A DNA stretch of 64,000 bases from Chlorobium sp. (GTDB taxonomy: Bacteria > Bacteroidota > Chlorobiia > Chlorobiales > Chlorobiaceae): positions 806,001 through 870,000 of the forward strand of contig SZXW01000010.1 in assembly GCA_005862285.1 (NCBI GenBank), in the 5' to 3' direction. Shown here in pieces: positions 1 through 64,000 of the stretch. The position numbers and the translations under genes are program-made. A model generated the notes under the pieces. That model saw only the letters and a list, made by a program, of their open reading frames with translations, was not told the origin of the DNA and made no database searches. Each line of letters starts with the position of its first letter. Positions within the stretch are counted from its first letter, which is position 1.

Positions 1-1
1 A

Positions 2-163
2 CCAAACAATTCAGAAGAGTTGAGAAAAGCAATGGAAAAACTAATCAAAAACAGAGCACTTATTGCAATCATGAGTGAGCGGGCCTCTGAAGGTGTTGTT
101 ACTATGGAAGAGCATGCTCAGAAGTTGATTAATCTATACCGGCAGTGTCTGGAACAATCTTGA
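2..163 (+). CDS. C-terminal end of a protein cut by the window edge, probably a glycosyltransferase
   Basis: Only the last 53 codons are present, ending in TGA at 161-163. The visible tail is helical and charged and ends in LYRQCLEQS. A terminal helix of this kind, with a conserved Tyr, is common at the end of GT4 glycosyltransferases (compare the YVDFYLANL end of the next gene). The frame overlaps the GTG start of the next gene by 19 bases, so the two are translationally close and the polysaccharide operon began upstream of this window. No catalytic motif is visible, so the family call is inferred from position and tail character. Confidence 0.5.
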   Translation, partial: PNNSEELRKAMEKLIKNRALIAIMSERASEGVVTMEEHAQKLINLYRQCLEQS

Positions 164-1254
164 TTGATGCCAACAGCATGGTCATGCGTTCAGGTATGAC
201 TCACCTGCCAGGTATAGGCCGAACAACCATGCACCTTGTTGAAGCTTTTCAAAATCTCGATGATCTGCCGATTGACATCATACTTTTCACAAACACCATC
301 AGAGGAAAGTTCTCTTTATCCAACCCATTATTCAAGCGGATAAATATACCGGTACGAACAGAAAAAATTAAAAAACTTCCTTTATTCGATTTCATCATAC
401 CCCATAAGCTTCTGCATATACCTCATAACTACGCAGAAGTTAGCGATCCGGAAAAAACTGTGGTTACTATACATGATGCCATGTTTTTCAGTTATCCCGA
501 AGAATTCCTTGGTCATGAGTATGCAAGAGAACACTATCCTGCATTGGCTAAATCAGCTAAAGCGATCATTACTTGTTCAAATAGCTCAAAAGAGGATATC
601 GTTACCTATATAGGAATTCCACAGGAGAAAGTAACTGTTGCGTATTGGGGTATAAACAGAGATGTTTTTTATCCGGTTGATAAAATAGAAGCATTTGTTA
701 CACTCGAAAGCAAAGGTCTGGTAAAAAGACAATACTTCATTTTTGTATCATGCGATATCGGACGGAAGAATACTGTTTCTGTTATGCATGCTTACCGTAA
801 AGCTTTGAAGGCCAATATAAATCATGACCTTATTCTTGTATGGGGAAATCCTCCTCAAGAATACTTGAAAGAATTTTTTTCAGAGATAAATTCAGGACGA
901 ATAAAAATTTTGCCCCATGTTGACGATACACAATTACGTTTGCTGTATGCCGCTGCAACATTGACATGGTTTCCATCGAAATATGAAGGGTTCGGACTTC
1001 CGGTTCTTGAATCGATGGCGTGCGGTACACCGGTTGTAACCTGCAGTAACAGTTCCCTGAAAGAGGTTGGCGGCGATGCGGCCCTTTATGTCGAGCCTGA
1101 TGATATCGACGTCATGACGGACATCATGATTTCATTCGATAAGGGCTGGAATTCCTATGACGATCTTGTAGAGAGTTCACTCAAGCACGCGGGTACATTT
1201 ACATGGGAAAAAACCGCAAAAAAATATGTTGATTTCTACCTGGCAAATTTGTGA
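145..1254 (+). CDS. GT4 family glycosyltransferase
   Basis: A 369-residue GT-B fold glycosyltransferase, the usual size for GT4 enzymes that move a sugar from an activated nucleotide donor to a growing surface glycan in the cytoplasm. The C-terminal domain carries the donor-site pattern PSKYEGFGLPVLESMACG (about residues 275-293), containing the EX7E motif, followed by the usual V-V-T-x-x-x-S-S-L-x-E-V-G-G region. The N-terminal half has a HDAMFF segment typical of the acceptor domain. The start used is GTG at 145, which overlaps the upstream gene; TTG at 160 or ATG at 178 are alternatives. The next gene follows after three bases. The sugar and linkage cannot be told from sequence. Confidence 0.88.
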   Translation: MSGTILIDANSMVMRSGMTHLPGIGRTTMHLVEAFQNLDDLPIDIILFTNTIRGKFSLSNPLFKRINIPVRTEKIKKLPLFDFIIPHKLLHIPHNYAEVSDPEKTVVTIHDAMFFSYPEEFLGHEYAREHYPALAKSAKAIITCSNSSKEDIVTYIGIPQEKVTVAYWGINRDVFYPVDKIEAFVTLESKGLVKRQYFIFVSCDIGRKNTVSVMHAYRKALKANINHDLILVWGNPPQEYLKEFFSEINSGRIKILPHVDDTQLRLLYAAATLTWFPSKYEGFGLPVLESMACGTPVVTCSNSSLKEVGGDAALYVEPDDIDVMTDIMISFDKGWNSYDDLVESSLKHAGTFTWEKTAKKYVDFYLANL

Positions 1255-1257
1255 TAG

Positions 1258-2031
1258 GTGTTGAAACACTCCCTCAAACATCTCTTTGTGCTCTTCAGAC
1301 AGCAACTGCTCAAATTCAGGTTGTTATTTGTTTCAACAATTGATTTCAATAATCATTCAACCATTCTGATTATTGCGCCTCATCCAGACGACGAGATATT
1401 TGGATGTGGTGGATTTCTTCCAGAATATCTATCAAGAGGTGGCGTGGCTTATGTAGTATATCTAACAGATGGGGAAAATAGTTTGTCTGATTTACAACCA
1501 GTAGTGGTGGGACGGGAGCGAATAAAGATCAATGAGCGAGTTCTTGATATGTTGGATATAAGGAATGATCGCAGGTATTATTTAAATCTTGCTGATGGAA
1601 AGTTGCCGCGCAAAGGAGAAAATGGTTTTATTGAAGTTGTAGATAGCCTGAAAAGGCTGCTTAAGGATATCAAGCCTGATGCTGTTTTCGTGACAGACAA
1701 AAATGAGACATGGCCTTTCGATCATGTTGCAGCGTTCGAAATGGCAGACGAGGCGATAAAAGACTCTGATATAGGGACCAGCCTTTATAGTTACTGGGTA
1801 TGGGTCTGGTACTCAATGCCAATAAAAAAATTCAGAGGGATCGATTGGCGCCATACTTACAGGATTCCAATTCATGCTGGAATTCAGAAAAAAAAGGAAT
1901 TTATTAATGCATATCTGCAACCTCTTGCGCCTGACGGGAGGCCATGGTGTGGTGTTTTGCCTGATGCACTGCTTAAGGCATTCGATTACCCTTATGAAAT
2001 TGTAACAAAAATAACGGCAGGTCGTGATTGA
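1258..2031 (+). CDS. PIG-L family (LmbE-like) N-deacetylase
   Basis: A 257-residue member of the PIG-L/LmbE zinc deacetylase family, which removes N-acetyl groups from GlcNAc-type sugars or related small glycosides. The diagnostic APHPDDEIFGCGG motif near residues 40-52 supplies the His-Asp-Asp metal and catalytic residues, and a second His motif (FDHVAAFE) lies near residue 158. The start is GTG at 1258, three bases after the previous stop. A short basic N-terminus of about 35 residues precedes the core. Being inside a glycosyltransferase operon suggests it edits an amino sugar of the repeat unit or of a lipid-linked intermediate. The substrate is inferred only. Confidence 0.85.
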   Translation: MLKHSLKHLFVLFRQQLLKFRLLFVSTIDFNNHSTILIIAPHPDDEIFGCGGFLPEYLSRGGVAYVVYLTDGENSLSDLQPVVVGRERIKINERVLDMLDIRNDRRYYLNLADGKLPRKGENGFIEVVDSLKRLLKDIKPDAVFVTDKNETWPFDHVAAFEMADEAIKDSDIGTSLYSYWVWVWYSMPIKKFRGIDWRHTYRIPIHAGIQKKKEFINAYLQPLAPDGRPWCGVLPDALLKAFDYPYEIVTKITAGRD

Positions 2032-3114
2032 GTGGATACTTGTAATATGAATCTGAACTGGAAGCTTACAATTTACCGCACATGGGATGAAGTTGATGAT
2101 CCTGCATTTCTTGATCAATGGCAGGATTGGATGGATCGGTCACCGGATGCACATGTATTTTTTCATCCATCACTTGTTAAGGCATGGACCGATACTTACC
2201 GCAAGCTCAGAAATATTACCCCACTTTATTGTGTTGCTGAAGCTGACGGAGTTATTGTATTTTTGCCCCTTGTATTTTGGAAAAGAAACTGGAAAAACGC
2301 ATTCGTTAGAATGCTTGTACCAGCAGGATATTCAGATTATGATTATCACGATCCGATTGTAACAACATCAGTATCAAATGAATTTATGGACTCTTTTTGG
2401 TTGATGCTTGAAAAACAACTATTCGAAAAAAATAAAAAGAAATACGACCGCATTCAAATTATTGGTACAAATAGTTATAAATGTAACTTAGGTAAATGGA
2501 AAAAAAGTGAAGAAAAGTGTTTTTATAACGTATTAGATAAATATTTATCATTTGATAATTATTTATCTGATATCTCAAAGAATTTACGTCAGGATATAAG
2601 CAGGTGTAAAAGAAGAATGTCTGAAAAAGGGGTGATACAGTACAAGATACATAATAATAGTTCAATTAATAAAGCATTACTTGAACTTGATGAAATGCTT
2701 GAAGTACACAGTAATCGATGGCCGTTATCCTATAAAGCACCTGGTTTTTATCAAACATTAATAAAAAATGCGATACCATTAAATATTGTTCATTTTTCTG
2801 TCTTAGTACTAAACGATAAAAATATAAGTTGGCAAATAAGTTTTATTTATAAAGAGAAATATTATAGTTATATGCCGGCATACCTTAAGGAATTTGCAGA
2901 ATATTCTCCAAGTAAAGTTCTTATGGCATTTAACTATCAATATTCCTATAATAATGGAATAAAAATATTAGATCATTTAAGAGGAGAGCACAAATATAAG
3001 AAAGAATGGAATACGGAATCATATGATTTGTATTCATATCTGCAAGATTCAAAAAAATTGATGAGTCGTATAAGATTGAATTTATTTGATTATCTGAGAA
3101 AACAGAAATCATGA
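2032..3114 (+). CDS. Acetyltransf_6 (CelD/BcsL/FemAB-like GNAT) protein
   Basis: A 360-residue protein with the layout of the Acetyltransf_6 branch of the GNAT superfamily, found in many exopolysaccharide loci. An N-terminal FFHPSLVKAWTDTY segment is followed by a central LRQDISRCKRR stretch and a C-terminal SPSKVLMAFNYQYSYNNG..DHLRGEHKYKKEW block; the last is the conserved acyl-CoA-binding end of this family. It probably adds an acyl or aminoacyl group to a sugar of the glycan. Start is GTG at 2032, with ATG at 2047 as an alternative. The last four bases overlap the next gene (ATGA). From about 2400 onward the DNA is distinctly AT-rich compared with the neighbours, hinting at a different origin for this part of the locus. 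Confidence 0.75.
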   Translation: MDTCNMNLNWKLTIYRTWDEVDDPAFLDQWQDWMDRSPDAHVFFHPSLVKAWTDTYRKLRNITPLYCVAEADGVIVFLPLVFWKRNWKNAFVRMLVPAGYSDYDYHDPIVTTSVSNEFMDSFWLMLEKQLFEKNKKKYDRIQIIGTNSYKCNLGKWKKSEEKCFYNVLDKYLSFDNYLSDISKNLRQDISRCKRRMSEKGVIQYKIHNNSSINKALLELDEMLEVHSNRWPLSYKAPGFYQTLIKNAIPLNIVHFSVLVLNDKNISWQISFIYKEKYYSYMPAYLKEFAEYSPSKVLMAFNYQYSYNNGIKILDHLRGEHKYKKEWNTESYDLYSYLQDSKKLMSRIRLNLFDYLRKQKS

Positions 3115-4250
3115 AGGTGATTGTCGGAATTCCTTGCTTAAAGCGAGGTGGTACAGAAATACAGACTTTGTATCTTGTTCAGGCCTTAATTTTAGCAGGT
3201 TATACTGTTCAGGTTCTCTGTTATTTTGAATACGAAGATGAAGTCACGTCAGAATATGAACAAGCGGGTTGTATTGTTCAGTTGCTTCACTATTCACGTT
3301 CTATGCCGAAGCTTTTATTTATCCATATACTTGCCAAAATTATTCAGAAAGCAAGTCCGGATGTAGTTCATATTCAATATATGGCTCCAGGCGCCTTGCC
3401 TATATTTGCGGCAAAGTTTGCCGGAGTTAAAAAGGTTTTAGCTACGGTGCATCAGCCCTTTACTGCATCTCACGGACTGCCGGCAAAATTTATGCTGAGG
3501 GCCGCTTCGGTTCTCTGTACTCATTTTATTGCAGTCTCTCCATCAGCTGAACGCTCATGGTTCGGCTCATCTTATATGTACGATGAGCGTGAAAGTGACA
3601 TTCCGCCAAGGCATTTTACTCTGTATAATGCAGTAGATGCAGGCAGGATCGTATCATTGCAATCCACTTCCGAAGCTGAAAGCATAAAGAAAAAATACCG
3701 GGATGGCGCTTCGTTTGTTTTTGGTTACATCGGGCGTTTACGTCATGAAAAAGGTGTGGATGTGCTCTGCGAGGCATTCGGACGAATTGATCAGTATTTT
3801 ACTGAGATAAAATTGTTGATCGTGGGAGATGGCCCGGACAGGGGAGTGCTCGAAGAGCGCTTCACTTCGAATCCATGGTGGAAAAATGTTTACTTTGCAG
3901 GTATGAAATCTTGGGAAGAATCAATGATGCACCTTGCCGCAATGGATGCTGTTATTATACCCTCCCGTTTCGAGGGTTTCGGACTTGCTGCCGTTGAAGC
4001 TATGGCGGCTTCCAAGCCGTTGATCGCCAGTCTTACAGGCGGTCTGTCAGATATTATTGAACATGACAAATCGGGTTTATTGTTTGAAAGTGAAAATGTC
4101 AATGTGCTTGCCGATATGATGTGTCTGATTATACAGGATGAACATAAACGGCAAAGTCTCCAGAAGGGAGCTTTCGAACGTTCAAAATGCTTCGACATAA
4201 ACGTTTTCAATAAGTTTATTAAAGATTTATACAGACAGGTTTTATTATGA
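3111..4250 (+). CDS. GT4 family glycosyltransferase
   Basis: A 379-residue GT4 glycosyltransferase. The N-terminus has the family's glycine-rich donor entry (PCLKRGGTEIQTLYL, residues 8-22). The C-terminal half shows GYIGRLRHEKGVDVLCEAF, the IVGDGP turn, and PSRFEGFGLAAVEAMAASKP with the EX7E pair, then GGLSDIIEHDKSGLLF. The ATG sits inside the previous gene's stop codon region (4-base overlap) and its own end overlaps the next gene by 4 bases, so it is translationally coupled on both sides. It likely adds one sugar of the surface glycan repeat. The specific sugar is unknown. Confidence 0.9.
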   Translation: MKVIVGIPCLKRGGTEIQTLYLVQALILAGYTVQVLCYFEYEDEVTSEYEQAGCIVQLLHYSRSMPKLLFIHILAKIIQKASPDVVHIQYMAPGALPIFAAKFAGVKKVLATVHQPFTASHGLPAKFMLRAASVLCTHFIAVSPSAERSWFGSSYMYDERESDIPPRHFTLYNAVDAGRIVSLQSTSEAESIKKKYRDGASFVFGYIGRLRHEKGVDVLCEAFGRIDQYFTEIKLLIVGDGPDRGVLEERFTSNPWWKNVYFAGMKSWEESMMHLAAMDAVIIPSRFEGFGLAAVEAMAASKPLIASLTGGLSDIIEHDKSGLLFESENVNVLADMMCLIIQDEHKRQSLQKGAFERSKCFDINVFNKFIKDLYRQVLL

Positions 4251-5434
4251 ACGACAGGCATTTTTATACCTTTTACCAGTGGTTATTTTTTACCACCGCA
4301 GTTCCGTTTCTCGGTTATGCCTTATCGTTTATTCCTCCTTCGATTTTCGGTTTCAATTTAACCGGCTGGGCATGGATAACCATGCTTCTCGTGGGATTGT
4401 ATTATGCTGTTCATCAAAGAAATATCCGATTCCCTGTCATATTCTGGCTTCCATGGGCGATTTACCTGCTTGGATATATTACTGTTCAATATTCTTTTTT
4501 TGGCATGCAATTGACATTGCAGTACCTTCTGCCGATTCTCATTGGTGTTGTTGTTTCAGGATTCACCTATGACAAGGAAAAATATCTATGGCTGTTCAAG
4601 ATGCTGGCAAAACTCAGCTTGTTTGTTGTTGTCCTTTTTGCTATCGGATATTTATTCAGGGGTGGCTATACGCCTGAAGCCGCCGCAACTCCGATGCTGC
4701 TCTGCATTATGGCAGCATTGTGCCTCGGCATTTTTTTTATTTCAGGACAATTACCGTTCCTTTTGCTATTCGGTGCTTTATTTCTTGTACCGGTTATTGA
4801 TATGACCCGAATGGGAATCGCAGTGTTTATCATGGTCCTCGTGATGCATTTTGCAAACAAACATATTGTTTCGAAAGTAATTATCGGGGTTATAGGTTTT
4901 GTGCTTCTAACCGGTGTTGTGAATTCGGAGCGCTTCCGGGAGAAAACTTTACATACGAAAAATGAAACTCTCGAGTTAAATGATCTGGTGAAAAATCCGA
5001 ACTATTATCAGAATAAAAAAATACGAACCTCCGGAAGAATTGTCTGGTATGAATTATTGAAGCCTGGCCTTGCCGAAAAACCTGTTTTCGGAAATGGTCC
5101 ACGTGCCGACGGGATTGTTCTTTCTCGTTTTTTTCAAGGAGAAAGGCTGGGCGAAGCTCACAACGATTATCTTTCTGTCCTTTACAATTATGGATATATC
5201 GGACTTGCTTTACTGCTTTTTGGGTTCGGGGCGACTTTTCTTTCGATGTTCAGGGCTTTTCAGCAAACTAACAACAGTTACCGCTTTCTTCTCATTTCCT
5301 CGACGATGACGCTTATGATCGGATTTCTCATGTTTATGTACAGCGATAATATTCTCAAGTACACTGTTTTATTTCCCAATATTTTCTTTGCTATGACTGG
5401 TATGGTATTTGCTAAATATGAAAGCGAATCATGA
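4247..5434 (+). CDS. O-antigen ligase/polymerase-like membrane protein (Wzy_C family)
   Basis: A 395-residue polytopic membrane protein with about ten hydrophobic segments. A large hydrophilic loop (about residues 225-305) contains a G-x-G-P-x-A-D patch and EAHNDYLSVLYNYG. The H-N-D-Y-L motif after the long periplasmic loop is characteristic of WaaL/Wzy_C proteins, which join undecaprenyl-linked glycans to lipid A core or polymerise repeat units at the periplasmic face of the inner membrane. Four-base overlaps with both neighbours place it in the same translation unit as the glycosyltransferases. Ligase and polymerase cannot be told apart from sequence alone. Confidence 0.82.
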   Translation: MNDRHFYTFYQWLFFTTAVPFLGYALSFIPPSIFGFNLTGWAWITMLLVGLYYAVHQRNIRFPVIFWLPWAIYLLGYITVQYSFFGMQLTLQYLLPILIGVVVSGFTYDKEKYLWLFKMLAKLSLFVVVLFAIGYLFRGGYTPEAAATPMLLCIMAALCLGIFFISGQLPFLLLFGALFLVPVIDMTRMGIAVFIMVLVMHFANKHIVSKVIIGVIGFVLLTGVVNSERFREKTLHTKNETLELNDLVKNPNYYQNKKIRTSGRIVWYELLKPGLAEKPVFGNGPRADGIVLSRFFQGERLGEAHNDYLSVLYNYGYIGLALLLFGFGATFLSMFRAFQQTNNSYRFLLISSTMTLMIGFLMFMYSDNILKYTVLFPNIFFAMTGMVFAKYESES

Positions 5435-5443
5435 TTGCTTGAG

Positions 5444-6385
5444 ATGGATATTTCAGTCGTCATACCTCTTTATAACAAAAAAGATACAATAGAAAGAGCA
5501 CTTGAATCGGTTCGGCATCAGAGCCTGCAGCCGAAAGAAATCATTGTCGTGAACGATGGATCAACTGACGGTTCGGAAAAGATTGCGGAAGCTATGAATG
5601 TTCCTGATTTACGGATAATACATCAGCAGAATGCCGGTGTATCTGCTGCACGAAACAGGGGAATATATGAGGCTGAATCAGAATGGATCGCTTTTCTCGA
5701 TGCAGATGATGAATGGATGTCTGATTTTCTTGAAACTATTCGCTCTCTTCAAGGTAGATTTTCTGAATGTACGGTTTGTGCTACTGCATATCGGCTTGGT
5801 GATCAAAAAGGGAATACCAGACCAATAGTCCTTAAAAGACTTCCTTTTATTCAGGACGGTGTACTTTCCAATTATTTCGAGGTTGCTTCCTGCTCATCTC
5901 CGCCAATATGTTCTTCCGCTGTTTGTGTGAAAAAAACTTCTTTTGATGCTGTCGGTGGTTTTCCGGAAGGCATTCGTTCAGGTGAAGATCTCTTGACCTG
6001 GGCAAGGCTTGCAGCGAGTAACAACATTGCTTACACGATTCAACCTCATGCGATTTTCTGGCAGGATCCTGCCCATACCTATCAAAACAAACCAAGCCGT
6101 ACGCCACAAAAAAACGATCTGGTAGGAAGAGAGCTGCAATCGATTAAAATGAGTTCTTTGAAAAATATTGATGGCATCGATCACTATATCGCACAATGGC
6201 ATAAAATGCGTGCATCCATCTATCTTCGGCTCAATATAAGATGGTATACAATCGAGGAATGCCTTAAAAGCCTGAGACATCGACTGCTTAATCCGCCGGT
6301 GTATGCTTACCTGGCTTTATGTGTGCTACCCGACAGCATCGTTCAGACGATTTTTAAACATGCCGGTAAAAATTGTCCTTCGTGA
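5444..6385 (+). CDS. GT2 family glycosyltransferase
   Basis: A GT-A fold glycosyltransferase of about 313 residues. The N-terminus MDISVVIPLYNKK is the standard GT2 opening, followed by NDGSTDGSEKIAE (nucleotide-binding Asp), NAGVSAARNRGI, and FLDADDEW, the D-x-D metal/donor motif. A later SGEDLLTWARLA segment matches the acceptor-side ED motif. ATG at 5444 is preferred over an upstream TTG at 5435 because it begins right at the conserved first strand. The stop codon shares a base with the start of the next gene (TGATG). It acts in the cytoplasm on the same glycan as its neighbours. Confidence 0.9.
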   Translation: MDISVVIPLYNKKDTIERALESVRHQSLQPKEIIVVNDGSTDGSEKIAEAMNVPDLRIIHQQNAGVSAARNRGIYEAESEWIAFLDADDEWMSDFLETIRSLQGRFSECTVCATAYRLGDQKGNTRPIVLKRLPFIQDGVLSNYFEVASCSSPPICSSAVCVKKTSFDAVGGFPEGIRSGEDLLTWARLAASNNIAYTIQPHAIFWQDPAHTYQNKPSRTPQKNDLVGRELQSIKMSSLKNIDGIDHYIAQWHKMRASIYLRLNIRWYTIEECLKSLRHRLLNPPVYAYLALCVLPDSIVQTIFKHAGKNCPS

Positions 6386-7590
6386 TGAGGGTTGCATTTG
6401 TCCATACTGATTTTCGATTGTATTGGCCTGCACGCGTGAAAGCACTCGATGAGTTTCTGAAAGAGAAAGGAGTTACGCTTTCTGTTGTTGAAATTGCCGG
6501 AAAAGGATCTCCCTATAGCTTTGACAATGTTTCAAATAAACAACTATTTCTTGATTGGTGCATATTGTTTCCTGATGAGGCAATGGAGCAGATAAGTCCA
6601 GATAAAGCTGTCCGTGCGGTAATAGATAAATTGAATAAAATCAAGCCGGATGTTGTATTTGCAGGAGCGGTAGCTTTTCCTTCAGGAGCGGCAGCTATAA
6701 GATGGTGCTTATTAAATAGAAAGCCTGTGATTATTTTTGACAATGCCCGGCTTGAAGATGTGCCAAGGGCTTTTTATATCAATTGGGCGAAAAAGCAGCT
6801 CTATAGACTGGTTGATGCAATGCTTATCCCTGCTTCGTCTCATGTATCTACATTCCGATATTTCGGGTTAAAGACGGAACAACTGTTTTTCGGGATCAAC
6901 TGTGTAGACAATCAATTTTTTTCAGATCAGGCTAATATATTTTCATCTTTAACTGTTCCTCATAACCACCCATATCTGCTTGCTATAGGAAGGCAGGTTC
7001 GGAAAAAAAACTGGGCCAAACTAATCTCAGCATATATCGCTGTACGAAAAACAGATCCTCCAAATCCCTTTGACCTTCTGTTTATTGGCGATGGTCCGGA
7101 ACATGATGTATTGATGAATGCTTCAGGTGATGAGATCAACCGGTCAATTCATTTTTTGCCTTTCAAAAGCCAGCAGGAGTTATGTGTGTACTATAAGCAT
7201 GCCGAAGGGCTGGTACTGCCAAGTCTGTATGGTGAAACTTGGGGGCTTGTCGTTAACGAGGCAATGGCCTCCGGATTGCCAGTCCTTGTAAGCGGCAAAT
7301 GTGGATGTGCAGAAACACTGGTTAAGCATGAAAATAACGGTTTCGTATTCGAACCTGAAGATCAAACATTAATTGCCGATGTTCTTGAAAAGTTCATGTC
7401 GATGTCACACAAACAGCGAAAAGCGATGGGTGAAATATCAAAAAACATCATTGATGAATGGGGATTCGAGCGGTTTTGCAAGGGTGTATGGAAAGCAATT
7501 GAATTTGTTTGTTCTGAAAATAAACGGTCAGGTACTTTATCAGGTAAAATCATATCTAATTTTTGGAACGGTCGTTATAATCCAACATGA
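6385..7590 (+). CDS. GT4 family glycosyltransferase
   Basis: A GT-B glycosyltransferase of about 401 residues. It shows AIGRQVRKKNWAKLISAY for the donor-domain start, IGDGPEHDVL, and LPSLYGETWGLVVNEAMASG with the EX7E-type acidic residues, followed by CGCAETLVKHENNGFVF. The ATG at 6385 overlaps the preceding stop codon by one base and fits the first strand (MRVAFVHTDFR); an in-frame TTG lies 12 bases upstream. The pronounced W-A-K-L and C-G-C-A features differ from the other GT4 genes here, so it is not a recent duplicate of them. Donor and acceptor sugars are unknown. Confidence 0.88.
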   Translation: MRVAFVHTDFRLYWPARVKALDEFLKEKGVTLSVVEIAGKGSPYSFDNVSNKQLFLDWCILFPDEAMEQISPDKAVRAVIDKLNKIKPDVVFAGAVAFPSGAAAIRWCLLNRKPVIIFDNARLEDVPRAFYINWAKKQLYRLVDAMLIPASSHVSTFRYFGLKTEQLFFGINCVDNQFFSDQANIFSSLTVPHNHPYLLAIGRQVRKKNWAKLISAYIAVRKTDPPNPFDLLFIGDGPEHDVLMNASGDEINRSIHFLPFKSQQELCVYYKHAEGLVLPSLYGETWGLVVNEAMASGLPVLVSGKCGCAETLVKHENNGFVFEPEDQTLIADVLEKFMSMSHKQRKAMGEISKNIIDEWGFERFCKGVWKAIEFVCSENKRSGTLSGKIISNFWNGRYNPT

Positions 7591-7617
7591 ATAATTAATA
7601 AATCTAAAGCAATATTT

Positions 7618-8471
7618 ATGTTGTTTGCAAAAATATATATTTTCATATTATTTTTTTTACATAATTTACTTGGGATTAAGTTTTATGGTTTAGGAATAAT
7701 TCAGAATATAATAATTAGTGACTATGTTTTAAGTTTCAAAAATAAAAAAATTTTTTATAATCATAAAATTAAAGGTTCATATGATTTGTTGATAATTGGT
7801 AAATCTAATGAACCCGAAACGCATTTATTTATTAATTTTGTAATTCCGAAACTTAATAATTGTTCATTTGTTGATATTGGGGCTTCTGTTGGTGAAATGG
7901 TTATAGGTGTTTCAGTTTTCGATAATATTGAAAAGATTTATGCATTTGAGCTAAGAAGAGAATGCGCCGAAGTTATTATGAGATCATGTGAAATGAATCA
8001 AGAGAAAAGAGTAAAAGTTTATCAGAAAGCACTTGGGAATAAAAAAGGCACTATTGAATTTTGTGATGACAGGAGTGGATCTGGTAGTGGAGTTTATGAG
8101 AGAGATTTAGACTTGAATGTCAAAAAAAGTGAAGTAGACCCTATGTATCTACACTTGATGCGGAGATACAGGGATTAATAAAAAATCCAATAATTCTGGT
8201 TAATGTTGAAGGTTATGAACCATTTGTATTAGAAGGAGGAAAAGAATTTATTAAAAAAAATAAACCACTGATTATTTTCGAATATAATGATTTAAGTAAA
8301 AAGCATTTTCATATCAATGATATAAAAAAAATAATTGGTAACGAATATGATATTTATCGTATGCGCAGTGATGGCCATCTTGATTATGATTATATCCATA
8401 CCTGGAATTGTGTCGCATGTCCAAAAGAAACTGTTTGTGAAGAAATCTGTTCAAGCCTTATAATAGCTTGA
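7618..8471 (+). pseudogene. FkbM-type SAM methyltransferase interrupted by a frameshift
   Basis: The first frame (7618-8178) encodes FVDIGASVGEMVIG, the SAM-binding loop of FkbM methyltransferases, and then a run of out-of-frame residues to an early TGA. From about 8145 another frame continues smoothly with VSTLDAEIQGL, then ILVNVEGYEPFVLEGG, the family's second signature, and runs to TGA at 8469-8471. Joining the frames near 8137-8145 gives about 284 residues, the normal family length. Two extra bases (or one missing base) explain the break. The product would O-methylate a sugar hydroxyl. This may be a true pseudogene, a recent mutation or a base-calling error. The gene is very AT-rich, unlike most of the window. 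Confidence 0.8.
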
Positions 8472-9628
8472 AAGTACTCATAATCCATAATAAATACGGC
8501 GTTTATTCGGGTGAAGAGGCTGTTGTAAATATGCATATAGAGCTATTGAGAAAAGCCGGTCATAAGGTTATATCTTATAATAGAAATAGTTCAGAAATAG
8601 ATAAAAAAATAATCCGAAAAATATTAGCTTTTTTCACTGCCTTATACAATCCGGTTTCTATTAGAAAAATAAAAAATATACTGAAAGATTTTCGTCCAGA
8701 TATTATTCATATTCACAATCTTTATCCATTAATTTCACCAGCTATCCTTCCTGTAATCCGCAAAGCAGGTATTCCCATAGTTATGACGGTTCATAATTAC
8801 CGGCTTATCTGTCCAAATGGTTTGTTATTTAACAAAAAAGGGATATGTGAGGCATGTGCTGGGGGAAGAGAATGGAACTGCATTCAATATAACTGTGAAA
8901 GATCATTTCCGAAAAGTATAGGATATTCGCTTCGCAATATTTCAGCTCGTTTGCTCAGGCAATACATAGATAACGTCTCGGCATTTTTATGTTTGACAGA
9001 TTATCAGAGAAAAAAGCTTGTTGAAAATAGTTTTCCTGCCGATCGATGTTTTGTATTGCCGAATTTTATAGAAGAAGTTTCATTGGATATACCTGGTGAG
9101 CTTTCAGAAAAGAATGGTTTTGTCTTTCTTGGACGTCTCAATCGTCAGAAGGGGATTGATATAATTCTAAAAGCGGCTGAATTATGCCCCGACATTCCCT
9201 TCTACCTTGCGGGAAAACCAGATGAATCTTTTGTCGATATATCTTATTTACCTCGGAATGTCAAGTGGCTGGGAGTGATAGAAAAGGAGGAAATAGACCG
9301 ATTGTTAAAGAAAATGCAAGCCCTGGTTTTTACCAGTAGATCATATGAAGGTTTTCCAATGGTTTTTCTTGAAGCGATGCAACATGGTATTCCTGTCATC
9401 GCTCCAAGATTGGCAGGCAACCCCGAGATTATCCGTGACGGGTATAACGGCTGGCTGTTCGATCCTGAAGATGTCGATGATCTGGTTGAGAAGATAAGGA
9501 CAGTTCATGAGAATCCTGAAACCGCGATGATTTATGGAAGCAATGGATATAAGCGATTAAGTAATGAATACAACAGTGAAACTTGGTCTAATGAATATAA
9601 GAAGATCGTAACTTCACTTCTTCAATAG
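8468..9628 (+). CDS. GT4 family glycosyltransferase
   Basis: A 386-residue GT4 enzyme. The start is TTG at 8468, overlapping the end of the frameshifted methyltransferase frame, giving MKVLIIHNKYGVYSGEEAVV, the typical N-terminus with its glycine loop. An unusual cysteine-bearing insert (C-P-N-G..C-E-A-C-A..C-I-Q-Y-N-C, about residues 115-140) resembles the cysteine cluster seen in one subgroup of GT4 enzymes in exopolysaccharide loci. The C-terminal domain has FLGRLNRQKGIDIILKA and SRSYEGFPMVFLEAMQHG (EX7E). It is the last of the linked glycosyltransferases before a 78-base gap. Confidence 0.88.
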   Translation: MKVLIIHNKYGVYSGEEAVVNMHIELLRKAGHKVISYNRNSSEIDKKIIRKILAFFTALYNPVSIRKIKNILKDFRPDIIHIHNLYPLISPAILPVIRKAGIPIVMTVHNYRLICPNGLLFNKKGICEACAGGREWNCIQYNCERSFPKSIGYSLRNISARLLRQYIDNVSAFLCLTDYQRKKLVENSFPADRCFVLPNFIEEVSLDIPGELSEKNGFVFLGRLNRQKGIDIILKAAELCPDIPFYLAGKPDESFVDISYLPRNVKWLGVIEKEEIDRLLKKMQALVFTSRSYEGFPMVFLEAMQHGIPVIAPRLAGNPEIIRDGYNGWLFDPEDVDDLVEKIRTVHENPETAMIYGSNGYKRLSNEYNSETWSNEYKKIVTSLLQ

Positions 9629-9706
9629 TTATAAAAGGTTGTGTTTATTTAATATATTTTAGATTGATAGTTCAAATGGATTTATCCTATTTATTTACAT
9701 AATACA

Positions 9707-10366
9707 ATGAGAATGAATAAAGTTATTTTACAATCAATATTTGTAATAATATTGTTTTTCATAAAGCCAGTTTGTCTGCTTCATGCACAGACTGTCGATG
9801 AGTACTATGAAAACCTGATCAAAGAAGAGGATTTCAAAAAAAGTGCTGATGAGAAGGTGAAAAGCGGGCAGTATAAAAATGCCCATAAAGATTATGAAAA
9901 AGCCATTGAAATCAATCCTTCGGATGTTAATGCATATATAGGGCGGGGGAATGCCCGGTATAAGCTTGAAAATTACCGTGCGGCAACACGTGATTATGAA
10001 AAAGCTCTTCGACTGAAACCGGACGATGTCAATGCCTTGATGGCCAGGGGGGCGGCGAGGTACCAACTGGGATTTTATCCGGCGGCAAAACATGATTTCA
10101 GTCAGGTAATCGAACACAATCCGGAGATGGCTGAAGCTTATGTCATGCGAGGCCATACCTGCTGCTTTTTGAATGACTACCAGTCGGCAGAGAAGGATTA
10201 TACAAAAGCTATCGAGTTGAAACCCGGTCAGGCTAAAGTATACTTCAACCGGGCAAAGGCAAGATTGAAGCTTGGCGATAAAGCGGGAGCCGTAGCTGAT
10301 TACCGTCAGGCTGCTGCACTTGGCCTTAAAATTGCCCAGGACTGGCTTTCAAAAAACGGATATTGA
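9707..10366 (+). CDS. Exported tetratricopeptide-repeat (TPR) protein
   Basis: A 219-residue protein with an N-terminal hydrophobic signal segment (residues 5-25, ending near LLHAQ). After it come about four to five consecutive 34-residue TPR units with the canonical A-x-x-x-Y-x-x-A-I-x-x-x-P spacing, for example residues 55-75, 89-109, 123-143 and 157-177. Such proteins are scaffolds for assemblies in the periplasm or at the outer membrane. Its place between a glycosyltransferase and a GT26 gene suggests a role in polysaccharide assembly or export. It has no enzymatic motif. The next gene starts three bases after its stop. Confidence 0.85.
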   Translation: MRMNKVILQSIFVIILFFIKPVCLLHAQTVDEYYENLIKEEDFKKSADEKVKSGQYKNAHKDYEKAIEINPSDVNAYIGRGNARYKLENYRAATRDYEKALRLKPDDVNALMARGAARYQLGFYPAAKHDFSQVIEHNPEMAEAYVMRGHTCCFLNDYQSAEKDYTKAIELKPGQAKVYFNRAKARLKLGDKAGAVADYRQAAALGLKIAQDWLSKNGY

Positions 10367-10369
10367 GCA

Positions 10370-11158
10370 ATGCAAGATGTTGGTACAGGTGAGAGTCTGA
10401 CAGAAAATATCCTTGGCTACCGAGTTTATCGAGAAAGTCTTGATGCTTCTGTTCGTGCCATTACAGAATGGATTCAGAAAGGAAAGGAGTGCAGAACACT
10501 TGCCTGTATCAACCCTCATTCATATGTCCTGTCACTGAAGGACCTCGACTTTTCAACTGCTCTGCATGAGGCAGACTGGCTTGTACCGGATGGCGCGGGT
10601 ATTGTCTATGCGTCGAAATATCTTCGCGGCAGCATAACCACCCGCATAACAGGTTCCGATATTTTTGCTGCCGTCAATGCTGCTCTCGTTAAACAGAAAT
10701 TCGGCAGTGTCTTTTTTCTTGGATCGACGGAAGCAACGCTTGAATTGATCAGAAAAAAGATGGCTGCGGATTTTCCCTGTGTGAAAGTGGCCGGATCATA
10801 CTCTCCGCCTTTTAAAGAAGTGTTTTCTAAAGAAGACAACGACGCCATGATTGCGGCTGTCAATCAGGCTAAACCCGATGTGTTGTGGGTTGGCATGACC
10901 TCTCCCAAACAGGATATCTGGATTTTTGAAAATCGCCACCGGCTGCAGGTGAAATTTGCTGCAGGTGTGGGAGCGGTATTCGATTTTTATACCGGTCAGA
11001 TCAAACGATCTCATCCTGTTTTCCAGAAGCTCGGCCTCGAATGGCTTCCGCGTCTCCTTCAGGACCCGAAACGGCTCTGGAAGCGGATGTTCATTTCAGC
11101 ACCGGTCTTTTTATGGCATCTCTACAGTACAAAACGCTTGACTGAATTCGAAGCATAG
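10370..11158 (+). CDS. WecG/TagA/CpsF family glycosyltransferase (GT26)
   Basis: A 262-residue member of GT26, enzymes that add ManNAc(A) or similar sugars to a lipid-linked acceptor at the inner face of the membrane. Visible landmarks are the N-P-H-S-Y region near residue 47, ADWLVPDGAGIVYASKYL near residues 68-85, the TGSDIFAAV block, LGSTEATLE, WVGMTSPKQDIWI and FAAGVGAVFDFYTG, then a basic C-terminal tail with R-x-x-R and W-K-R-M that docks on the membrane. It closes the plus-strand polysaccharide operon. The next gene runs the other way. Confidence 0.9.
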   Translation: MQDVGTGESLTENILGYRVYRESLDASVRAITEWIQKGKECRTLACINPHSYVLSLKDLDFSTALHEADWLVPDGAGIVYASKYLRGSITTRITGSDIFAAVNAALVKQKFGSVFFLGSTEATLELIRKKMAADFPCVKVAGSYSPPFKEVFSKEDNDAMIAAVNQAKPDVLWVGMTSPKQDIWIFENRHRLQVKFAAGVGAVFDFYTGQIKRSHPVFQKLGLEWLPRLLQDPKRLWKRMFISAPVFLWHLYSTKRLTEFEA

Positions 11159-11321
11159 CGGATTTGATGCGTTTTACTTACTCCCGCCTCTGATTCCTTC
11201 ATCAGGTATTCTTCCGACATTCTATCCTTACGTTTTCTTTTTCAGAAGATAATCCTGCATTCCCTGTTTACTTTCCATACGACCTTGACTGACCCAGGTA
11301 ATGGGGGAGGAATGGTTTTCT

Positions 11322-13154
11322 TCACTCCGTATTGTAAACCATATTGAGCGTGTTGTAGGTCTTGTCGATCTCGTTGGCGTATTTGGTGGTGATCGCCTTG
11401 CGTTTGAGCTTCAGGGTCGGGGTCATGTGGCCGTTTTCCACCGTGAACGGGTCTTCGATCAGCACGAACTTGCGTACCTTTTCATGAGTTGCGAGCTGTC
11501 GTGAAACGGTGCGCATGAGTTTTTCATACAGGCTCTGCACGCTCTTGTGCTCGATCAGTGCCTTGTTGCCGGATACCGAGATGTGCTCGGCAGTTGCGAA
11601 CTCCTTGAGCTTGCTGAAATCAGGCACGATCAGGGCGATAAGGAACGGTCGTTTTTCACCGATCACGACAACCTGGTCGACATAAGGGCTTTCGGCAATC
11701 ATGTTTTCTATGGGCATCGGTGCGATGTTTTTTCCGCCCGATGTGACAATGATGTGCTTTTTGCGGTCTGTTATTTTCAGGTACCCCTCCTTGTCAATCT
11801 CACCGATATCCCCCGTATGGAACCAGCCGTTTACGATGACCTCATTGGTTGCGGCCTCGTCTTTCCAGTATCCTTTCATGATATTCGGTCCTTTAAGCAG
11901 GATCTCCCCGTCTTCAGCTATTTTCACCTCCACATTGTTTACAGCCGGTCCGACAGTGCCGTACTTGATTTTTTCAGGCCGGTTGACATGCGTGACCGGT
12001 GAGGTTTCCGTAAGTCCGAAACCCTCAAGGATAGAGATATCGAGCGACTGGAAAAACTCGCCGATTTTCTGGGGCAGAGCGGCTCCTCCCGAGACGAAAT
12101 AGCGCAGTCTTCCGCCGAACTTTTTCTTGATTTTATGGTAGACCAGTTTGTCGGCAAGGGAATGCTGCATCGACACGATTTTTGACGGTCGTCCTTTTTC
12201 CCTGATCTGCTGGTGATACTTTTCACCGATACTGAGCGCCCAGTGAAATACTTTCTGTTTTGCCTGTTTTTCAGCCGAGATCTGTTTGAGAATATTCATT
12301 TTTATCCGGTCAAACAGTCTCGGTACCGTGAAAATGATCGTGGGACGGGCTTCCGTCATGTTCAGTGATATGGTTTCGATACTTTCCGCAAGGTAAATGC
12401 TTGCGCCGCAGGCAAACAGCAGGTAATAGCCGCCGGTGCGCTCATATGCGTGTGAAAGCGGGAGGAAAGATAGGCCGCAGTCTGATTCGTCGAGACGGAT
12501 GATCGAGGAACAGGACTTCACGTTTTCACAAATGTTCCGGTGAGTGAGCATAACCCCTTTCGGAAGGCCGGTAGTACCTGAAGTGTATATGATGGTTGCT
12601 ATATCATCAGGATCGACCGGAGCTCTGTCGGCGATCCACGGCTTCTCTTCAATCAGCTTTTTTCCCTGTTCCTTCGCAACGTTCAGATCGGTAACCTCTT
12701 CCATTTTCTCCTCGAGGCGGTTCATGATCACCACAAGGGTGAGTTCAGGGAGGTTCTGCCAGATCGAGAGTATTTTTCCGAGCTGAAGCATGTTGGAAAC
12801 GATGATTGCCTTTGCGCCGGAGTTTTTGAGAATGTATTCGATCTGGTTGGGTGGCAGGGAAGGATAGAGAGGAACATTGATGGCGCCGATATTGAGAATT
12901 GCCATATCGGTGAGGTACCATCCCGGCCTGTTTTCCGACAGGATAGCTACCCGGTCTTTCGGTTCTATTTTATTATGTCTCAGAAAGGCGGAGAAATGCT
13001 GAACGTCTTCTTCCAGCGCAGAATAGGGAATAGGCTCGTATACGCCGTTTACTTTCCTTGCTATCGGAAATTTAGACTCCTGTCCCCTGAAATGAGTGAA
13101 AACAGAAGAAAAGAGCTCGGGTAATGTCCCGAAATCAGGATTGATCAGTCCCAT
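11322..13154 (-). CDS. Long-chain fatty acyl-CoA ligase (AMP-forming)
   Basis: A 610-residue ANL-superfamily enzyme that activates a fatty acid to acyl-AMP and then acyl-CoA. The P-loop-like motif [20 protein letters not shown] is at about residues 188-207, the mid-domain [16 protein letters not shown] adenine motif near residue 375, and the hinge [19 protein letters not shown] near residues 458-476. Its length and the R-K-x-x-I-T-T-K-Y C-terminus fit the FadD15/FAA1-like group. It is transcribed alone, converging with the polysaccharide operon across a 163-base gap in which no strong terminator was seen. It may recycle membrane fatty acids or feed the acyl-processing genes elsewhere. Confidence 0.92.
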
Positions 13155-13378
13155 CAGCGAGAGCGTTTATTGATGAAAAGAATTTGAACTGGAAAAAAAC
13201 CAAGGAATCCGTCAGAATCTTACAGTAGACGATCAGCAGTAGTGTCAACAGCCTGAAAAAACTACATCGGCGTGGTCTTTAGAATAAACAAATATTTAAT
13301 AATACATTGTTATCTTTGCAAATCGCAAAATCGGCTTTTTATCATATTTTTTCCCTTATTTCCTGATATTTTCTGCAA

Positions 13379-14437
13379 ATGACAAAAAAATCCGCTCCAA
13401 ACTGGCTCGGTTACATCGGTCTTGCTCTTGGTGTTCTGCTGATCGGTTATCTTGTCAGTCAGTTTGAACTTGAGAAAGCCTGGGAGCGCATATGTTCTAT
13501 CGGGTATCTGTCGGTCGTCATTCTCCTTCCTTTTCTTTGTCTGCATGTCGTCGAGACCTACTCCTGGCTTCAGCTTTTTCCCGGAAAAAACCACAAAATA
13601 TCGTTCGTCAAGCTTCTCAAAATTCAGATAATCTCCGAAACGGTTTCCATGACGATTCCGGCAGGGATGCCAATAGGTGAATCGCTTCGTCCCTTTTTGT
13701 GCAGACGTTATATGGACATTCCGGTCCCGACCGCAGTTGCGAGCGTCGCGGTACGCAAGTTGATGCTTGGCGCGATCCAAGGCCTTTATACCCTTATCGG
13801 TGCTATAGCAGGTTTTTCCTTTCTCCAGAGTGTTTCCACCCTGATGATTGGATTCGAGGGTCTTGGATTTATCCTCGCCGGCAGCGGTATCGTGGTTTTT
13901 GCCGCTTTCATGCTGTTTATACTGCTCCTGCTCAATGGTGAGGCTGCACAGAAAATTCATGGTTTTCTGATGCTTATTCCTTTCCGGAAAGTCAAAGACA
14001 GGCTGCTCGAGATGGAGTCGGGATTTCATGAAACCGACCAGGAACTGAAAGTGATCAGGGAGATGTCGCCTGGAAAACTGGTCATGGTGATGCTGTATTA
14101 TCTCGTTGCATGGTTTATGCTCGCAACTGAAAGTTATATTATATTGCGGTTACTGGGAGTAGATATTACGTTTTTTCAGGTGCTCTCCATAGATACGGCT
14201 CTATCCATGCTGCGGGCTGTGTTTTTTTTCATTCCATCCGGACTTGGTGTTCAGGAGATCGGTTATCTGGCATTTTTCAGGGTGCTTGGAATTCAGGACG
14301 CGGTCATTGCCGGTGAAGCGTTTGTGCTGGTAAGGCGTTTCAAGGAAATAATATGGTACTCGTTCGGGTATCTGATCATGTTTCTTTCCGGCGTTCGCCT
14401 TCGTGATGCTGAACAAGTCCGTATTGTTGAATCATGA
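13379..14437 (+). CDS. Lysylphosphatidylglycerol synthetase-type flippase-like membrane protein (UPF0104/AglD)
   Basis: A 352-residue integral membrane protein with about eight hydrophobic helices. It has the features of the LPG_synthase_TM (UPF0104) family: an early SETVSMTIPAGMPIGESLRPFL block (about residues 83-104) and a late ..MLRAVFFFIPSGLGVQEIGYLAF block (about residues 280-302). Family members move lipids or lipid-linked sugars across the inner membrane, and stand-alone versions are common beside glycosyltransferases. Its last bases overlap the next gene (ATGA), so it belongs to the plus-strand cluster that ends in kdnA. What it carries is unknown. Confidence 0.82.
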   Translation: MTKKSAPNWLGYIGLALGVLLIGYLVSQFELEKAWERICSIGYLSVVILLPFLCLHVVETYSWLQLFPGKNHKISFVKLLKIQIISETVSMTIPAGMPIGESLRPFLCRRYMDIPVPTAVASVAVRKLMLGAIQGLYTLIGAIAGFSFLQSVSTLMIGFEGLGFILAGSGIVVFAAFMLFILLLLNGEAAQKIHGFLMLIPFRKVKDRLLEMESGFHETDQELKVIREMSPGKLVMVMLYYLVAWFMLATESYIILRLLGVDITFFQVLSIDTALSMLRAVFFFIPSGLGVQEIGYLAFFRVLGIQDAVIAGEAFVLVRRFKEIIWYSFGYLIMFLSGVRLRDAEQVRIVES

Positions 14438-15390
14438 AGAAAAAGATTTTATTTATTTGCGGATCGATGAATCAGACTACCCAGATGCATCAGATATCGG
14501 GTTGGCTGAAGGAATATGATCAGTATTTTTCACCGTTTTTCAGTGATGGACTTCTTGGCACTGCAAGAGACCTCGGGCTCCTCGAGTTCACCATTCTCGG
14601 GAAAAAGCGTTCACAGCGTTCGATCGACTACCTTCTTTCTCATGATCTTCAGCTCGATGTGGGTGGTTATAAGCACGAATACGATCTTGTTGTCACCTGT
14701 ACGGATCTGATTGTACCGAAACATATCCGCCGCAGGAAAATTGTCCTTGTGCAGGAAGGAATGACCGAGCCGGAGACTATCCTGTTTCACCTCGCCAGGA
14801 ATTTTCAATGGGTTCCCCGATGGATTGCCGGTACATCAACAACCGGTCTTTCCGATTCCTATGAAAAATTCTGCGTTGCCAGCGAGGGTTACCGTGAACT
14901 GTTTATCCGCAAGGGAGTGAATCCTGACAAGATCGAGGTAACGAGCATTCCGAACTTTGACAATTGCGAGCAGTATCTGCAGAACAATTTCAAACACCGG
15001 GATTATGTGCTGGTCTGTACTTCCGACAACAGGGAGACCTTCATTTACGAGAACCGGCCGAAAAATATCAGGAAGTATGTCGAGATGGCAGGTGAATCAA
15101 AGCTTGTTTTTAAGCTACATCCCAATGAAAATGCAGAACGTGCAGTCAGGGAGATAGAACGTTATGCTCCGGACAGCCTTGTTTTCGCCGAAGGAAAAAC
15201 TGAAGAAATGATTGCAAATTCCCGGATGCTGATTGCCCATTTTTCATCGACGATTTTTGTCGGTTCAGCTTTGAACAAGGAAGTCCATTGCGGACTGGAC
15301 CCGGAAGAGCTGAAAATACTGACACCCTGGCAGAACAAATCCGCATCGAAAATGATCGCCGATGTTTGCCGTCGGGTCATCGATGGCTGA
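14434..15390 (+). CDS. Uncharacterised GT-B-like protein (capsule/glycerophosphotransferase-type)
   Basis: A 318-residue soluble protein without a secure family assignment. The N-terminus [20 protein letters not shown] looks like the first strand and loop of a GT-B fold. The C-terminal half has [10 protein letters not shown] (about residue 229) and [17 protein letters not shown] (about residues 267-283), the K-L-H-P and S-S-T patterns used for nucleotide-sugar or CDP-polyol binding in capsule and CDP-glycerol transferases. It overlaps the upstream flippase-like gene and is followed by a CMP-sugar synthetase gene, so it is a candidate transferase for the CMP-activated sugar made by this cluster. 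That assignment is inference. Confidence 0.55.
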
Positions 15391-15415
15391 AATTACAGAA
15401 AACGAATTTATATTG

Positions 15416-16117
15416 ATGCAGACCATAGCTGTCATTCCTGCAAGGGGAGGCTCAAAAGGCCTTAAAAACAAGAATATTTATCCAGTTGCCGGGAAGCCTC
15501 TGCTTGCATGGACCGTTTCGCAGGCATTGGCATCGAAAAGTATCGGAAAGGTTTTTGTTTCGACCGATGACCGGAAAATAGCCGATGTTGCAGTTGCCTG
15601 CGGTGCAGAGGTGATTGAACGCCCTCAGGAAATTGCCGGAGACAAGGCAACTTCCGAATCGGCCATTCATCATACCCTTGAAATTGTTGAAAGGGATTAC
15701 CATATATCCGTCGATGCGGTGGTTTTTCTTCAGGCAACCTCTCCCCTGAGAAAAGCAGGAGATATTGACCGTGCAGTCGAACATTTTCAGCGTGAACAGG
15801 CAGATTCGCTTATTTCGGTTACAAAAGCCGATGATCTTACGCTGTGGGAATCAACTGAAGGCATGTGGCGAAGCGTGAACTTTGATTACCGCAACCGCGG
15901 TATGCGTCAGGACAGACCGTCACAGTACATTGAAAATGGTTCGATCTATATTTTTACACCAGAGGTTCTGAAAACATATAACAACAGGATCGGCGGAAAA
16001 ATGTCGGTATATGAAATGGAGTTCTGGCAGACATGGGAGATCGATACGCTCGAAGAGATAGATTTGATTGAATATTACCTTTACAAGAAAAACCTGGCGG
16101 ACCAGGTTGCTGGCTAA
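15416..16117 (+). CDS. NeuA-type CMP-sugar synthetase (acylneuraminate/ulosonate cytidylyltransferase)
   Basis: A protein of about 233 residues that activates an eight- or nine-carbon ulosonic acid with CTP. The opening [17 protein letters not shown] is the NeuA/PseF type nucleotide-binding loop, distinct from the P-A-R-x-x-S-T-R-L-P form of KdsB. It continues with ..[29 protein letters not shown] and, near the end, [21 protein letters not shown] at 15416 is preferred because the conserved strand begins there; ATG at 15383, overlapping the previous gene, is the alternative. The 24-base spacing to kdnB suggests that its substrate is 8-amino-Kdo or the like, rather than sialic acid, for which no synthase is seen. 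Confidence 0.85.
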
Positions 16118-16141
16118 TAAAAACCATTACACATCACATTT

Positions 16142-17272
16142 ATGAATTTCTTTTTATCGACCGATCTTGTTATCGGTGTTAACGAGTCGTTGAAACTCAG
16201 CGATTATCTGGCAGATTTATCGATCAAGCAGCCAGGAATCATTTATGATGCGAATCTTTCCGGCAATCTCTATTTCCAGGAAGTGCTCAGAAAACTGACC
16301 ACCGGGTATACCAACTCGGTTGTTTACTGCAACGAATTCAAAGGTGAACCGACCTATGTTCATCTCGACAATGTTGCGGAATTTTTCCGTAACAACCCGA
16401 CGGACGGCATTATCGCTATCGGCGGCGGCAGCACCCTCGATCTTGGCAAAGGCGTGGCCATGCTTATGACCAACCATGTTCCTGCCCTGTCACTGAAAGG
16501 GTATCCAAAGGGAGTGAACGATCCCCTGCCTCTGGTAACTGTTCCGTCACTGCTTGGCAGCGGTGCCGAGGTAAGCTTCAATGCTGTTTTTATCGATGAG
16601 GTGGAAGGCAGAAAACTCGGTATCAACAACCGCAAGAATTTTCCAAAGAAAGCGGTGGTCGATCCCCAGCTGTCCATGACGGCCCCGATGGAAAGCGTCA
16701 TCGCTTCAGCTATGGACTGTCTTGTGCATTGTGTTGACAGTTTTGGATCGGTAAAGCATACACCGATCAGCAGGATATTTTCCATTGAAGGATTCCAGAG
16801 AACATTTTACGCTTTGCAGCAAGGCCAGCTCGACAGGGCTGAATCAAGGCTCGATCTTGCAATCGGCAGCGTTTGCGGTATTACAGCGCTCATGAATGCC
16901 AGCGATGGACCTACAAACGGATTTGCCTATTATCTCGGGGTGAAGCACCGTTTGCCGCATGGCCTTGCAGGCGCGATTTTTCTCAAGGAAGTTATGCGTT
17001 ACAACCACAACCACGGATATGAGAAATACGCCCTTCTGAACCCCATGCGTACTTCGCCTTCACCAAAAGAAGCTACGATAGAACTGCTTGAAGAGATGGA
17101 TGCTCTTTACAAGCAGCTTGAAATTCCGAATCTTGTCTCGTATGGTTATGGCCAGGGGAATGTCGCCGAACTTGCACAGAAAGCATCCGAGGCTCTGAAA
17201 GGATCGTTTTCGGGCAACCCGATCGAGTTTACCGAGGAATCGGCCAGGGAAGTAGTTTTACAATTAATTTAA
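16142..17272 (+). CDS. kdnB: 3-deoxy-manno-octulosonate 8-oxidase-like iron/zinc alcohol dehydrogenase (KdnB)
   Basis: A 376-residue group III (iron-containing) alcohol dehydrogenase. Landmarks are the NAD-binding GGGSTLDLGKG (residues 94-104), TVPSLLGSGAEVS near 133-145, metal-binding D192 and H196 in AMDCLVHCVDS, and a PHG at 272-274. The histidine usually found about 14 residues before that PHG is not obvious here (N259 sits at that spacing), so metal coordination may differ. In Shewanella, KdnB oxidises the C8 hydroxyl of Kdo and KdnA then transaminates it. The direct adjacency to a DegT-type aminotransferase 15 bases downstream is the main reason for choosing KdnB over a generic alcohol dehydrogenase. 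Confidence 0.75.
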   Translation: MNFFLSTDLVIGVNESLKLSDYLADLSIKQPGIIYDANLSGNLYFQEVLRKLTTGYTNSVVYCNEFKGEPTYVHLDNVAEFFRNNPTDGIIAIGGGSTLDLGKGVAMLMTNHVPALSLKGYPKGVNDPLPLVTVPSLLGSGAEVSFNAVFIDEVEGRKLGINNRKNFPKKAVVDPQLSMTAPMESVIASAMDCLVHCVDSFGSVKHTPISRIFSIEGFQRTFYALQQGQLDRAESRLDLAIGSVCGITALMNASDGPTNGFAYYLGVKHRLPHGLAGAIFLKEVMRYNHNHGYEKYALLNPMRTSPSPKEATIELLEEMDALYKQLEIPNLVSYGYGQGNVAELAQKASEALKGSFSGNPIEFTEESAREVVLQLI

Positions 17273-17287
17273 AAGGAACCATAAATT

Positions 17288-18445
17288 ATGGCAGGAGCAG
17301 AAATAATCGGCCGGGAGGAGCTGGCCGAGATACAGGAACTTTTCAGCAGGGAAAAGGTCAACTTGTACCGGTACGGTGCAGGCAACTACAAAACACGGGA
17401 GTTCGAGGAAAAATTCGCGGCATGGATGGGGGTGAAATACGCCCACGCAGTGTCATCCGGAACGGCGGCAATCCATTGCGCACTTGCCGGTGCAGGTATC
17501 GGCCCGGGGGATGAGGTTATCACGACAGCATGGACGTTCATTGCGCCTGTAGAGGCAATGTGTGCCCTTGGAGCGATTCCTGTCCCGGTTGAAATCGACG
17601 AAACCTATCATCTCGATCCCGCTGAAATCGAAAAGGCGATTACACCGGCAACGAAAGCTGTTGTCGCTATTCCCATGTGGGCACCTCCCAAAATGGAAGA
17701 AATTGCCGCAATCTGCAGGAAACACGGCCTCATTCTTATCGAAGATGCCGCGCAGGCGCTTGGTGCATCCTACAGAGGACAGAAGCTCGGTACCATCGGC
17801 AGTGTCGGCTCATTCTCTTTCGATGCGGGAAAGACCATGCATACAGGAGAAGGCGGAATGATGATTACCAATGACAAGGAGATCTATGAACGGGCGGCCG
17901 AATTTTCCGATCATGGCCATATGCACATTCCCGGCTTACCGAGAGGCAAGGACCCGAGAAGGGCGAAGGGATTGAATCTGCGCATCAGCGAGGTGACTTC
18001 CGCCATCGGTATCGCCCAGCTTGCAAAGATTGACATGATTCTTTCAAAAGCGCAGGAAAACAAGCGCAGGATCAAAGACGCAATCCGCCATCTCGACAAC
18101 ATAACGTTGCGTCCATTCAGTGATGAAGCCGGTTCGCAGGGGGATACCCTGATTTTCAAGGTCAGGGACCGGGAAGCGGCCCTTCAGTTCGAAGCACATC
18201 TGCTCGAGCACGGTTTCGGTACGAAAATCCTGCCGGAAGCTATAGAGTGGCACTATGCCGGTATATGGAGCCATCTTCTCTGTGAGATTGACCGGTACCG
18301 CGATGCCGATCTCGAAAAGCTCTGGCCGAAAACCGGTCAGATGCTCCGCAGCAGCATCTGTATCAACATACCTGTGCTGATGGATGATGCGACAATCGAA
18401 AAGCTTGTCAAGGCGATTGTATCCGCTTCTGAAAAAATCGGATAA
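17288..18445 (+). CDS. kdnA: 8-amino-3,8-dideoxy-manno-octulosonate transaminase-like DegT family enzyme (KdnA)
   Basis: A 385-residue PLP-dependent aminotransferase of the DegT/DnrJ/EryC1/StrS family. It has SSGTAAIHCAL (residues 56-66), the GPGDEVITTAWTF block (72-84), EDAAQALGA (152-160), and the lysine region SFDAGKTMHTGEGG with K182 as the expected Schiff-base lysine. It would convert the C8 aldehyde made by KdnB to an amine, yielding 8-amino-Kdo (Kdo8N) for lipopolysaccharide. It is the last gene of the cluster and is followed by a clear hairpin terminator. Assignment to KdnA rather than another sugar aminotransferase rests on the pairing with KdnB. Confidence 0.75.
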   Translation: MAGAEIIGREELAEIQELFSREKVNLYRYGAGNYKTREFEEKFAAWMGVKYAHAVSSGTAAIHCALAGAGIGPGDEVITTAWTFIAPVEAMCALGAIPVPVEIDETYHLDPAEIEKAITPATKAVVAIPMWAPPKMEEIAAICRKHGLILIEDAAQALGASYRGQKLGTIGSVGSFSFDAGKTMHTGEGGMMITNDKEIYERAAEFSDHGHMHIPGLPRGKDPRRAKGLNLRISEVTSAIGIAQLAKIDMILSKAQENKRRIKDAIRHLDNITLRPFSDEAGSQGDTLIFKVRDREAALQFEAHLLEHGFGTKILPEAIEWHYAGIWSHLLCEIDRYRDADLEKLWPKTGQMLRSSICINIPVLMDDATIEKLVKAIVSASEKIG

Positions 18446-18473
18446 AGTGTTGAACCGAGAAGTATCTCAAACG

Positions 18474-18504
18474 AAAAAAGCCTGTGCGACACACAGGCTT
18501 TTTT
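18474..18504. terminator. Bidirectional intrinsic terminator between kdnA and tRNA-Cys
   Basis: A perfect 7-bp stem (GCCTGTG / CACAGGC) with a 5-base loop is flanked by an A-run on the left and a T-run on the right. It can end transcription of kdnA on the plus strand and of the tRNA on the minus strand. Confidence 0.85.
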
Positions 18505-18513
18505 CATTATTGC

Positions 18514-18587
18514 TGGAGGCGAAGAGCGGATTCGAACCGCTGTACAAGGTTTTGCAGACCTCTGCCTGACCACTCGGCCACTTCGCC
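18514..18587 (-). tRNA. tRNA-Cys (anticodon GCA)
   Basis: Read on the minus strand, a complete cloverleaf is present: 7-bp acceptor stem GGCGAAG/CTTCGCC, D arm with GCC/GGC, anticodon loop CTGCAAA giving GCA, and a T arm with GCGG/CCGC around TTCGAAT. The discriminator base is T followed by an encoded CCA, as expected for tRNA-Cys. Length is 74 with CCA. Confidence 0.95.
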
Positions 18588-18645
18588 GCTGAAAGGAATT
18601 GTAAAGGTAAGAAAAAGTTACACTTTTGCAAATCACTCTCTGCAA

Positions 18646-19341
18646 TCACTCGATATCTTCCGCTTCAACGCGCTCGATACAGTCCTTTCTGATATATTGA
18701 GGGTTGTTGATCTTTGGCGAAACAGGGTAGAGCTCAAGAGTTTCATCCGATGACGGAGCGAGAAGCCTGTTATTTTGCGGATTTTCGGCATCGAGCCACG
18801 TTTTCCAGTTTTCCGGTTCAAGAATGACCGGCATCCGGTCATGAACTCCCTTCATTTCACGATTGGCATGTGTTGTTATGATCGTGCAGGAAATAACCTG
18901 TTCATCAGTTGAGCCGGTTGGATGCCACTCTTCCCACAAACCGGCAAAAGCCATAGGAGAGTTGTCTTTCCGATGGATATACCAGGGCTGCTTGCGCCCG
19001 CTTGTCGATTGTTTCCATTCGTAGAACCCGCTTGCAGGGATCAGGCAGTGGTTATGGTTCACTGCATGACGGAAATAAGGTTTTTTTGCAAGACTTTCCG
19101 CTCTTGCATTGATCGGCCGTATTTTCGGCAGGTCTTTCGACCAATGCGGGACAAGTCCCCATTTTGCGTTAGTTAAAACAGCTTTGTCCTGCCTGCCGAG
19201 AAGGGTGGTTATCGAGCTTTCAGGGGCGATATTGTATCCCGGACTGAAATGAAACTTTTCGTCTTCTTCAAATGGAAGTTCGAGTTGACGAAGCAGTTCT
19301 ATGAAGTGCTTCAACTCGAAAAATCCGAACCTGCCGCACAT
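18646..19341 (-). CDS. SOS response-associated peptidase (SRAP/YedK/HMCES family)
   Basis: A 231-residue SRAP protein, the family that senses abasic sites in single-stranded DNA and forms a covalent thiazolidine crosslink through an N-terminal cysteine. The start MCGRFGFF supplies the catalytic Cys2 after removal of Met1. N-A-R-A-E-S near residue 79 and CLIPASGFYEWK (about residues 100-111) carry the conserved Asn, Glu and the E-W-K box. A late PVILEPENWKTWL matches the family's C-terminal block. It is a lone gene, between a tRNA and a repeat-bearing intergenic region. Confidence 0.93.
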   Translation of the reverse strand: MCGRFGFFELKHFIELLRQLELPFEEDEKFHFSPGYNIAPESSITTLLGRQDKAVLTNAKWGLVPHWSKDLPKIRPINARAESLAKKPYFRHAVNHNHCLIPASGFYEWKQSTSGRKQPWYIHRKDNSPMAFAGLWEEWHPTGSTDEQVISCTIITTHANREMKGVHDRMPVILEPENWKTWLDAENPQNNRLLAPSSDETLELYPVSPKINNPQYIRKDCIERVEAEDIE

Positions 19342-19781
19342 ATTCCTTTTTTCAGGTTTATTCGTGTCATTGTCAATTATGGAAACTTAAGAAAAGCTTG
19401 CCAAACATTTACGGAATCAGCGGCATAAAACGGTTTTTGGAAAACAGTGTTATTTCTTTTTTTTTACTTTTATGATGCTATCAGTGCAGAAGGGCATGAA
19501 TTCATCCATATGAACTCGTTGCTCCGGCGATAAAAAAAGTATCAACTATCTTATATGGCAGAATCAGTGTTCTTGTCATTCTATCTTGTTCATGTTATTC
19601 TGAACAAAGTGAAGAATCCATAAAGGGTAAAGTCAGGAAATTGGATGCTTCACTTCATTTCATGACGTTCAGCATGACGGAACGTCATGTCGTTGCGGAA
19701 TGCCATTACTCTCTTCGGAATTGATCTGCGGCCTGTAACAGCGATAATAATAAATAACAACACAAACGGCTTGTTTCTATC
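19342..19781. other. Intergenic region between divergent SRAP and rmuC genes
   Basis: About 440 bases without a supported gene. It must hold the promoters of both divergent genes; a T-rich tract lies around 19450-19470. The right half carries an imperfect inverted repeat, listed separately. Confidence 0.6.
19593..19689. repeat. Intergenic inverted repeat (miniature element-like)
   Basis: A left arm (19593-19620, containing CTGAACAAAGTGAAGAATCC) is matched imperfectly by the reverse complement of a right arm (19641-19679, containing GGATGCTTCACTTC and GTTCAGCATGAC). In addition CATGACGTTC (19661-19670) and GAACGTCATG (19680-19689) form a perfect 10-bp inverted repeat with a 9-base loop. The C-T-G-A-A-C..G-T-G-A-A-G-x-A-T-C-C wording resembles small palindromic intergenic repeats dispersed in many bacterial genomes; only one copy was noticed in this window. 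Confidence 0.5.
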
Positions 19782-21077
19782 ATGGAAGTCATTTTCCTGT
19801 CGGTCATCACTCTCCTGCTTGTTTTTGCCGTCTACCGGATCATCAGCGATGCACCCCTTAAATCCGAACTTGAACGGCTTCGCGCATCCGAGCAGGAGAC
19901 CCGGATCTCAGTTTCAAGGTGTGAAACACTGTCGAAAGAGGTTGAACAGCTTAGAATCGAGAAAGCTGTTCTCGATGCCGATCTTCGGGGGGAGCGCCGC
20001 AGTGCCGAGGAAAAAGCCGCGTTTCTGCAATTATCCGAGGAACGCCTGAAAACGGAATTCGAGAATCTTTCCCGCAGGATTCTCGATGAACGTGGCAAGT
20101 CTCTTGGCGAGGAGAGCCGTGAACGGTTGAATGCTCTTCTTTTGCCTCTACGGGATCAGCTCGATGCTTTCAGGCGAAGGGTGGACGAAGTCCACAGGAA
20201 CGATACCGAGCACTCTGCCCGCCTGATGGAGCAGGTGCGCCAGCTGCAGGAAATGAGCATCAGGGTGAGCGATGAAGCGAACATGCTTGCCCGTGCGATC
20301 AAAGGTGATGCAAAGAAGCAGGGTGACTGGGGTGAAATGATCATTGAAAGGATTTTCGAAGCATCGGGCCTTCAAAAGGGCCGTGAGTATGTCGCACAGG
20401 AAAGTTTCAGGGGAGAAGACGGTGGCATCAAACGCCCGGACTTTATGGTTATGCTTCCGGAGAACAAGGCGGTCATCGTTGATTCGAAGGTATCCCTTAC
20501 TGCATATGAACGTTATTGCAGCCATGAAGACGAATCCCGCCGGGAGCAGGCGTTGAAGGAACACATTCAGTCGGTCCGCCGCCATGCTGCGGGACTTCAG
20601 GAAAAGGACTACAGTGATATAGGAGGTAACCGGACGCTGGATTTCGTCATCATGTGCATTCCTCTCGAACCAGCCTGGCAGCTTGTCATGCAGGCAGACC
20701 CGGAACTGCTTTACGATCTTTCCGGAAAAAATATCGTATTGTGCGGACCGGCAACCCTTATGATCACACTCAGGATCATTGCCCAGATCTGGCGGAGAGA
20801 GAATGAAAACCGCAATGCCGAACTTATTGCGGACCGGGCCGGAAAAATATATGATCAGGTCTTTCTTGTCTGCGAAGCCCTCGGCGATGCACGGAAAAAG
20901 CTTTCGGGTGTTTCCGAAGCGTTTGATCTCGCCATGAAACGTCTCAGAGACGGAAAAGGGAACCTTGTCGGAAGAGTGGAAGAAATACGGAAGCTTGGAG
21001 CGAAAGTCAGCAGGCAGATACCGATCGATCATTCGATCGATGCCGGGAGCTTTCAGGCAGAAGGTGATGAAAAGTAA
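19782..21077 (+). CDS. rmuC: RmuC family DNA recombination protein
   Basis: A 431-residue RmuC homologue: one N-terminal hydrophobic helix (residues 3-20), a long coiled coil (about 25-145, rich in Glu, Arg and Leu), then the nuclease-like core. The core shows GDWGEMIIERIFEASGL (about residues 179-195), KRPDFMVMLPENKAVIVDSKVSLTAYERY (about 216-245) with the D-x-K signature, and DFVIMCIPLEPA (about 285-296). RmuC limits DNA inversions between short repeats. It is transcribed alone and converges with the higA gene, 14 bases beyond its stop. Confidence 0.93.
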   Translation: MEVIFLSVITLLLVFAVYRIISDAPLKSELERLRASEQETRISVSRCETLSKEVEQLRIEKAVLDADLRGERRSAEEKAAFLQLSEERLKTEFENLSRRILDERGKSLGEESRERLNALLLPLRDQLDAFRRRVDEVHRNDTEHSARLMEQVRQLQEMSIRVSDEANMLARAIKGDAKKQGDWGEMIIERIFEASGLQKGREYVAQESFRGEDGGIKRPDFMVMLPENKAVIVDSKVSLTAYERYCSHEDESRREQALKEHIQSVRRHAAGLQEKDYSDIGGNRTLDFVIMCIPLEPAWQLVMQADPELLYDLSGKNIVLCGPATLMITLRIIAQIWRRENENRNAELIADRAGKIYDQVFLVCEALGDARKKLSGVSEAFDLAMKRLRDGKGNLVGRVEEIRKLGAKVSRQIPIDHSIDAGSFQAEGDEK

Positions 21078-21091
21078 AACAACTCATTCAG

Positions 21092-21400
21092 TTACATTGA
21101 CGATTGGACAAATACCTCGATTTCCCGCTCGATTTCATCTCCCGATATGTTCTGGGCGACTTTAAGGTCGTAATCCATCTGCAGGCCCAGCCAGAACTCG
21201 GGCGGGGTTCCGAAATAACGGGCGAGCCGGAGAGCTGTATTGGCAGTAACGCTCTGTTTTCCCGAGATTATTTCATTGATCCGCGAGACCGGGATATGAA
21301 TATCCTCGGCGACCCGTGTTTCGGTAATATTCATAGGGTTCAGAAAATCTTCAAGCAGAACAGTCCCCGGATGAAGCGGCTCCATTTTCCTTACGGACAT
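21092..21400 (-). CDS. HigA/VapI-type antitoxin, helix-turn-helix
   Basis: A 102-residue XRE-family protein with the HigA layout: HPGTVLLEDFLNPMNIT, then a helix-turn-helix (about residues 30-55, RVAEDIHIPVSRINEIISG), then ALRLARYFGTPPEFWLGLQ and a short acidic tail. HigA normally binds and neutralises the HigB RNase and represses the operon. Here the usual position for higB, upstream on the minus strand (21401-21735), contains no ORF resembling HigB, so this looks like an orphan antitoxin or a relic used as a plain regulator. Confidence 0.85.
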   Translation of the reverse strand: MSVRKMEPLHPGTVLLEDFLNPMNITETRVAEDIHIPVSRINEIISGKQSVTANTALRLARYFGTPPEFWLGLQMDYDLKVAQNISGDEIEREIEVFVQSSM

Positions 21401-21735
21401 GAGTGATCTCCTCGTTCTCGTTATAACCTCAATTTTCCTGCCTTTTTCCTTGTCTCTTCAGGTTAACATTTTTATCAGATATCACGCATTTTATTTCTTT
21501 CTTATTTACTGTTTTGCATTTCTCGATAGAAATATTTCATAATCCTTCGGTTCAACCTGGATACAGTTTTTAAAAATTCGCAGTCACGTCAGTTTTTTTG
21601 CTGCGAGATGATGCAAAGGAATGGATGGCGAATGAACGGGAACCGTTGCCCGGATAAAAAAAGAGAAGCATCCGGAACCTCTGGGTTCGGAATGCTTCCC
21701 TTATAGTGACAGTTCAAACAAGAAGAACCAGCAGC
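21401..21735 (-). other. Intergenic region between SQR gene and orphan higA
   Basis: About 335 bases. Apart from the SQR terminator at 21655-21701, no gene or toxin remnant was recognised in six frames; the part next to higA presumably carries its promoter. Confidence 0.6.
21655..21701 (-). terminator. Intrinsic terminator downstream of the SQR gene
   Basis: Read on the minus strand, GAAGCATTCCGAACCC and GTTCCGGATGCTTC form a strong hairpin (about 13 bp with a mismatch) closed by a short loop and followed by an uninterrupted T-run. It lies about 35 bases after the stop of the sulfide:quinone oxidoreductase gene. Confidence 0.85.
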
Positions 21736-22962
21736 TTATCCGACTTGTTTACCCGCCATGACGAGGGTCGGAGGTGCTCCAAGGTGCCTGCCGGCAAGCA
21801 GGACATTCCAGTATAGCGGTTCGAAGCCAAGCTTGCCGTACCAGTTCATTTTTGTTTCATGCAGCAGCGTGAAAGGTCCGAGCTTCGGCATAGGGTATTT
21901 ACCGGGCAGCGGTTCGATCCTGTAGTTGAAGTCGATCAGCGACGATGTGCCTTTGGAATAAACGATAAAGCAGGTTGAGTGACCGTCGTAGATTTCTTCG
22001 GGCTTTACACCGTGGATTTCAGCCATGATGTTGAACACCACGACGTCGGCTTCATAGTGCGCAACTGAACCTGCCTTCGATGTGGGTACGTTTGTGGCGT
22101 CACCGATAACGTAAATCCTTTCGTGCTTGAGAGCTTTGAGAGTGTTGTGGTGGGTGGGGACATATCCGATACCATCATCGATACCGGAATCGCTTATCAC
22201 CTTGTCGCCGATGGTTGTCGGAACGATGACCAGAAGGTCGTAATTGACCTTGTCACCCTGAACGGACTCGATATATTTCTCCTTGCCGTTCACCATGTTG
22301 AGCTCAAAACTTGTTCTGATGTTGACATTCTTCTCTTTTGCCGACTGGGTGAACACTGCGGAAGCTTTCGGTTTGGTGAAGGCACCGGGAAGAGGCGTTA
22401 CATACTCGATCTCACATTTGTTCCTGATGCCCCGACTTTTGAGGTACCAGTCCATAAGGAAAACGAACTCGATTGGTGCTACGGGGCATTTGAAGGGCAG
22501 TTCAGCCACGTTCATGACGATTTTGCCGCCATCGAATTCCTTGAGTTTCTGGCGAAGTTTTTCAGCGGCATCGAGATAGTAGAAGCTGAATGCAGTTTTT
22601 CCCCAGGTGTCCAGCAGTCCGTCGTTCTCTTCAGGAGCGATTCTGCAGCCAGTGCTGATGACGAGGAAATCATAACTGAAGGTATGGTTCTTCGTGGTGA
22701 CCTGCTGATTTTCAGGATCGATGCGGGTGATTTCATCAATGACGAAATTGATTCCCGGAATGATGTACTTTTTTCTCGATTTTACTAGTTTTTTTGTGCT
22801 CGACAATCCGAATGGCACGAAAAGAAGTCCCGGCTGGTAGAGATGGTTGTCGTCACGGTCGATGATAGTGATTTCCCAGTCGGGAGGCAAATGCCTTCTC
22901 AGGTTGTTTGCGACAATCGTTCCACCTGTACCTGCACCTAAAACAACAATCTTTTTTGACAT
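21736..22962 (-). CDS. Sulfide:quinone oxidoreductase
   Basis: A 408-residue membrane-associated flavoprotein that oxidises sulfide to polysulfide/sulfur and passes electrons to the quinone pool, the entry point of sulfide electrons in green sulfur bacteria. The N-terminal VVLGAGTGG binds FAD. Redox cysteines are C159 in the typical FKCPVAP motif and C331 in HSTCFIVY, with a further C106 in STGCR. The second dinucleotide site is YVIGDATNVPTSKAGSVAHYEA (about residues 284-305). Hydrophobic C-terminal segments anchor it to the membrane. The subtype (SqrD, E or F) cannot be fixed without alignment. It has a good ribosome site and its own terminator, so it is a single-gene unit. Confidence 0.93.
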   Translation of the reverse strand: MSKKIVVLGAGTGGTIVANNLRRHLPPDWEITIIDRDDNHLYQPGLLFVPFGLSSTKKLVKSRKKYIIPGINFVIDEITRIDPENQQVTTKNHTFSYDFLVISTGCRIAPEENDGLLDTWGKTAFSFYYLDAAEKLRQKLKEFDGGKIVMNVAELPFKCPVAPIEFVFLMDWYLKSRGIRNKCEIEYVTPLPGAFTKPKASAVFTQSAKEKNVNIRTSFELNMVNGKEKYIESVQGDKVNYDLLVIVPTTIGDKVISDSGIDDGIGYVPTHHNTLKALKHERIYVIGDATNVPTSKAGSVAHYEADVVVFNIMAEIHGVKPEEIYDGHSTCFIVYSKGTSSLIDFNYRIEPLPGKYPMPKLGPFTLLHETKMNWYGKLGFEPLYWNVLLAGRHLGAPPTLVMAGKQVG

Positions 22963-23923
22963 TTAACTTGCCTCCTATTTTAGGCATTAATAAGATTAAT
23001 CAATTGATTTATCGTTCCTTATCAAGGAAATTTCCAAATACCGGTTTAATTGCCGGTTCACCGGTATCCGCTTTTTCCGGTCACGGTTGATGATTTAAAG
23101 GGAATCGGATTATTTCAAGTTGCCTTTTTACTTTTTTTCGATGTTCTTTTAAAGGAACACAAGCTCTTTTGGAAGGTTTTCAACAGTATGAAACCTCCGT
23201 CAGGAAAAAGTTTTAAGCTTTGAAAATTAATCCGGCGAATCAGGGCTCGCAACTGCTAAGAATTTGCCACTGACACTGGATAAAAATGCGAGTCTATTGT
23301 ATTGAAAAATAAATAGTTACGCTTTCCACGCCTGATCTTCTGCAATACTTCGCTGTTGTTAAAATATATATAACTATATGCTTAAATACAAATAATTGCA
23401 TCGAGTTGGTATGAATTATATAAGGTATTGAAATATGATGTTTTAGTAGTATATCGAGTTTACTTGCCGAAATAATCGGGTGTTTTATCAGGCATGCGCA
23501 TTACAATGATTCGGTTTACTTATTATCCAGGATCAATTCCCCGGCTCGTTGTTAATTATCCGTTGCGTTTTCGCAGGATGAGAAGTTATAATGCTATTAT
23601 TTGTATATTATTTAAGAAACTTGAGATAAAAGCCCTTTCCAGCATTTTCCAGAAGTTTGATTCACTACGATTTTTCTCATGATAACAGGTTGCAGAATTC
23701 AATATGTAAAAATGAATCGTCCCTGATTCATTTTCTATCCATTGTACTTGTTAAAAAAGTTCCACAACCCGAGGTTTCATGCCGAACATGAATTGCGGAT
23801 TCAGCATTTCAGAAAATAATGCAAGTCTGACGACATAAATGACGAATATACGTATATTACACATCAATATTAAAAGATAAATCTTTTTTCCCTTTTCCCT
23901 TTCAGACTTTAAAACAAAGCAGT
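22963..23923. other. Long intergenic region upstream of both the SQR gene and the transport-signalling operon
   Basis: About 960 bases, AT-rich, with no ORF that has the character of a protein gene. It separates two divergently transcribed units and so holds both promoters. Small imperfect palindromes are visible near 23035-23070 (ATACCGG..CCGGTAT) and 23178-23202 (AGGTTT..AAACCT), but none has a convincing regulatory signature. Confidence 0.6.
22971..22976 (-). promoter_or_regulatory. Ribosome binding site of the SQR gene
   Basis: AGGAGG on the minus strand lies eight bases before the ATG (22962-22960). It is one of the few consensus Shine-Dalgarno sites in the window and fixes the start. 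Confidence 0.85.
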
Positions 23924-24949
23924 ATGTCCCTGTCAAGGCTGAAAAGAATTGAATCATATTCCTCTCCCATTCTTCTTGTTATTTTTGTTCAGCTTTTCCT
24001 TCTGTTTGCTTCTGTTCCCACTTCAGTTTTTGCACAAGCCCGGCCTAAAAAAGCTACCCTTATAACCCTCTGGGTACCACAGGCACAATTTGCAGGATAT
24101 TATGTCGCTATTGATAAAGGTATTTATCTCAAACATGGTATCGATCTGAAAATTCTGAGAAGCGGTGCCGGTTACAACACATTTCAGACACTGAAAAATG
24201 GTCAGGCGGATTTTGCCGTTCTCTGGCTTGTCACAGCATTGAAAGAGCGCAGTGCCGGATCGAAACTTGTCAATATTTCCCAGACAGTTCAACGTTCATC
24301 GATGATGCTGATTTCAAAAAAGACAAGCGGAATTAACAGGCTTGAAGACATGAAAGGGAAAAAGATAGGTTTATGGGAAGGTGACCTTGCAATTCCGGCA
24401 CGTACCCTGTTTACAAAATACGGGATCAATTTCAGGGAAGTCCGCCAGTCGCAGACAGTGAACCTTTTTTTACGCGGAGGTATTGACGTGGCATCAGCCA
24501 TGTGGTACAACGAATATCATGTGGTTCTTAACTCGGGGATTGACGCCGATCAGTTGAACACCATCTTTCTTGATAAACTTGGTATGAAATTTCCTGAAGA
24601 CGGGATCTATACCATGGAAAAGACCCTTAAATCAGATCCTGAACTTGTCGATGAATTTGCAAAGGCATCGCTTGAAGGTTGGCGTTATGCGTTTGATCAT
24701 CCTGACGAAGCTCTCGATATCGTGATGAAATATATGCATCGGGATGAGGTTCCTGCAAACAGGAGCCACCAGAGGTGGATGCTGTTAAGAATCAAAGACC
24801 TTATGATGACAAATGGCGAACCGGGAAGATTCGGTATCCTTCAGAAAGACGATTATGATGCTGTATGCAAAGTGATGTTCCGTGAAGGTTTAATCAAACA
24901 TTATACCGAGTATTCCAATTTTTTCAAGGGAACCCATGCGGGCAAGTAA
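23924..24949 (+). CDS. NMT1/SsuA-like periplasmic substrate-binding protein
   Basis: A 341-residue exported binding protein of the NMT1/THI5/SsuA group, which captures sulfonates, nitrate, pyrimidine precursors or similar small molecules. The N-terminus is basic with a hydrophobic stretch (residues 18-37) ending in an A-x-A type cleavage site near VFAQA. The mature part begins with TLITLWVPQAQFAGYYVAIDKGIYLKHGIDL, the family's lobe 1 pattern, and has a glycine-rich LRSGAG loop and KKIGLWEGD. No cognate permease or ATPase of the SsuBC type is next to it. Instead its end overlaps by 14 bases the start of a Cache-SpoIIE phosphatase gene, suggesting it works as a sensor partner rather than only in uptake. 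Confidence 0.85.
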   Translation: MSLSRLKRIESYSSPILLVIFVQLFLLFASVPTSVFAQARPKKATLITLWVPQAQFAGYYVAIDKGIYLKHGIDLKILRSGAGYNTFQTLKNGQADFAVLWLVTALKERSAGSKLVNISQTVQRSSMMLISKKTSGINRLEDMKGKKIGLWEGDLAIPARTLFTKYGINFREVRQSQTVNLFLRGGIDVASAMWYNEYHVVLNSGIDADQLNTIFLDKLGMKFPEDGIYTMEKTLKSDPELVDEFAKASLEGWRYAFDHPDEALDIVMKYMHRDEVPANRSHQRWMLLRIKDLMMTNGEPGRFGILQKDDYDAVCKVMFREGLIKHYTEYSNFFKGTHAGK

Positions 24950-26876
24950 AAGCATCGTCATAAAGCTGATTCTCGTGATCATGCTTTCCTGCACGGTTAT
25001 TTTTTCAATAACTCTCAGTTACAACTATTACCGGTCCAGTGTCATCCTTGAAAAGGAACTCGAAAACAATGCCCGCAATCTCGCGCTCTCACTCGTAAAC
25101 AGAGTGGAGGCCGAACTCTTGTCTGTGTCAAAAGTCGCGGATGGCATGAGCCGTACGCTTGAAATCTGCAGATATGACAAGCAGAATATCCATTCACTGA
25201 TAAAAACCACGGTTGAACAGAACCCTTCGATTTACGGCTCCACTATTGCATTTGAGCCCTATGCATTTAACAAAACACGTCGATTTTATGCCCCCTATTA
25301 TTTCAGGGACAAAGGAACCATTCAGTTCAAGCCTCTCGAAGAGTCATACAATTATCTCCAATATATTTACTGGGACTGGTACCAGATTCCACGGGAACTG
25401 GGCAGAAGCGAATGGAGCGAGCCTTACTTTGATGAAGGCGGTGGAAATATTCTTATGACAACCTATTCGGTTCCATTTTATGAAGTCCATGATGGAAAAA
25501 AACGTCTGAAAGGAGTCGTTTCGGCTGATATCGGCCTCGAATCTTTGACGAAACTCATTTCCTCGGTAAAAATTCTCAAATCGGGTTATGCTTCTCTTTA
25601 TTCCCGGACAGGCATGGTTCTTGCCCATCCACTGAAAGAGGCGATCATGAATGAAACCATATTCAATATTGCAGAGGAACGCAAGGACCCGTTGCTCAGG
25701 GAATTCGGCAAAAAGATGCTTACCGGGGAATCTGGCTTTGTCCACTTCAAAAGCCTTACCGGAATTAAAAGCTGGATCTATTATGCGCCGATCCGTTCGA
25801 CCGGGTGGACGCTGACCGTTGTTTTCCCGGAAACGGAACTGCTCGAGAATGTCAGGAAACTCAGCTTGACGATGGCTGGTATAGGCATTACGGGAATTAT
25901 TTTTCTCACACTTACGGTGGCGTTTATAGCAAGTTCGATCACAAAGCCTTTGCGGCAGCTGGCAGCGGCTACCCAGGTTGTTGCTTCTGGAAACTTCGAG
26001 GTTGCTTTGCCTGATGTTCACACGAAAGATGAAGTTGGTATCCTGACGAATGCTTTTCAAATGATGACAAAATCATTGAAAGAATACATCAGGAACCTGA
26101 CCGAGACAACGGCAGCAAAGGAAAGGATTCAGAGTGAGCTGAAAGTTGCCGCTGACATTCAGTTGAGCCTGTTGCCACGAATATTTCCGCCATTTCCCGA
26201 CCATAACGATTTTGATATTTTTGCCCTCATGGATCCTGCAAAGGAGGTCGGTGGTGATTTTTACGATTTCTTTTTTATCGACAGGGATAAGCTCTGTTTC
26301 CTCATTGCCGATGTTTCCGACAAGGGAGTGCCGGCCGCACTTTATATGATGGTTACAAAAACACTTTTGAAATCAGAAGGACAACGGCTCGGAGATCCGG
26401 ATATCATTCTTTCCTCCGTCAATAATATTCTTGCCGTGGATGATGACAGCTGCATGTTTGCAACTGTATTTCTTGCTGTTCTTGATTTGAAAAATGGGGA
26501 AGTTCGCTTTGCCAATGCAGGCCATAACCCTCCTGTATTGGTCAAAGAACATGAAGTGAAATGTCTTTCTCTTCATACCGGATTTGTGATCGGGCCGATG
26601 CCGGATTCCTGTTATAAAACAGAAAAAATAACGCTGTCGCCGGGAGACATCCTGTTTCTCTATACTGATGGCGTAACTGAAGCAAAAAATTATGAAGAAA
26701 TGCTCTTTGGCGAAAAAAGGTTGATAGAATCACTCAATAAAGCTCCGACAGATTCGGTAAAAGAAATGATTTACAGCATCAGGGAAAATGTCAGGATATT
26801 TTCACAGGATTGTTCTCAATCAGATGATATTACGATGCTTGCCATAAAGTATAATGGCCCTGATGAAACAAAATAG
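24936..26876 (+). CDS. Membrane receptor-phosphatase: Cache - HAMP - SpoIIE (PP2C-type)
   Basis: A 646-residue signal transducer. A first membrane helix (residues 8-30), an extracytoplasmic double-Cache-like domain (about 35-300), a second helix (about 310-332), a HAMP linker (about 333-386), a helical segment ending in ADIQLSLLP, and a SpoIIE/RsbU-type phosphatase (about 430-640). The phosphatase metal residues are present: EVGGDFYD (D441, D444), ADVSDKG (D459), YTDGVTEA (D578) and SDDITML (D630, D631). Such enzymes dephosphorylate STAS-domain antagonists to release a partner. Both a STAS protein and an RsbW-like domain are encoded downstream, so the predicted substrate is in the same operon. 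Its start overlaps the binding protein gene by 14 bases. Confidence 0.92.
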   Translation: MRASKSIVIKLILVIMLSCTVIFSITLSYNYYRSSVILEKELENNARNLALSLVNRVEAELLSVSKVADGMSRTLEICRYDKQNIHSLIKTTVEQNPSIYGSTIAFEPYAFNKTRRFYAPYYFRDKGTIQFKPLEESYNYLQYIYWDWYQIPRELGRSEWSEPYFDEGGGNILMTTYSVPFYEVHDGKKRLKGVVSADIGLESLTKLISSVKILKSGYASLYSRTGMVLAHPLKEAIMNETIFNIAEERKDPLLREFGKKMLTGESGFVHFKSLTGIKSWIYYAPIRSTGWTLTVVFPETELLENVRKLSLTMAGIGITGIIFLTLTVAFIASSITKPLRQLAAATQVVASGNFEVALPDVHTKDEVGILTNAFQMMTKSLKEYIRNLTETTAAKERIQSELKVAADIQLSLLPRIFPPFPDHNDFDIFALMDPAKEVGGDFYDFFFIDRDKLCFLIADVSDKGVPAALYMMVTKTLLKSEGQRLGDPDIILSSVNNILAVDDDSCMFATVFLAVLDLKNGEVRFANAGHNPPVLVKEHEVKCLSLHTGFVIGPMPDSCYKTEKITLSPGDILFLYTDGVTEAKNYEEMLFGEKRLIESLNKAPTDSVKEMIYSIRENVRIFSQDCSQSDDITMLAIKYNGPDETK

Positions 26877-26947
26877 TGCTCAAGAGAATAAATATGATAT
26901 TTCCAGACTTGGCGGTAATCTTTTCTTTAAGGAAGTATGAAAGTAAA

Positions 26948-29194
26948 ATGAAAATAAAATTACGAATACTTGCAACTTTCATTACAGTCTGTAGTCTTAT
27001 TGCAGGATGTACTCAGGAGAAGCATTATATAAGAAATGTCAAGGATGCCAAGAATGCAAAAATAGGCATCACGACAGGCAGTACCATGGAATTGAGTGCA
27101 AAAAAAATATTTCCGAATGCAAATATTAAAAGCTTTGATGATATTATGGATGCCGTTACGGCATTGAAGTCAGACAAAGTGGATGCAGTAATCACATCTT
27201 ATCTTTCCTGCTTCAATGTTGTGAAAATGAACCCCGAACTGAAGTTTTTACCAGAAAAACTCGATAATGAAATTACTTCTGTTGCAGTCAATAAAGGTAA
27301 TCAGGAGTTTTTGCGTTCAGTAGATTTGATTATAGGTGAACTGAAAGCGGACGGAACAATATCCGAAATGGTCAAGCGATGGTTTAAAAGTGACTTGACT
27401 CCATATGTCGAAAAAAATATTCCAGTTCCTGACAAGGGGAAGGTTTTAAAAATCGGTGTCTGTGCTACAAGAGAGCCGCTCAATTATATTGATAAAAATG
27501 GAAAAGTGAACGGTTTCGATGCTGAACTGGCAAAACGTATTGCAGCCAGGATGAATCGGCCGGTTGAGTTTTTCAATATGAAATTTTCAGCTCTGATTCC
27601 GGCATTGAAATCAGGCAAGATTGACTTGATTATTTCCGGCATGTCCTCTACTGAAGAACGAAAAAAAAATATCGATTTTACCCAGCCGTATTTTCTCAAT
27701 TCCCAGGTCCTGCTTGTCAAAGACAGTGCTGCGCAGCAGATGAGCACTTTAAAGCTCAAGTCAGCCGATGATCTTAAAGACAAAAAAATCGGGGTGCTTC
27801 TCGGTTCTGTGTATGATACCTATGCACAGGAACATTTTCCCGGTGCAACAATTCTGCAATATAAATCACAGGCCGACGAAATTCTTGCGGTTAAAAAAGG
27901 AAAAATAGATGCATCCATTTATACTCAGGAAACATTGTATGAAGTGATGCAATCAAACAATGATATGGCATTCCTTGGAGATCCATTGTTATCGATACCT
28001 ATCGGGATGGGTTTTAATCAGAATGATCGTGAATACCGTGAAAAGTTCAATGAGTTTTTAAGTGAGATCAGAAAGAATGGAATATACGATGATATGTATA
28101 GACGGTGGATTACCAACCATGAATCATCGATGCCTGAAATAAAACATGCAAATACAAACGGAAATTTCAGTGTTGGTATCGTTTCCGATACAGGACTTCC
28201 ATTTGTAGCTGTCAGGAACAACAAGCTGGCAGGTTTCGATATAGAACTTCTTGAACGATTTGCAGCATACCTTGGAAAGGATATCAAATATCAGGATCTG
28301 GATTTCGGCAGTCTTATCGCTTCCGTAGCGACAAACAAAATAGATATGATCGGAAGTCCCTTGATGATTACCCCGGAGAGAAAGAAAAAGATTGCATTTT
28401 CAGATCCATACTATGATTTGCACGGCAGTGTTTTCGCTCTTAAAAAGAATATTGCGGTATATGGCGCCAACGAATCAGGAGAGCTGAGCCATCCGGTTGC
28501 AAAATTTTTCTCGGACCTTAAAGAGAGTTTCAACTCGAACATTATCCAGGAAAACAGGTGGGAGCTTATTGTAGACGGTCTGAAAATAACGATAATTATT
28601 TCTGTTCTTGCTACCATTTTCGGATCTCTGCTTGGTGGGGTTGTCTGCGCAATGCGTATGTCCCCTTCTTCAATCCTGAAAAATACAGCTTCACTCTACA
28701 TAACGATTTTACGTGGCACCCCTGTGCTGGTGCTTCTGATGCTCATATTCTATGTCGTATTTGCCTCCGTGAACATCGATCCTGTTATAGTTTCGGTTAT
28801 TGCTTTCGGCATGAATTTTGCCGCTTATGTGGCTGAAATCTACAGAACAGGCATTCAGAGTATCGACAAAGGACAAACCGAAGCCGGGATCGCAATGGGA
28901 TTTCCCCGGTATAAAACCTTTCTTTTCATCATTTTACCTCAAACCATCCAGCGTATTCTGCCGGTCTACAAGGGAGAATTTATCTCTCTTGTCAAAATGA
29001 CATCGATCGTCGGCTATATCGCCGTTCAGGATTTGACAAAAGCCAGTGATATCATTCGCAGCCGTACCTTCGATGCCTTTTTCCCGATTGTCATGATTGC
29101 CGTACTCTATTTTCTTATCTCCCGACTTCTGATGTTATCGATGGAATATCTGGAGAAATTGACTGACCGGAAAGTGAGAACCAAACAACTTTAA
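26948..29194 (+). CDS. Fused amino-acid-type substrate-binding lobes and ABC permease (lipoprotein)
   Basis: A 748-residue fusion. MKIKL with lipobox IAGC (C21) suggests a lipoprotein; ATG 26948 is chosen because an earlier in-frame start (26876) would add 24 residues before this signal. The periplasmic part reads as SBP_bac_3 pieces: a lobe-2-like segment (about 37-146), a complete binding protein (about 167-388; [18 protein letters not shown], then [12 protein letters not shown] and [10 protein letters not shown]), and a lobe-1-like segment (about 407-500; [33 protein letters not shown]). A HisM/GlnP-type permease follows (about 540-735) with the EAA-like loop [21 protein letters not shown]. 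The matching ATPase is encoded six bases downstream. Substrate is probably a polar amino acid or similar. Confidence 0.88.
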
Positions 29195-29199
29195 GAGAA

Positions 29200-30291
29200 A
29201 TGATTAAAATCGAACATCTTTCAAAAAATTTCGGAACTCTTTCTGTTCTCAAAGATATATCCATTGATATCCGTGAAGGTGAAGTGATTTCAATTATAGG
29301 TCCTTCCGGAACCGGAAAAAGTACTTTTTTACGCTGCATCAATCTGCTCGACTGTCCGGATGGAGGGTCAATTCATATCGAAGGAATCGATCTTCTCGAT
29401 CCGAAAACCAATGTTCCTAAAATCCGGCAGAAGATGAACATGGTGTTTCAGTCGTTCAATCTCTTTTCTCACCTTTCCATTCTGGAAAATCTTACGATTG
29501 CTCCAATCAAGCTTCTTGGTATGAATAAAATGGAAGCTGAACGAAAAGCCATTGATCTTCTGAAAATGGTAGGGCTTGCCGAAAAAGCCAGAAACTTTCC
29601 TGATGAACTTTCCGGTGGACAGAAACAACGGGTTGCAATTGCCAGATGCCTTGCCATGGAACCTAAAATCATTCTCTTCGATGAGCCGACTTCCGCATTG
29701 GACCCCACGATGGTCAGTGAAGTGCTTTCCGTGATTCGCAGCCTTTCAAAAAAAGGCCTGACAATGGTTATTGTTACTCATGAAATGGATTTTGCCAGGG
29801 ATGTATCGAGCCGTGTAATTTTTATGAATGAAGGTATCATCTATGAAGAAGGTCCTCCGCACCAGATTTTCGAAAATCCTCATAAGGAAAAGACAAAAGC
29901 GTTCATTTATCGGGTTAAGAGTTTCAATTATCATATTTCTTCACCTGATTATGATCTCTATGCAATGAATGCTGAAATCGAGGTGTTTTGCGAGAAGCAG
30001 ATCCTGCCCCGGAAGGTCAGGCAGAACCTGATTCTGCTTGTCGAAGAGACCCTGCAGCTTTATCATTCTTACCTGTCGAAGGTCTCGCTCGATCTCACTA
30101 TTGCCTACTCAGAGAAAATGGACAGTGTCGAGCTTGTGTTTGAAAGTACAGGTGAAGAGATTATCTTGATCAGCAGCGAACCTGGTACTGATGAATTCGG
30201 ATTGAATATCATAAAAAATCTGACTGAAGAAATCGGTTACCAGAGAATTCAGGATAAAAGCCGGTGTACCATGAAGTTGAAAAAGGTATAG
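29200..30291 (+). CDS. ABC transporter ATPase (GlnQ-like) fused to an RsbW-like HATPase domain
   Basis: A 363-residue protein. Residues 1-238 are a complete polar-amino-acid-type ATPase: Walker [10 protein letters not shown] (34-42), signature LSGGQ (137-141), Walker B IILFDE (157-162), H-loop His194. The usual family ends near 240-250 residues. Here a further 120 residues follow (about 243-363) with the pattern of an anti-sigma/histidine-kinase-type ATPase: [15 protein letters not shown] in the N-box position, a central strand SVELVFES, and [15 protein letters not shown] in the G2 position. The N-box Asn and the D-x-G-x-G box are not clearly kept, so kinase activity may be lost or altered. 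A STAS partner gene follows at once. Confidence 0.82.
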
Positions 30292-30344
30292 GTATCAAAT
30301 CTTGCCGGTTGAACTGTGATTTTCTTAATAAGCCTCTGATTCAT

Positions 30345-30680
30345 ATGATCTTGCAACACAATAAAAAAATGGAGGCTACCATTGTTGCACTGGAAGGAAG
30401 GATGGATGCAATTACCTCCTCCGATTACGAAATAAAGATGAAGGGCCTGATTGCTTCAGGTGAGAGAAATTTTGTGGTGGATTTCGAAAAACTCGATTAT
30501 ATCAGCAGTGTTGGATTGAGGGCTATTCTTGCAACTGCCAAACAGATACGAAGCAGGAACGGGAAATTTCTTCTTGCAAATGTGCATGGTTCGGTTAAGG
30601 AAATATTTACCATATCGGGTTTAGGGTCGATATTTCCTTTTTATGATTCGATAGATAGTGCAATGGCTTTTTTTGTCTGA
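30345..30680 (+). CDS. STAS-domain anti-sigma factor antagonist-like protein
   Basis: A single STAS domain of about 111 residues. It opens with ATIVALEGRMDAITSSDYE, the typical first strands, and carries the phosphorylation-site loop FEKLDYISSVGLRAIL, where Ser55 aligns with the serine phosphorylated by RsbW/SpoIIAB kinases. It ends with a helix ending DSIDSAMAFF. ATG at 30345 is chosen because it directly precedes the domain; an earlier ATG at 30264 lies inside the ATPase gene. In context it is the predicted substrate of the SpoIIE phosphatase and partner of the HATPase domain encoded upstream. No sigma factor gene is seen nearby. Confidence 0.88.
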   Translation: MILQHNKKMEATIVALEGRMDAITSSDYEIKMKGLIASGERNFVVDFEKLDYISSVGLRAILATAKQIRSRNGKFLLANVHGSVKEIFTISGLGSIFPFYDSIDSAMAFFV

Positions 30681-30759
30681 ATGCCGCTCTCATTCTTTTA
30701 TTTTGTCTTTTTTTTCCATTTCGTCGGTTTTTCAAGCTTTTCGAAGCATCAGGCTCAGA

Positions 30760-31143
30760 ATGATTCAACCCGGACAATATGATATAGGAATTGATATGGT
30801 CAATGTCGATCGTATCAGGAGTTCATATGAACGGTATGGCGAACAGTTTCTAAAAAAAATACTGACACCGGCTGAGTTGATTCTTTGCAGGCAGAAAGCC
30901 GATATGATACAGAGTGCTGCAGCTCGCTTCGCCGCTAAAGAGGCGATCTCGAAAGCGCTGGGATGCGGTATATGCCGGGATTTCACTTGGCATTGTGTGG
31001 AAATACTCAATGATCCTGCGGGAAGGCCTTATGCACATATGACAGCTCATATGAAGAAACATCGGGATATGTCGATAAAAATATCCCTGTCCCATGACCG
31101 GCACTATGCTGCAGCGATGGTGATTGTATCATGCCCCTCATAA
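30760..31143 (+). CDS. acpS: Holo-ACP synthase (AcpS-type 4'-phosphopantetheinyl transferase)
   Basis: A protein of about 127 residues that moves phosphopantetheine from CoA to a serine of an acyl carrier protein. It has the AcpS signatures: GIDMVNVDRI with the magnesium Asp near residue 10, and ARFAAKEAISKALG with the catalytic/metal Glu, plus the late ISLSHDRHYAAAMV strand. ATG at 30760 fits the conserved N-terminus and replaces a long non-conserved extension. It heads a cassette of type II fatty acid synthase genes and probably serves the ACP at 32551. Whether it is also the genome's only AcpS cannot be told from this window. Confidence 0.88.
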   Translation: MIQPGQYDIGIDMVNVDRIRSSYERYGEQFLKKILTPAELILCRQKADMIQSAAARFAAKEAISKALGCGICRDFTWHCVEILNDPAGRPYAHMTAHMKKHRDMSIKISLSHDRHYAAAMVIVSCPS

Positions 31144-31349
31144 TCACAGAATCAGAAAACCGCAGAATTATCGATAAAAGATCCCTGATAAAAACGTGAT
31201 AACATTCTTCTTTGCGATGGTTATCCGTTTTTTCATGCACATATCTATTTAAGTAAACGCAAATTCGTACATTTAGCGTTGAAATTTCAACTGACGGTTA
31301 ATGTGGTTAAAGACCATGTTTGGTTCTTTATAATTTTTCCTTTAATCGC

Positions 31350-31799
31350 ATGAGATGGTTGTTAATCGATAAGGTTCTTGAAATGAACCCGGGGAAGAAT
31401 GCAGTCGGTGTGAGGTGTTTTTCCAGATCCGAACTGTTTTTCATGGACCATTTTCCCGCCTATCCCATTGTTCCCGGTGTTCTTCAGATAGAGATGATAG
31501 CACAGCTTGGCGGCAAATGCATTGTCGCTTCGAATCCATCGTTTATGCCGGTACTGACTTCGGTACATCAAGCGAAATTCAGGAAGGAAATCTTCCCGGG
31601 AGATAAATCACTGGTATATGTTGACGTTGAAATGAGAAAATCATATTCCACTGCAAAAGGAAGGATCGAGGTGGAAGGTATACTGGTATCTTCAGCAGAA
31701 GTGATGTATGGCCATATCACTTTTTCTGAACAGGAAAGAAAAAAGGATGCGTATGCAAGGACGTTTTCCTCTGAAGTAACGACTATTTATGGTATATGA
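31350..31799 (+). CDS. FabZ-like 3-hydroxyacyl-ACP dehydratase (hotdog fold)
   Basis: A protein of about 149 residues with the hotdog-fold dehydratase motif: FFMDHFPAYPIVPGVLQIEMIAQLGG (residues 22-47). The His in H-F-P-x-x-P is the expected catalytic residue, and the helix following V-P-G-V is well kept. The FRKEIFPGD segment is the usual second strand motif, and a basic C-terminal tail is unusual. It would remove water from 3-hydroxyacyl-ACP to give trans-2-enoyl-ACP. ATG at 31350 starts right before the conserved core; an upstream TTG (31320) is possible. It ends four bases into the next gene. Confidence 0.85.
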   Translation: MRWLLIDKVLEMNPGKNAVGVRCFSRSELFFMDHFPAYPIVPGVLQIEMIAQLGGKCIVASNPSFMPVLTSVHQAKFRKEIFPGDKSLVYVDVEMRKSYSTAKGRIEVEGILVSSAEVMYGHITFSEQERKKDAYARTFSSEVTTIYGI

Positions 31800-32557
31800 G
31801 CAGAGTTGCCGCTACCAATGTTATCGTTCCCGGAATCGATGTCGCTGTCGGGTCTTTTACAAGTTCTTATTACGGAGAATCCCTGAGCATTGACAAGACA
31901 AGGGCGATCTTACTGGATGAAAGTGTATACAAAATATTGCCCGACAGGCGGGTACATCGTTCCATGAGCAGAGCTGCACTCCTTCTTTCTCTTGTCTGTC
32001 TGGAACTTCAGCCGTCATTGAAACCATTTCTCGATAGATCATCATTTTCAACCGGGATATATTGTGCCATTGAAAACGGACCGATTGATCTCTCCTCAAC
32101 TGTGGAAATGCTTCATGTTCCTGAGAGTGAATATGCCGAACAATACAGGAAAACCCACAATCCGAAAATGTTCCTGATGCAGTTACCCAATCTTGCCGCC
32201 GCTCAGATGGGGATATTTCTCGGAATTATGGGGCCGGTAAATGTTTTCAACAGTTCAAGATACGGAAGCATCCATGCTCTTGAACAGGCTGAAAAAGATC
32301 TTGCCGAAGGATATGTTGAGGCTGCACTGGTATGCAGCGCATTCAGTTTCGAGAATCCCCTGGTACTCGAACGTATTCGCAGGCAAGACCTGCAGGGCAG
32401 GGTTTTATGTGAAGGAGCTGCGGCCATGTTGCTCACAGCGGATGGAAATGTATCTGAATGGAAAGGTAAGGATGTTAAAAGTGCCGATTCCTATTTCGGG
32501 ATAAGTCATCAGTTAGTAATTCAAATTTTAAATACAGCAGGGGGGAAGCAATGCTGA
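31796..32557 (+). CDS. Ketosynthase-like protein lacking the active-site cysteine (chain-length-factor-like)
   Basis: A 253-residue protein related to the N-terminal half of beta-ketoacyl synthases. LPNLAAAQMGIFLGIMGPVN (about residues 130-149) is the usual lead-in to the nucleophile elbow, but where the cysteine should be the sequence reads VFNSSRYGS, with Ser154 at the Cys position. The later C-terminal histidine motifs are missing because the protein stops early. Cys-less ketosynthase partners act as chain length or decarboxylating subunits in type II polyketide and aryl polyene systems. The neighbouring complete ketosynthase (32844) is the likely heterodimer partner. Overlaps both neighbours by a few bases. 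Confidence 0.75.
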   Translation: MSRVAATNVIVPGIDVAVGSFTSSYYGESLSIDKTRAILLDESVYKILPDRRVHRSMSRAALLLSLVCLELQPSLKPFLDRSSFSTGIYCAIENGPIDLSSTVEMLHVPESEYAEQYRKTHNPKMFLMQLPNLAAAQMGIFLGIMGPVNVFNSSRYGSIHALEQAEKDLAEGYVEAALVCSAFSFENPLVLERIRRQDLQGRVLCEGAAAMLLTADGNVSEWKGKDVKSADSYFGISHQLVIQILNTAGGKQC

Positions 32558-32847
32558 CCGAACAGGAGTTGTTTGAAAAAATCGAGCTTGCCGTCCGTAC
32601 GGTACTGAATACTGAAAAAGGGCAGATCACCAGGCAGAGCATGTTCAAGACTGACCTGAAAACCGAAAGTATTGATTATCTCGATATCAGTTATGAAATC
32701 GAACAGCAAACAGGGATTGAACTGGATTTTACCGAGGCGTTACTATACATCACTGAAAATAAAGGTGCGGATGTAACTGATATTTCCGTTCAGGACCTTG
32801 TGGAATTCGTCATGCTTGCCGCCAGTAAAAAAGATTCCGGTAAGTGA
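32551..32847 (+). CDS. Acyl carrier protein
   Basis: A 98-residue acidic helical protein of the ACP family. The phosphopantetheine attachment serine is Ser40 in KTESIDYLDISYEIEQ, a variant of the usual D-S-L motif, placed at the start of helix 2 with acidic residues around it. The first helix (ELFEKIELAVRTVL) and the third (VQDLVEFVMLA) are also visible. It is somewhat longer than housekeeping ACP, consistent with a dedicated carrier. It overlaps the ketosynthase-like gene before it and the ketosynthase after it, so all three should be made together. Confidence 0.88.
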   Translation: MLTEQELFEKIELAVRTVLNTEKGQITRQSMFKTDLKTESIDYLDISYEIEQQTGIELDFTEALLYITENKGADVTDISVQDLVEFVMLAASKKDSGK

Positions 32848-34076
32848 AGACGGAGGTCGTTGTTACCGGTTACGGAATTTCCTCTCCTTTAGGAAATTCA
32901 ATCGCCGAATTTGAAAACAGGATGTTTGCCGGTGAGTCGGGTATTACGGACATTCGCGGGATTCTGGTGCCAAAAAACTTTCCCGTCCCTTTCGGGGCCG
33001 TGATCGATGATTCGGAAATACCATCATCAGAGGCATTTGGGTTAGGGTCCGGGATCCACTCGCCAGGAGGTCGCTATCTGCTTTTCACGCTTCAGCAGTT
33101 TCTGGAAAAGTTTCCTGAATCCATCGAGATAGACGGAATTGTGTTTGCCACACCGGCAGGCATTTATTTCGACCTTGTATACGATTCTCTTAAACATTAC
33201 AATCCGGAATGCTTTCTGTGGGATGAAATGCGGGCTGAGTGGATTGCAGAGATCGTTGCAGCCCGGCTTCAGGCGAGAGGAAACGGCAGCATTGCCCCTG
33301 AACATATCATTTCGATAAATTCAGCGTGTGCCGCCGGCAGTAATGCGATTGGCATGGCCTATCAAATGATTTCGACCGGCAGGATGCAACGATGTCTCGT
33401 CTGTGCTGTCGATTCGGGTGCCTGGGAAAGTCAGCTCATGAATTTTCATCTTCTCCATACCCTCACAACTGAAGATGTTCCGGCATCGAAAGCGAGCCGC
33501 CCTTTTTCAAAAAGCCGTGCAGGTTTTGTCAAGGGTGAAGCTGCAGCAGTTCTTCTTCTTGAATCCAGGCCGGCCGCAGAAGCACGGCATGCTGAAGTTC
33601 TGAGCTTCGTCAGTGGATATGCATTCACATCGGATGCATATCGATTGACCGATGGCCGGGAAGACAACCTCTGTGTTGTTAAGGCAATGGAAGATGCAAT
33701 TGCCGATGCCGGTATTGCCACGCACCAGATCGGTTATATCAATGCCCACGGAACTTCTACACTCCTTAACGATCGCCTCGAAACTCAGGCGATCAAAAAA
33801 GTTTTCGGAGACGCAGCATACCGTATTCCCGTCAGTTCGCTGAAATCTCAGATCGGACATTCCACGGTCGCTGCAGGTACGGTTGAAGCGATTGCATCCA
33901 TTCTCATGCTCCAGAGGCAGAAAATAGCTCCTACCATAAACCTTGATGATCCTGATCCGGATTGTGATCTCGATTATGTCACTGAAGGGAGCCGCGACGT
34001 TTCTCTGGAATATATTCTCAGCAACAGTTTTGGCTTCGGCGGTCAGAATGCCTGCCTTGTCTTTAAAAAAGCATGA
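32844..34076 (+). CDS. Beta-ketoacyl-ACP synthase (KAS II/FabF-like)
   Basis: A 410-residue complete condensing enzyme with the full catalytic triad: C162 in INSACAAGSNAIG, H302 in INAHGTSTLLND and H339 in LKSQIGHSTVAAG. It also keeps the C-terminal glycine-rich NSFGFGGQNACLVF. It elongates acyl-ACP with malonyl-ACP. Start is GTG at 32844, which overlaps the ACP gene by four bases. In the middle (about residues 60-140) the sequence departs from FabF, including GSGIHSPGGRYLL, which may reflect an interface with the Cys-less partner encoded upstream. Confidence 0.9.
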   Translation: MKTEVVVTGYGISSPLGNSIAEFENRMFAGESGITDIRGILVPKNFPVPFGAVIDDSEIPSSEAFGLGSGIHSPGGRYLLFTLQQFLEKFPESIEIDGIVFATPAGIYFDLVYDSLKHYNPECFLWDEMRAEWIAEIVAARLQARGNGSIAPEHIISINSACAAGSNAIGMAYQMISTGRMQRCLVCAVDSGAWESQLMNFHLLHTLTTEDVPASKASRPFSKSRAGFVKGEAAAVLLLESRPAAEARHAEVLSFVSGYAFTSDAYRLTDGREDNLCVVKAMEDAIADAGIATHQIGYINAHGTSTLLNDRLETQAIKKVFGDAAYRIPVSSLKSQIGHSTVAAGTVEAIASILMLQRQKIAPTINLDDPDPDCDLDYVTEGSRDVSLEYILSNSFGFGGQNACLVFKKA

Positions 34077-34082
34077 TGAAAC

Positions 34083-34847
34083 ATGGAGAAACGTCTCGCA
34101 CTCATAACGGGAGGCACCTCAGGTATTGGTCTTTCGGCAGCCGCAGCTCTGGCAGGTAGCTGTGATCTTGCGCTGGCTTATGCCCAGAACCATGAAAAAG
34201 CCGAAGAAGCTCTTCATCTTTTGAAGGACAAATGCAGCCGGGTACAAATCTTCTGCCGAAAACTCGATGGCTATGTATCCGCCAAGGAACTCTATGACGC
34301 TGTGGTGACCGAATTCGGAAGGCAACCTGAGATTCTGGTCAATTCCGCAGGAAGAATAAAAGACGGAATGTTTTTCCAGACAGATTTCTCTTTTCATGAA
34401 CAACTTCTTCAGGAGCACCTCCTTTCGACCATGGCATTGTGCCATCTTTCACTGAAATCAATGTATGGCAACCGGTATGGAAGGATCGTCAACCTCAGTT
34501 CGATCAGCGGTTTCTATGCCAAAAGGGGGCAGGTCAACTATGCTGCGGCTAAATCAGGGATCATTGGTTTTACCAGGACTCTCGCACTTGAAGTAGCGCA
34601 TCGGGGCATTACGGCCAATGTAGTGGCTCCCGGTCTCATCAGAACACCGATGACCACCGGTATTGTCAATTACCTCGAGCATGCTTCAGCTCGCGAAACC
34701 GGTAAGCATATACCTGCCGGTTTCATAGGAGAACCAGAAGACGTCGGTCCGCTTATTGCGTTCCTGTGCTCCAACAATGCCCGTTATATAACAGGAGCTG
34801 TCATTCCCGTCGATGGCGGCCGATCACTTGGAGATACCGGAATATGA
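34083..34847 (+). CDS. 3-oxoacyl-ACP reductase (FabG-like SDR)
   Basis: A 254-residue short-chain dehydrogenase. The NADP-binding loop is ITGGTSGIGLSAAA (residues 8-21), the N-S-A-G motif lies near residues 87-90, and the catalytic Ser-Tyr-Lys set is in LSSISGFYAKRGQVNYAAAKSG with the normal Tyr-x-x-x-Lys spacing. APGLIRTPM follows, and the end is ITGAVIPVDGG. It reduces beta-ketoacyl-ACP to the 3-hydroxy form. It begins six bases after the ketosynthase and its stop overlaps the next gene (ATGA). Confidence 0.9.
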   Translation: MEKRLALITGGTSGIGLSAAAALAGSCDLALAYAQNHEKAEEALHLLKDKCSRVQIFCRKLDGYVSAKELYDAVVTEFGRQPEILVNSAGRIKDGMFFQTDFSFHEQLLQEHLLSTMALCHLSLKSMYGNRYGRIVNLSSISGFYAKRGQVNYAAAKSGIIGFTRTLALEVAHRGITANVVAPGLIRTPMTTGIVNYLEHASARETGKHIPAGFIGEPEDVGPLIAFLCSNNARYITGAVIPVDGGRSLGDTGI

Positions 34848-35596
34848 AACACCTTCTGAACAAGGTTGCCATTGTAACGGGCGGAACGAGAGGAATCGGC
34901 AGAGCCGTATCTCTTGCACTTGCAGAATGTGGAGCCAGTGTGATTGCCCTTTATGCAAGAAGCCGGAAAAATGCCGAAGAGCTCGAAAAAGAAGCTGAAG
35001 CCAAAGGATTGAAAATAAGGACAATCCGTGGTGACCTGGCGCATGATAACAGTTATAACGAGATTATCATGCAGCTTCAGGAAACCTGCGACCATGTCGA
35101 TGTTCTTGTTCACTCTGCGGCAAGCGGTGTTCACCGGAAAGCGATGGAGCTTTCCGACAGACAGTTGAAATGGACATTCGAGATCAATTTTTTCGCCATA
35201 CACCGCCTGACGCGTGATCTTTTCGGGAAAATGGGCAAGGGCGGAAGCATTATTGGCATTACCTCCCCGGGCGGAACGCGAGTAATTCCCAACTATGCGG
35301 CGGTCGGTTCCACAAAAGGGGCCATGGATGCATTGTTCCGGCACTACGCATATGAGTTCGCTCCCCTCGGGATTGCTGTCAATCTGGTTTGCCCAGGACT
35401 TGTTATGACTGATGCGGCCAAAGCGCTTCCAGAGCTTGACAGGATGCTGAACATCACGCTGGATTATACACCAACCGGAAAACTGACTACGCCTGAAAAT
35501 GTTGCGGCTGTTGTAATATTTCTCACAACTGAGGCGGGTTCGCAGATAGCAGGACAGACAATTGTCGTCGATGGCGGTAAAACTCTGCTTGCCTGA
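34844..35596 (+). CDS. FabL-like enoyl-ACP reductase (SDR with Tyr-x6-Lys)
   Basis: A 250-residue SDR that looks like a second ketoreductase but fits enoyl-ACP reductase III (FabL). The NAD(P) loop is VTGGTRGIGRAV; HSAASGVHRKAMELS matches the FabL N-N-A-A-S-G-V block, and NYAAVGSTKGAMDAL has Tyr and Lys separated by six residues, the spacing typical of FabI/FabL enoyl reductases rather than the Tyr-x3-Lys of ketoreductases. The end GQTIVVDGGKTLL also matches. With the dehydratase and ketoreductase it completes a saturating elongation cycle. ATG at 34844 overlaps the previous stop. Confidence 0.8.
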   Translation: MKHLLNKVAIVTGGTRGIGRAVSLALAECGASVIALYARSRKNAEELEKEAEAKGLKIRTIRGDLAHDNSYNEIIMQLQETCDHVDVLVHSAASGVHRKAMELSDRQLKWTFEINFFAIHRLTRDLFGKMGKGGSIIGITSPGGTRVIPNYAAVGSTKGAMDALFRHYAYEFAPLGIAVNLVCPGLVMTDAAKALPELDRMLNITLDYTPTGKLTTPENVAAVVIFLTTEAGSQIAGQTIVVDGGKTLLA

Positions 35597-35657
35597 AATT
35601 GATTACTGATTGACCGATTCCGGGATATTCTGTCATTGTTTGAAAAATATCTCTTTT

Positions 35658-36344
35658 ATGATAGAAAAAGTTGTGGCGAAACTTGCAGGCGTTTCAAAAT
35701 ATTACGGAACGGGCGAAGGACGGATTACCGCCCTCGATCGTGTCGATTTTGAGGTAAACAAGGGCGATTTTGTAGTGCTTGCCGGTCTGTCCGGAAGCGG
35801 AAAATCAACCATGCTCCATTTACTGGGTTGCATTGACAAACAGGATGAGGGAGAGAGTTACATCGACGGAATTGATACGACCCGGATGAGCCTTGAGCAG
35901 CTGGCACCGGTCAGACTTGAAAAAATCGGTTTTGTTTTTCAGTCATTCAATCTTGTTCCGGTACTGACAGCTTTTGAAAATGTCGAACTTCCGCTTCTGT
36001 TCAAAGGTATTGATAAAAATACAATCAAGAGCAGAGTCAATGATATTCTCCATGAATTGGGGTTGCAGGAAAGAATGCACCATTTTCCGAGGGAAATGTC
36101 AGGAGGTCAGCAACAGCGTGTTGCTATCGCCCGGGCTCTTGTTACCAATCCTATCCTTATTCTTGCCGATGAACCGACGGCAAATCTTGACAGCAAAACA
36201 GGTGCCGATATTGTCAATCTATTAATCGAACTGAACCAGAAAAAAAATATAACAGTTGTTCTCGCTTCTCATGATTCTGTTGTCCTTGACAGAATAAAAC
36301 ATATCGTCAATATAAGAGATGGAAAGATTAATTCACATTCTTAA
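35658..36344 (+). CDS. LolD/MacB-type ABC transporter ATPase
   Basis: A 228-residue ATPase of the LolD/MacB/FtsE class. It has Walker [10 protein letters not shown] (about residues 41-49), the Q-loop [22 protein letters not shown] typical of this class, signature [15 protein letters not shown], Walker [13 protein letters not shown] and the H-loop ASHD. ATG at 35658 begins right at the family N-terminus. Partners in this cassette would be the FtsX-like permease at 37722. Members extract lipoproteins or lipids from the inner membrane or drive mechanotransmission. It follows the fatty acid synthase genes after 61 bases, linking chain building to export. Confidence 0.92.
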
Positions 36345-36425
36345 AATGGTTTTTTATAATTCAATCTAAAGTTAGATTTTCTGTGAAATTATGTATATAA
36401 GAGTGTTTTAAAAAATAAATAATAA

Positions 36426-37670
36426 ATGAATTACAGCTTTCAGACCGTATTATCGAATTTTAATGATGTACCATTAACACCTATTCCTCAACAAGATTCC
36501 TGTGATCTTTTAATGACGGGTATGGTAAAGGCTAAAGCAGTAAAAAACGGAATATCGACAGAGAAAGAGATTGGGAAAATTGAAAATAATATCAGGATGA
36601 AATTTAAGCTTTTCGCATTGTCGGAAGATGTGATAAAGCAGCGATACCTGGTTGTTTGGCCTGATAATTACAATTTAAAAGGAAAAATTAAAGTAATAGA
36701 AAACGGTAAATTTGTTGAACATGATTTATCAGTTCCGCTTTATGAAGAATTAGCAAAAAAACATACTAATCCAAATGGGGCTGATTTGGATAAAAGGATG
36801 GAGATTTATCGTTCAATTTCTGAACAGAAAATTCAGAATCTATATGAAAGCGAATGCCTTGAAAGGCCGGATCATATTATTCATGTAACTTCTTCCGGTT
36901 ATATTCAGCCGAATCCTGTGGATGTTTTCATCTCAAGGAAAAAATGGTATGATATTCATGTTACGAATTATTACAATAAAGCATGCAATGCTGCGATATC
37001 CGCAATAGAATCGGCACATGCTTTGGTTCGTTCATCAATGCTGGGGGATTGTGAGAAACCTAAGAAAAGAATTGATATTGTTCATTCTGAAATATTCAGT
37101 ATACATATGAAGATTTCGGATGATGATCCAGTAAATATAGGCTTGATCAGTGCATTCAGCGACAGTTTTATTAAGTATTCAATACGTCCGTATAATGAAG
37201 CTTTCCGAAATGAAATTCCCGCGCTTAAAATTCTCTATTTCAAGCATCTGTTAATACCGGATTCTTTAAGTCTTGCGGTATTGACAGTATCATCACCTGC
37301 ATTTAATTATATCATAGAACCTGTTAAATATTTTAAAAAGATTAGAGAAAATGTTAAAGTTTTTGTTAAAGAATTTTTTAAGGAAATCGGACTTGATTTT
37401 AAAACAATAAAAGATAACCTGATATTTCTTATACAACCATCAAGCATTCAAATTATCATGCAAATCGGAAAAGAACTCGGTTTGTCTGATGAACAGTTAT
37501 CTCTAAGCAAGGATAACCTTTATGAAAATGGTTATCTGACATCGAGTGCAATCCCGTTTATGTGTAAAAAAATTATCGATTCATCAGATATACATCCTGG
37601 TCAAAAGATTTTTTGTCTGGGATTTGCGTCTGGCGTGACGATTTCAGGAATGCTTCTCGAAAAGATGTAA
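36426..37670 (+). CDS. Degenerate KASIII/type III PKS-like thiolase-fold protein
   Basis: A 414-residue protein with a thiolase-fold outline. The putative nucleophile is C187 in YYNKACNAAISAIESAHAL. The C-terminal half ends KIFCLGFASGVTISGMLL, like the G-F-G-P-G-L-T end of chalcone synthases and FabH. However, at the catalytic His position the sequence reads IFLIQPSSIQII (Gln337) and at the Asn position YLTSSAIPF (Leu371). Decarboxylative condensation needs those residues, so it may be an acyltransferase, hydrolase or structural subunit. It sits between the ABC ATPase and permease genes. Its DNA is clearly AT-rich compared with both neighbours, suggesting separate acquisition. Confidence 0.7.
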   Translation: MNYSFQTVLSNFNDVPLTPIPQQDSCDLLMTGMVKAKAVKNGISTEKEIGKIENNIRMKFKLFALSEDVIKQRYLVVWPDNYNLKGKIKVIENGKFVEHDLSVPLYEELAKKHTNPNGADLDKRMEIYRSISEQKIQNLYESECLERPDHIIHVTSSGYIQPNPVDVFISRKKWYDIHVTNYYNKACNAAISAIESAHALVRSSMLGDCEKPKKRIDIVHSEIFSIHMKISDDDPVNIGLISAFSDSFIKYSIRPYNEAFRNEIPALKILYFKHLLIPDSLSLAVLTVSSPAFNYIIEPVKYFKKIRENVKVFVKEFFKEIGLDFKTIKDNLIFLIQPSSIQIIMQIGKELGLSDEQLSLSKDNLYENGYLTSSAIPFMCKKIIDSSDIHPGQKIFCLGFASGVTISGMLLEKM

Positions 37671-37721
37671 TATTATTTTTATTGATATCAGGTGTCAGGA
37701 AGCCTGAAAATAGCATTTTTT

Positions 37722-39014
37722 ATGAATCATATTAAGCTTGTAATTATTGCTTCCCGTAATCTTAAAAGAAATTCAAGAAGGACCCTTATTACGGTACTGG
37801 TATCGTCGGCAGGTTTTGCTGCACTCGCTATTGTCGGGGGGTATATGGATTTTACTTTTTTTGGTCTTCAGGAAATGACAATATGCAGAGGGTTTTCATC
37901 GAGCGGGGGAACCGGACATATACAGATTGTCAGAAAAGAAGCATTGACGAAAGAAGAGCAATATCCAATGGAGTTCGGTATAGCAGATAATGATATACTT
38001 CAGGAAACGATTAATAATTCAAACAAGGACGTTAAAGCAACGGTTCCCCGGATAGAATTCACTGGACTGATATCGAATGGAGAGAGAGCGACGTCTTTTC
38101 TTGGAATGGGAGTAAAGCCTGAGAAAGAGATAAAACTGATGAATTATTGGGATGACGTTTATAAAAATTCAAAAAAGAATGTTTTCCAGGAAGAGATGTA
38201 CAAGAGGCTTGCGATGTCTCCACAGAACGGAGTGCTTCTTGGTGAAAGCATGGCGAAAGCCCTAGGAGCAACAGTCGGTTCAACCCTGATGCTTATGGGT
38301 ACAACGGTTGATGGTGCCGTCAATGCAGTTGATGTAACGGTTGCGGGTATCATCAACAATTCCATGAAAACGGTTGACCGGTATTATCTCGTAACGAAAA
38401 TAGAGACAGCACAAAGCCTTATGCAGACTGACAAGGTATCGAAGATACTGCTCGTTCTCGATAATACATGCAAGACGGATGGGGTCCTTCCAGCGGTAGC
38501 ATCGAAAATCAACAGACCGGGAAACAATGCCGGGTATTCGGTCATACCATGGTACCAGCTTGCAGAATATTACCATTCGGTCAAGGATGCATACCGTATC
38601 ATTTTCGGTTTTACCGGTATCATTGTAGTACTTATCGTTTTCCTCAGCGCTGCCAACACCATGCTTATGTCAACCATGGAACGTGTCAGAGAAATCGGGA
38701 CACTGAAAGCAATGGGAATATCAAACAGATGGATCTCGATGATGTTTCTTTACGAAGGGTTATTCATAGGAGTGATGAGCATTGTGGTTGGTCTGCTGTT
38801 CAAAGAGATATTTACCTTGATTATCAATAATGCGAATTTCGAAATGCCTCCGCCACCAGGTATGTCTTCGACATACTTTCTGAAAATTTATCCGGCTTTT
38901 CATTTTTTACCATGGATTTCTTTATTGTTGATCTTCTCGACTACCTGTTCAGGTTTTCTTACGCTGTTCAAAATCAGAAAACTTTCAATTGTCAATTCGT
39001 TAACCCATGTATAA
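37722..39014 (+). CDS. FtsX/LolC/LolE-type ABC transporter permease
   Basis: A permease of about 430 residues with the four-helix MacB/LolC topology: one N-terminal membrane helix (about residues 18-40), a large periplasmic domain (about 45-285), then three helices near 290-315, 345-370 and 390-415. The MERVREIGTLKAMGIS segment after the second helix is the signature FtsX cytoplasmic loop that contacts the ATPase. ATG at 37722 is preferred; a GTG at 37692 would add ten residues. It pairs with the ATPase at 35658 and ends eight bases inside the next gene, a LolA-like protein. Confidence 0.9.
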   Translation: MNHIKLVIIASRNLKRNSRRTLITVLVSSAGFAALAIVGGYMDFTFFGLQEMTICRGFSSSGGTGHIQIVRKEALTKEEQYPMEFGIADNDILQETINNSNKDVKATVPRIEFTGLISNGERATSFLGMGVKPEKEIKLMNYWDDVYKNSKKNVFQEEMYKRLAMSPQNGVLLGESMAKALGATVGSTLMLMGTTVDGAVNAVDVTVAGIINNSMKTVDRYYLVTKIETAQSLMQTDKVSKILLVLDNTCKTDGVLPAVASKINRPGNNAGYSVIPWYQLAEYYHSVKDAYRIIFGFTGIIVVLIVFLSAANTMLMSTMERVREIGTLKAMGISNRWISMMFLYEGLFIGVMSIVVGLLFKEIFTLIINNANFEMPPPPGMSSTYFLKIYPAFHFLPWISLLLIFSTTCSGFLTLFKIRKLSIVNSLTHV

Positions 39015-39837
39015 CTATTTCAGCAGAGCCGTGTTCCGTAACATCGTTATTCTGACGATTTGCGCAGTTTCAGGCTTTTGCGCAGGAAACCATTGTCTTG
39101 GTGCAGTTGCTGGTAATAATACAGTGTCTCAGAGTAGTGTCGTCTCTGCTGAGGAGATTTTGAAAAAGGCGGATGAATTCAGATCTCCCTGGCCTGATTA
39201 TAACATGACGGCTACTCTTTCATACAAAAAAGAGGCTGTTGAGGAACGTGAAATCTTCCGGGTATTTGTTAAAAATCATGTCAAGACTCTGGTGAGTTAT
39301 ATCGAACCGCAGAAACAACGGGGGAATATGCTGCTTATGGTAGATGACAATCTCTGGTATTATGTTCACAAAACCCAGCGCCCCATGAGGATCACTCCGG
39401 TTCAGAAGCTTTCCGGGGGAGCATCATATGGTGATATCACCAAGCTTGACTGGTCAAGGGATTATTTGGCCGATAATGCCGGAACCGAGAAAATCGAGTT
39501 CAGGGACCGAACGTACGAAGCCTGGCATCTCAGGCTGACGGCCCGATCCAGAAGTGCCACATATCATACGGTTGATCTCTATATCGAAAAAGAAACTGGA
39601 TATCCCAGAAAAGCCGTTGTTTACCTCCAGTCTGGAAAAAAAATGAAAACCCTATACTTCTCGGGTTATAATATCAATGCAGGAAAAATGATGAATACAA
39701 GGATAGATTTTGTTGATCATCTTGCAGGAGACAGGGAAACTTCTTTGATTTTCAGTAAAGTCAGCGTCAGAAAATCTCCCGATTCATTTTTTCTCAATAC
39801 AAGCCTTCCATCCATATACAGCGAAGTTGTTTTCTAA
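39007..39837 (+). CDS. LolA-like outer-membrane lipoprotein-sorting protein (COG2834-like)
   Basis: A 276-residue exported protein. A signal peptide covers about residues 10-32, followed by AEEILKKADEFRSPWPDYNM and a beta-rich domain with PQKQRGNMLLMVDDNLWYYVHKTQRPMRI, the hallmark of the LolA-like family associated with FtsX/LolCDE-type permeases. The family has an unclosed barrel that carries an acyl chain through the periplasm. Overlap with the permease gene by eight bases and with a predicted outer-membrane protein gene next to it supports a transport route: inner-membrane extraction, periplasmic carriage, outer-membrane delivery. Confidence 0.85.
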   Translation: MYNYFSRAVFRNIVILTICAVSGFCAGNHCLGAVAGNNTVSQSSVVSAEEILKKADEFRSPWPDYNMTATLSYKKEAVEEREIFRVFVKNHVKTLVSYIEPQKQRGNMLLMVDDNLWYYVHKTQRPMRITPVQKLSGGASYGDITKLDWSRDYLADNAGTEKIEFRDRTYEAWHLRLTARSRSATYHTVDLYIEKETGYPRKAVVYLQSGKKMKTLYFSGYNINAGKMMNTRIDFVDHLAGDRETSLIFSKVSVRKSPDSFFLNTSLPSIYSEVVF

Positions 39838-39860
39838 ACATCAATAATTCCCGAAAGAGC

Positions 39861-41195
39861 ATGTATCATCATATCCTTTGTTTTCAAAAAGATAAACCAG
39901 AAAATGACTGGTTGTTCAGGTGCACAGCATTTTTTGTTTTACTGTTATCCATCGGTTTCTGCCGGACTGGACACGCAGAGGAACGGCCCGATTCAACGGC
40001 TTCAGCATTATCCTATTCTCTCCGGGTCGCAGGTGAAGCTGAGCATATATCGCTGAGTGATTCACGACTCAATCCGTCAAACATCCTGGATATGCCGGAA
40101 ACCAGGTTAGAGGCATTTACTATAGGAAATCTTAATTACAAGGTTTTGGGAGGAGTTTTCGAGACAGAAGTCCGGTTGGGTCACGAATATACTGAAGATG
40201 GCAGCTCAAATTCCGTGACAACCTTCGATATCAATCAGTTCTATTACCAGAAAAAATTTGACAATATCGGTTTTCTTGCAGGCCGCAAGAAAGTTCGCTG
40301 GGGAGTAGGTTATTCATACAGTCCGACCGACCTGGTTACGCAACTTAGAAATCCGGAAGACCCGGAAGACCGCCTGGGAAATGTTAAGGGATCGGATGTG
40401 TTTCAGTTGTCATTCAATCGGGAAAACAGCCAGGTAGATGTCGCATATGTTCCTTTGCTTGATTGGAGCTTCAATGGACCATTTGTGAAGAACAGCAGAC
40501 TGGCCATTAGATGGTACAGGCTTATGGATCCATATGATCTCTCCCTGGTCAGTTCAGTCGATGAAAACGGTAAATGGGCGGGCGGGTTTAATACATCGGT
40601 GACTTACGGGAAGGCGCTCGAACTGCATGCCGAATATCTTTATACATCATCCAGCAACAGACAGTACCCTGATACCTCCATCGATCCTGCCGGCTTTTCC
40701 ATCCCTTATTTCGAAGGACGTACAGGTGGTTATCACGAAATCCTTGTCGGCGCCCAGTATACTTTTGAAAACAATCTTAACATGACCCTTGAATATCTGT
40801 TCACCAGTGCCGGTTATTCGGATGAAGAGTTCAAGGCTTACAGTGCGCACGTCAAGTACCTGAATTCCTCATATCCAATGCCGGCACCAGACCTCTCCCT
40901 TGCAGGGCTCTATGAATCAGCATCAAACTTCGTGCTGCCGCTACGGACACATTATCTTTTTGCCCGTCTTTATCATCCAGAAGTTTTGCATACGATCGCG
41001 CTTGAAACGTTTAGCTATATAAGTCTCTGTGACGGCAGTGGCTTTTTTGTTTTCCAGCCGAAATACGAAAAGGCGAAAAATTATGAACTGTATCTGCGCC
41101 TGAAAAAATTCTGGGGAAAGAGCGGTTCCGAATTCGGGCTTGTACCTTACGATTTCAGTGCGGTTCTCGGGGTTTCTTTATTTCTCGGTTCCTGA
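39861..41195 (+). CDS. Predicted outer-membrane beta-barrel protein
   Basis: A 444-residue protein with an N-terminal signal-like helix (about residues 20-37, FVLLLSIGFCRTGHA) followed by repeated amphipathic strands rich in alternating aromatic and polar residues. Examples are NIGFLAGRKKVRWGVGYSYSP and ELHAEYLYTSSSN, and it ends with a strand finishing in GVSLFLGS. This is the texture of an outer-membrane barrel of the porin/DUF-type group seen next to LolA-like and FtsX-like genes. It is the last gene in the export cassette. No enzyme motif or family could be recognised. Confidence 0.75.
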   Translation: MYHHILCFQKDKPENDWLFRCTAFFVLLLSIGFCRTGHAEERPDSTASALSYSLRVAGEAEHISLSDSRLNPSNILDMPETRLEAFTIGNLNYKVLGGVFETEVRLGHEYTEDGSSNSVTTFDINQFYYQKKFDNIGFLAGRKKVRWGVGYSYSPTDLVTQLRNPEDPEDRLGNVKGSDVFQLSFNRENSQVDVAYVPLLDWSFNGPFVKNSRLAIRWYRLMDPYDLSLVSSVDENGKWAGGFNTSVTYGKALELHAEYLYTSSSNRQYPDTSIDPAGFSIPYFEGRTGGYHEILVGAQYTFENNLNMTLEYLFTSAGYSDEEFKAYSAHVKYLNSSYPMPAPDLSLAGLYESASNFVLPLRTHYLFARLYHPEVLHTIALETFSYISLCDGSGFFVFQPKYEKAKNYELYLRLKKFWGKSGSEFGLVPYDFSAVLGVSLFLGS

Positions 41196-41380
41196 ATCTC
41201 CATTCAGTTCATGGAAACGTCTTGGATCTGTAATACATGAGGTATCCATCTTGTTTGTTATTTTCCCGTTGTTTTACAAGGATGAAAAGTAATTCCGGGA
41301 CCTGGAGGACGGGTTTGCGGTAACCATAATTTTTTCATTTTCATGATTAACGAATCAGTACAGAACGAGAATGCTGACAC

Positions 41381-41386
41381 AGGAGG
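41381..41386 (+). promoter_or_regulatory. Ribosome binding site of bciA
   Basis: A perfect AGGAGG lies four bases before ATG 41391. It decides this start over an earlier in-frame ATG at 41343 that would add 16 residues without similarity. Confidence 0.85.
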
Positions 41387-41390
41387 TTCT

Positions 41391-42398
41391 ATGCTTAAGG
41401 CTGCCAAAAAAGTCAGGATATTTGTCGTAGGTGCTACCGGATATATCGGCAAGTTTGTTGTCCGGGAGCTGGTGAAAAGGGGGCATGACGTCGTCAGTTT
41501 TGCACGTGAGCGTTCAGGCGTCGGCAGCAAAACCGGTGCTGATGAAACACGTGAGCAGCTGAAGGGATCGGAGGTGCGGTTCGGTGATGTCTCCAGCCTG
41601 GACTCGCTGCTGAAGAACGGCATAAGGGGAGAGCATTTTGATGTCATCGTTTCATGTCTCACTTCCCGGAACGGCGGGATCAGGGATTCCTGGAATATCG
41701 ATTACCAGGCTACTCGCAATGCACTCGATGCGGGAAAATCGGCCGGTGCAGCCCATTTCGTGCTGCTTTCCGCAATCTGCGTCCAGAAACCGATGCTGGA
41801 GTTCCAGAGAGCGAAGCTCAAATTCGAAAAAGAGCTTCAGGAGTCAGGTCTTGTTTATTCGATTGTTCGTCCGACGGCATTTTTCAAATCACTTGCCGGC
41901 CAGATCGAGGCGGTTAAAAACGGCAAACCCTATGTCATGTTCGGACATGGCCGGCTGACGGCCTGCAAGCCGATCAGTGAACGGGATCTTGCAAGCTTCA
42001 TGGTCGACTGTATCGAGAATCCCTCCCTTCAGAACAAAATTCTGCCGATCGGAGGTCCGGGAAAAGCTGTTTCAGCGCGTGAGCAGGGAGAGATGCTGTT
42101 CGAGATTCTGCGGCGCGAGCCGAAGTTCAAGAATATGCCGATCGCCATGTTCGATGTCATCATACCGGTTCTCGGCTTTCTTGCAAAGCTCTTTCCCAAA
42201 CTCGAAGACAAGGCCGAATTCGCCCGCATAGGCAAATATTACTGTTCGGAATCGATGCTTGTGCTCAATCCCCGGACCGGCAAGTACGATGAACAGATGA
42301 CCCCTTCCTATGGCGCCGATACACTGCGCGATTTCTATAAAAGGGCTATCACGGAAGGTCTTGCCGGACAGGAGCTGGGAGAACATGCGATGTTCTGA
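41391..42398 (+). CDS. bciA: BciA-type divinyl (bacterio)chlorophyllide 8-vinyl reductase
   Basis: A 335-residue NADPH-dependent reductase that converts the C8 vinyl group of divinyl chlorophyllide/protochlorophyllide to ethyl during bacteriochlorophyll synthesis. It opens with RIFVVGATGYIGKFVVRELVKRGHDVVSFAR, the Rossmann loop of the NmrA/isoflavone-reductase-like branch to which BciA belongs. Later FVLLSAICVQKPMLEFQRAKLKFE (about residues 118-141) and IVRPTAFFKSLAGQIE are family hallmarks. It matches the Chlorobaculum enzyme in length and texture. It is followed by a terminator and is a marker of the green sulfur bacterial origin of the window. Confidence 0.92.
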   Translation: MLKAAKKVRIFVVGATGYIGKFVVRELVKRGHDVVSFARERSGVGSKTGADETREQLKGSEVRFGDVSSLDSLLKNGIRGEHFDVIVSCLTSRNGGIRDSWNIDYQATRNALDAGKSAGAAHFVLLSAICVQKPMLEFQRAKLKFEKELQESGLVYSIVRPTAFFKSLAGQIEAVKNGKPYVMFGHGRLTACKPISERDLASFMVDCIENPSLQNKILPIGGPGKAVSAREQGEMLFEILRREPKFKNMPIAMFDVIIPVLGFLAKLFPKLEDKAEFARIGKYYCSESMLVLNPRTGKYDEQMTPSYGADTLRDFYKRAITEGLAGQELGEHAMF

Positions 42399-42788
42399 TT
42401 CCGGTTTATACGAATTGAGTGAGGAAAGCTGTTTATTTGAATTCGCTATGAATTAACGTGTTGTTTGTTTCAGAATGTCAGGTTTAATTGCATGATCAGG
42501 AATTCATTCATTAAAAAATGAGCTATATTCAAGTTAAAAGCTTTTATTTGGGGAAGTAACGAAAAAGAGCATCCAGGCAGTCTTTTACCGGGATGTTCTT
42601 TTTTTTCGTCTCCTGTTTCCCTTTCTCCCCTTACTTGCGTATCCGGCTACCAATGTTCCACTCCTCCGGAGCTAAAGCCATTATTGGGGGCCTTCGAACC
42701 AGGGGCTTCACACTGGCTACCGATATATCATCCCTGACGGGATTCAAATCCCAATACCCAATACCCGGTTCCCATTACCCAATCCCCA
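42399..42788. other. Intergenic region between bciA and a small winged-helix gene
   Basis: About 390 bases. Besides the terminator at 42562-42606 there is a short, irregular run of CCCAATA/CCCATTA words at 42747-42790. No gene is supported. Confidence 0.6.
42562..42606 (+). terminator. Intrinsic terminator after bciA
   Basis: AGAGCATCC (42566-42574) pairs with GGATGTTCT (42591-42599) in a 9-bp stem containing one G-T pair, around a 16-base loop, with a run of T after it. It lies about 165 bases beyond the bciA stop. Confidence 0.75.
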
Positions 42789-42974
42789 TTAATGCTTTTC
42801 CGCCGGCTCCCAGTAACACCGCTTCGGGGATAGGATCAGGTTTTCATCTTTCAAGGTTTTCATGACCTTGTCCACCAGCTTACGGTCAAGTCCGCTTGCT
42901 TCTGCGATCTGTCCGGCACTCATCGGCCGGCCTTCCTTTTTCAGGATATCGATTATTGTCTGTTTTGCGTCCAT
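42789..42974 (-). CDS. Small winged-helix DNA-binding protein
   Basis: A 61-residue protein whose whole length is a winged helix: [43 protein letters not shown] with a short wing [10 protein letters not shown]. Such tiny transcription-factor-like proteins are common in green sulfur bacteria. No ligand-binding domain is present, so it may be a co-regulator or chromosome-binding protein. It is transcribed toward bciA from its own promoter; the next gene, also on the minus strand, lies 137 bases upstream. Confidence 0.75.
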
Positions 42975-43111
42975 GGTATTGATTGTTTTATGTTCATAAT
43001 ATCACTTTTTCCAAAAGGAAACGTTTGTTTCCATACAGGCAAATAGCTTGTATATGCCAACAGAAATTCATTTTAAGGGATAAACGTTTCGTAAATTTGT
43101 TGTTGAACAGG

Positions 43112-43702
43112 TCAGTAATACATAATCGAGTAGAACATGTTTTTCTTCATTTCGTTGATGACGAACTGGAAACTTTTCTTTTCTTTCCACCAGCACACAG
43201 GATCCCACCAGGGCGGATTGGTTGATACGAGTATGAATGTTCTGGACGTACCATCGAATGCTTTCTTCCATGTCTGATGGAGGCGCAGCATATGGGGAGG
43301 ATCGCTCACCACGAGAGCTTTCTGCCAATCTTCACGGTTCATGGTTTCAGAAGCATTGAGCGCTTCCTCCCATGACGTTTTCGATTTCGTGTCGACTTTT
43401 ACGGCTTTTTTCGGAACACCAAGTGAAACAATAAGCTTTTCACGCCAGTTCGGATGTCCCGGCCTGTAGAACTGTTCATCGATTCCGGTCAGCAGGATAT
43501 AATCGGCATAACCTGCTTTGTAAAGTTCAGCACCTTTACGTATCCGCAATCCGTTATCACCACCGAGAACGACGATCACATCCGATTTCTCCGGTTTTCC
43601 GGCAAAATATGACACGATAAAACCAAGACCTGCAAACAGGAAAACCGCAGTAATGATGATCGAAAAAAGAGTGACGATCGCGAATTTTATAAAGGCCTTC
43701 AT
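43112..43702 (-). CDS. YdcF/SanA-like DUF218 membrane-anchored protein
   Basis: A 196-residue protein with one N-terminal membrane helix (about residues 8-32) and a DUF218 domain. SDVIVVLGGDNGLRIRKGAELYKAGYADYILLTG is the typical opening, TKSKTSWEEALNASE holds the conserved T/S..E site, and ALVVSDPPHMLRLHQTWKKAF is the central histidine motif. DUF218 members (ElyC, SanA, YdcF) act near peptidoglycan or lipid carriers. The nearby NlpC/P60 and VanX genes give a cell-wall-related neighbourhood, though the three are not one operon. Confidence 0.85.
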   Translation of the reverse strand: MKAFIKFAIVTLFSIIITAVFLFAGLGFIVSYFAGKPEKSDVIVVLGGDNGLRIRKGAELYKAGYADYILLTGIDEQFYRPGHPNWREKLIVSLGVPKKAVKVDTKSKTSWEEALNASETMNREDWQKALVVSDPPHMLRLHQTWKKAFDGTSRTFILVSTNPPWWDPVCWWKEKKSFQFVINEMKKNMFYSIMYY

Positions 43703-44118
43703 AAAGCAGGTGCTTGTTGCAATACTTCCCGTTAAAATAACGTTTATCCCTCAACCTCACTGGTCTGACATCCGGCATCCTGAGATTCCGGAAAAAGAAA
43801 GAGCAGCAGACAAATGGTAAACAGTTTTACTGTCTCTTTTATTTAAACAGGTTACGAACACTTTTCTTACAATATCGGACTGTGGAATGATAGCATTTTT
43901 AGGCTTGAAGGGGAAATAGAGCGGATATTTTTATTTATGAAGTCGGAATCAGAGGTGTTTTATGCAGTTATGCCGGTCAAATTTCAGCAAAATCCGCGGA
44001 CTCTAAGCCATTCGGCTGCAAATGTTCACAGAGCAACGGTGTCAGTTTTGAGAGGCGCCGGAAAAAAGCAATACAGCTTTCAGGAGGAACGGGGAATGCC
44101 GGTTCTCCTGAGAAGGAG
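43703..44118. other. Intergenic region upstream of the DUF218 gene
   Basis: About 416 bases. It holds the promoter of the minus-strand gene at 43112 and the 3' side of the NlpC/P60 gene. Small ORFs that overlap the NlpC gene here look like shadows. Confidence 0.55.
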
Positions 44119-44757
44119 CTATGAGGTTTTAACTGTTGTCTTGCCTTTTTCTGCCTGTGGCGATGACTTTGACGGGATTTTTTCCTGCGGATCGAGCAAC
44201 CGGACGGCTCCGGCAAAACGCTTGTCATAATAGTTCTGTTTCAGTTGATCTTCGGTGATTCCTTTTCCGAGAGAGGAATGGATAAAGGTGTCTGCTCCGA
44301 TGAAAATACCGACATGATTGATCTGACTTCCTTTTGTCTGGAAAAAGACGAGATCTCCAGGTTTAAGCTCATTTTTATCAACTTTGTTGCCGATCATGGA
44401 CATTTCCCGGGCCGTCCGGGGAAGCTGCATGTTGAAAACCCTGTCATACATATAACGCACAAAACCGGAGCAGTCGAATCCGGAAGAATTCTGGCCGCCA
44501 AAACGGTATTCCGTTCCGAAATGCTGGCAGACGTTTCTGAACAGGTCCAGCATGGAAGAGGTGAATGCATGGGATGAATTGCCGGTATTTTCTGTAGCTG
44601 GTTGTATGGCAGTTTTTTCAGAGACTGATTCGCACAATGCTGTTGCAGGTGAAAGGGAAACAAGGGAAATTGAACAGAAAATGGCGATCTGGATACTACG
44701 GAAAAGCCTGCGGTTGGAAAGCGGTCGGGCGATTACCTTAAGATTGGGAAGCTGCAT
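44119..44757 (-). CDS. NlpC/P60 family peptidoglycan endopeptidase
   Basis: A 212-residue exported cysteine peptidase that cuts peptide stems of peptidoglycan. The N-terminus is basic with a hydrophobic segment (about residues 20-40, IAIFCSISLVSLSPATA). The catalytic Cys is in GFDCSGFVRYMYD (about residue 94), the His in INHVGIFIG (about 148) and a third polar residue in FIHSS (about 160). The core ends with a proline- and lysine-rich tail. It is a lone gene on the minus strand with no partner at either side. Confidence 0.92.
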   Translation of the reverse strand: MQLPNLKVIARPLSNRRLFRSIQIAIFCSISLVSLSPATALCESVSEKTAIQPATENTGNSSHAFTSSMLDLFRNVCQHFGTEYRFGGQNSSGFDCSGFVRYMYDRVFNMQLPRTAREMSMIGNKVDKNELKPGDLVFFQTKGSQINHVGIFIGADTFIHSSLGKGITEDQLKQNYYDKRFAGAVRLLDPQEKIPSKSSPQAEKGKTTVKTS

Positions 44758-45005
44758 GGTTTTTCCGAAAAAATGATGTTGTGCCGGGAGATTGACATAA
44801 ACATATAACTAACAACATTCCTGTAAAAAAACAATCGTGAACACTGTTAATTCGGAATTCAGTTTATTTAACCTTTCACCAGTTCCGGAATAGTATAAGG
44901 AATGCTAACTTCAAAAAACACATGCAACTGAGCCCTCTTTTCCCTCAGGATCGGGTTTCAGCATAAAGAGCTTTTTTTTTACTTATGTTTAATTTTTGCC
45001 TTGTC

Positions 45006-45629
45006 ATGAAACGCATATCGTTTTTTTTTGCAGTTGTTCTCTTTTCATTTCCGGTTTTCGGTGCAAAGAACATCGATTTTGTCGATATCGGGGAACTTGA
45101 CCGGACGATTGTTTTCGATATCAGGTATGCCACTCCAAATAACTTTACCGGTATGACCATTTATCCTGCCGCGCGATGCCTGCTGAGAAGGGATGCCGCA
45201 TTACGGCTGCTGCATGTGCAGGAAAAGCTCGAAAGGAAAGGATATCGTCTCATTGTGTTCGACTGCTACCGCCCTCTTTCCGTGCAGAAACGATTCTGGG
45301 AGATCATGCCGGACGAGCGCTATGTAGCCGATCCGGCAAAGGGATCGAGGCACAATCGAGGCGCAGCGGTCGATGTGAGCCTTGCAGATGCCGAAGGAAA
45401 ACCTCTGCCGATGCCTACCGTATATGATGATTTTTCGGAAAAGGCACATCGCGATTATAAAGGGGCATCGCCAGAAGCCCTGAAAAACAGCGCCATTCTC
45501 GAAGCTGCCATGAAAGAGGAAGGTTTCGAGCCCTTCCCGACCGAGTGGTGGCATTTTGATGCACCAGGCTGGGATCAATATCCTGTATCCGATTTTCCTC
45601 TTAAAAGAGCAGGAGGATGTGAAGACTGA
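45006..45629 (+). CDS. D-alanyl-D-alanine dipeptidase (VanX/DdpX family)
   Basis: A 207-residue exported zinc dipeptidase. A short signal peptide (KRISFFFAVVLFSFPVFG) precedes FVDIGELDRTIVFDIRYATPNNF, the VanX N-terminal pattern. The metal ligands are H116 and D123 in GSRHNRGAAVD and H183 in EWWHF, with E180 as the catalytic base. ATG at 45006 gives the shortest natural signal peptide; an upstream in-frame start would add seven residues. No other vancomycin-resistance genes are near, so this is the DdpX-like, stationary-phase role. Its last 11 bases overlap the next gene. Confidence 0.9.
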   Translation: MKRISFFFAVVLFSFPVFGAKNIDFVDIGELDRTIVFDIRYATPNNFTGMTIYPAARCLLRRDAALRLLHVQEKLERKGYRLIVFDCYRPLSVQKRFWEIMPDERYVADPAKGSRHNRGAAVDVSLADAEGKPLPMPTVYDDFSEKAHRDYKGASPEALKNSAILEAAMKEEGFEPFPTEWWHFDAPGWDQYPVSDFPLKRAGGCED

Positions 45630-46428
45630 GAGAAACACGACACCCGGATCGCTTGGGGTTGTCCTGACGGGCGGCTCTTCAGGTCTCGGGTACGCCATGG
45701 TCTCACGGTTTCTCTCTTTTGGGGACCGCGTTGCAATCTGCGGCCGGAACCCGGAGAAGCTCGATGATGCCCTGCGTGCGCTTCGTGCAGCTTATCCGTA
45801 TGCCGAGGTTTACGGTATGGTCTGCGATGTTTCCATTCCTTCGAATGTCAGGGAATTTTCACGTTTTGTATCCGGCACTCTCGGGCGTGTTGACCGGTGG
45901 ATAAACAATGCCGGAAGCGCCGGAAGGCTGAAACGCCCCCTCTGGGAGCTTTCCGATGATGATATCGTCGAAACCTGCAACACCAATCTTTCAGGTTCCA
46001 TTCTCATGTGTGCCGAAGCGGTCGAGATTATGGACCGGCAGCCGACTGCCGCGAGACCGGTCTATCATATTTTCAATCTGGGATTTTCAGCTGCGGGTGC
46101 TTTTTTTTCCCGTTCCGGGGTGGCCCACAAGGCATCGAAAAGAGGGGTGGCTGAACTGACGCGATTTCTCTCAAAAGAGCTGCGATCGTCGGGCAAAACC
46201 TCGATAGGGGTCCACGAACTGAGCCCTGGTCTGGTCATGACCCCTCTCCTGCTTCGGGACGCACCTGAGCGGGCGATCAGGATTTTCTATGCGATCGCCG
46301 AGGAACCTGAAATCGTCGCATCGGTCATGGTCCCGAAAATACGGTCGATAGAGGGCACGAATCATCGGCTGGTCTTTCGGCCGATGCCGCTCACCCTCGC
46401 AAGGCTTGCACTGTCCGTTTTTCGTTAG
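45619..46428 (+). CDS. NYC1/NOL-like short-chain dehydrogenase with His in place of the catalytic Tyr
   Basis: A 269-residue SDR. The dinucleotide loop is TGGSSGLG (17-24) and NNAG lies at 96-99 in a V-D-R-W-I-N-N-A-G-S context. The stretch GVHELSPGLVMTPLL (197-211) followed by AEEPEIVASVMVPKIRSI closely follows the pattern of plant NYC1/NOL chlorophyll b reductases. Where the Tyr-x3-Lys pair should be, it reads VAHKASK, so His170 replaces Tyr. GTG at 45619 is preferred because it follows AGGAGG (45611-45616), although the spacing is only two bases. It overlaps VanX by 11 bases. A bacteriochlorophyll substrate is inferred from the family. Confidence 0.75.
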   Translation: MKTERNTTPGSLGVVLTGGSSGLGYAMVSRFLSFGDRVAICGRNPEKLDDALRALRAAYPYAEVYGMVCDVSIPSNVREFSRFVSGTLGRVDRWINNAGSAGRLKRPLWELSDDDIVETCNTNLSGSILMCAEAVEIMDRQPTAARPVYHIFNLGFSAAGAFFSRSGVAHKASKRGVAELTRFLSKELRSSGKTSIGVHELSPGLVMTPLLLRDAPERAIRIFYAIAEEPEIVASVMVPKIRSIEGTNHRLVFRPMPLTLARLALSVFR

Positions 46429-46466
46429 CAGACAGCTTTCCAGTCCGGGAAACATCAGGTTCCTGC

Positions 46467-47207
46467 TTAAAGATTCTTCAGAAGATCCTGCCAGAGTTCA
46501 CGGTAAGCGACAGCCGATTGAGAGTGGGGCAGGACGGCCGGAACAGGGGAACGGTAAATTCCCATTTTTTCGATATCAGAACTGTAGGGGATCATGCGAG
46601 ACAGGAACCCTTTCGTGGCGGCATATTCGGCTATTATATCACGATGCATGGTTTTCTTTTTTTCAACCATGGAAAAAAATGCGAAAATCTTCGAACTGTC
46701 GAGATTGTTGGCTTCGAAAAATCCGGTAAGCTGGAAATAGGTCCGCATGGAGAGTGTTGTGGGAATGACCGGTACGAGAATGAGGTCCGATGCGGCGAAA
46801 ACGCTCTCGGATAGCAGGGTCAGGTTAGGAGCGCAGTCGAAAAAGACGTACCGGTAGTTCTCGCTCAGTTCCTCGAGGTTTTTACGGAGCTTTTTAAGAG
46901 GCTTTTTTTCTTCGGAAAGATCGATATCGAGGTTCCGGTAGGAAAAATCGGACGGCAGCAGGTCGAGGTTTTCGAAGTCCGTAGCCTTGATGTTGCTGTA
47001 TATCTTTTTGCTTCCCTTCAGGAATTGCTCACCGGTGAATTTTTTCGACGCCTTGATCCTGAAGTAGAAGGAGCTTGCACCCTGGGGATCCAGATCGCAA
47101 ACCAGTGTCGGCTGACCGGTGCCTGAAGCGGAGAGGTAGGAAAGATTAACGGCCGCGGCTGTCTTGCCGACCCCGCCCTTGATGCTGTACAATGCGACTG
47201 ATTTCAT
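46467..47207 (-). CDS. ParA/MinD-family ATPase
   Basis: A 246-residue deviant-Walker ATPase of the ParA/Soj type. [18 protein letters not shown] is the deviant Walker A with both lysines, [12 protein letters not shown] is the A' box, and [16 protein letters not shown] is Walker B. Such proteins form dynamic patterns on the nucleoid to position plasmids, chromosome origins or large protein assemblies. No ParB gene is next to it. Instead its start lies five bases after the stop of a CYTH/CHAD gene, suggesting it positions something bound by that protein. Confidence 0.88.
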
Positions 47208-47212
47208 ATGAT

Positions 47213-48793
47213 TTATTCATTGTCGAGAAGTTCCCTGAACATCTGACGGGTCTTTTCCTGATCGAATGTTCTGAAAGTTTTCGTGAAATGCGCCCGTGTC
47301 TCTTCCTTTTTCAAATGCAAGACGCCGACAAGTCCTCCGATCGATGCCGGATACAGATTATTGCTGCCGGTTTCCCGAAGCGTCTGGAGCCTTTCATGCA
47401 GGAACATGATCTGAACGGAATAATCGACAAAACTTCCGAGGTTTTCCTGCAGCTCTTTCAATTGTCTGATGATCGGCACGATGGTTTTCTGGGGATAAAG
47501 CGAAGCAAAGAATTCAAGCAGGTACCTGAGCTTTTTGCATTCGATCCGGAGTTGGTGCAGCTCCTGGTCGTTCGCTTCAGGGCCGATAAGGCGGCCGGTG
47601 CGAATCACTTTTTTCCAGGCCTTTCTGATCGAACTTCCGGCGACACTAATCGTGGAAAGCGAAGCTTTCGGAGCTTTCTCCAGGTCCGGCAGCGTCCCGG
47701 TCCTTAAAAAACGTTCCCAATCATGCAGGAACCTGCCGTAGCTTTCTGATGCAAGGTACCGGCAGAATGATCGGTGAGCGGCTTTACGTGACCGTTCCAT
47801 TTCTGCGAAAAACTGTTCGAGCCCGGGCTTGAGAAAGGACGGCAGGAAGCCGAAGAAGGTATGCTGCCGCAGCAGGTAAACATCGCTGTCACGCAGTCCG
47901 TTGCTTTTTTTGCCGAGTTCCCTGAACCCGTCGAGAAACGGCGCGCAGTCGTCCGGATCGAATACGCCTTTGATCAGTTTCATTACTGAGCGGGTGCGCC
48001 GAACGGCGACCCGGTAGTCGTGCAGGAACTCGGTATCGGTGTTGTTCCTGATCCCTTGCTCGTTGGCTTTCATGATGGAAAGGGCCCATATCAGGAGTGT
48101 TCTCATGCTTTCATGAACAGGCGCTTCGGGGTCGAGCTGCAAGCGGATTTTGGACGAGTAACCCTGCACTTGCCGACCGGCTGACTGCATGATCGAACGG
48201 AACACATCCCTGAAATCCATGCTCACTTCAAGGGTGATATGCCTGGAAAGCAGCTTCCTGAAGGCATCCGTTTCATCCTGATATCCCTTGAGAGGCAGGA
48301 GAGAGAGGAGGGAAGTTAGCGGTTTCCGTCCTGATTTATCGATGACGGTCAGCGATTCCGAAATCAGGTAGCCGATGGTTTTTTCATTGTCATCCACGAT
48401 CCGGTAGGTCCGGACAAACGTTTCGAGGGTGCAGTACTTCTGGAATGCCCGTATCTGGCTGACGGCAGACAGTTGCTCTCTGAAAGCCCCTTCGGGCAGG
48501 TCCGATGAAAAAAACGACGCGGGATAACCTTGAAAAGCTTCGCTTTCGGTTTCAATACCGCTATCGAGAGAGATAAGGGAAACGGCGTTCTTTTTTTTTA
48601 CGACGGCAACGTTTTTTTCAAATGCATGCCAGTCGAAGGTGTCATAGAACACTTGTCTTTCATGCTTTGAAGAAACGGGTGAAAGCCTGAACTCCGGCGA
48701 ACAGATTTCTTCCTGCAGCACCCAGGAGGGTTGCAATCCGTGTACCTGAAAGTACAGGGTCTTGCATGGATTGTGTTCGGGAGCTGCTGGCAT
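47213..48793 (-). CDS. CYTH-like and CHAD domain protein (polyphosphate-associated)
   Basis: A 526-residue protein. The N-terminal half (about residues 12-190) has the alternating strand pattern of a CYTH/triphosphate tunnel domain, though its usual E-x-E-x-K opening is weak. The C-terminal half (about 225-500) is a CHAD domain: helices with conserved His and basic residues, such as [22 protein letters not shown] and [28 protein letters not shown] domains bind polyphosphate and associate with polyphosphate granules. It forms a two-gene unit with the ParA-type ATPase five bases downstream. Confidence 0.88.
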
Positions 48794-48982
48794 GGAATAT
48801 TGTCCGGAGTGTTACGGAATAAACTCATGCCTGAAATATATCAAGTTTTTTCAGTTTCAGTGAGCGAGTTTCTAAATGTTCCTCTGGAGGACGTTATGAC
48901 AACATTTTCATAGCCATAGAGCCGTTGATGGACAAGCGCATCCCAATGGTGGCCTCCGGCTGGAAAAAGCAGTACCTGACCA

Positions 48983-49012
48983 GGGTTTCCTGAAGAGATC
49001 GAAAGGAAACCC
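48983..49012. other. Stem-loop in the gap between CHAD gene and unknown gene
   Basis: GGGTTTCC (48983-48990) and GGAAACCC (49005-49012) form a perfect 8-bp stem with a 14-base loop. It lies just downstream of the minus-strand gene at 49043 but lacks a T-run, so it is either a weak terminator or an RNA end-stabilising hairpin. Confidence 0.45.
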
Positions 49013-49042
49013 CGTTGGAACCGTTTAGACTTCAATAAGAAG

Positions 49043-50611
49043 CTAAACAACAAGGACATGGGCAATGGATGTGTCCCAGCTTGAATAAGTCTGCGTTCCT
49101 CCGAGAGTGACCGTCCCATTGTCAAACTCGTTGGAAATCCAGAACCCTGATGGATTATTCGGGTCTCCTATTGCAGTGGAATAATCACCCCAGCGACCAA
49201 TTGCATCTTTGGCAGGATCTACATAAGCCGCTACGCTGTCATGGTAATCAACAGGTGCCGAGAAAACCGGGTTTGATGAAGATGAATAAATCCAGTCAGT
49301 ATAGTAATCGGCAGGGTACATGTTGGGCCCGCTCACGTTGAAATTGATAAGGACATCGCCCTTGCCATCAACAGCAATGGATGCATTGAACGTGGCTGCG
49401 CCAGCCGTTTCTCCTGTTTTCGGCAACAGACTGTTCAGATTGCCCGATGCCTGAACTGTCGGTTTACTTTTACTCATATCGAGCTCCACCCACTCGACTG
49501 AAGGCGTCGACACGCCTTTAACCGGTTGAACCTCGAACACCACGTAGAGCTTTTGATGAGCAGAATCATAAGCTGCGCTCGTGATACGGCCATCCATAGC
49601 GTCCAGCTTGTAGCTCACTCCAAGCTGGCTGACGGAGTATGCGCCCTTTCCGTAATCGATGCTGCCGAGGGATAAGGTAACAGGGGCCGTAGTGGAAAAT
49701 CCGTTAGTTGTCGGACTCGCCTTGAAAATGCTCAGGGCATTATGAGTATATGAGACAAAATATTCACCGCCACCGCTGATAGGTGCAGGCTGATAAGAAG
49801 GATTGGCGTATGCTATTTGACTGTACGGATTTGATTTCAGACCATTCAAAAGAGGGGTTTCGTTGATAACGGTAAGAGCGTCGCCGCGATATGACCCAGA
49901 GGAAGAAAACTGGTTGGTCGTTATGTAAATATCCTTTCCGTCGGTTGAAACCAGCGGCTGATCCGACCAGGTTTTGATACCGTTGATCATATAGGTGGTC
50001 GGAACTGCCTCAAAGGTCCAGTCGCCGGGAGAAAGCGAGGGGGCGCTGTTTTTTGAGACTGCCAGCAGAACGTAGCTCGAGTTCATGCTGTTGCTTACTT
50101 CATCGATAGCGACTATGAAACGCTGATTAGCTGTATCGTAAAGGATCTTTGGATCGGTAAGAAAATAACCGGAAGTCATCACCGATGAGAAAAAGGTCTC
50201 GAGCGACTGCGTATTTTTCAAATTACCATTGGTGTCGGTAAGCTGGATGGCGTCGTTTTCTGCAGTAATAACTTCATTAAGTCCAACAGCAAGAGCGTTG
50301 TCAGGGGGATAATAGCCTCCGCTCTGGGCGAAAGTGATTCCATCCCAATGAACATCGATTCCGGAAATCGTGCTTAAACTGTTAACCATGTTTGAAGCGT
50401 AAGTACCTTGCGAAATTTGTACGGAAACTCCGGCCATATTCAACATGTCCGGAACTTCACCGTCAGGAACGGTGTATACATTTGCAAGCTCGGAAGGATT
50501 TACGAAAAGCAGAGAACGGTGTGCAGAATCATCAGAATAGAAATGATTTTGAATTAATAAATCATCCAGAAAGCCATGAATTCTAACCGAATCACCAAAT
50601 AGTTTCGACAT
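49043..50611 (-). CDS. Large uncharacterised protein, possibly secreted
   Basis: A 522-residue protein of unknown family. It lacks an N-terminal signal peptide and is rich in Ser, Thr, Asn, Gly and Tyr with low charge, a composition common in extracellular proteins. Repeated short strand-like elements separated by polar turns suggest a beta-propeller or beta-solenoid (for example DALAVGLNEVITAEND, SDQPLVSTDGKDIYITTN, DWTFEAVP). Absence of a signal peptide, together with a hydrophobic C-terminal end (SIAHVLVV), would fit type I secretion, but no transporter lies beside it. It stands alone with long gaps on both sides. Confidence 0.6.
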   Translation of the reverse strand: MSKLFGDSVRIHGFLDDLLIQNHFYSDDSAHRSLLFVNPSELANVYTVPDGEVPDMLNMAGVSVQISQGTYASNMVNSLSTISGIDVHWDGITFAQSGGYYPPDNALAVGLNEVITAENDAIQLTDTNGNLKNTQSLETFFSSVMTSGYFLTDPKILYDTANQRFIVAIDEVSNSMNSSYVLLAVSKNSAPSLSPGDWTFEAVPTTYMINGIKTWSDQPLVSTDGKDIYITTNQFSSSGSYRGDALTVINETPLLNGLKSNPYSQIAYANPSYQPAPISGGGEYFVSYTHNALSIFKASPTTNGFSTTAPVTLSLGSIDYGKGAYSVSQLGVSYKLDAMDGRITSAAYDSAHQKLYVVFEVQPVKGVSTPSVEWVELDMSKSKPTVQASGNLNSLLPKTGETAGAATFNASIAVDGKGDVLINFNVSGPNMYPADYYTDWIYSSSSNPVFSAPVDYHDSVAAYVDPAKDAIGRWGDYSTAIGDPNNPSGFWISNEFDNGTVTLGGTQTYSSWDTSIAHVLVV

Positions 50612-51189
50612 AACACATCAACTTATTTAGGGTTAATAAGGTGCCATGCAACAAACACCAACACAATCATGTCAATGCTGATGGTTAAAGTGCTTGTCCG
50701 TGTCTTGCAAAAAGCATTAAATGGGGTGCAGCTCAGACCCGATCCTGTTTTGAGCTGATGTATCTAAATCATCGGTTCCTTATGAAAAGTACAAAAAAGA
50801 ATAGCTATTGAAAAAATCTCTGCAGTAATTTCCTCAGAATGCAGTTTACCCAATGGCAGGATCATAAACCCATACTACCCCCACCTGGAATTGCATTCAG
50901 AGTCTGAACAATATGGTTTGTTCCGCAATAAGTTTAAAAAGCTGTTTGGCCTCTTTTTTATAAAAAATGCGATCAGGACTCCGCATTGCTCGATGCTTCC
51001 GGTTGTTCCGTTTCGGTTCGTAATCTCGTTCAAACAACTCCTCGATGATTAGTTGCCGCAGGGAATGACTGGAAAGAGCTTAATGATTGTCGTCTTTTTA
51101 TTGTCCGGTTAAATCTCTAACTTTTGGATGTATTACCATTTCTTGCAGAAAGCACCCCTTTTTTTACTTAAATCAAACAGGAATCCATT
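50612..51189. other. Intergenic region between two divergent surface-protein genes
   Basis: About 578 bases between the minus-strand gene ending its 5' side at 50611 and the plus-strand gene at 51190. It carries both promoters. No RNA gene, repeat family or conserved protein was recognised. Confidence 0.6.
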
Positions 51190-52185
51190 ATGAAAAGAAA
51201 CATTCTGTCCGCTTTGCTGGCGTTTACGTTCCTGCTGTACAATTCGCTGAGCTATGCGGCACTCAACCAGATTACGGGCAACTGGAGAAACGCCGATCCG
51301 AACACAAGAGGGATAACGACCCTCGCCATTACCGGCAACGGTAATTCCCTGAGGATGCATGCATGGGGCAAATGCCATCCTCAGGATTGCGACTGGGGAG
51401 AAGTCGATGCCAACGCTTACGCTCCGAACGTTTCCTCTCCTCTGGAGCCGAGTGCAAATGCCATTTCTGCTGTGTTCGCGACAGGATTCAGCCAGACGCT
51501 GGTCATCGTACGGCCTGCCGGTAACAACACTGTTCGAGCTGAAGTTTTCACCCGCTTCACAGACGGCAGCGGCCGAAGCAACTATACCGAAGTCTACACC
51601 TTCAACAGGCAGATGCACTTGATGCCTCTCCATCCGGTTCAGCCGATTCAACCTGTCCAGCCTGTCCAACCGGTTCAGCCAATCCAGCCGGTCAGGCCGA
51701 TCCGCCCGATTCAGCCGCTTCTTCCTCAAGTGCAGGAAGATTGTCTTTCGTTCAATCCGGCCACAGCGTCCGTCAGGAATATCGATGGACGCTGGACGAT
51801 TGTCGACGGCAACCACTTGATGTTCAATTTCGGCGATAAAAGAATGGAAGCCCTGCAGGCTCTGAAGATCATCAAGTACTACAGGATGAACAGTTCCTGC
51901 TTCGTCGGACGCCCCGACCCGAGTTTCCAGTACCTGCTGGTCAATGGTCAGGCTCCTCAGGGAAACCTGCCGGGTGAAGACTGTGTGAGCTTCAACCCCA
52001 ACACCAGCGAGGTCAAAAACATCGGAGGACGCTGGAAAATCGTCGACGGCAGCCATTGGGTCTTCGATTTCGGCGACAAGGAAGGCGAAGCCAGGACAGC
52101 CTTTGCCATAATCAGGAAATACGGATTCACCTTCGTAGGATATGTCGGCCGTCCAAATGCCAGCTTTATCTATCTGAGAAAGTAA
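51190..52185 (+). CDS. Secreted two-domain protein with a Pro-Val/Ile-Gln linker
   Basis: A 331-residue protein with a clear signal peptide (KRNILSALLAFTFLLYNSLSYAA). The N-terminal domain (about 25-140) starts ITGNWRNADPNTRGITTLAI and has cysteines in KCHPQDCDWGEVD. A low-complexity linker (about 148-178) alternates PVQP, PIQP and PIRP. After it come two homologous copies of about 66-70 residues (about 185-257 and 261-331), each starting EDCLSFNP/EDCVSFNP, then NIDGRWTIVDG/NIGGRWKIVDG, and ending with GRPD/GRPN. Function is unknown. The duplicated domain suggests binding of a repeated ligand at the cell surface. A strong terminator follows. Confidence 0.75.
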   Translation: MKRNILSALLAFTFLLYNSLSYAALNQITGNWRNADPNTRGITTLAITGNGNSLRMHAWGKCHPQDCDWGEVDANAYAPNVSSPLEPSANAISAVFATGFSQTLVIVRPAGNNTVRAEVFTRFTDGSGRSNYTEVYTFNRQMHLMPLHPVQPIQPVQPVQPVQPIQPVRPIRPIQPLLPQVQEDCLSFNPATASVRNIDGRWTIVDGNHLMFNFGDKRMEALQALKIIKYYRMNSSCFVGRPDPSFQYLLVNGQAPQGNLPGEDCVSFNPNTSEVKNIGGRWKIVDGSHWVFDFGDKEGEARTAFAIIRKYGFTFVGYVGRPNASFIYLRK

Positions 52186-52207
52186 CCGGCCCTGGTATCT
52201 TCAGTCA

Positions 52208-52243
52208 AAACCCCCGGGTTCTTTCAGCAGAATCCGGGGGTTT
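52208..52243 (+). terminator. Intrinsic terminator after the secreted repeat protein
   Basis: AACCCCCGGGTTC and GAATCCGGGGGTT form a long stem with one mismatch and an 8-base loop, starting 23 bases after the stop codon. The T-run is short. Confidence 0.8.
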
Positions 52244-52349
52244 GCTGTTCATGCCGGAATTTTTCGGCCTATCGGCGATGATCGAAGGCTCTCATACAGG
52301 ATCTTCCGATATGTTTCTCCGGTCTGTCACTCCGTAGCCGGTATCAGGC

Positions 52350-53246
52350 TCAGTCCGATGGATAAAGCGACCGCCAGTGCCGGGCGATCTCCTCGCGGCG
52401 GCAGATCCAGACCCCTTCACGATCCGTGATGTAATCGAGAAAACGCGCCAGAGCAAGAGCCCGGGCGGGATGGCCGCTGATTCGGGGATGCAGACCGACG
52501 CTCATCATTTTCGGCCGGTGCTTACCCTCGTTCCAGAGCTGATCGAAGGCATCTTTCAGCAGCTGGAAAAAGTCGTCGCCGCAGGCAAAGCCGTTGGGCA
52601 GCAGGTAGCGGAAATCGTTGGTGACCAGAGAATAGGGGATCACCAGGTGAGCGGGAGAGCCTTCAAACCAGTAGGGCAGGTCGTCGTTGTAGGCGTCCGA
52701 ACTGTAGAGAAAGCCACCTTCGTTACGAATCAGCAGTCGGGTATGCTGACTGACCCTGCCGGTGTACCAGCCCACGGGACGACGGCCGCAGACCAGTTCG
52801 ATGATCTCGATAGTGGCGCTGATGTGGCGGCGTTCCTCGTCCTCCGGTATGCTGCGGTAGTCCAGCCAGCGGTAGCCATGTCCGGCAATTTCGTGGCCGG
52901 CGGCAGCAAGAGCCCGGCCGATGGCAGGATTAAGTTCGAGGGCCCTGCCGCAGGCAAAGGCGGTCAGTGGAAGATTGCGGTTACCGAACAGCTCCAGAAT
53001 ACGCCAGAAGCCGGCACGAGAACCGTATTCGTACATGCTCTCCACACTGAGGTCCCGTTCTCCCTCACGGGCAGGACGGCCTGGAAGCTCGTGGAGATAG
53101 CTTTCGGAACGGGCATCGCCGTTGAGAACGGTCGATTCGGCGCCCTCCTCGATGTTGAGCACGAACTGGACAGCCACACGGGCTTCGTCCGGCCAGTGTG
53201 CATGGGGCGGATCGCCGCCGTACCCCTGAAGGTCTCTTGCCGCCAT
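52350..53246 (-). CDS. PuuE-like polysaccharide/urate-pathway deacetylase (NodB fold)
   Basis: A protein of about 298 residues in the polysaccharide deacetylase superfamily, PuuE-like (allantoinase) branch. It opens YGGDPPHAHWPDEARVAVQFVLNIEEGAES, the PuuE N-terminal block, followed by ..AFACGRALELNP and GHEIAGHGYRWLDY, which carries the expected metal-binding His residues. ATG at 53246 overlaps the previous stop by one base (TGATG). Neither urate oxidase nor other purine-catabolism genes are near. High GC content unlike the window suggests it and its neighbour came in together. The true substrate is unclear. Confidence 0.8.
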   Translation of the reverse strand: MAARDLQGYGGDPPHAHWPDEARVAVQFVLNIEEGAESTVLNGDARSESYLHELPGRPAREGERDLSVESMYEYGSRAGFWRILELFGNRNLPLTAFACGRALELNPAIGRALAAAGHEIAGHGYRWLDYRSIPEDEERRHISATIEIIELVCGRRPVGWYTGRVSQHTRLLIRNEGGFLYSSDAYNDDLPYWFEGSPAHLVIPYSLVTNDFRYLLPNGFACGDDFFQLLKDAFDQLWNEGKHRPKMMSVGLHPRISGHPARALALARFLDYITDREGVWICRREEIARHWRSLYPSD

Positions 53247-54106
53247 CAGCCAAGCTCGAAAGTTGTGATCCCGAACACCTTGTCCAGCCGGTGGACCGGC
53301 TCCGGTCCGAAGTACATCCGGGCACACTCGAACACGTACTCCGCGCCGAACTCGTCGGCAAGGGAGACTGCGTCCGTGTTTTTCATCGGAATATCGAGAT
53401 AGACGTTCCGGCCGGGGGCTGCCGAAAGGCATGCCCGATAGAGTTCCCGGGCGATGTCAATGGAGTCGGCAAAAAGCGGACCTATCTTGAAGCCTTTGCC
53501 GGTCCTTCTGAGGACGGCATAGCCGGAGAGGTTCCCATTTTCAAGGTACCTGAACGATATTGCCTCTCTGTCGAACAGCCAGCGCTCGAGGAAGGGGAGA
53601 CGGTCGAAGCCGAAACATTCCCGGTCGTACGCAGCGATTGCAGCGAGACAGGCCTCTTCTATACCGGAAACGGCATCATGGCGGGGATATTCGCTGCCGA
53701 CCCGGGCCCGGCGTTCATCCCGGTAAGCGATGGCAAATCCGCCCCTGCTGTAGAACGGCTGCATGGCCACAACCCCGTCCATACCGATGCTGGCACCTTT
53801 TTTCAGGCGTCCGAGCAGCGTATCCCGCCGTTTATACCAGAGAGACCGGCCGATCCCGGCGCTCCGGTACTCCGGCAAGACGATAAAAAAGCCCATGAAG
53901 CCATATTCGCCGTTGTAGGATACCAGAGATCCGCCGCCTATCATCCTGCCGTCGAGAAAATAACCGTAAAAAGCATCAGGAAAGACCGCGCAGAAAATCT
54001 CCGCATCGTGAACGCCGGGATCCCACCCTTCGTCCCGCGCCCATCCGACAAGTGTTTCGACCTGCTGCCGGTCAAGCTGTCTGAATTCAAATTTATCGGT
54101 ATTCAT
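53246..54106 (-). CDS. GNAT acetyltransferase with a C-terminal Acetyltransf_18-like domain
   Basis: A 286-residue protein with two domains. The first (about residues 10-130) is a GNAT domain with FFIVLPEYRSAGIGRSLWYKRRD, holding the R/Q-x-x-G-x-G/A acetyl-CoA loop. The second (about 160-280) fits the YitH/HolE-type domain (..RLPFLERWL.., ..GYAVLRRTGKGFKIGPLFA). It acetylates an unknown amine. It is translationally coupled with the PuuE-like deacetylase through a one-base stop/start overlap, and the two are the most GC-rich genes in the window, consistent with shared horizontal origin. Confidence 0.8.
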   Translation of the reverse strand: MNTDKFEFRQLDRQQVETLVGWARDEGWDPGVHDAEIFCAVFPDAFYGYFLDGRMIGGGSLVSYNGEYGFMGFFIVLPEYRSAGIGRSLWYKRRDTLLGRLKKGASIGMDGVVAMQPFYSRGGFAIAYRDERRARVGSEYPRHDAVSGIEEACLAAIAAYDRECFGFDRLPFLERWLFDREAISFRYLENGNLSGYAVLRRTGKGFKIGPLFADSIDIARELYRACLSAAPGRNVYLDIPMKNTDAVSLADEFGAEYVFECARMYFGPEPVHRLDKVFGITTFELG

Positions 54107-54362
54107 GCGCTGTCACTCCTTGATACAACAATATTGCCCTGTAATATTCAAAATACGCATAGACTATTGAAAATAAGAGAGATAATGTCCTGTGAGACAC
54201 TGTTGTTATTCCCGGAGAGTTCCTTCTTATACAACAATATTCAAATACACAACGGGGCTGGAGATAGTGAAGAATGAAAATATCAGGATCAGGAATTTAC
54301 TTTCCAGCCCATCGTTAAATCCTGCAGGATCTCGTCATTTCATGCTGTCTGGCAATATTTCA

Positions 54363-55136
54363 TCAATTTTCTCTTTTCGGTACAATGAAGCGAATGAACC
54401 CGTAGAGGATTATTCCGGCCAGAACCGAAACCAGTGAAACAGCGACAAGCTTTCGGGACGGCTTGCGGTTTTCACGGTTTGTTTCAGGAACAAGTTCATC
54501 TCCTTTTTTACATGCTCCCCTGATCATTTTCGTTATTGTTCTTTCATCGATAACTGTGCCGGAAAGTTTCGCTTTTGTCAGGTTTGCGCCTTCCAGATTG
54601 GCCTTTTTCAAGTTGACATGTTCGAGATTGGCTTTCCTGAGATCGGTTCGTTCAAGATTTGCCTTCTCGAGATTGGCGTCCTCGAAAGAAGCTGCGGCCA
54701 GACAGGCCCGTTCAAGGTTTGCACGTTCGAGATTGGCTTTTCTCAGGTTCGATGCCGGGGCCTTTGCCCTTTCAAGGGAAGCCCTGACAAGATTGGCGTC
54801 CTCGAAAGAAGCTGCGGCCAGACAGGCCCGTTCAAGGTTCGCACGTTCGAGATTGGCTTTTCTCAGGTTCGATGCCGGGGCCTTGGCCCTTTCAAGGGAA
54901 GCCCTGGTCAGATTTGCGCCTTCCAGATTGGCTTTTGTCAGGTTGGCTCTCTCGAGTTTGGCTCCTGCGAGATTTGCCTCTGAAAGATCAGCTGCTTTCA
55001 GGTTGGCTTTTTCAAGGTCAGTGTTTGACAGGTCGGCATGTGCGAGGTCAGGTTTCACATCCGGATTATTCTCTCTCCACCGGTTCCACGCAACGGAACC
55101 AAGCTTCAGGATATTCAACTGTTCAGAATTTGCCAT
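54363..55136 (-). CDS. Pentapeptide-repeat protein with C-terminal membrane anchor
   Basis: A 257-residue protein. Its first 30 residues are non-repetitive. From about residue 33 to 190 it is a run of A(D/N)LxxA-type pentapeptides (ANLERANLERACLAAA and the like), which fold into a right-handed square helix. Near the C-terminus a basic region precedes one hydrophobic helix (about 232-252, LVAVSLVSVLAGIILYGFIRFIV), so it is likely tail-anchored with the repeats in the cytoplasm. It contains a near-perfect 120-bp internal duplication. Function is unknown; the family includes gyrase-protecting proteins but nothing here points specifically to that. Confidence 0.85.
   Translation of the reverse strand: MANSEQLNILKLGSVAWNRWRENNPDVKPDLAHADLSNTDLEKANLKAADLSEANLAGAKLERANLTKANLEGANLTRASLERAKAPASNLRKANLERANLERACLAAASFEDANLVRASLERAKAPASNLRKANLERANLERACLAAASFEDANLEKANLERTDLRKANLEHVNLKKANLEGANLTKAKLSGTVIDERTITKMIRGACKKGDELVPETNRENRKPSRKLVAVSLVSVLAGIILYGFIRFIVPKREN
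54671..54910 (-). repeat. Two tandem 120-bp copies inside the pentapeptide gene
   Basis: 54671-54790 and 54791-54910 are nearly identical, differing at only a few bases (for example near 54720/54840 and 54765/54885). Each copy encodes 40 residues, that is eight pentapeptides, so the duplication keeps the reading frame and the coil register. Near-identity indicates a recent event. Confidence 0.9.
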
Positions 55137-55260
55137 AGTGGTATCAGAAGTTGCGTTTATATGAAAAAGTTAAATAATTTGATCGGGAATAACGCAATCA
55201 ACGTTACTTTACAAGCCCGTCGAGTGTTCGACTTACATTAACTTTCCGAAAAATAAACTG

Positions 55261-56169
55261 ATGCGTCGTCTATGGTTTCTCTGGATCATGATGATCCTGC
55301 TTGAAGGTTGTGCATCTTCATCTTCCTGCATGGATTCCCGGTTATGGCAGGCGTATGAACAGGTTTTCAGGAAAGCCAGATATGTGGATCTTACGCATAC
55401 GATCACGCCATCGATTCCGGTATGGTCCGGATTTGGCAAATCGACATGCGGACCGGCAGAGGATCCAAAAACAGGAAAGCCCTATACCTGGAGCAGTGAC
55501 GGGTTCGAAGCCACTCGTTATATGCTCGCAACGGATCAGTTCGGCACACAGCTTGATCCGCCGGCCCACTGGAATCCTTATTATCCTGCGATCGATGAGC
55601 TGCCGCCGACGTTTGCCGTTCGCCCCCTTGTCGTCATATCGATCGTGGATCAGGTTTCCGGAAATCCCGGCTACAGCCTCACCGTCGACGATATCCTCTC
55701 ATGGGAGAAGCGGTACGGACGGATTCCCGAGGGGTCTGTGGTTTTCGTCCGCTCAGACTGGTCAAGGGATTGGCCGGACCCCTCGCTTGCAACCCGGCAT
55801 CCATTTCCGGGAGTATCGCTCGATGCCCTGAAATTTCTGCATGAGCAGCGGCAAATCCTGTTTCATGGCCATGAACCGCTCGACACGGATGATAGTCCGG
55901 ATCTTGAAGGTGAAGCCTGGTTGCTCCGGAACGGATATACCCAGGCCGAGGGGGTGGCCAACCTCGACAAGGTGCCGGAAGCCGGTGCGCTTGTTGCGAT
56001 GGGGTTTCCGAAATTTCAGGGAGGTCTTGGCGGTTATGCCCGGTTCATCGCAATCTGTCCGCCTGACTGGAAATACGGCGTATCTGTGGGCGAAGTGCCG
56101 GAAAGTCCTTTGCCTAAAGCTTTGAAGCCGTTGCACTGGGACGAAGAACGCGGTATGCGGGTTAGATAG
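55261..56169 (+). CDS. Cyclase-family (kynurenine formamidase-like) lipoprotein with altered metal motif
   Basis: A 302-residue protein of the cyclase/kynurenine formamidase-like family. The N-terminus RRLWFLWIMMILLEGCASSSS has a lipobox-like LEGC, so it is probably a lipoprotein. The usual metal motif H-x-G-T-H-x-D-x-x-x-H reads DQFGTQLDPPAHW, so both early histidines are glutamines while the Asp and last His remain. A second conserved block is FHGHEPLDTD, and the end GGYARFIAICPP also fits. The substitutions suggest changed metal binding or substrate. Neighbours give no pathway. The annotation is by family only. Confidence 0.78.
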   Translation: MRRLWFLWIMMILLEGCASSSSCMDSRLWQAYEQVFRKARYVDLTHTITPSIPVWSGFGKSTCGPAEDPKTGKPYTWSSDGFEATRYMLATDQFGTQLDPPAHWNPYYPAIDELPPTFAVRPLVVISIVDQVSGNPGYSLTVDDILSWEKRYGRIPEGSVVFVRSDWSRDWPDPSLATRHPFPGVSLDALKFLHEQRQILFHGHEPLDTDDSPDLEGEAWLLRNGYTQAEGVANLDKVPEAGALVAMGFPKFQGGLGGYARFIAICPPDWKYGVSVGEVPESPLPKALKPLHWDEERGMRVR

Positions 56170-56238
56170 AGCCGGTATGTCGAATATTCCTGCAGGTACA
56201 CTTTCAAAAGGGTTCTTGTATTTCACGGAGTCAATAAT

Positions 56239-59238
56239 TCAGGGAATCTGCGGTCCGGCAATTTCAAAAAATGTTGTATAGACATAACAGTTCTGTTCGA
56301 TGCTTTCGTATGAACGGATGGCCGAACTTACTTTTATCCAGCGGCAATTTCCGCTGTCAGGCCGCATAAGGCCCATGACAACCTCCCGGACGTTTTTTCT
56401 TGTTTGAAGGGCTATGATTGCCGGGTGTTCATTGACCGGAAAAACAGACCCGTCCGTTCTGACAAGTTTCCATTGCAGTTTATCCATTGTTTTTCCAAGC
56501 ATTTCCGCGGCGGAGATCCCCGTAATCTCTTCAGCTTCGTGATTGACCATTTCAATACGTCCTTTCGAATCCTGAAATATGCAGCCGACCGGCATGGTAT
56601 CTATGAGAAACTGGAAACTTTCCTTGCTTTGACGAAGTCCTTTTTCCAATTCCTTGGATTTGGTGATATCGTTGAACGTTATCACCAGTCCGTCAATACG
56701 GTTTTCCTCCGTGCGGTAAGGCATGATCTTGACGGTAAACCACCGGTTATCGCTGGCTGCAACCTGTTTTTCACTGAAAACAAGCGAGCGGAGCACCTCC
56801 CGTCCATCTTCAGCAAGAGCAGGGTAATCGAGGTCGGTAACGATATCGGTGACAGGGCGCCCGATGTCGGAGGCAATCAGCTTTATGATGCTCGTCATGC
56901 GGGTGGTGAACCTGCGGATGTTCAGTTCGTCATCAAGGAAAAGGGTTGCTATGTCCGTGCTGTTCAGAAGGTTTTTCATGTCGTTGTTGGCCTGTGAAAG
57001 GTCGGTGACTTTCGACTGCAGTTCCTGGTTGACCGTCTGCAATTCCTCGTTCAGCGATTGCATTTCCTCCTTGGACGTGGTGAGCTCTTCGTTGGTACTC
57101 TGCATTTCCTCGTTTGATGACTGCAGCTCTTCATTTGTCGAGTTGAGCTCTTCCTGCGAGGTCTGCATTTCTTCGCGAATTGCCAGTATCTCATCTTTCG
57201 CCTGTTTCAGTTCTTCATGCAGCGATAAGATCTTTGCATTTCCTTCATTGCTTATTGTCCCGTCGCTTTCCGCAACAGGGGAAGTTCTCTCTGAAACATC
57301 GGTAAATACAATCATTACCATGCCTTTCAGGGGATTTGGCTTGTCAATGAGTTTTACAGTCAAATCGATGCATTGAGTTCCTCCGTTTGTTCCTACGGAT
57401 AACCCTTTTTTTGTCAACGATCCTTTCTGGCGAAGCACATTGCCGAAAAGAAGGCTGAGTTCGTAGCGCATCCCTTCCCGGGCCATGGCGAAAACATTGA
57501 GATTTGCCTTGCCGGCCGCCGGTTCGAGATATTTTCCGGTACGGCCGTATATATAGACTATGTCGCCTTTATCGTTTGTCAATACTGCCGCCGGAGATAA
57601 ATAATCGAGAAGAAGCTGCTCGGTCAGGGACTTTATGCTTGATTCTGAAGATGCCATGGGGGTAGTTTTGATTGAAATATCAGGGAGCTCTTTTGATGCG
57701 GAAGAAAAAGAAACAGTAACAGGAAATTCGACGGAATCCTGCCTTATACCCTGACGAAGCTGCCTGAAAAGGCGGTTTTTATTGTCAAAAACCTCAAAAA
57801 GATGAGGGCTCGAGCCGATTGTTTCCGCAATTCCCAGAAAGAGTATTCCTCCGGTGTTCAGGCTGTAATGGAAAAGCGGGATCAGTTTTTTCTGGAGCTC
57901 CTGTTCCAGATATATCAGCAGATTTCGGCAGATGAGGATATCCAGTTTTGTGAACGGTGGGTCCATGATGATATTGTGCTGTGCAAATACAATCGTTTCA
58001 CGGATTTCTTTTGATATTTTGTATTCGCCATTATCCTCTTTTTTGAAAAACCGGCTGATGCGTTCCGGGGAAACGTCTGCCGTTATATTGGGTGGATAGA
58101 GTCCTGCCCGTGCTTTGTCGATGGCATCCCTGTCAAGGTCGGTCGCAAATATCTGGAGTTTGAAATTTCCGGAAGGTTTGACGGTATCGAGGACTTCTCT
58201 GAAAACGATGGCAAGCGAGTAAGCTTCTTCTCCGGTAGAGCAGCCGGCCACCCATGCACGAAGCATCCTGCCGGCAGGATGGGAAGCGATCAGTTGCGGA
58301 ATTGCCTTTGTTTTCAGGATATCCCAAGCTTCAGGGTTTCGGAAGAAACTTGTTACACCGATCAGCAACTCCTTGAAAAGCAGCTCTGTTTCATCAGGGT
58401 TCTTCTGCAGGAATCTGACATAGTCCGAGATTTTTTCAATCTGGTGGATTCCCATTCGCCTTTCGATACGGCGATAGATGGTATTTTTCTTGTAGAGTGA
58501 AAAATCATGCCCGGTGTGTGAACGTAAAAGAATGACGATTTTTTCCAGGGAGCTGACAGCTCTGTCTTCGAGAGCGATGATCGGCTTCAAGGTAACGGAA
58601 ACATGCTTGAGATAGGCGGATATCCTGGCCGGAAGCTCTTCAACCGGTGCGATGATATCAGCCAGGCCGCTGTCGATTGCGCTTCTGGGCATACCGTCGA
58701 ATTTGGCCGATAAAGGGTCCTGAACAAAAACCCCGCCGCCTTTTTCCTTGATCGCCCGCAGCCCCAGGGTGCCGTCGGAGCCCATGCCGGAAAGAATGAC
58801 ACCGATCGACCGGTGTTCAAGGTCCAGGGCCATGGATCGGAAAAAGAAATCGATAGGCATCTTGAGCCCATGGGTTTTTACGATATCGAGAAGGTGCAGT
58901 GACCGGTGCAGTATCGTCATGTCATGGTTGGGCGGGATCACATAAACGTGGTCCGGCTGGATTTTGAGCCGGTCGGAGACCTGCAGGACAGGCATTGAGG
59001 TGACGCGCTGCAGCAATTCGACCATAATTCCTTTATGGGCAGGATCGAGGTGCTGTACGATGACAAAAGCCATTCCGCAGGGGGAGGGAACGTTTTTAAG
59101 GAACGCTTCGAGAGCTTCAAGACCGCCTGCAGAAGAGCCGATTCCTATGACAGGGAAAGGACTTTCATTTTTCTGCCTGACAATATTTTCCTCTTTTTTT
59201 TTCGGTTCTCTTTTTCCGTCGGCAGGTCCTTTCTTCAT
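56239..59238 (-). CDS. CheB-CheR-PAS fusion signalling protein
   Basis: A 999-residue chemotaxis-like fusion. Residues about 28-215 are a CheB methylesterase (GIGSSAGGLEAL with nucleophile S36, H63 in VQHLDPAHKG, GMGSDGTLGLRAIKE). About 225-500 is a CheR methyltransferase (TSFFRNPEAWDILK, AWVAGCSTGEEAYSLAI, LDILICRNLLIYLE). A long Glu- and Gln-rich coiled coil follows (about 660-735), then two PAS-type domains (about 740-865 and 870-990). No receiver domain is seen at the N-terminus and no histidine kinase after the last PAS, although many such fusions end in one. Partners and chemoreceptors are not in this window. Confidence 0.92.
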   Translation of the reverse strand: MKKGPADGKREPKKKEENIVRQKNESPFPVIGIGSSAGGLEALEAFLKNVPSPCGMAFVIVQHLDPAHKGIMVELLQRVTSMPVLQVSDRLKIQPDHVYVIPPNHDMTILHRSLHLLDIVKTHGLKMPIDFFFRSMALDLEHRSIGVILSGMGSDGTLGLRAIKEKGGGVFVQDPLSAKFDGMPRSAIDSGLADIIAPVEELPARISAYLKHVSVTLKPIIALEDRAVSSLEKIVILLRSHTGHDFSLYKKNTIYRRIERRMGIHQIEKISDYVRFLQKNPDETELLFKELLIGVTSFFRNPEAWDILKTKAIPQLIASHPAGRMLRAWVAGCSTGEEAYSLAIVFREVLDTVKPSGNFKLQIFATDLDRDAIDKARAGLYPPNITADVSPERISRFFKKEDNGEYKISKEIRETIVFAQHNIIMDPPFTKLDILICRNLLIYLEQELQKKLIPLFHYSLNTGGILFLGIAETIGSSPHLFEVFDNKNRLFRQLRQGIRQDSVEFPVTVSFSSASKELPDISIKTTPMASSESSIKSLTEQLLLDYLSPAAVLTNDKGDIVYIYGRTGKYLEPAAGKANLNVFAMAREGMRYELSLLFGNVLRQKGSLTKKGLSVGTNGGTQCIDLTVKLIDKPNPLKGMVMIVFTDVSERTSPVAESDGTISNEGNAKILSLHEELKQAKDEILAIREEMQTSQEELNSTNEELQSSNEEMQSTNEELTTSKEEMQSLNEELQTVNQELQSKVTDLSQANNDMKNLLNSTDIATLFLDDELNIRRFTTRMTSIIKLIASDIGRPVTDIVTDLDYPALAEDGREVLRSLVFSEKQVAASDNRWFTVKIMPYRTEENRIDGLVITFNDITKSKELEKGLRQSKESFQFLIDTMPVGCIFQDSKGRIEMVNHEAEEITGISAAEMLGKTMDKLQWKLVRTDGSVFPVNEHPAIIALQTRKNVREVVMGLMRPDSGNCRWIKVSSAIRSYESIEQNCYVYTTFFEIAGPQIP

Positions 59239-59548
59239 GATCAGTCCTTTTTAGGAAGATTGTATCGCAGAATCCTGCAAATCATATAAATCATACTGTA
59301 AATGTACGAAGAAAGTCAATATTTCAACGATACACACCGCGACATAACGTTTGTCCGTTTATTTAACGCTATTTCAGCTTTCTCAAGAGAAAAGGGAGTA
59401 AATATTCTTGAGCATACAGATGAACCGAAAAAAATCTGAAATGGTCATTTATTATAATGATCATATTCTTTTACTTTATTTTTTTTAAATTAAAATTCAT
59501 ATGAAATTCAATTTGCCTCCGTTTCCGGACAACCTTACCTGAACGAAG
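59239..59548. other. Intergenic region between divergent CheB-CheR-PAS and BMP-family genes
   Basis: About 310 AT-rich bases holding both promoters. An A/T-only stretch lies at 59473-59495. No gene or structured RNA is recognised. Confidence 0.6.
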
Positions 59549-60589
59549 ATGAAGTATCCGCTATCGATTTTTCTGATATTCCTCCTCTTTCTGACAGCCT
59601 GCAACGGTAAGCAAAGTGAAACTTCCCAGAAAAATCCTGCGGCCTCGAAACTGAAAATCGGCCTTGTTTTCGATGTCGGCGGCCGGGGGGACAAGTCATT
59701 CAACGATTCCGCGTATAACGGGCTGGAACTGGCAAAAAAACAGTTCGGCACTGAATTCATCTATGTGGAACCGCAGGGAGAGGGGGCCGATCGTGAGGCA
59801 GCACTTCGCCAGATGGCGGCAGATCCGGATATCGGATTGATTATCGGTGTTGGTCTGCTCTTCAGTGACGACATAACCAAAATTGCAACAGAATTTCCTG
59901 ACAAGAAATTTGCCTGTATCGATTACATCCCCAAACAAGGAGTGCCTATCCCGGCCAATTTGCAGGGTATAATCTTCGAGGAGAAAAAAGGATCGTTCCT
60001 CGCCGGAGCGATTGCGGGGCTTGTTACGAAAACAAAGACAGTCGGTTTTATCGGTGGAATGGAGTCGAGCATCATCAAGCGCTTTGAAACCGGATTTATC
60101 AATGGTGTCCATGCGGTCAATCCAGAAGCGAAAGTCATTTCAGGCTATATCGGCATGACCGGCAGCGCATTTGCCAATCCTGCGAAAGGCAAGGAGCTCG
60201 CCCTCGGACAGTACGGCAGGGGAGCCGATATCATTTATCAGGCGGCAGGCGCAAGCGGTCTTGGTGTGATAGAAGCCGCAAGGGAAACGAAAAAGCTGGT
60301 AATCTGCACCGATCGCGACCAGGAACCTGATGCACCGGGATTCGTTCTCACAAGCATGATCAAGGCTGTTGACCGGGCAGTGCTTAAAACGGTCGAAACG
60401 GTTGTGAACGGTAATTTCAAGGGCGGTGACGTTGCTGTATACGGCCTTGCGGACCGTTATACCGATTATATATACAACGACAGGAACGCTTCGCTTATCG
60501 GCGAAAAAAATCATGCAACCGTCGAAGATCTCAGGAACGGGATTATCGCCGGAAAAATCGTGGTTGACCCTTCAGAAAAAGGAAAGTAG
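59549..60589 (+). CDS. BMP-family (PnrA/TmpC-like) substrate-binding lipoprotein
   Basis: A 346-residue lipoprotein with signal and lipobox LTAC (Cys near residue 18). The mature protein has the purine-nucleoside-binding BMP fold: KIGLVFDVGGRGDKSFNDSAYNGL (about residues 35-58), ..GVGLLFSDDITKIA, KKGSFLAGAIAG and VGFIGGMESSIIKRFETGF (about 170-188), then GADIIYQAAGASGLGVIEAA and a late DRDQEP. BMP proteins bind nucleosides and feed ABC importers. No cognate ATPase or permease is next to it, so it is a solitary receptor here. The D-x-G-G-R-G-D-K-S-F motif is the ligand-binding signature. Confidence 0.92.
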   Translation: MKYPLSIFLIFLLFLTACNGKQSETSQKNPAASKLKIGLVFDVGGRGDKSFNDSAYNGLELAKKQFGTEFIYVEPQGEGADREAALRQMAADPDIGLIIGVGLLFSDDITKIATEFPDKKFACIDYIPKQGVPIPANLQGIIFEEKKGSFLAGAIAGLVTKTKTVGFIGGMESSIIKRFETGFINGVHAVNPEAKVISGYIGMTGSAFANPAKGKELALGQYGRGADIIYQAAGASGLGVIEAARETKKLVICTDRDQEPDAPGFVLTSMIKAVDRAVLKTVETVVNGNFKGGDVAVYGLADRYTDYIYNDRNASLIGEKNHATVEDLRNGIIAGKIVVDPSEKGK

Positions 60590-60661
60590 TTTGAACCCGG
60601 TTCATTTCAGTGAGATGAAATAAGCCGCGGAGTTTTGTTAATCGATCGAAGTTCATTTGTT

Positions 60662-61651
60662 GTGAATAAAATTCTTGTGACCGGGGCAACCGGGTTTATC
60701 GGTTCCCGACTCGTTGAAAAACTTGTTTCCACTTCAGACCAGATATTTGTGCTTGTCCGGAAGACTTCCGACCTGTCAGCCCTTGCCGGTGTGCGCGACA
60801 GGATCCAGCTGGTTTACGGTGATATCACCGACAGGGCTTCTGTCGAGGCCGCAATGCCGGGCATGGATTATGTCTACCATACAGCCGGGATTACGTACAT
60901 GGGTGACAGAAAAAACGATCAGCTCTACAAGATCAATGTCGAGGGCACTCGTTATATTCTCGAGGCGGCTGCGGCTGCAGGAGTGAAACGGGTGCTGCAT
61001 GTCAGCTCCATAACGGCGGTTGGCATTTCACACCACAGGAAACCGGTCGACGAGACAGTCAAATGGAATTTCGACACGATAAGACTTGAATATGCAAGGA
61101 CCAAGCATCTTGCCGAACTTGAGGTTGCCGAAGCTGTCAGAAAAGGGCTTGACTGCGTTATTGTCAATCCGGCGTTTGTATTCGGTGCCGGAGACCTGAA
61201 TTTCAATGCCGGCCGTCTGATCAAGGATGTCTATAACCGCCTGCTTCCATTTTATCCCATGGGAGGTATCTGTGTCATCGATATCGAGATCGTGGCTGAA
61301 ACCCTCATGACGGCCATGGCCAAAGGCCGAACGGGGGAGCGTTACCTTATTGGCGGCGACAATGTATCTTACAAGCAGCTTGTCGATACCATTTCGAAAG
61401 TTACCGGTGCTCCGAGAATACTGCTGCCCCTGCCTTTCTGGATGGGAAAGATCCTGAAATCGGCTCTCGATCGTTTCAAAAACAGAAACAAGGTATCGAA
61501 ACTGTTCAATCTCTCGATGTTCAGGGTTGCCTCCGAGTTTCTCTATTTCGATTCATCGAAAGCCATACGCGAGTTCGGCATGAGACAGGAGCCTCATGAG
61601 AAAAGCATCCGCAGCGCCTATGAATGGTACCGGAAACGCAATATGCTGTGA
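60662..61651 (+). CDS. NAD-dependent epimerase/dehydratase family protein (extended SDR)
   Basis: A protein of about 329 residues with the extended-SDR start NKILVTGATGFIGSRLVEKLV. V-Y-H-T-A-G-I-T-Y follows, then VLHVSSITAVGIS and a late YARTKHLAELEVAEAV that carries the Tyr-x3-Lys pair. The shape resembles dihydroflavonol-4-reductase/hopanoid-associated HpnA-type proteins. GTG at 60662 is preferred because it places the first strand at the N-terminus; an upstream TTG would add nine residues. It converges with the methyltransferase gene, the stops being three bases apart. Confidence 0.85.
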   Translation: MNKILVTGATGFIGSRLVEKLVSTSDQIFVLVRKTSDLSALAGVRDRIQLVYGDITDRASVEAAMPGMDYVYHTAGITYMGDRKNDQLYKINVEGTRYILEAAAAAGVKRVLHVSSITAVGISHHRKPVDETVKWNFDTIRLEYARTKHLAELEVAEAVRKGLDCVIVNPAFVFGAGDLNFNAGRLIKDVYNRLLPFYPMGGICVIDIEIVAETLMTAMAKGRTGERYLIGGDNVSYKQLVDTISKVTGAPRILLPLPFWMGKILKSALDRFKNRNKVSKLFNLSMFRVASEFLYFDSSKAIREFGMRQEPHEKSIRSAYEWYRKRNML

Positions 61652-61654
61652 TGC

Positions 61655-62443
61655 TTAAGGTTTGCGTGAAAAGATCATCATCCTCGGAGATTCTTCGGGG
61701 TTGAATGTTTCGCCCGAATAATTTCCGACAATTCCGGCAACTGAAAACCCGCTTTTTCCAAGAAGCCGCAGAATTTCATCTTTACTGTAGAGCCTCACCG
61801 ATTCAGTGAAATTGATAGTTTCCCGGTCCGTCGAGGATATGGTGATGGTTTTGGTGATTTTTCTTTCCTCCAGCACCCGTTTTTCATGCACGAAGAGATC
61901 TCCCGCTTTGCGCTCTGATTCGGTAATGATATTTTTTTCAAGATGTACCGGATTTATCAGGTCAAGGACATACCAGCCGCCGGTTTTCAGTGCATTGTAA
62001 ACTTGTTGAAGGACAAGAAGGTCATCCTGATCTGAATCGAAATACCCGAAACTGGTAAACAGCTGAACGACGAGGTCGAACAGGGAAATCGAGTCGATAT
62101 TTCTCATGTCCCTGCAGGTCAGATGAAGGGTTACATCGCACATGGACGATTCTTTCCGGGCCTCTTCGAGGAGAAAAGGCGACAGATCGTTTCCTGTTAC
62201 GCAGTATCCCTGCTTTGCAAGCTCGATGGCGTGCCTTCCGGCACCGCATGCGATATCGAGCACGGAAACCGATGCGGGTTCTTTCAGGGAAAGGCCGGTG
62301 AAAGAAAGAATGGTGCGGATGCACTGCGCGGCTTCCTCTTGATTCCGGTGACTGTAGACCTGAAGATAGAACGGATGATTGAACCACTCGTCGAACCAGG
62401 GACGTGATGTGCCCGATCCAGAAGCGTCTTGACTGCCGGTCAT
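61655..62443 (-). CDS. Class I SAM-dependent methyltransferase
   Basis: A 262-residue enzyme with the SAM motif I ASVSVLDIACGAGRHAIELAKQGYCVTGNDLSPFLLEEAR (about residues 56-95), an acidic turn in N-D-L, and motif post-I DMRNIDSISLFDLVVQLFTSFGYFD. The C-terminal half has a beta-hairpin-rich cap typical of the Methyltransf_25-type proteins that methylate small molecules or lipids. It may act on a substrate related to its convergent epimerase neighbour, but that is only suggested by position. Confidence 0.85.
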   Translation of the reverse strand: MTGSQDASGSGTSRPWFDEWFNHPFYLQVYSHRNQEEAAQCIRTILSFTGLSLKEPASVSVLDIACGAGRHAIELAKQGYCVTGNDLSPFLLEEARKESSMCDVTLHLTCRDMRNIDSISLFDLVVQLFTSFGYFDSDQDDLLVLQQVYNALKTGGWYVLDLINPVHLEKNIITESERKAGDLFVHEKRVLEERKITKTITISSTDRETINFTESVRLYSKDEILRLLGKSGFSVAGIVGNYSGETFNPEESPRMMIFSRKP

Positions 62444-62476
62444 GTTATGCCGTGGAAAAGGTGAGGAGTTGGGAGG

Positions 62477-62502
62477 CTCAGGGCATACGGGAATGCCCTG
62501 AG
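62477..62502 (-). other. Perfect stem-loop between the methyltransferase and small-protein genes
   Basis: CTCAGGGCAT (62477-62486) and ATGCCCTGAG (62493-62502) form a perfect 10-bp stem with a 6-base loop. It lies 16 bases beyond the stop of the minus-strand gene at 62519 and is probably its terminator or 3' protective hairpin; a T-run is missing. Confidence 0.6.
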
Positions 62503-62518
62503 TTGATATCCGGAACGG

Positions 62519-62713
62519 TTATTTCGCGTAGTCGCTGATCGCCTTGGAAAGGATCTGCTGTTCGTTTTCCCCGTTGGGAATGCGGACATTCTTTTCCACG
62601 AATTTCCACGCATTGTTTTTATCTGATTTTACAGAAAAAACAAGCTTGGCGACCTTGAAATCACTGACACCTGTTTTTTTTGCCTTATCACCAAACGTTT
62701 GTTTTTTTGCCAT
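62519..62713 (-). CDS. Small basic protein of unknown function
   Basis: A 64-residue lysine-rich protein opening MAKKQTFGDKAKKTGVSDFKVAKLVFSVKSDKNNAWKF. The M-A-K-K start and the K-V-x-K-L-x-x-S-x-K-x-x-x-x-A-W-x-F-x-E pattern recall the small DUF4295-like proteins of the Bacteroidota/Chlorobiota group, which are often thought to be ribosome-associated. A 10-bp hairpin lies beyond its stop. The identity is a guess from size and pattern, but the coding potential (codon use and composition) is good. Confidence 0.65.
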   Translation of the reverse strand: MAKKQTFGDKAKKTGVSDFKVAKLVFSVKSDKNNAWKFVEKNVRIPNGENEQQILSKAISDYAK

Positions 62714-62887
62714 GACGGTACGGTAATACTTTTTATTGAGATCTTGTAATCAATCCTGATATGAAAATGTCGTCAAATTTAATAAAATATCATCTATAAT
62801 CAAGCGAACCGCCATTAATTTGTCAGCTCTTCATGCAGTATTCTTCCTTGAGCCGCAGAGTGGTCGGAATGCGGCCTGACATGCGTT

Positions 62888-63109
62888 TCATGAAGACGCT
62901 GAGCGGTGTTTGATCGCGTGGCGTTTTGCAATGACGAATCCCGACAGATAGATAACGATGAACCCGGGAATGACCACACTGAAAAAAAGGATCTCGTGCT
63001 GCGGGGTTTTCAACTGTCCTGAAGTCCAGATCATCCAGACAAAGAGTGCCCAAATCGGTGTAACAACCAGAAAAGTGATATTCCAGAGTTTCGTGAAGCT
63101 TTGGTTCAT
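62888..63109 (-). CDS. Small two-helix membrane protein next to bchF/bchV
   Basis: A 73-residue protein with two hydrophobic helices (about residues 10-30, ITFLVVTPIWALFVWMIWT, and 41-60, ILFFSVVIPGFIVIYLSGFV) joined by a short polar loop, ending in a basic tail AKRHAIKHR. It starts 27 bases after the stop of the hydratase gene and is read in the same direction, so it may be co-transcribed with it. No family is recognised. A longer frame overlapping it (62823-63140) lacks protein-like character and was rejected. Confidence 0.65.
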   Translation of the reverse strand: MNQSFTKLWNITFLVVTPIWALFVWMIWTSGQLKTPQHEILFFSVVIPGFIVIYLSGFVIAKRHAIKHRSASS

Positions 63110-63136
63110 GATGTCGTACGAAGTTGTATGGTTTGA

Positions 63137-63625
63137 TCACACCGGGTTCGTTCCGGCTTCCGCTTTCAGTTTCATTTTCCGCTCGTGCCTTTTCTCGAGC
63201 CAGATCCTTGCCAGATATTGAATGGCGTTGATGATGTAGCTCGAATAGGCCACCGAGGACCAGAATACGAGGCTTTTATCGGAATAACCCTTCCAGGCGA
63301 GAAAGAAGTATAGGAAATGAAAGAAGGTCGCAACCGAACTGCCGACATCTTCCCAGAAAAACTCTTTCGAATAGACCCATTTGCCGAAGAGGTCCTTTTC
63401 GAAAAACATGCCGGTGATAAAGAGTATGACGAAAAAGAGCGTCTTGAAGAGAATGGCGACGCTGATCCAGAAAAAGTCGATGGAAGCGAGATTGTTCGCG
63501 TACAGGATATTCAGTGCGATACCGGATAGAAAGATGACGAACTGTACCGGCGCAAGCAGGATCTGGATTTCAGTCCATACGGATGCATTGCGTTTGGCAA
63601 GCTGTTCAGGCGTATAGCGAGGCAT
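63137..63625 (-). CDS. 3-vinyl bacteriochlorophyllide hydratase (BchF/BchV family)
   Basis: A 162-residue membrane protein with the BchF signature at the N-terminus: [32 protein letters not shown]. Further along [36 protein letters not shown] and [20 protein letters not shown] follow the same order as in purple bacterial BchF. It hydrates the C3 vinyl group of (bacterio)chlorophyllide, giving the 3-hydroxyethyl group needed for bacteriochlorophylls a, c, d and e. Green sulfur bacteria usually carry two forms, BchF and BchV; which one this is cannot be decided here. Four hydrophobic helices are visible. Confidence 0.9.
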
Positions 63626-63935
63626 GACCGTTTTGTCTTACAACTGCAGTTAATAAAATCCCGGCCGGAAGAACACCATGTCCGGGAATATCTGACAATA
63701 TTATTTAATCCATAATATAAAACAAGATATTGTGATTATCATCAGCTGCATTGTCATTCTTGTATAAAGAAGAAGATGATATATTGCAAGAAAACCAATA
63801 TGGCTTTTCAATAAACAGAGGTGTCATGAAGTGAAGCCGGTCAAGAGCCCGAAGGAAGGAATATGCCGGTGACAGCTACGTTAATTTGCTATATTTACCT
63901 GTTGAAAAACCGGTTATTCTGACTGTTGAGCCTAT
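63626..63935. other. Intergenic region between divergent bchF/bchV and the gene cut by the window end
   Basis: About 310 bases, A+T-rich in the middle (63700-63790). It must hold both promoters. No gene or RNA is recognised. Confidence 0.55.
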
Positions 63936-64000
63936 GTCTCTTTTACGGGAATTGTTCGAAGAGTATACGGCGTGGTATAAAAGCCTCGCTGAAGATAACG
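63936..64000 (+). CDS. N-terminal fragment of an unidentified protein, cut by the window end
   Basis: ATG at 63936 opens a frame, MSLLRELFEEYTAWYKSLAEDN, that stays open to the window edge (21 codons). The helical, charged beginning is protein-like and it is divergent from the bchF/bchV gene. Too short to assign. Confidence 0.45.

Follow-up and report, generated by a model that had tools for sequence, protein, structure and literature searches.

An amino-acid-type ABC importer whose ATPase carries a degenerate RsbW-fold tail, encoded with partner-switch genes in Chlorobium

The window, a stretch of 64,000 nucleotides from Chlorobium sp. (contig SZXW01000010.1), contains five plus-strand genes at 23924-30680 which form a single operon. 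The genes and their domains had been named in a preliminary description of this DNA, and both the Pfam matches and the gene calls agree with it. The features of the locus are as follows:

23924..24949, plus strand: NMT1/SsuA-like periplasmic binding protein (Pfam NMT1, 3.4e-40)
24936..26876, plus strand: Cache(PDC)-HAMP-SpoIIE PP2C-type phosphatase with a SiaA-like layout (Pfam SpoIIE, 6.3e-49)
26876..29194, plus strand: fusion of three SBP_bac_3 stretches with an ABC permease of the amino-acid type (BPD_transp_1) (Pfam)
29200..29904, plus strand: ABC ATPase domain (GlnQ/ArtP-like), residues 1-235 (Pfam ABC_tran, 2.8e-36)
29911..30291, plus strand: degenerate RsbW/SpoIIAB-fold tail of the ABC ATPase (putative pseudokinase), residues ~238-363 (AlphaFold2, Foldseek, hhalign)
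30345..30680, plus strand: STAS anti-sigma-antagonist-type protein (Pfam, 3e-18; TIGR00377 above cut-off)
30681..30759, plus strand: site of the relatives' kinase gene, vacant in the window (79 bp from the STAS end to the AcpS start codon)

The NMT1/SsuA-like gene is the conserved first gene of the full operon. It overlaps the second gene by exactly 14 bases (24936-24949), as previously described, and the SpoIIE and permease genes share 1 base. The close spacing of the permease and ATPase genes was also borne out, although the six bases given for it are in fact 5 (29195-29199). The STAS reading frame opens at a GTG (30264), but its start is probably the ATG at 30345, which aligns with the starts of other family members; this places a gap of ~53 bases behind the ATPase gene, with no overlap. 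No sigma factor was found among the annotated neighbouring genes, in line with the preliminary description.

According to Pfam, the product of the SpoIIE gene combines an MCP-like PDC/dCache domain with HAMP and SpoIIE domains. Its sequence contains the metal-binding motifs GGDFYD, DVSDKG, and SDD, and it matches the NCBIfam SiaA model at 4.5e-27, which is below the cut-off of that model. The SBP/permease protein matches both TIGR01096 and HEQRo_perm_3TM above their cut-offs, and NCBIfam groups it and the ATPase with polar amino-acid importers. In Foldseek the ABC ATPase domain is 59% identical to ArtP (2olj; E 3e-34). The importer is of the polar amino-acid ABC type, with SBP_bac_3 domains, a HEQRo-type permease, and a GlnQ-like ATPase; the Pfam matches of the five operon proteins include neither an MCE nor an MlaE domain. 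The STAS protein contains the motif YISSVGL, whose Ser we take to be the equivalent of SpoIIAA Ser58, and this phospho-acceptor Ser is conserved in the family alignment. The window protein reads ISSVGL where nearly all relatives read ISSAGL.

The ABC ATPase bears a C-terminal extension of ~125 aa. As a single sequence, this tail scores 13.3 bits (E 0.087) against HATPase_c_2, below the cut-off of 27.4. However, the same model is matched by 27 of 39 related tails (best E 4.5e-5), and a profile of the tails aligns with standalone RsbW-type kinases in hhalign (E 1.3e-10, probability 96.9%). AlphaFold2 modelled the whole ATPase protein with a pLDDT of 90.1 and the tail alone with 90.8, the tail showing a strand-helix-helix-strand-strand-helix-strand-strand order. 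When this tail model was compared with the PDB by Foldseek, ranks 1-18 all belonged to SpoIIAB, RsbW, or UsfX, with E-values between 4.6e-6 and 7e-4 and a maximum TMq of 0.73; the structure of SiaB was a weak match. With the whole ATPase as the query, Foldseek returned ABC domains only. A PDB sequence search with the tail profile gave no match, so that the PDB relatives came from structure comparison alone. The SpoIIAB/RsbW fold of the tail is therefore secure from the matches of its relatives, hhalign, and AlphaFold2 with Foldseek, as the preliminary description had supposed. The alternative weighed there, an ordinary substrate-regulatory domain unrelated to RsbW, is ruled out by both Foldseek and hhalign.

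GHKL ATPases need the N-box Asn and the G1 Asp in order to bind Mg-ATP. Both residues are present in 28 of 28 standalone kinases and in none of 86 tails. The G2 Gly-Gly is likewise found in 28/28 standalone kinases, while the tails mostly have Asp-Glu/Asp there. Without the N-box Asn and G1 Asp the tails would not bind Mg-ATP and so would have no kinase activity; from these residues, we infer that the tail is an RsbW/SpoIIAB homologue but a dead kinase. An active kinase in the tail is ruled out, the catalytic residues being missing in 86/86 tails.

Further comparison revealed that in most relatives with this gene order the operon has a sixth gene, encoding an intact RsbW-type kinase (HATPase_c_2) after STAS. 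It lies directly behind STAS in Chlorobium, Geobacteraceae, and Burkholderiaceae, and it is convergent, just past STAS, in Methylobacter, Nitrosomonas, and Nitrotoga. In the window AcpS starts at 30760, 80 bp past the STAS stop, and tblastn found no kinase remnant between STAS and AcpS. The earlier claim that all three switch modules are present thus stands for SpoIIE and STAS but not for the kinase, as the tail is dead and the separate kinase gene is absent. With this gene missing from the operon, phosphorylation of the window STAS would depend on a kinase acting in trans.

A possible source for such a kinase exists in the same genome. A paralogous operon (C15) encodes a tailed ATPase, a STAS protein, and an intact kinase, without SpoIIE:

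31969-33054: ABC-tail ATPase
33077-33400: STAS
33443-33817: kinase, HATPase_c_2

With the window phosphatase as the query, the only SpoIIE genes found in the window genome were the window copy and a distant one (C1:124563). The window operon, with its phosphatase, STAS, and tailed ATPase, is therefore the complementary half to the C15 operon. The two may cross-talk in trans, with the C15 kinase serving the window STAS. In the C15-type paralogues, which carry both STAS and kinase, the otherwise conserved (D/E)LGL motif of the tail has been lost.

The window genome is 2.6 Mb in size and its nearest match is a Chlorobiaceae MAG (L079), whose tail is 93% identical. In this sister species the STAS gene is cut down to a truncated remnant ahead of the same AcpS gene. 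Together with the absent kinase gene and the departure of the window motif from ISSAGL, this remnant would fit a window copy that is decaying, having lost its kinase, with a drifting STAS and a non-functional switch. On the other hand, the window STAS frame is intact and keeps its Ser, a dN/dS of 0.14 between the window and L079 shows purifying selection on SpoIIE, and the C15 kinase is available in trans. Decay of the window copy is thus possible though on the doubtful side, and it would be compatible with the explanation that we favour for the family.

Tailed-ATPase loci were collected from relatives, along with 80 loci from genome contigs. The tailed ATPase is known from at least six phyla, its loci lying in Chlorobiota, Thermodesulfobacteriota, Pseudomonadota, Gemmatimonadota, Ignavibacteriota, and Bacillota, among others. 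The order NMT1 - SpoIIE - SBP/permease - ABC-tail - STAS repeats in Chlorobiota, Geobacteraceae, Methylococcaceae, Nitrosomonas, and Nitrotoga. Since it recurs in Chlorobiota, Thermodesulfobacteriota, and Pseudomonadota, the arrangement is not due to chance. The order from SpoIIE to STAS, for which the preliminary description had proposed a genome search, is shared across phyla. That description had also considered that SpoIIE and STAS might never be kept with the transporter; they often are, yet over half of the tailed loci with enough flank are without both.

Co-occurrence was counted in 58 non-redundant tailed loci with enough flank, a sample that leans on two peptide patterns and is not a census. 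SpoIIE, STAS, and kinase genes all lie beside the tailed ATPase in 16 loci, and none of the three does in 31. Partial sets make up the rest: SpoIIE only (5), SpoIIE and STAS (3), STAS and kinase (2), and STAS only (1). SpoIIE and STAS, usually with the kinase, are therefore present in about one third. Within this sample STAS is associated with the kinase (Fisher p 1.6e-11) and with SpoIIE (Fisher p 4.6e-8), both values ignoring phylogeny. A tree-aware test had only 4 supported independent pairs to draw on and could not reach significance with them; for STAS and kinase all informative pairs pointed in the same direction. In Chlorobiaceae, SpoIIE and STAS orthologues are confined to genomes with the full form, and several switch-free Chlorobiaceae genomes gave no STAS or SpoIIE match at the thresholds used.

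On the tree, STAS presence requires 13 changes, at least 6 of them on well-supported branches, from which it follows that the switch repeatedly came and went; the counts alone do not separate gain from loss, and L079 represents a loss in progress. Tails of switch-free loci are under purifying selection, with dN/dS of 0.10-0.23, compared with 0.07-0.16 for pairs of STAS-positive tails and 0.02-0.09 for the ABC domain. The tail therefore cannot serve STAS alone and, judged by these rates, it must do at least one thing in which the STAS switch plays no part. In Geobacteraceae and Methylophilales, other genes are found beside the tailed ATPase.

These observations could also be read to mean that this importer family long ago took over an RsbW-like protein as a regulatory or dimerisation domain, that the resulting tail is involved in no partner switching, and that SpoIIE, STAS, and kinase form a separate travelling unit. 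The 31 loci without switch genes, the constraint on their tails, the Chlorobiaceae genomes without STAS or SpoIIE matches, and the differing neighbours in Geobacteraceae and Methylophilales would all be expected from it. It is harder to reconcile with an identical six-gene order in three phyla, and with tail segment 331-343 (the former G2 region), whose conservation in STAS-positive loci gives way to decay in STAS-free Chlorobiota. Such a pattern would be expected of a stretch of the tail that works for the switch, although phylogeny confounds the comparison and the motif loss in C15-type paralogues contradicts it. Overall, we regard a tail with no part in partner switching as unlikely.

The explanation that we favour, and hold to be evenly balanced between true and false, is a partner switch with the amino-acid-type ABC importer as its output, in which unphosphorylated STAS would dock on the pseudokinase tail. 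The kinase would phosphorylate STAS and so hold it off. When the Cache sensor meets its ligand, perhaps through the NMT1 binding protein, the triggered SpoIIE would dephosphorylate STAS, which could then dock on the dead kinase-fold tail and alter ATPase activity. In this scheme the tail would act as a kinase-shaped receiver, and STAS would swap partners between the live kinase and the importer. In the window genome this switch would be split between the window and C15 operons. From gene content and sequence, it is plausible that the switch gates transport, either up or down; the binding, the direction of control, the ligand, and the trans-acting kinase are all steps that we infer.

The signal could instead run outwards. 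RsbW-type kinases form dimers, and ABC ATPases of the MalK type, which have a regulatory domain at the C terminus, are known to signal outwards. The dead tail might then dimerise or compete with the standalone kinase, reporting the state of the transporter, and STAS would act on another target. Such a course is favoured by that MalK precedent, by the homology of tail and kinase in hhalign, and by the position of STAS beside the kinase in 26 of 27 downstream-complete loci, the kinase almost never standing alone. However, the operon is without a conserved separate effector, and the tail is kept where kinase and STAS are missing. We consider this outward route quite unlikely.

Partner switches are best known for the control of sigma factors, and a few have enzymes as outputs. 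Like the RsbU/V/W and SpoIIE/SpoIIAA/SpoIIAB systems, the importer family has a SpoIIE-type phosphatase, a STAS protein with the Ser, and, in the full operon of relatives, an RsbW-type kinase; the ATPase tail itself shares the SpoIIAB fold. In contrast to those systems, the importer operon is without a sigma factor, a dead second kinase domain sits on the transport ATPase, and the window copy is without a live kinase. The importer resembles GlnHPQ and ArtPQMJI in its SBP_bac_3 domains, HEQRo-type permease, and GlnQ/ArtP-like ATPase, but it has multiple SBPs fused to the permease and an RsbW-fold tail on the ATPase, and SpoIIE, STAS, and kinase genes share the operon of the tailed importers.

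A partner switch with a non-sigma output, a diguanylate cyclase, is found in SiaABC of Pseudomonas aeruginosa (PMC7647112). SiaABCD likewise has a Cache/HAMP-SpoIIE phosphatase, but its cyclase output involves no transporter, and a text search of the paper found no STAS label for the antagonist SiaC (PMC7647112). In MlaFB, the STAS protein MlaB is bound to and controls the ABC ATPase MlaF; MlaB has Thr52 at the phospho-site position, and the authors pose its regulation, including phospho-control, as an open question (PMC7367683). MlaFEDB thus resembles the tailed-importer operon in pairing a STAS protein with an ABC ATPase. However, it is an MCE/MlaE lipid system in which MlaF is without an RsbW-fold tail and MlaB binds the ATPase directly. 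Moreover, no kinase or phosphatase is known for it, whereas the tailed-importer family encodes the tail, the conserved Ser, SpoIIE, and the kinase together. The building blocks are therefore all known, and the exact gene combination was not found in any paper of the open-access full text searched.

In its broadest form, the proposal is that a widespread class of ABC importers is under a direct, phosphorylation-driven partner switch, with the tail as a decoy or receiver for STAS, and that in this organism two paralogous operons cross-talk in trans; we place this slightly on the doubtful side of even. With a pseudokinase copy of the switch kinase joined to an importer ATPase, partner switches would reach into nutrient uptake. 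Tailed ATPase, STAS, kinase, and phosphatase genes are also found in cultured Methylobacter marinus, M. tundripaludum, and Nitrosomonas communis, and with the STAS, kinase, and phosphatase encoded beside the ATPase in cultured species, phospho-control of STAS on ABC ATPases becomes directly testable. In a green sulfur bacterium and in many unrelated bacteria, the dead kinase copy on the importer ATPase, often encoded next to a full phosphorylation switch, suggests that this switch controls nutrient uptake.

In the sister species, a Chlorobiaceae MAG, the STAS gene was found to be a truncated remnant (L079:10380-10850), which is followed by unrelated sequence and then by the same AcpS gene as in the window. 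In the window, a fatty-acid/polyketide-like cluster containing this gene starts directly 3' of STAS and spans 30760-41195. It encodes:

AcpS, a FabA-like dehydratase, ketosynthases, and SDRs
an ABC ATPase and a chalcone/stilbene-type synthase
an FtsX/MacB permease and a LolA-like protein

A 444-aa protein of this cluster had no Pfam match. Elsewhere in the window, a 999-aa CheB-CheR-PAS fusion protein is encoded on the minus strand (56239-59238).

One relative (G060) contains the full operon in two nearly identical copies, approximately 200 kb apart (C1:983598 and C1:1189362; loci L061 and L062). In the tree, the tailed-ATPase loci L132, L145, and L137/L148, labeled as Desulfobacteraceae, Geobacter, Sphingomonadales, and Kuenenia, were placed within or adjoining other groups, which may be due to misbinned MAGs or to horizontal transfer.

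Among the Methylophilales loci, the tailed ATPase is followed by a large protein:

L112:4574-7795, SBP_bac_3-PAS-histidine kinase-receiver-Hpt protein
L118:1452-4724, protein with an SBP3 match

In Geobacteraceae, a GH3 family glycosidase adjoins the tailed importer (L103, L119, and L122), accompanied by an MR_MLE enolase-superfamily enzyme in L119 and by DUF819 in L103. These neighbors hint at cell-wall peptide recycling as the substrate source for the Geobacteraceae importer.
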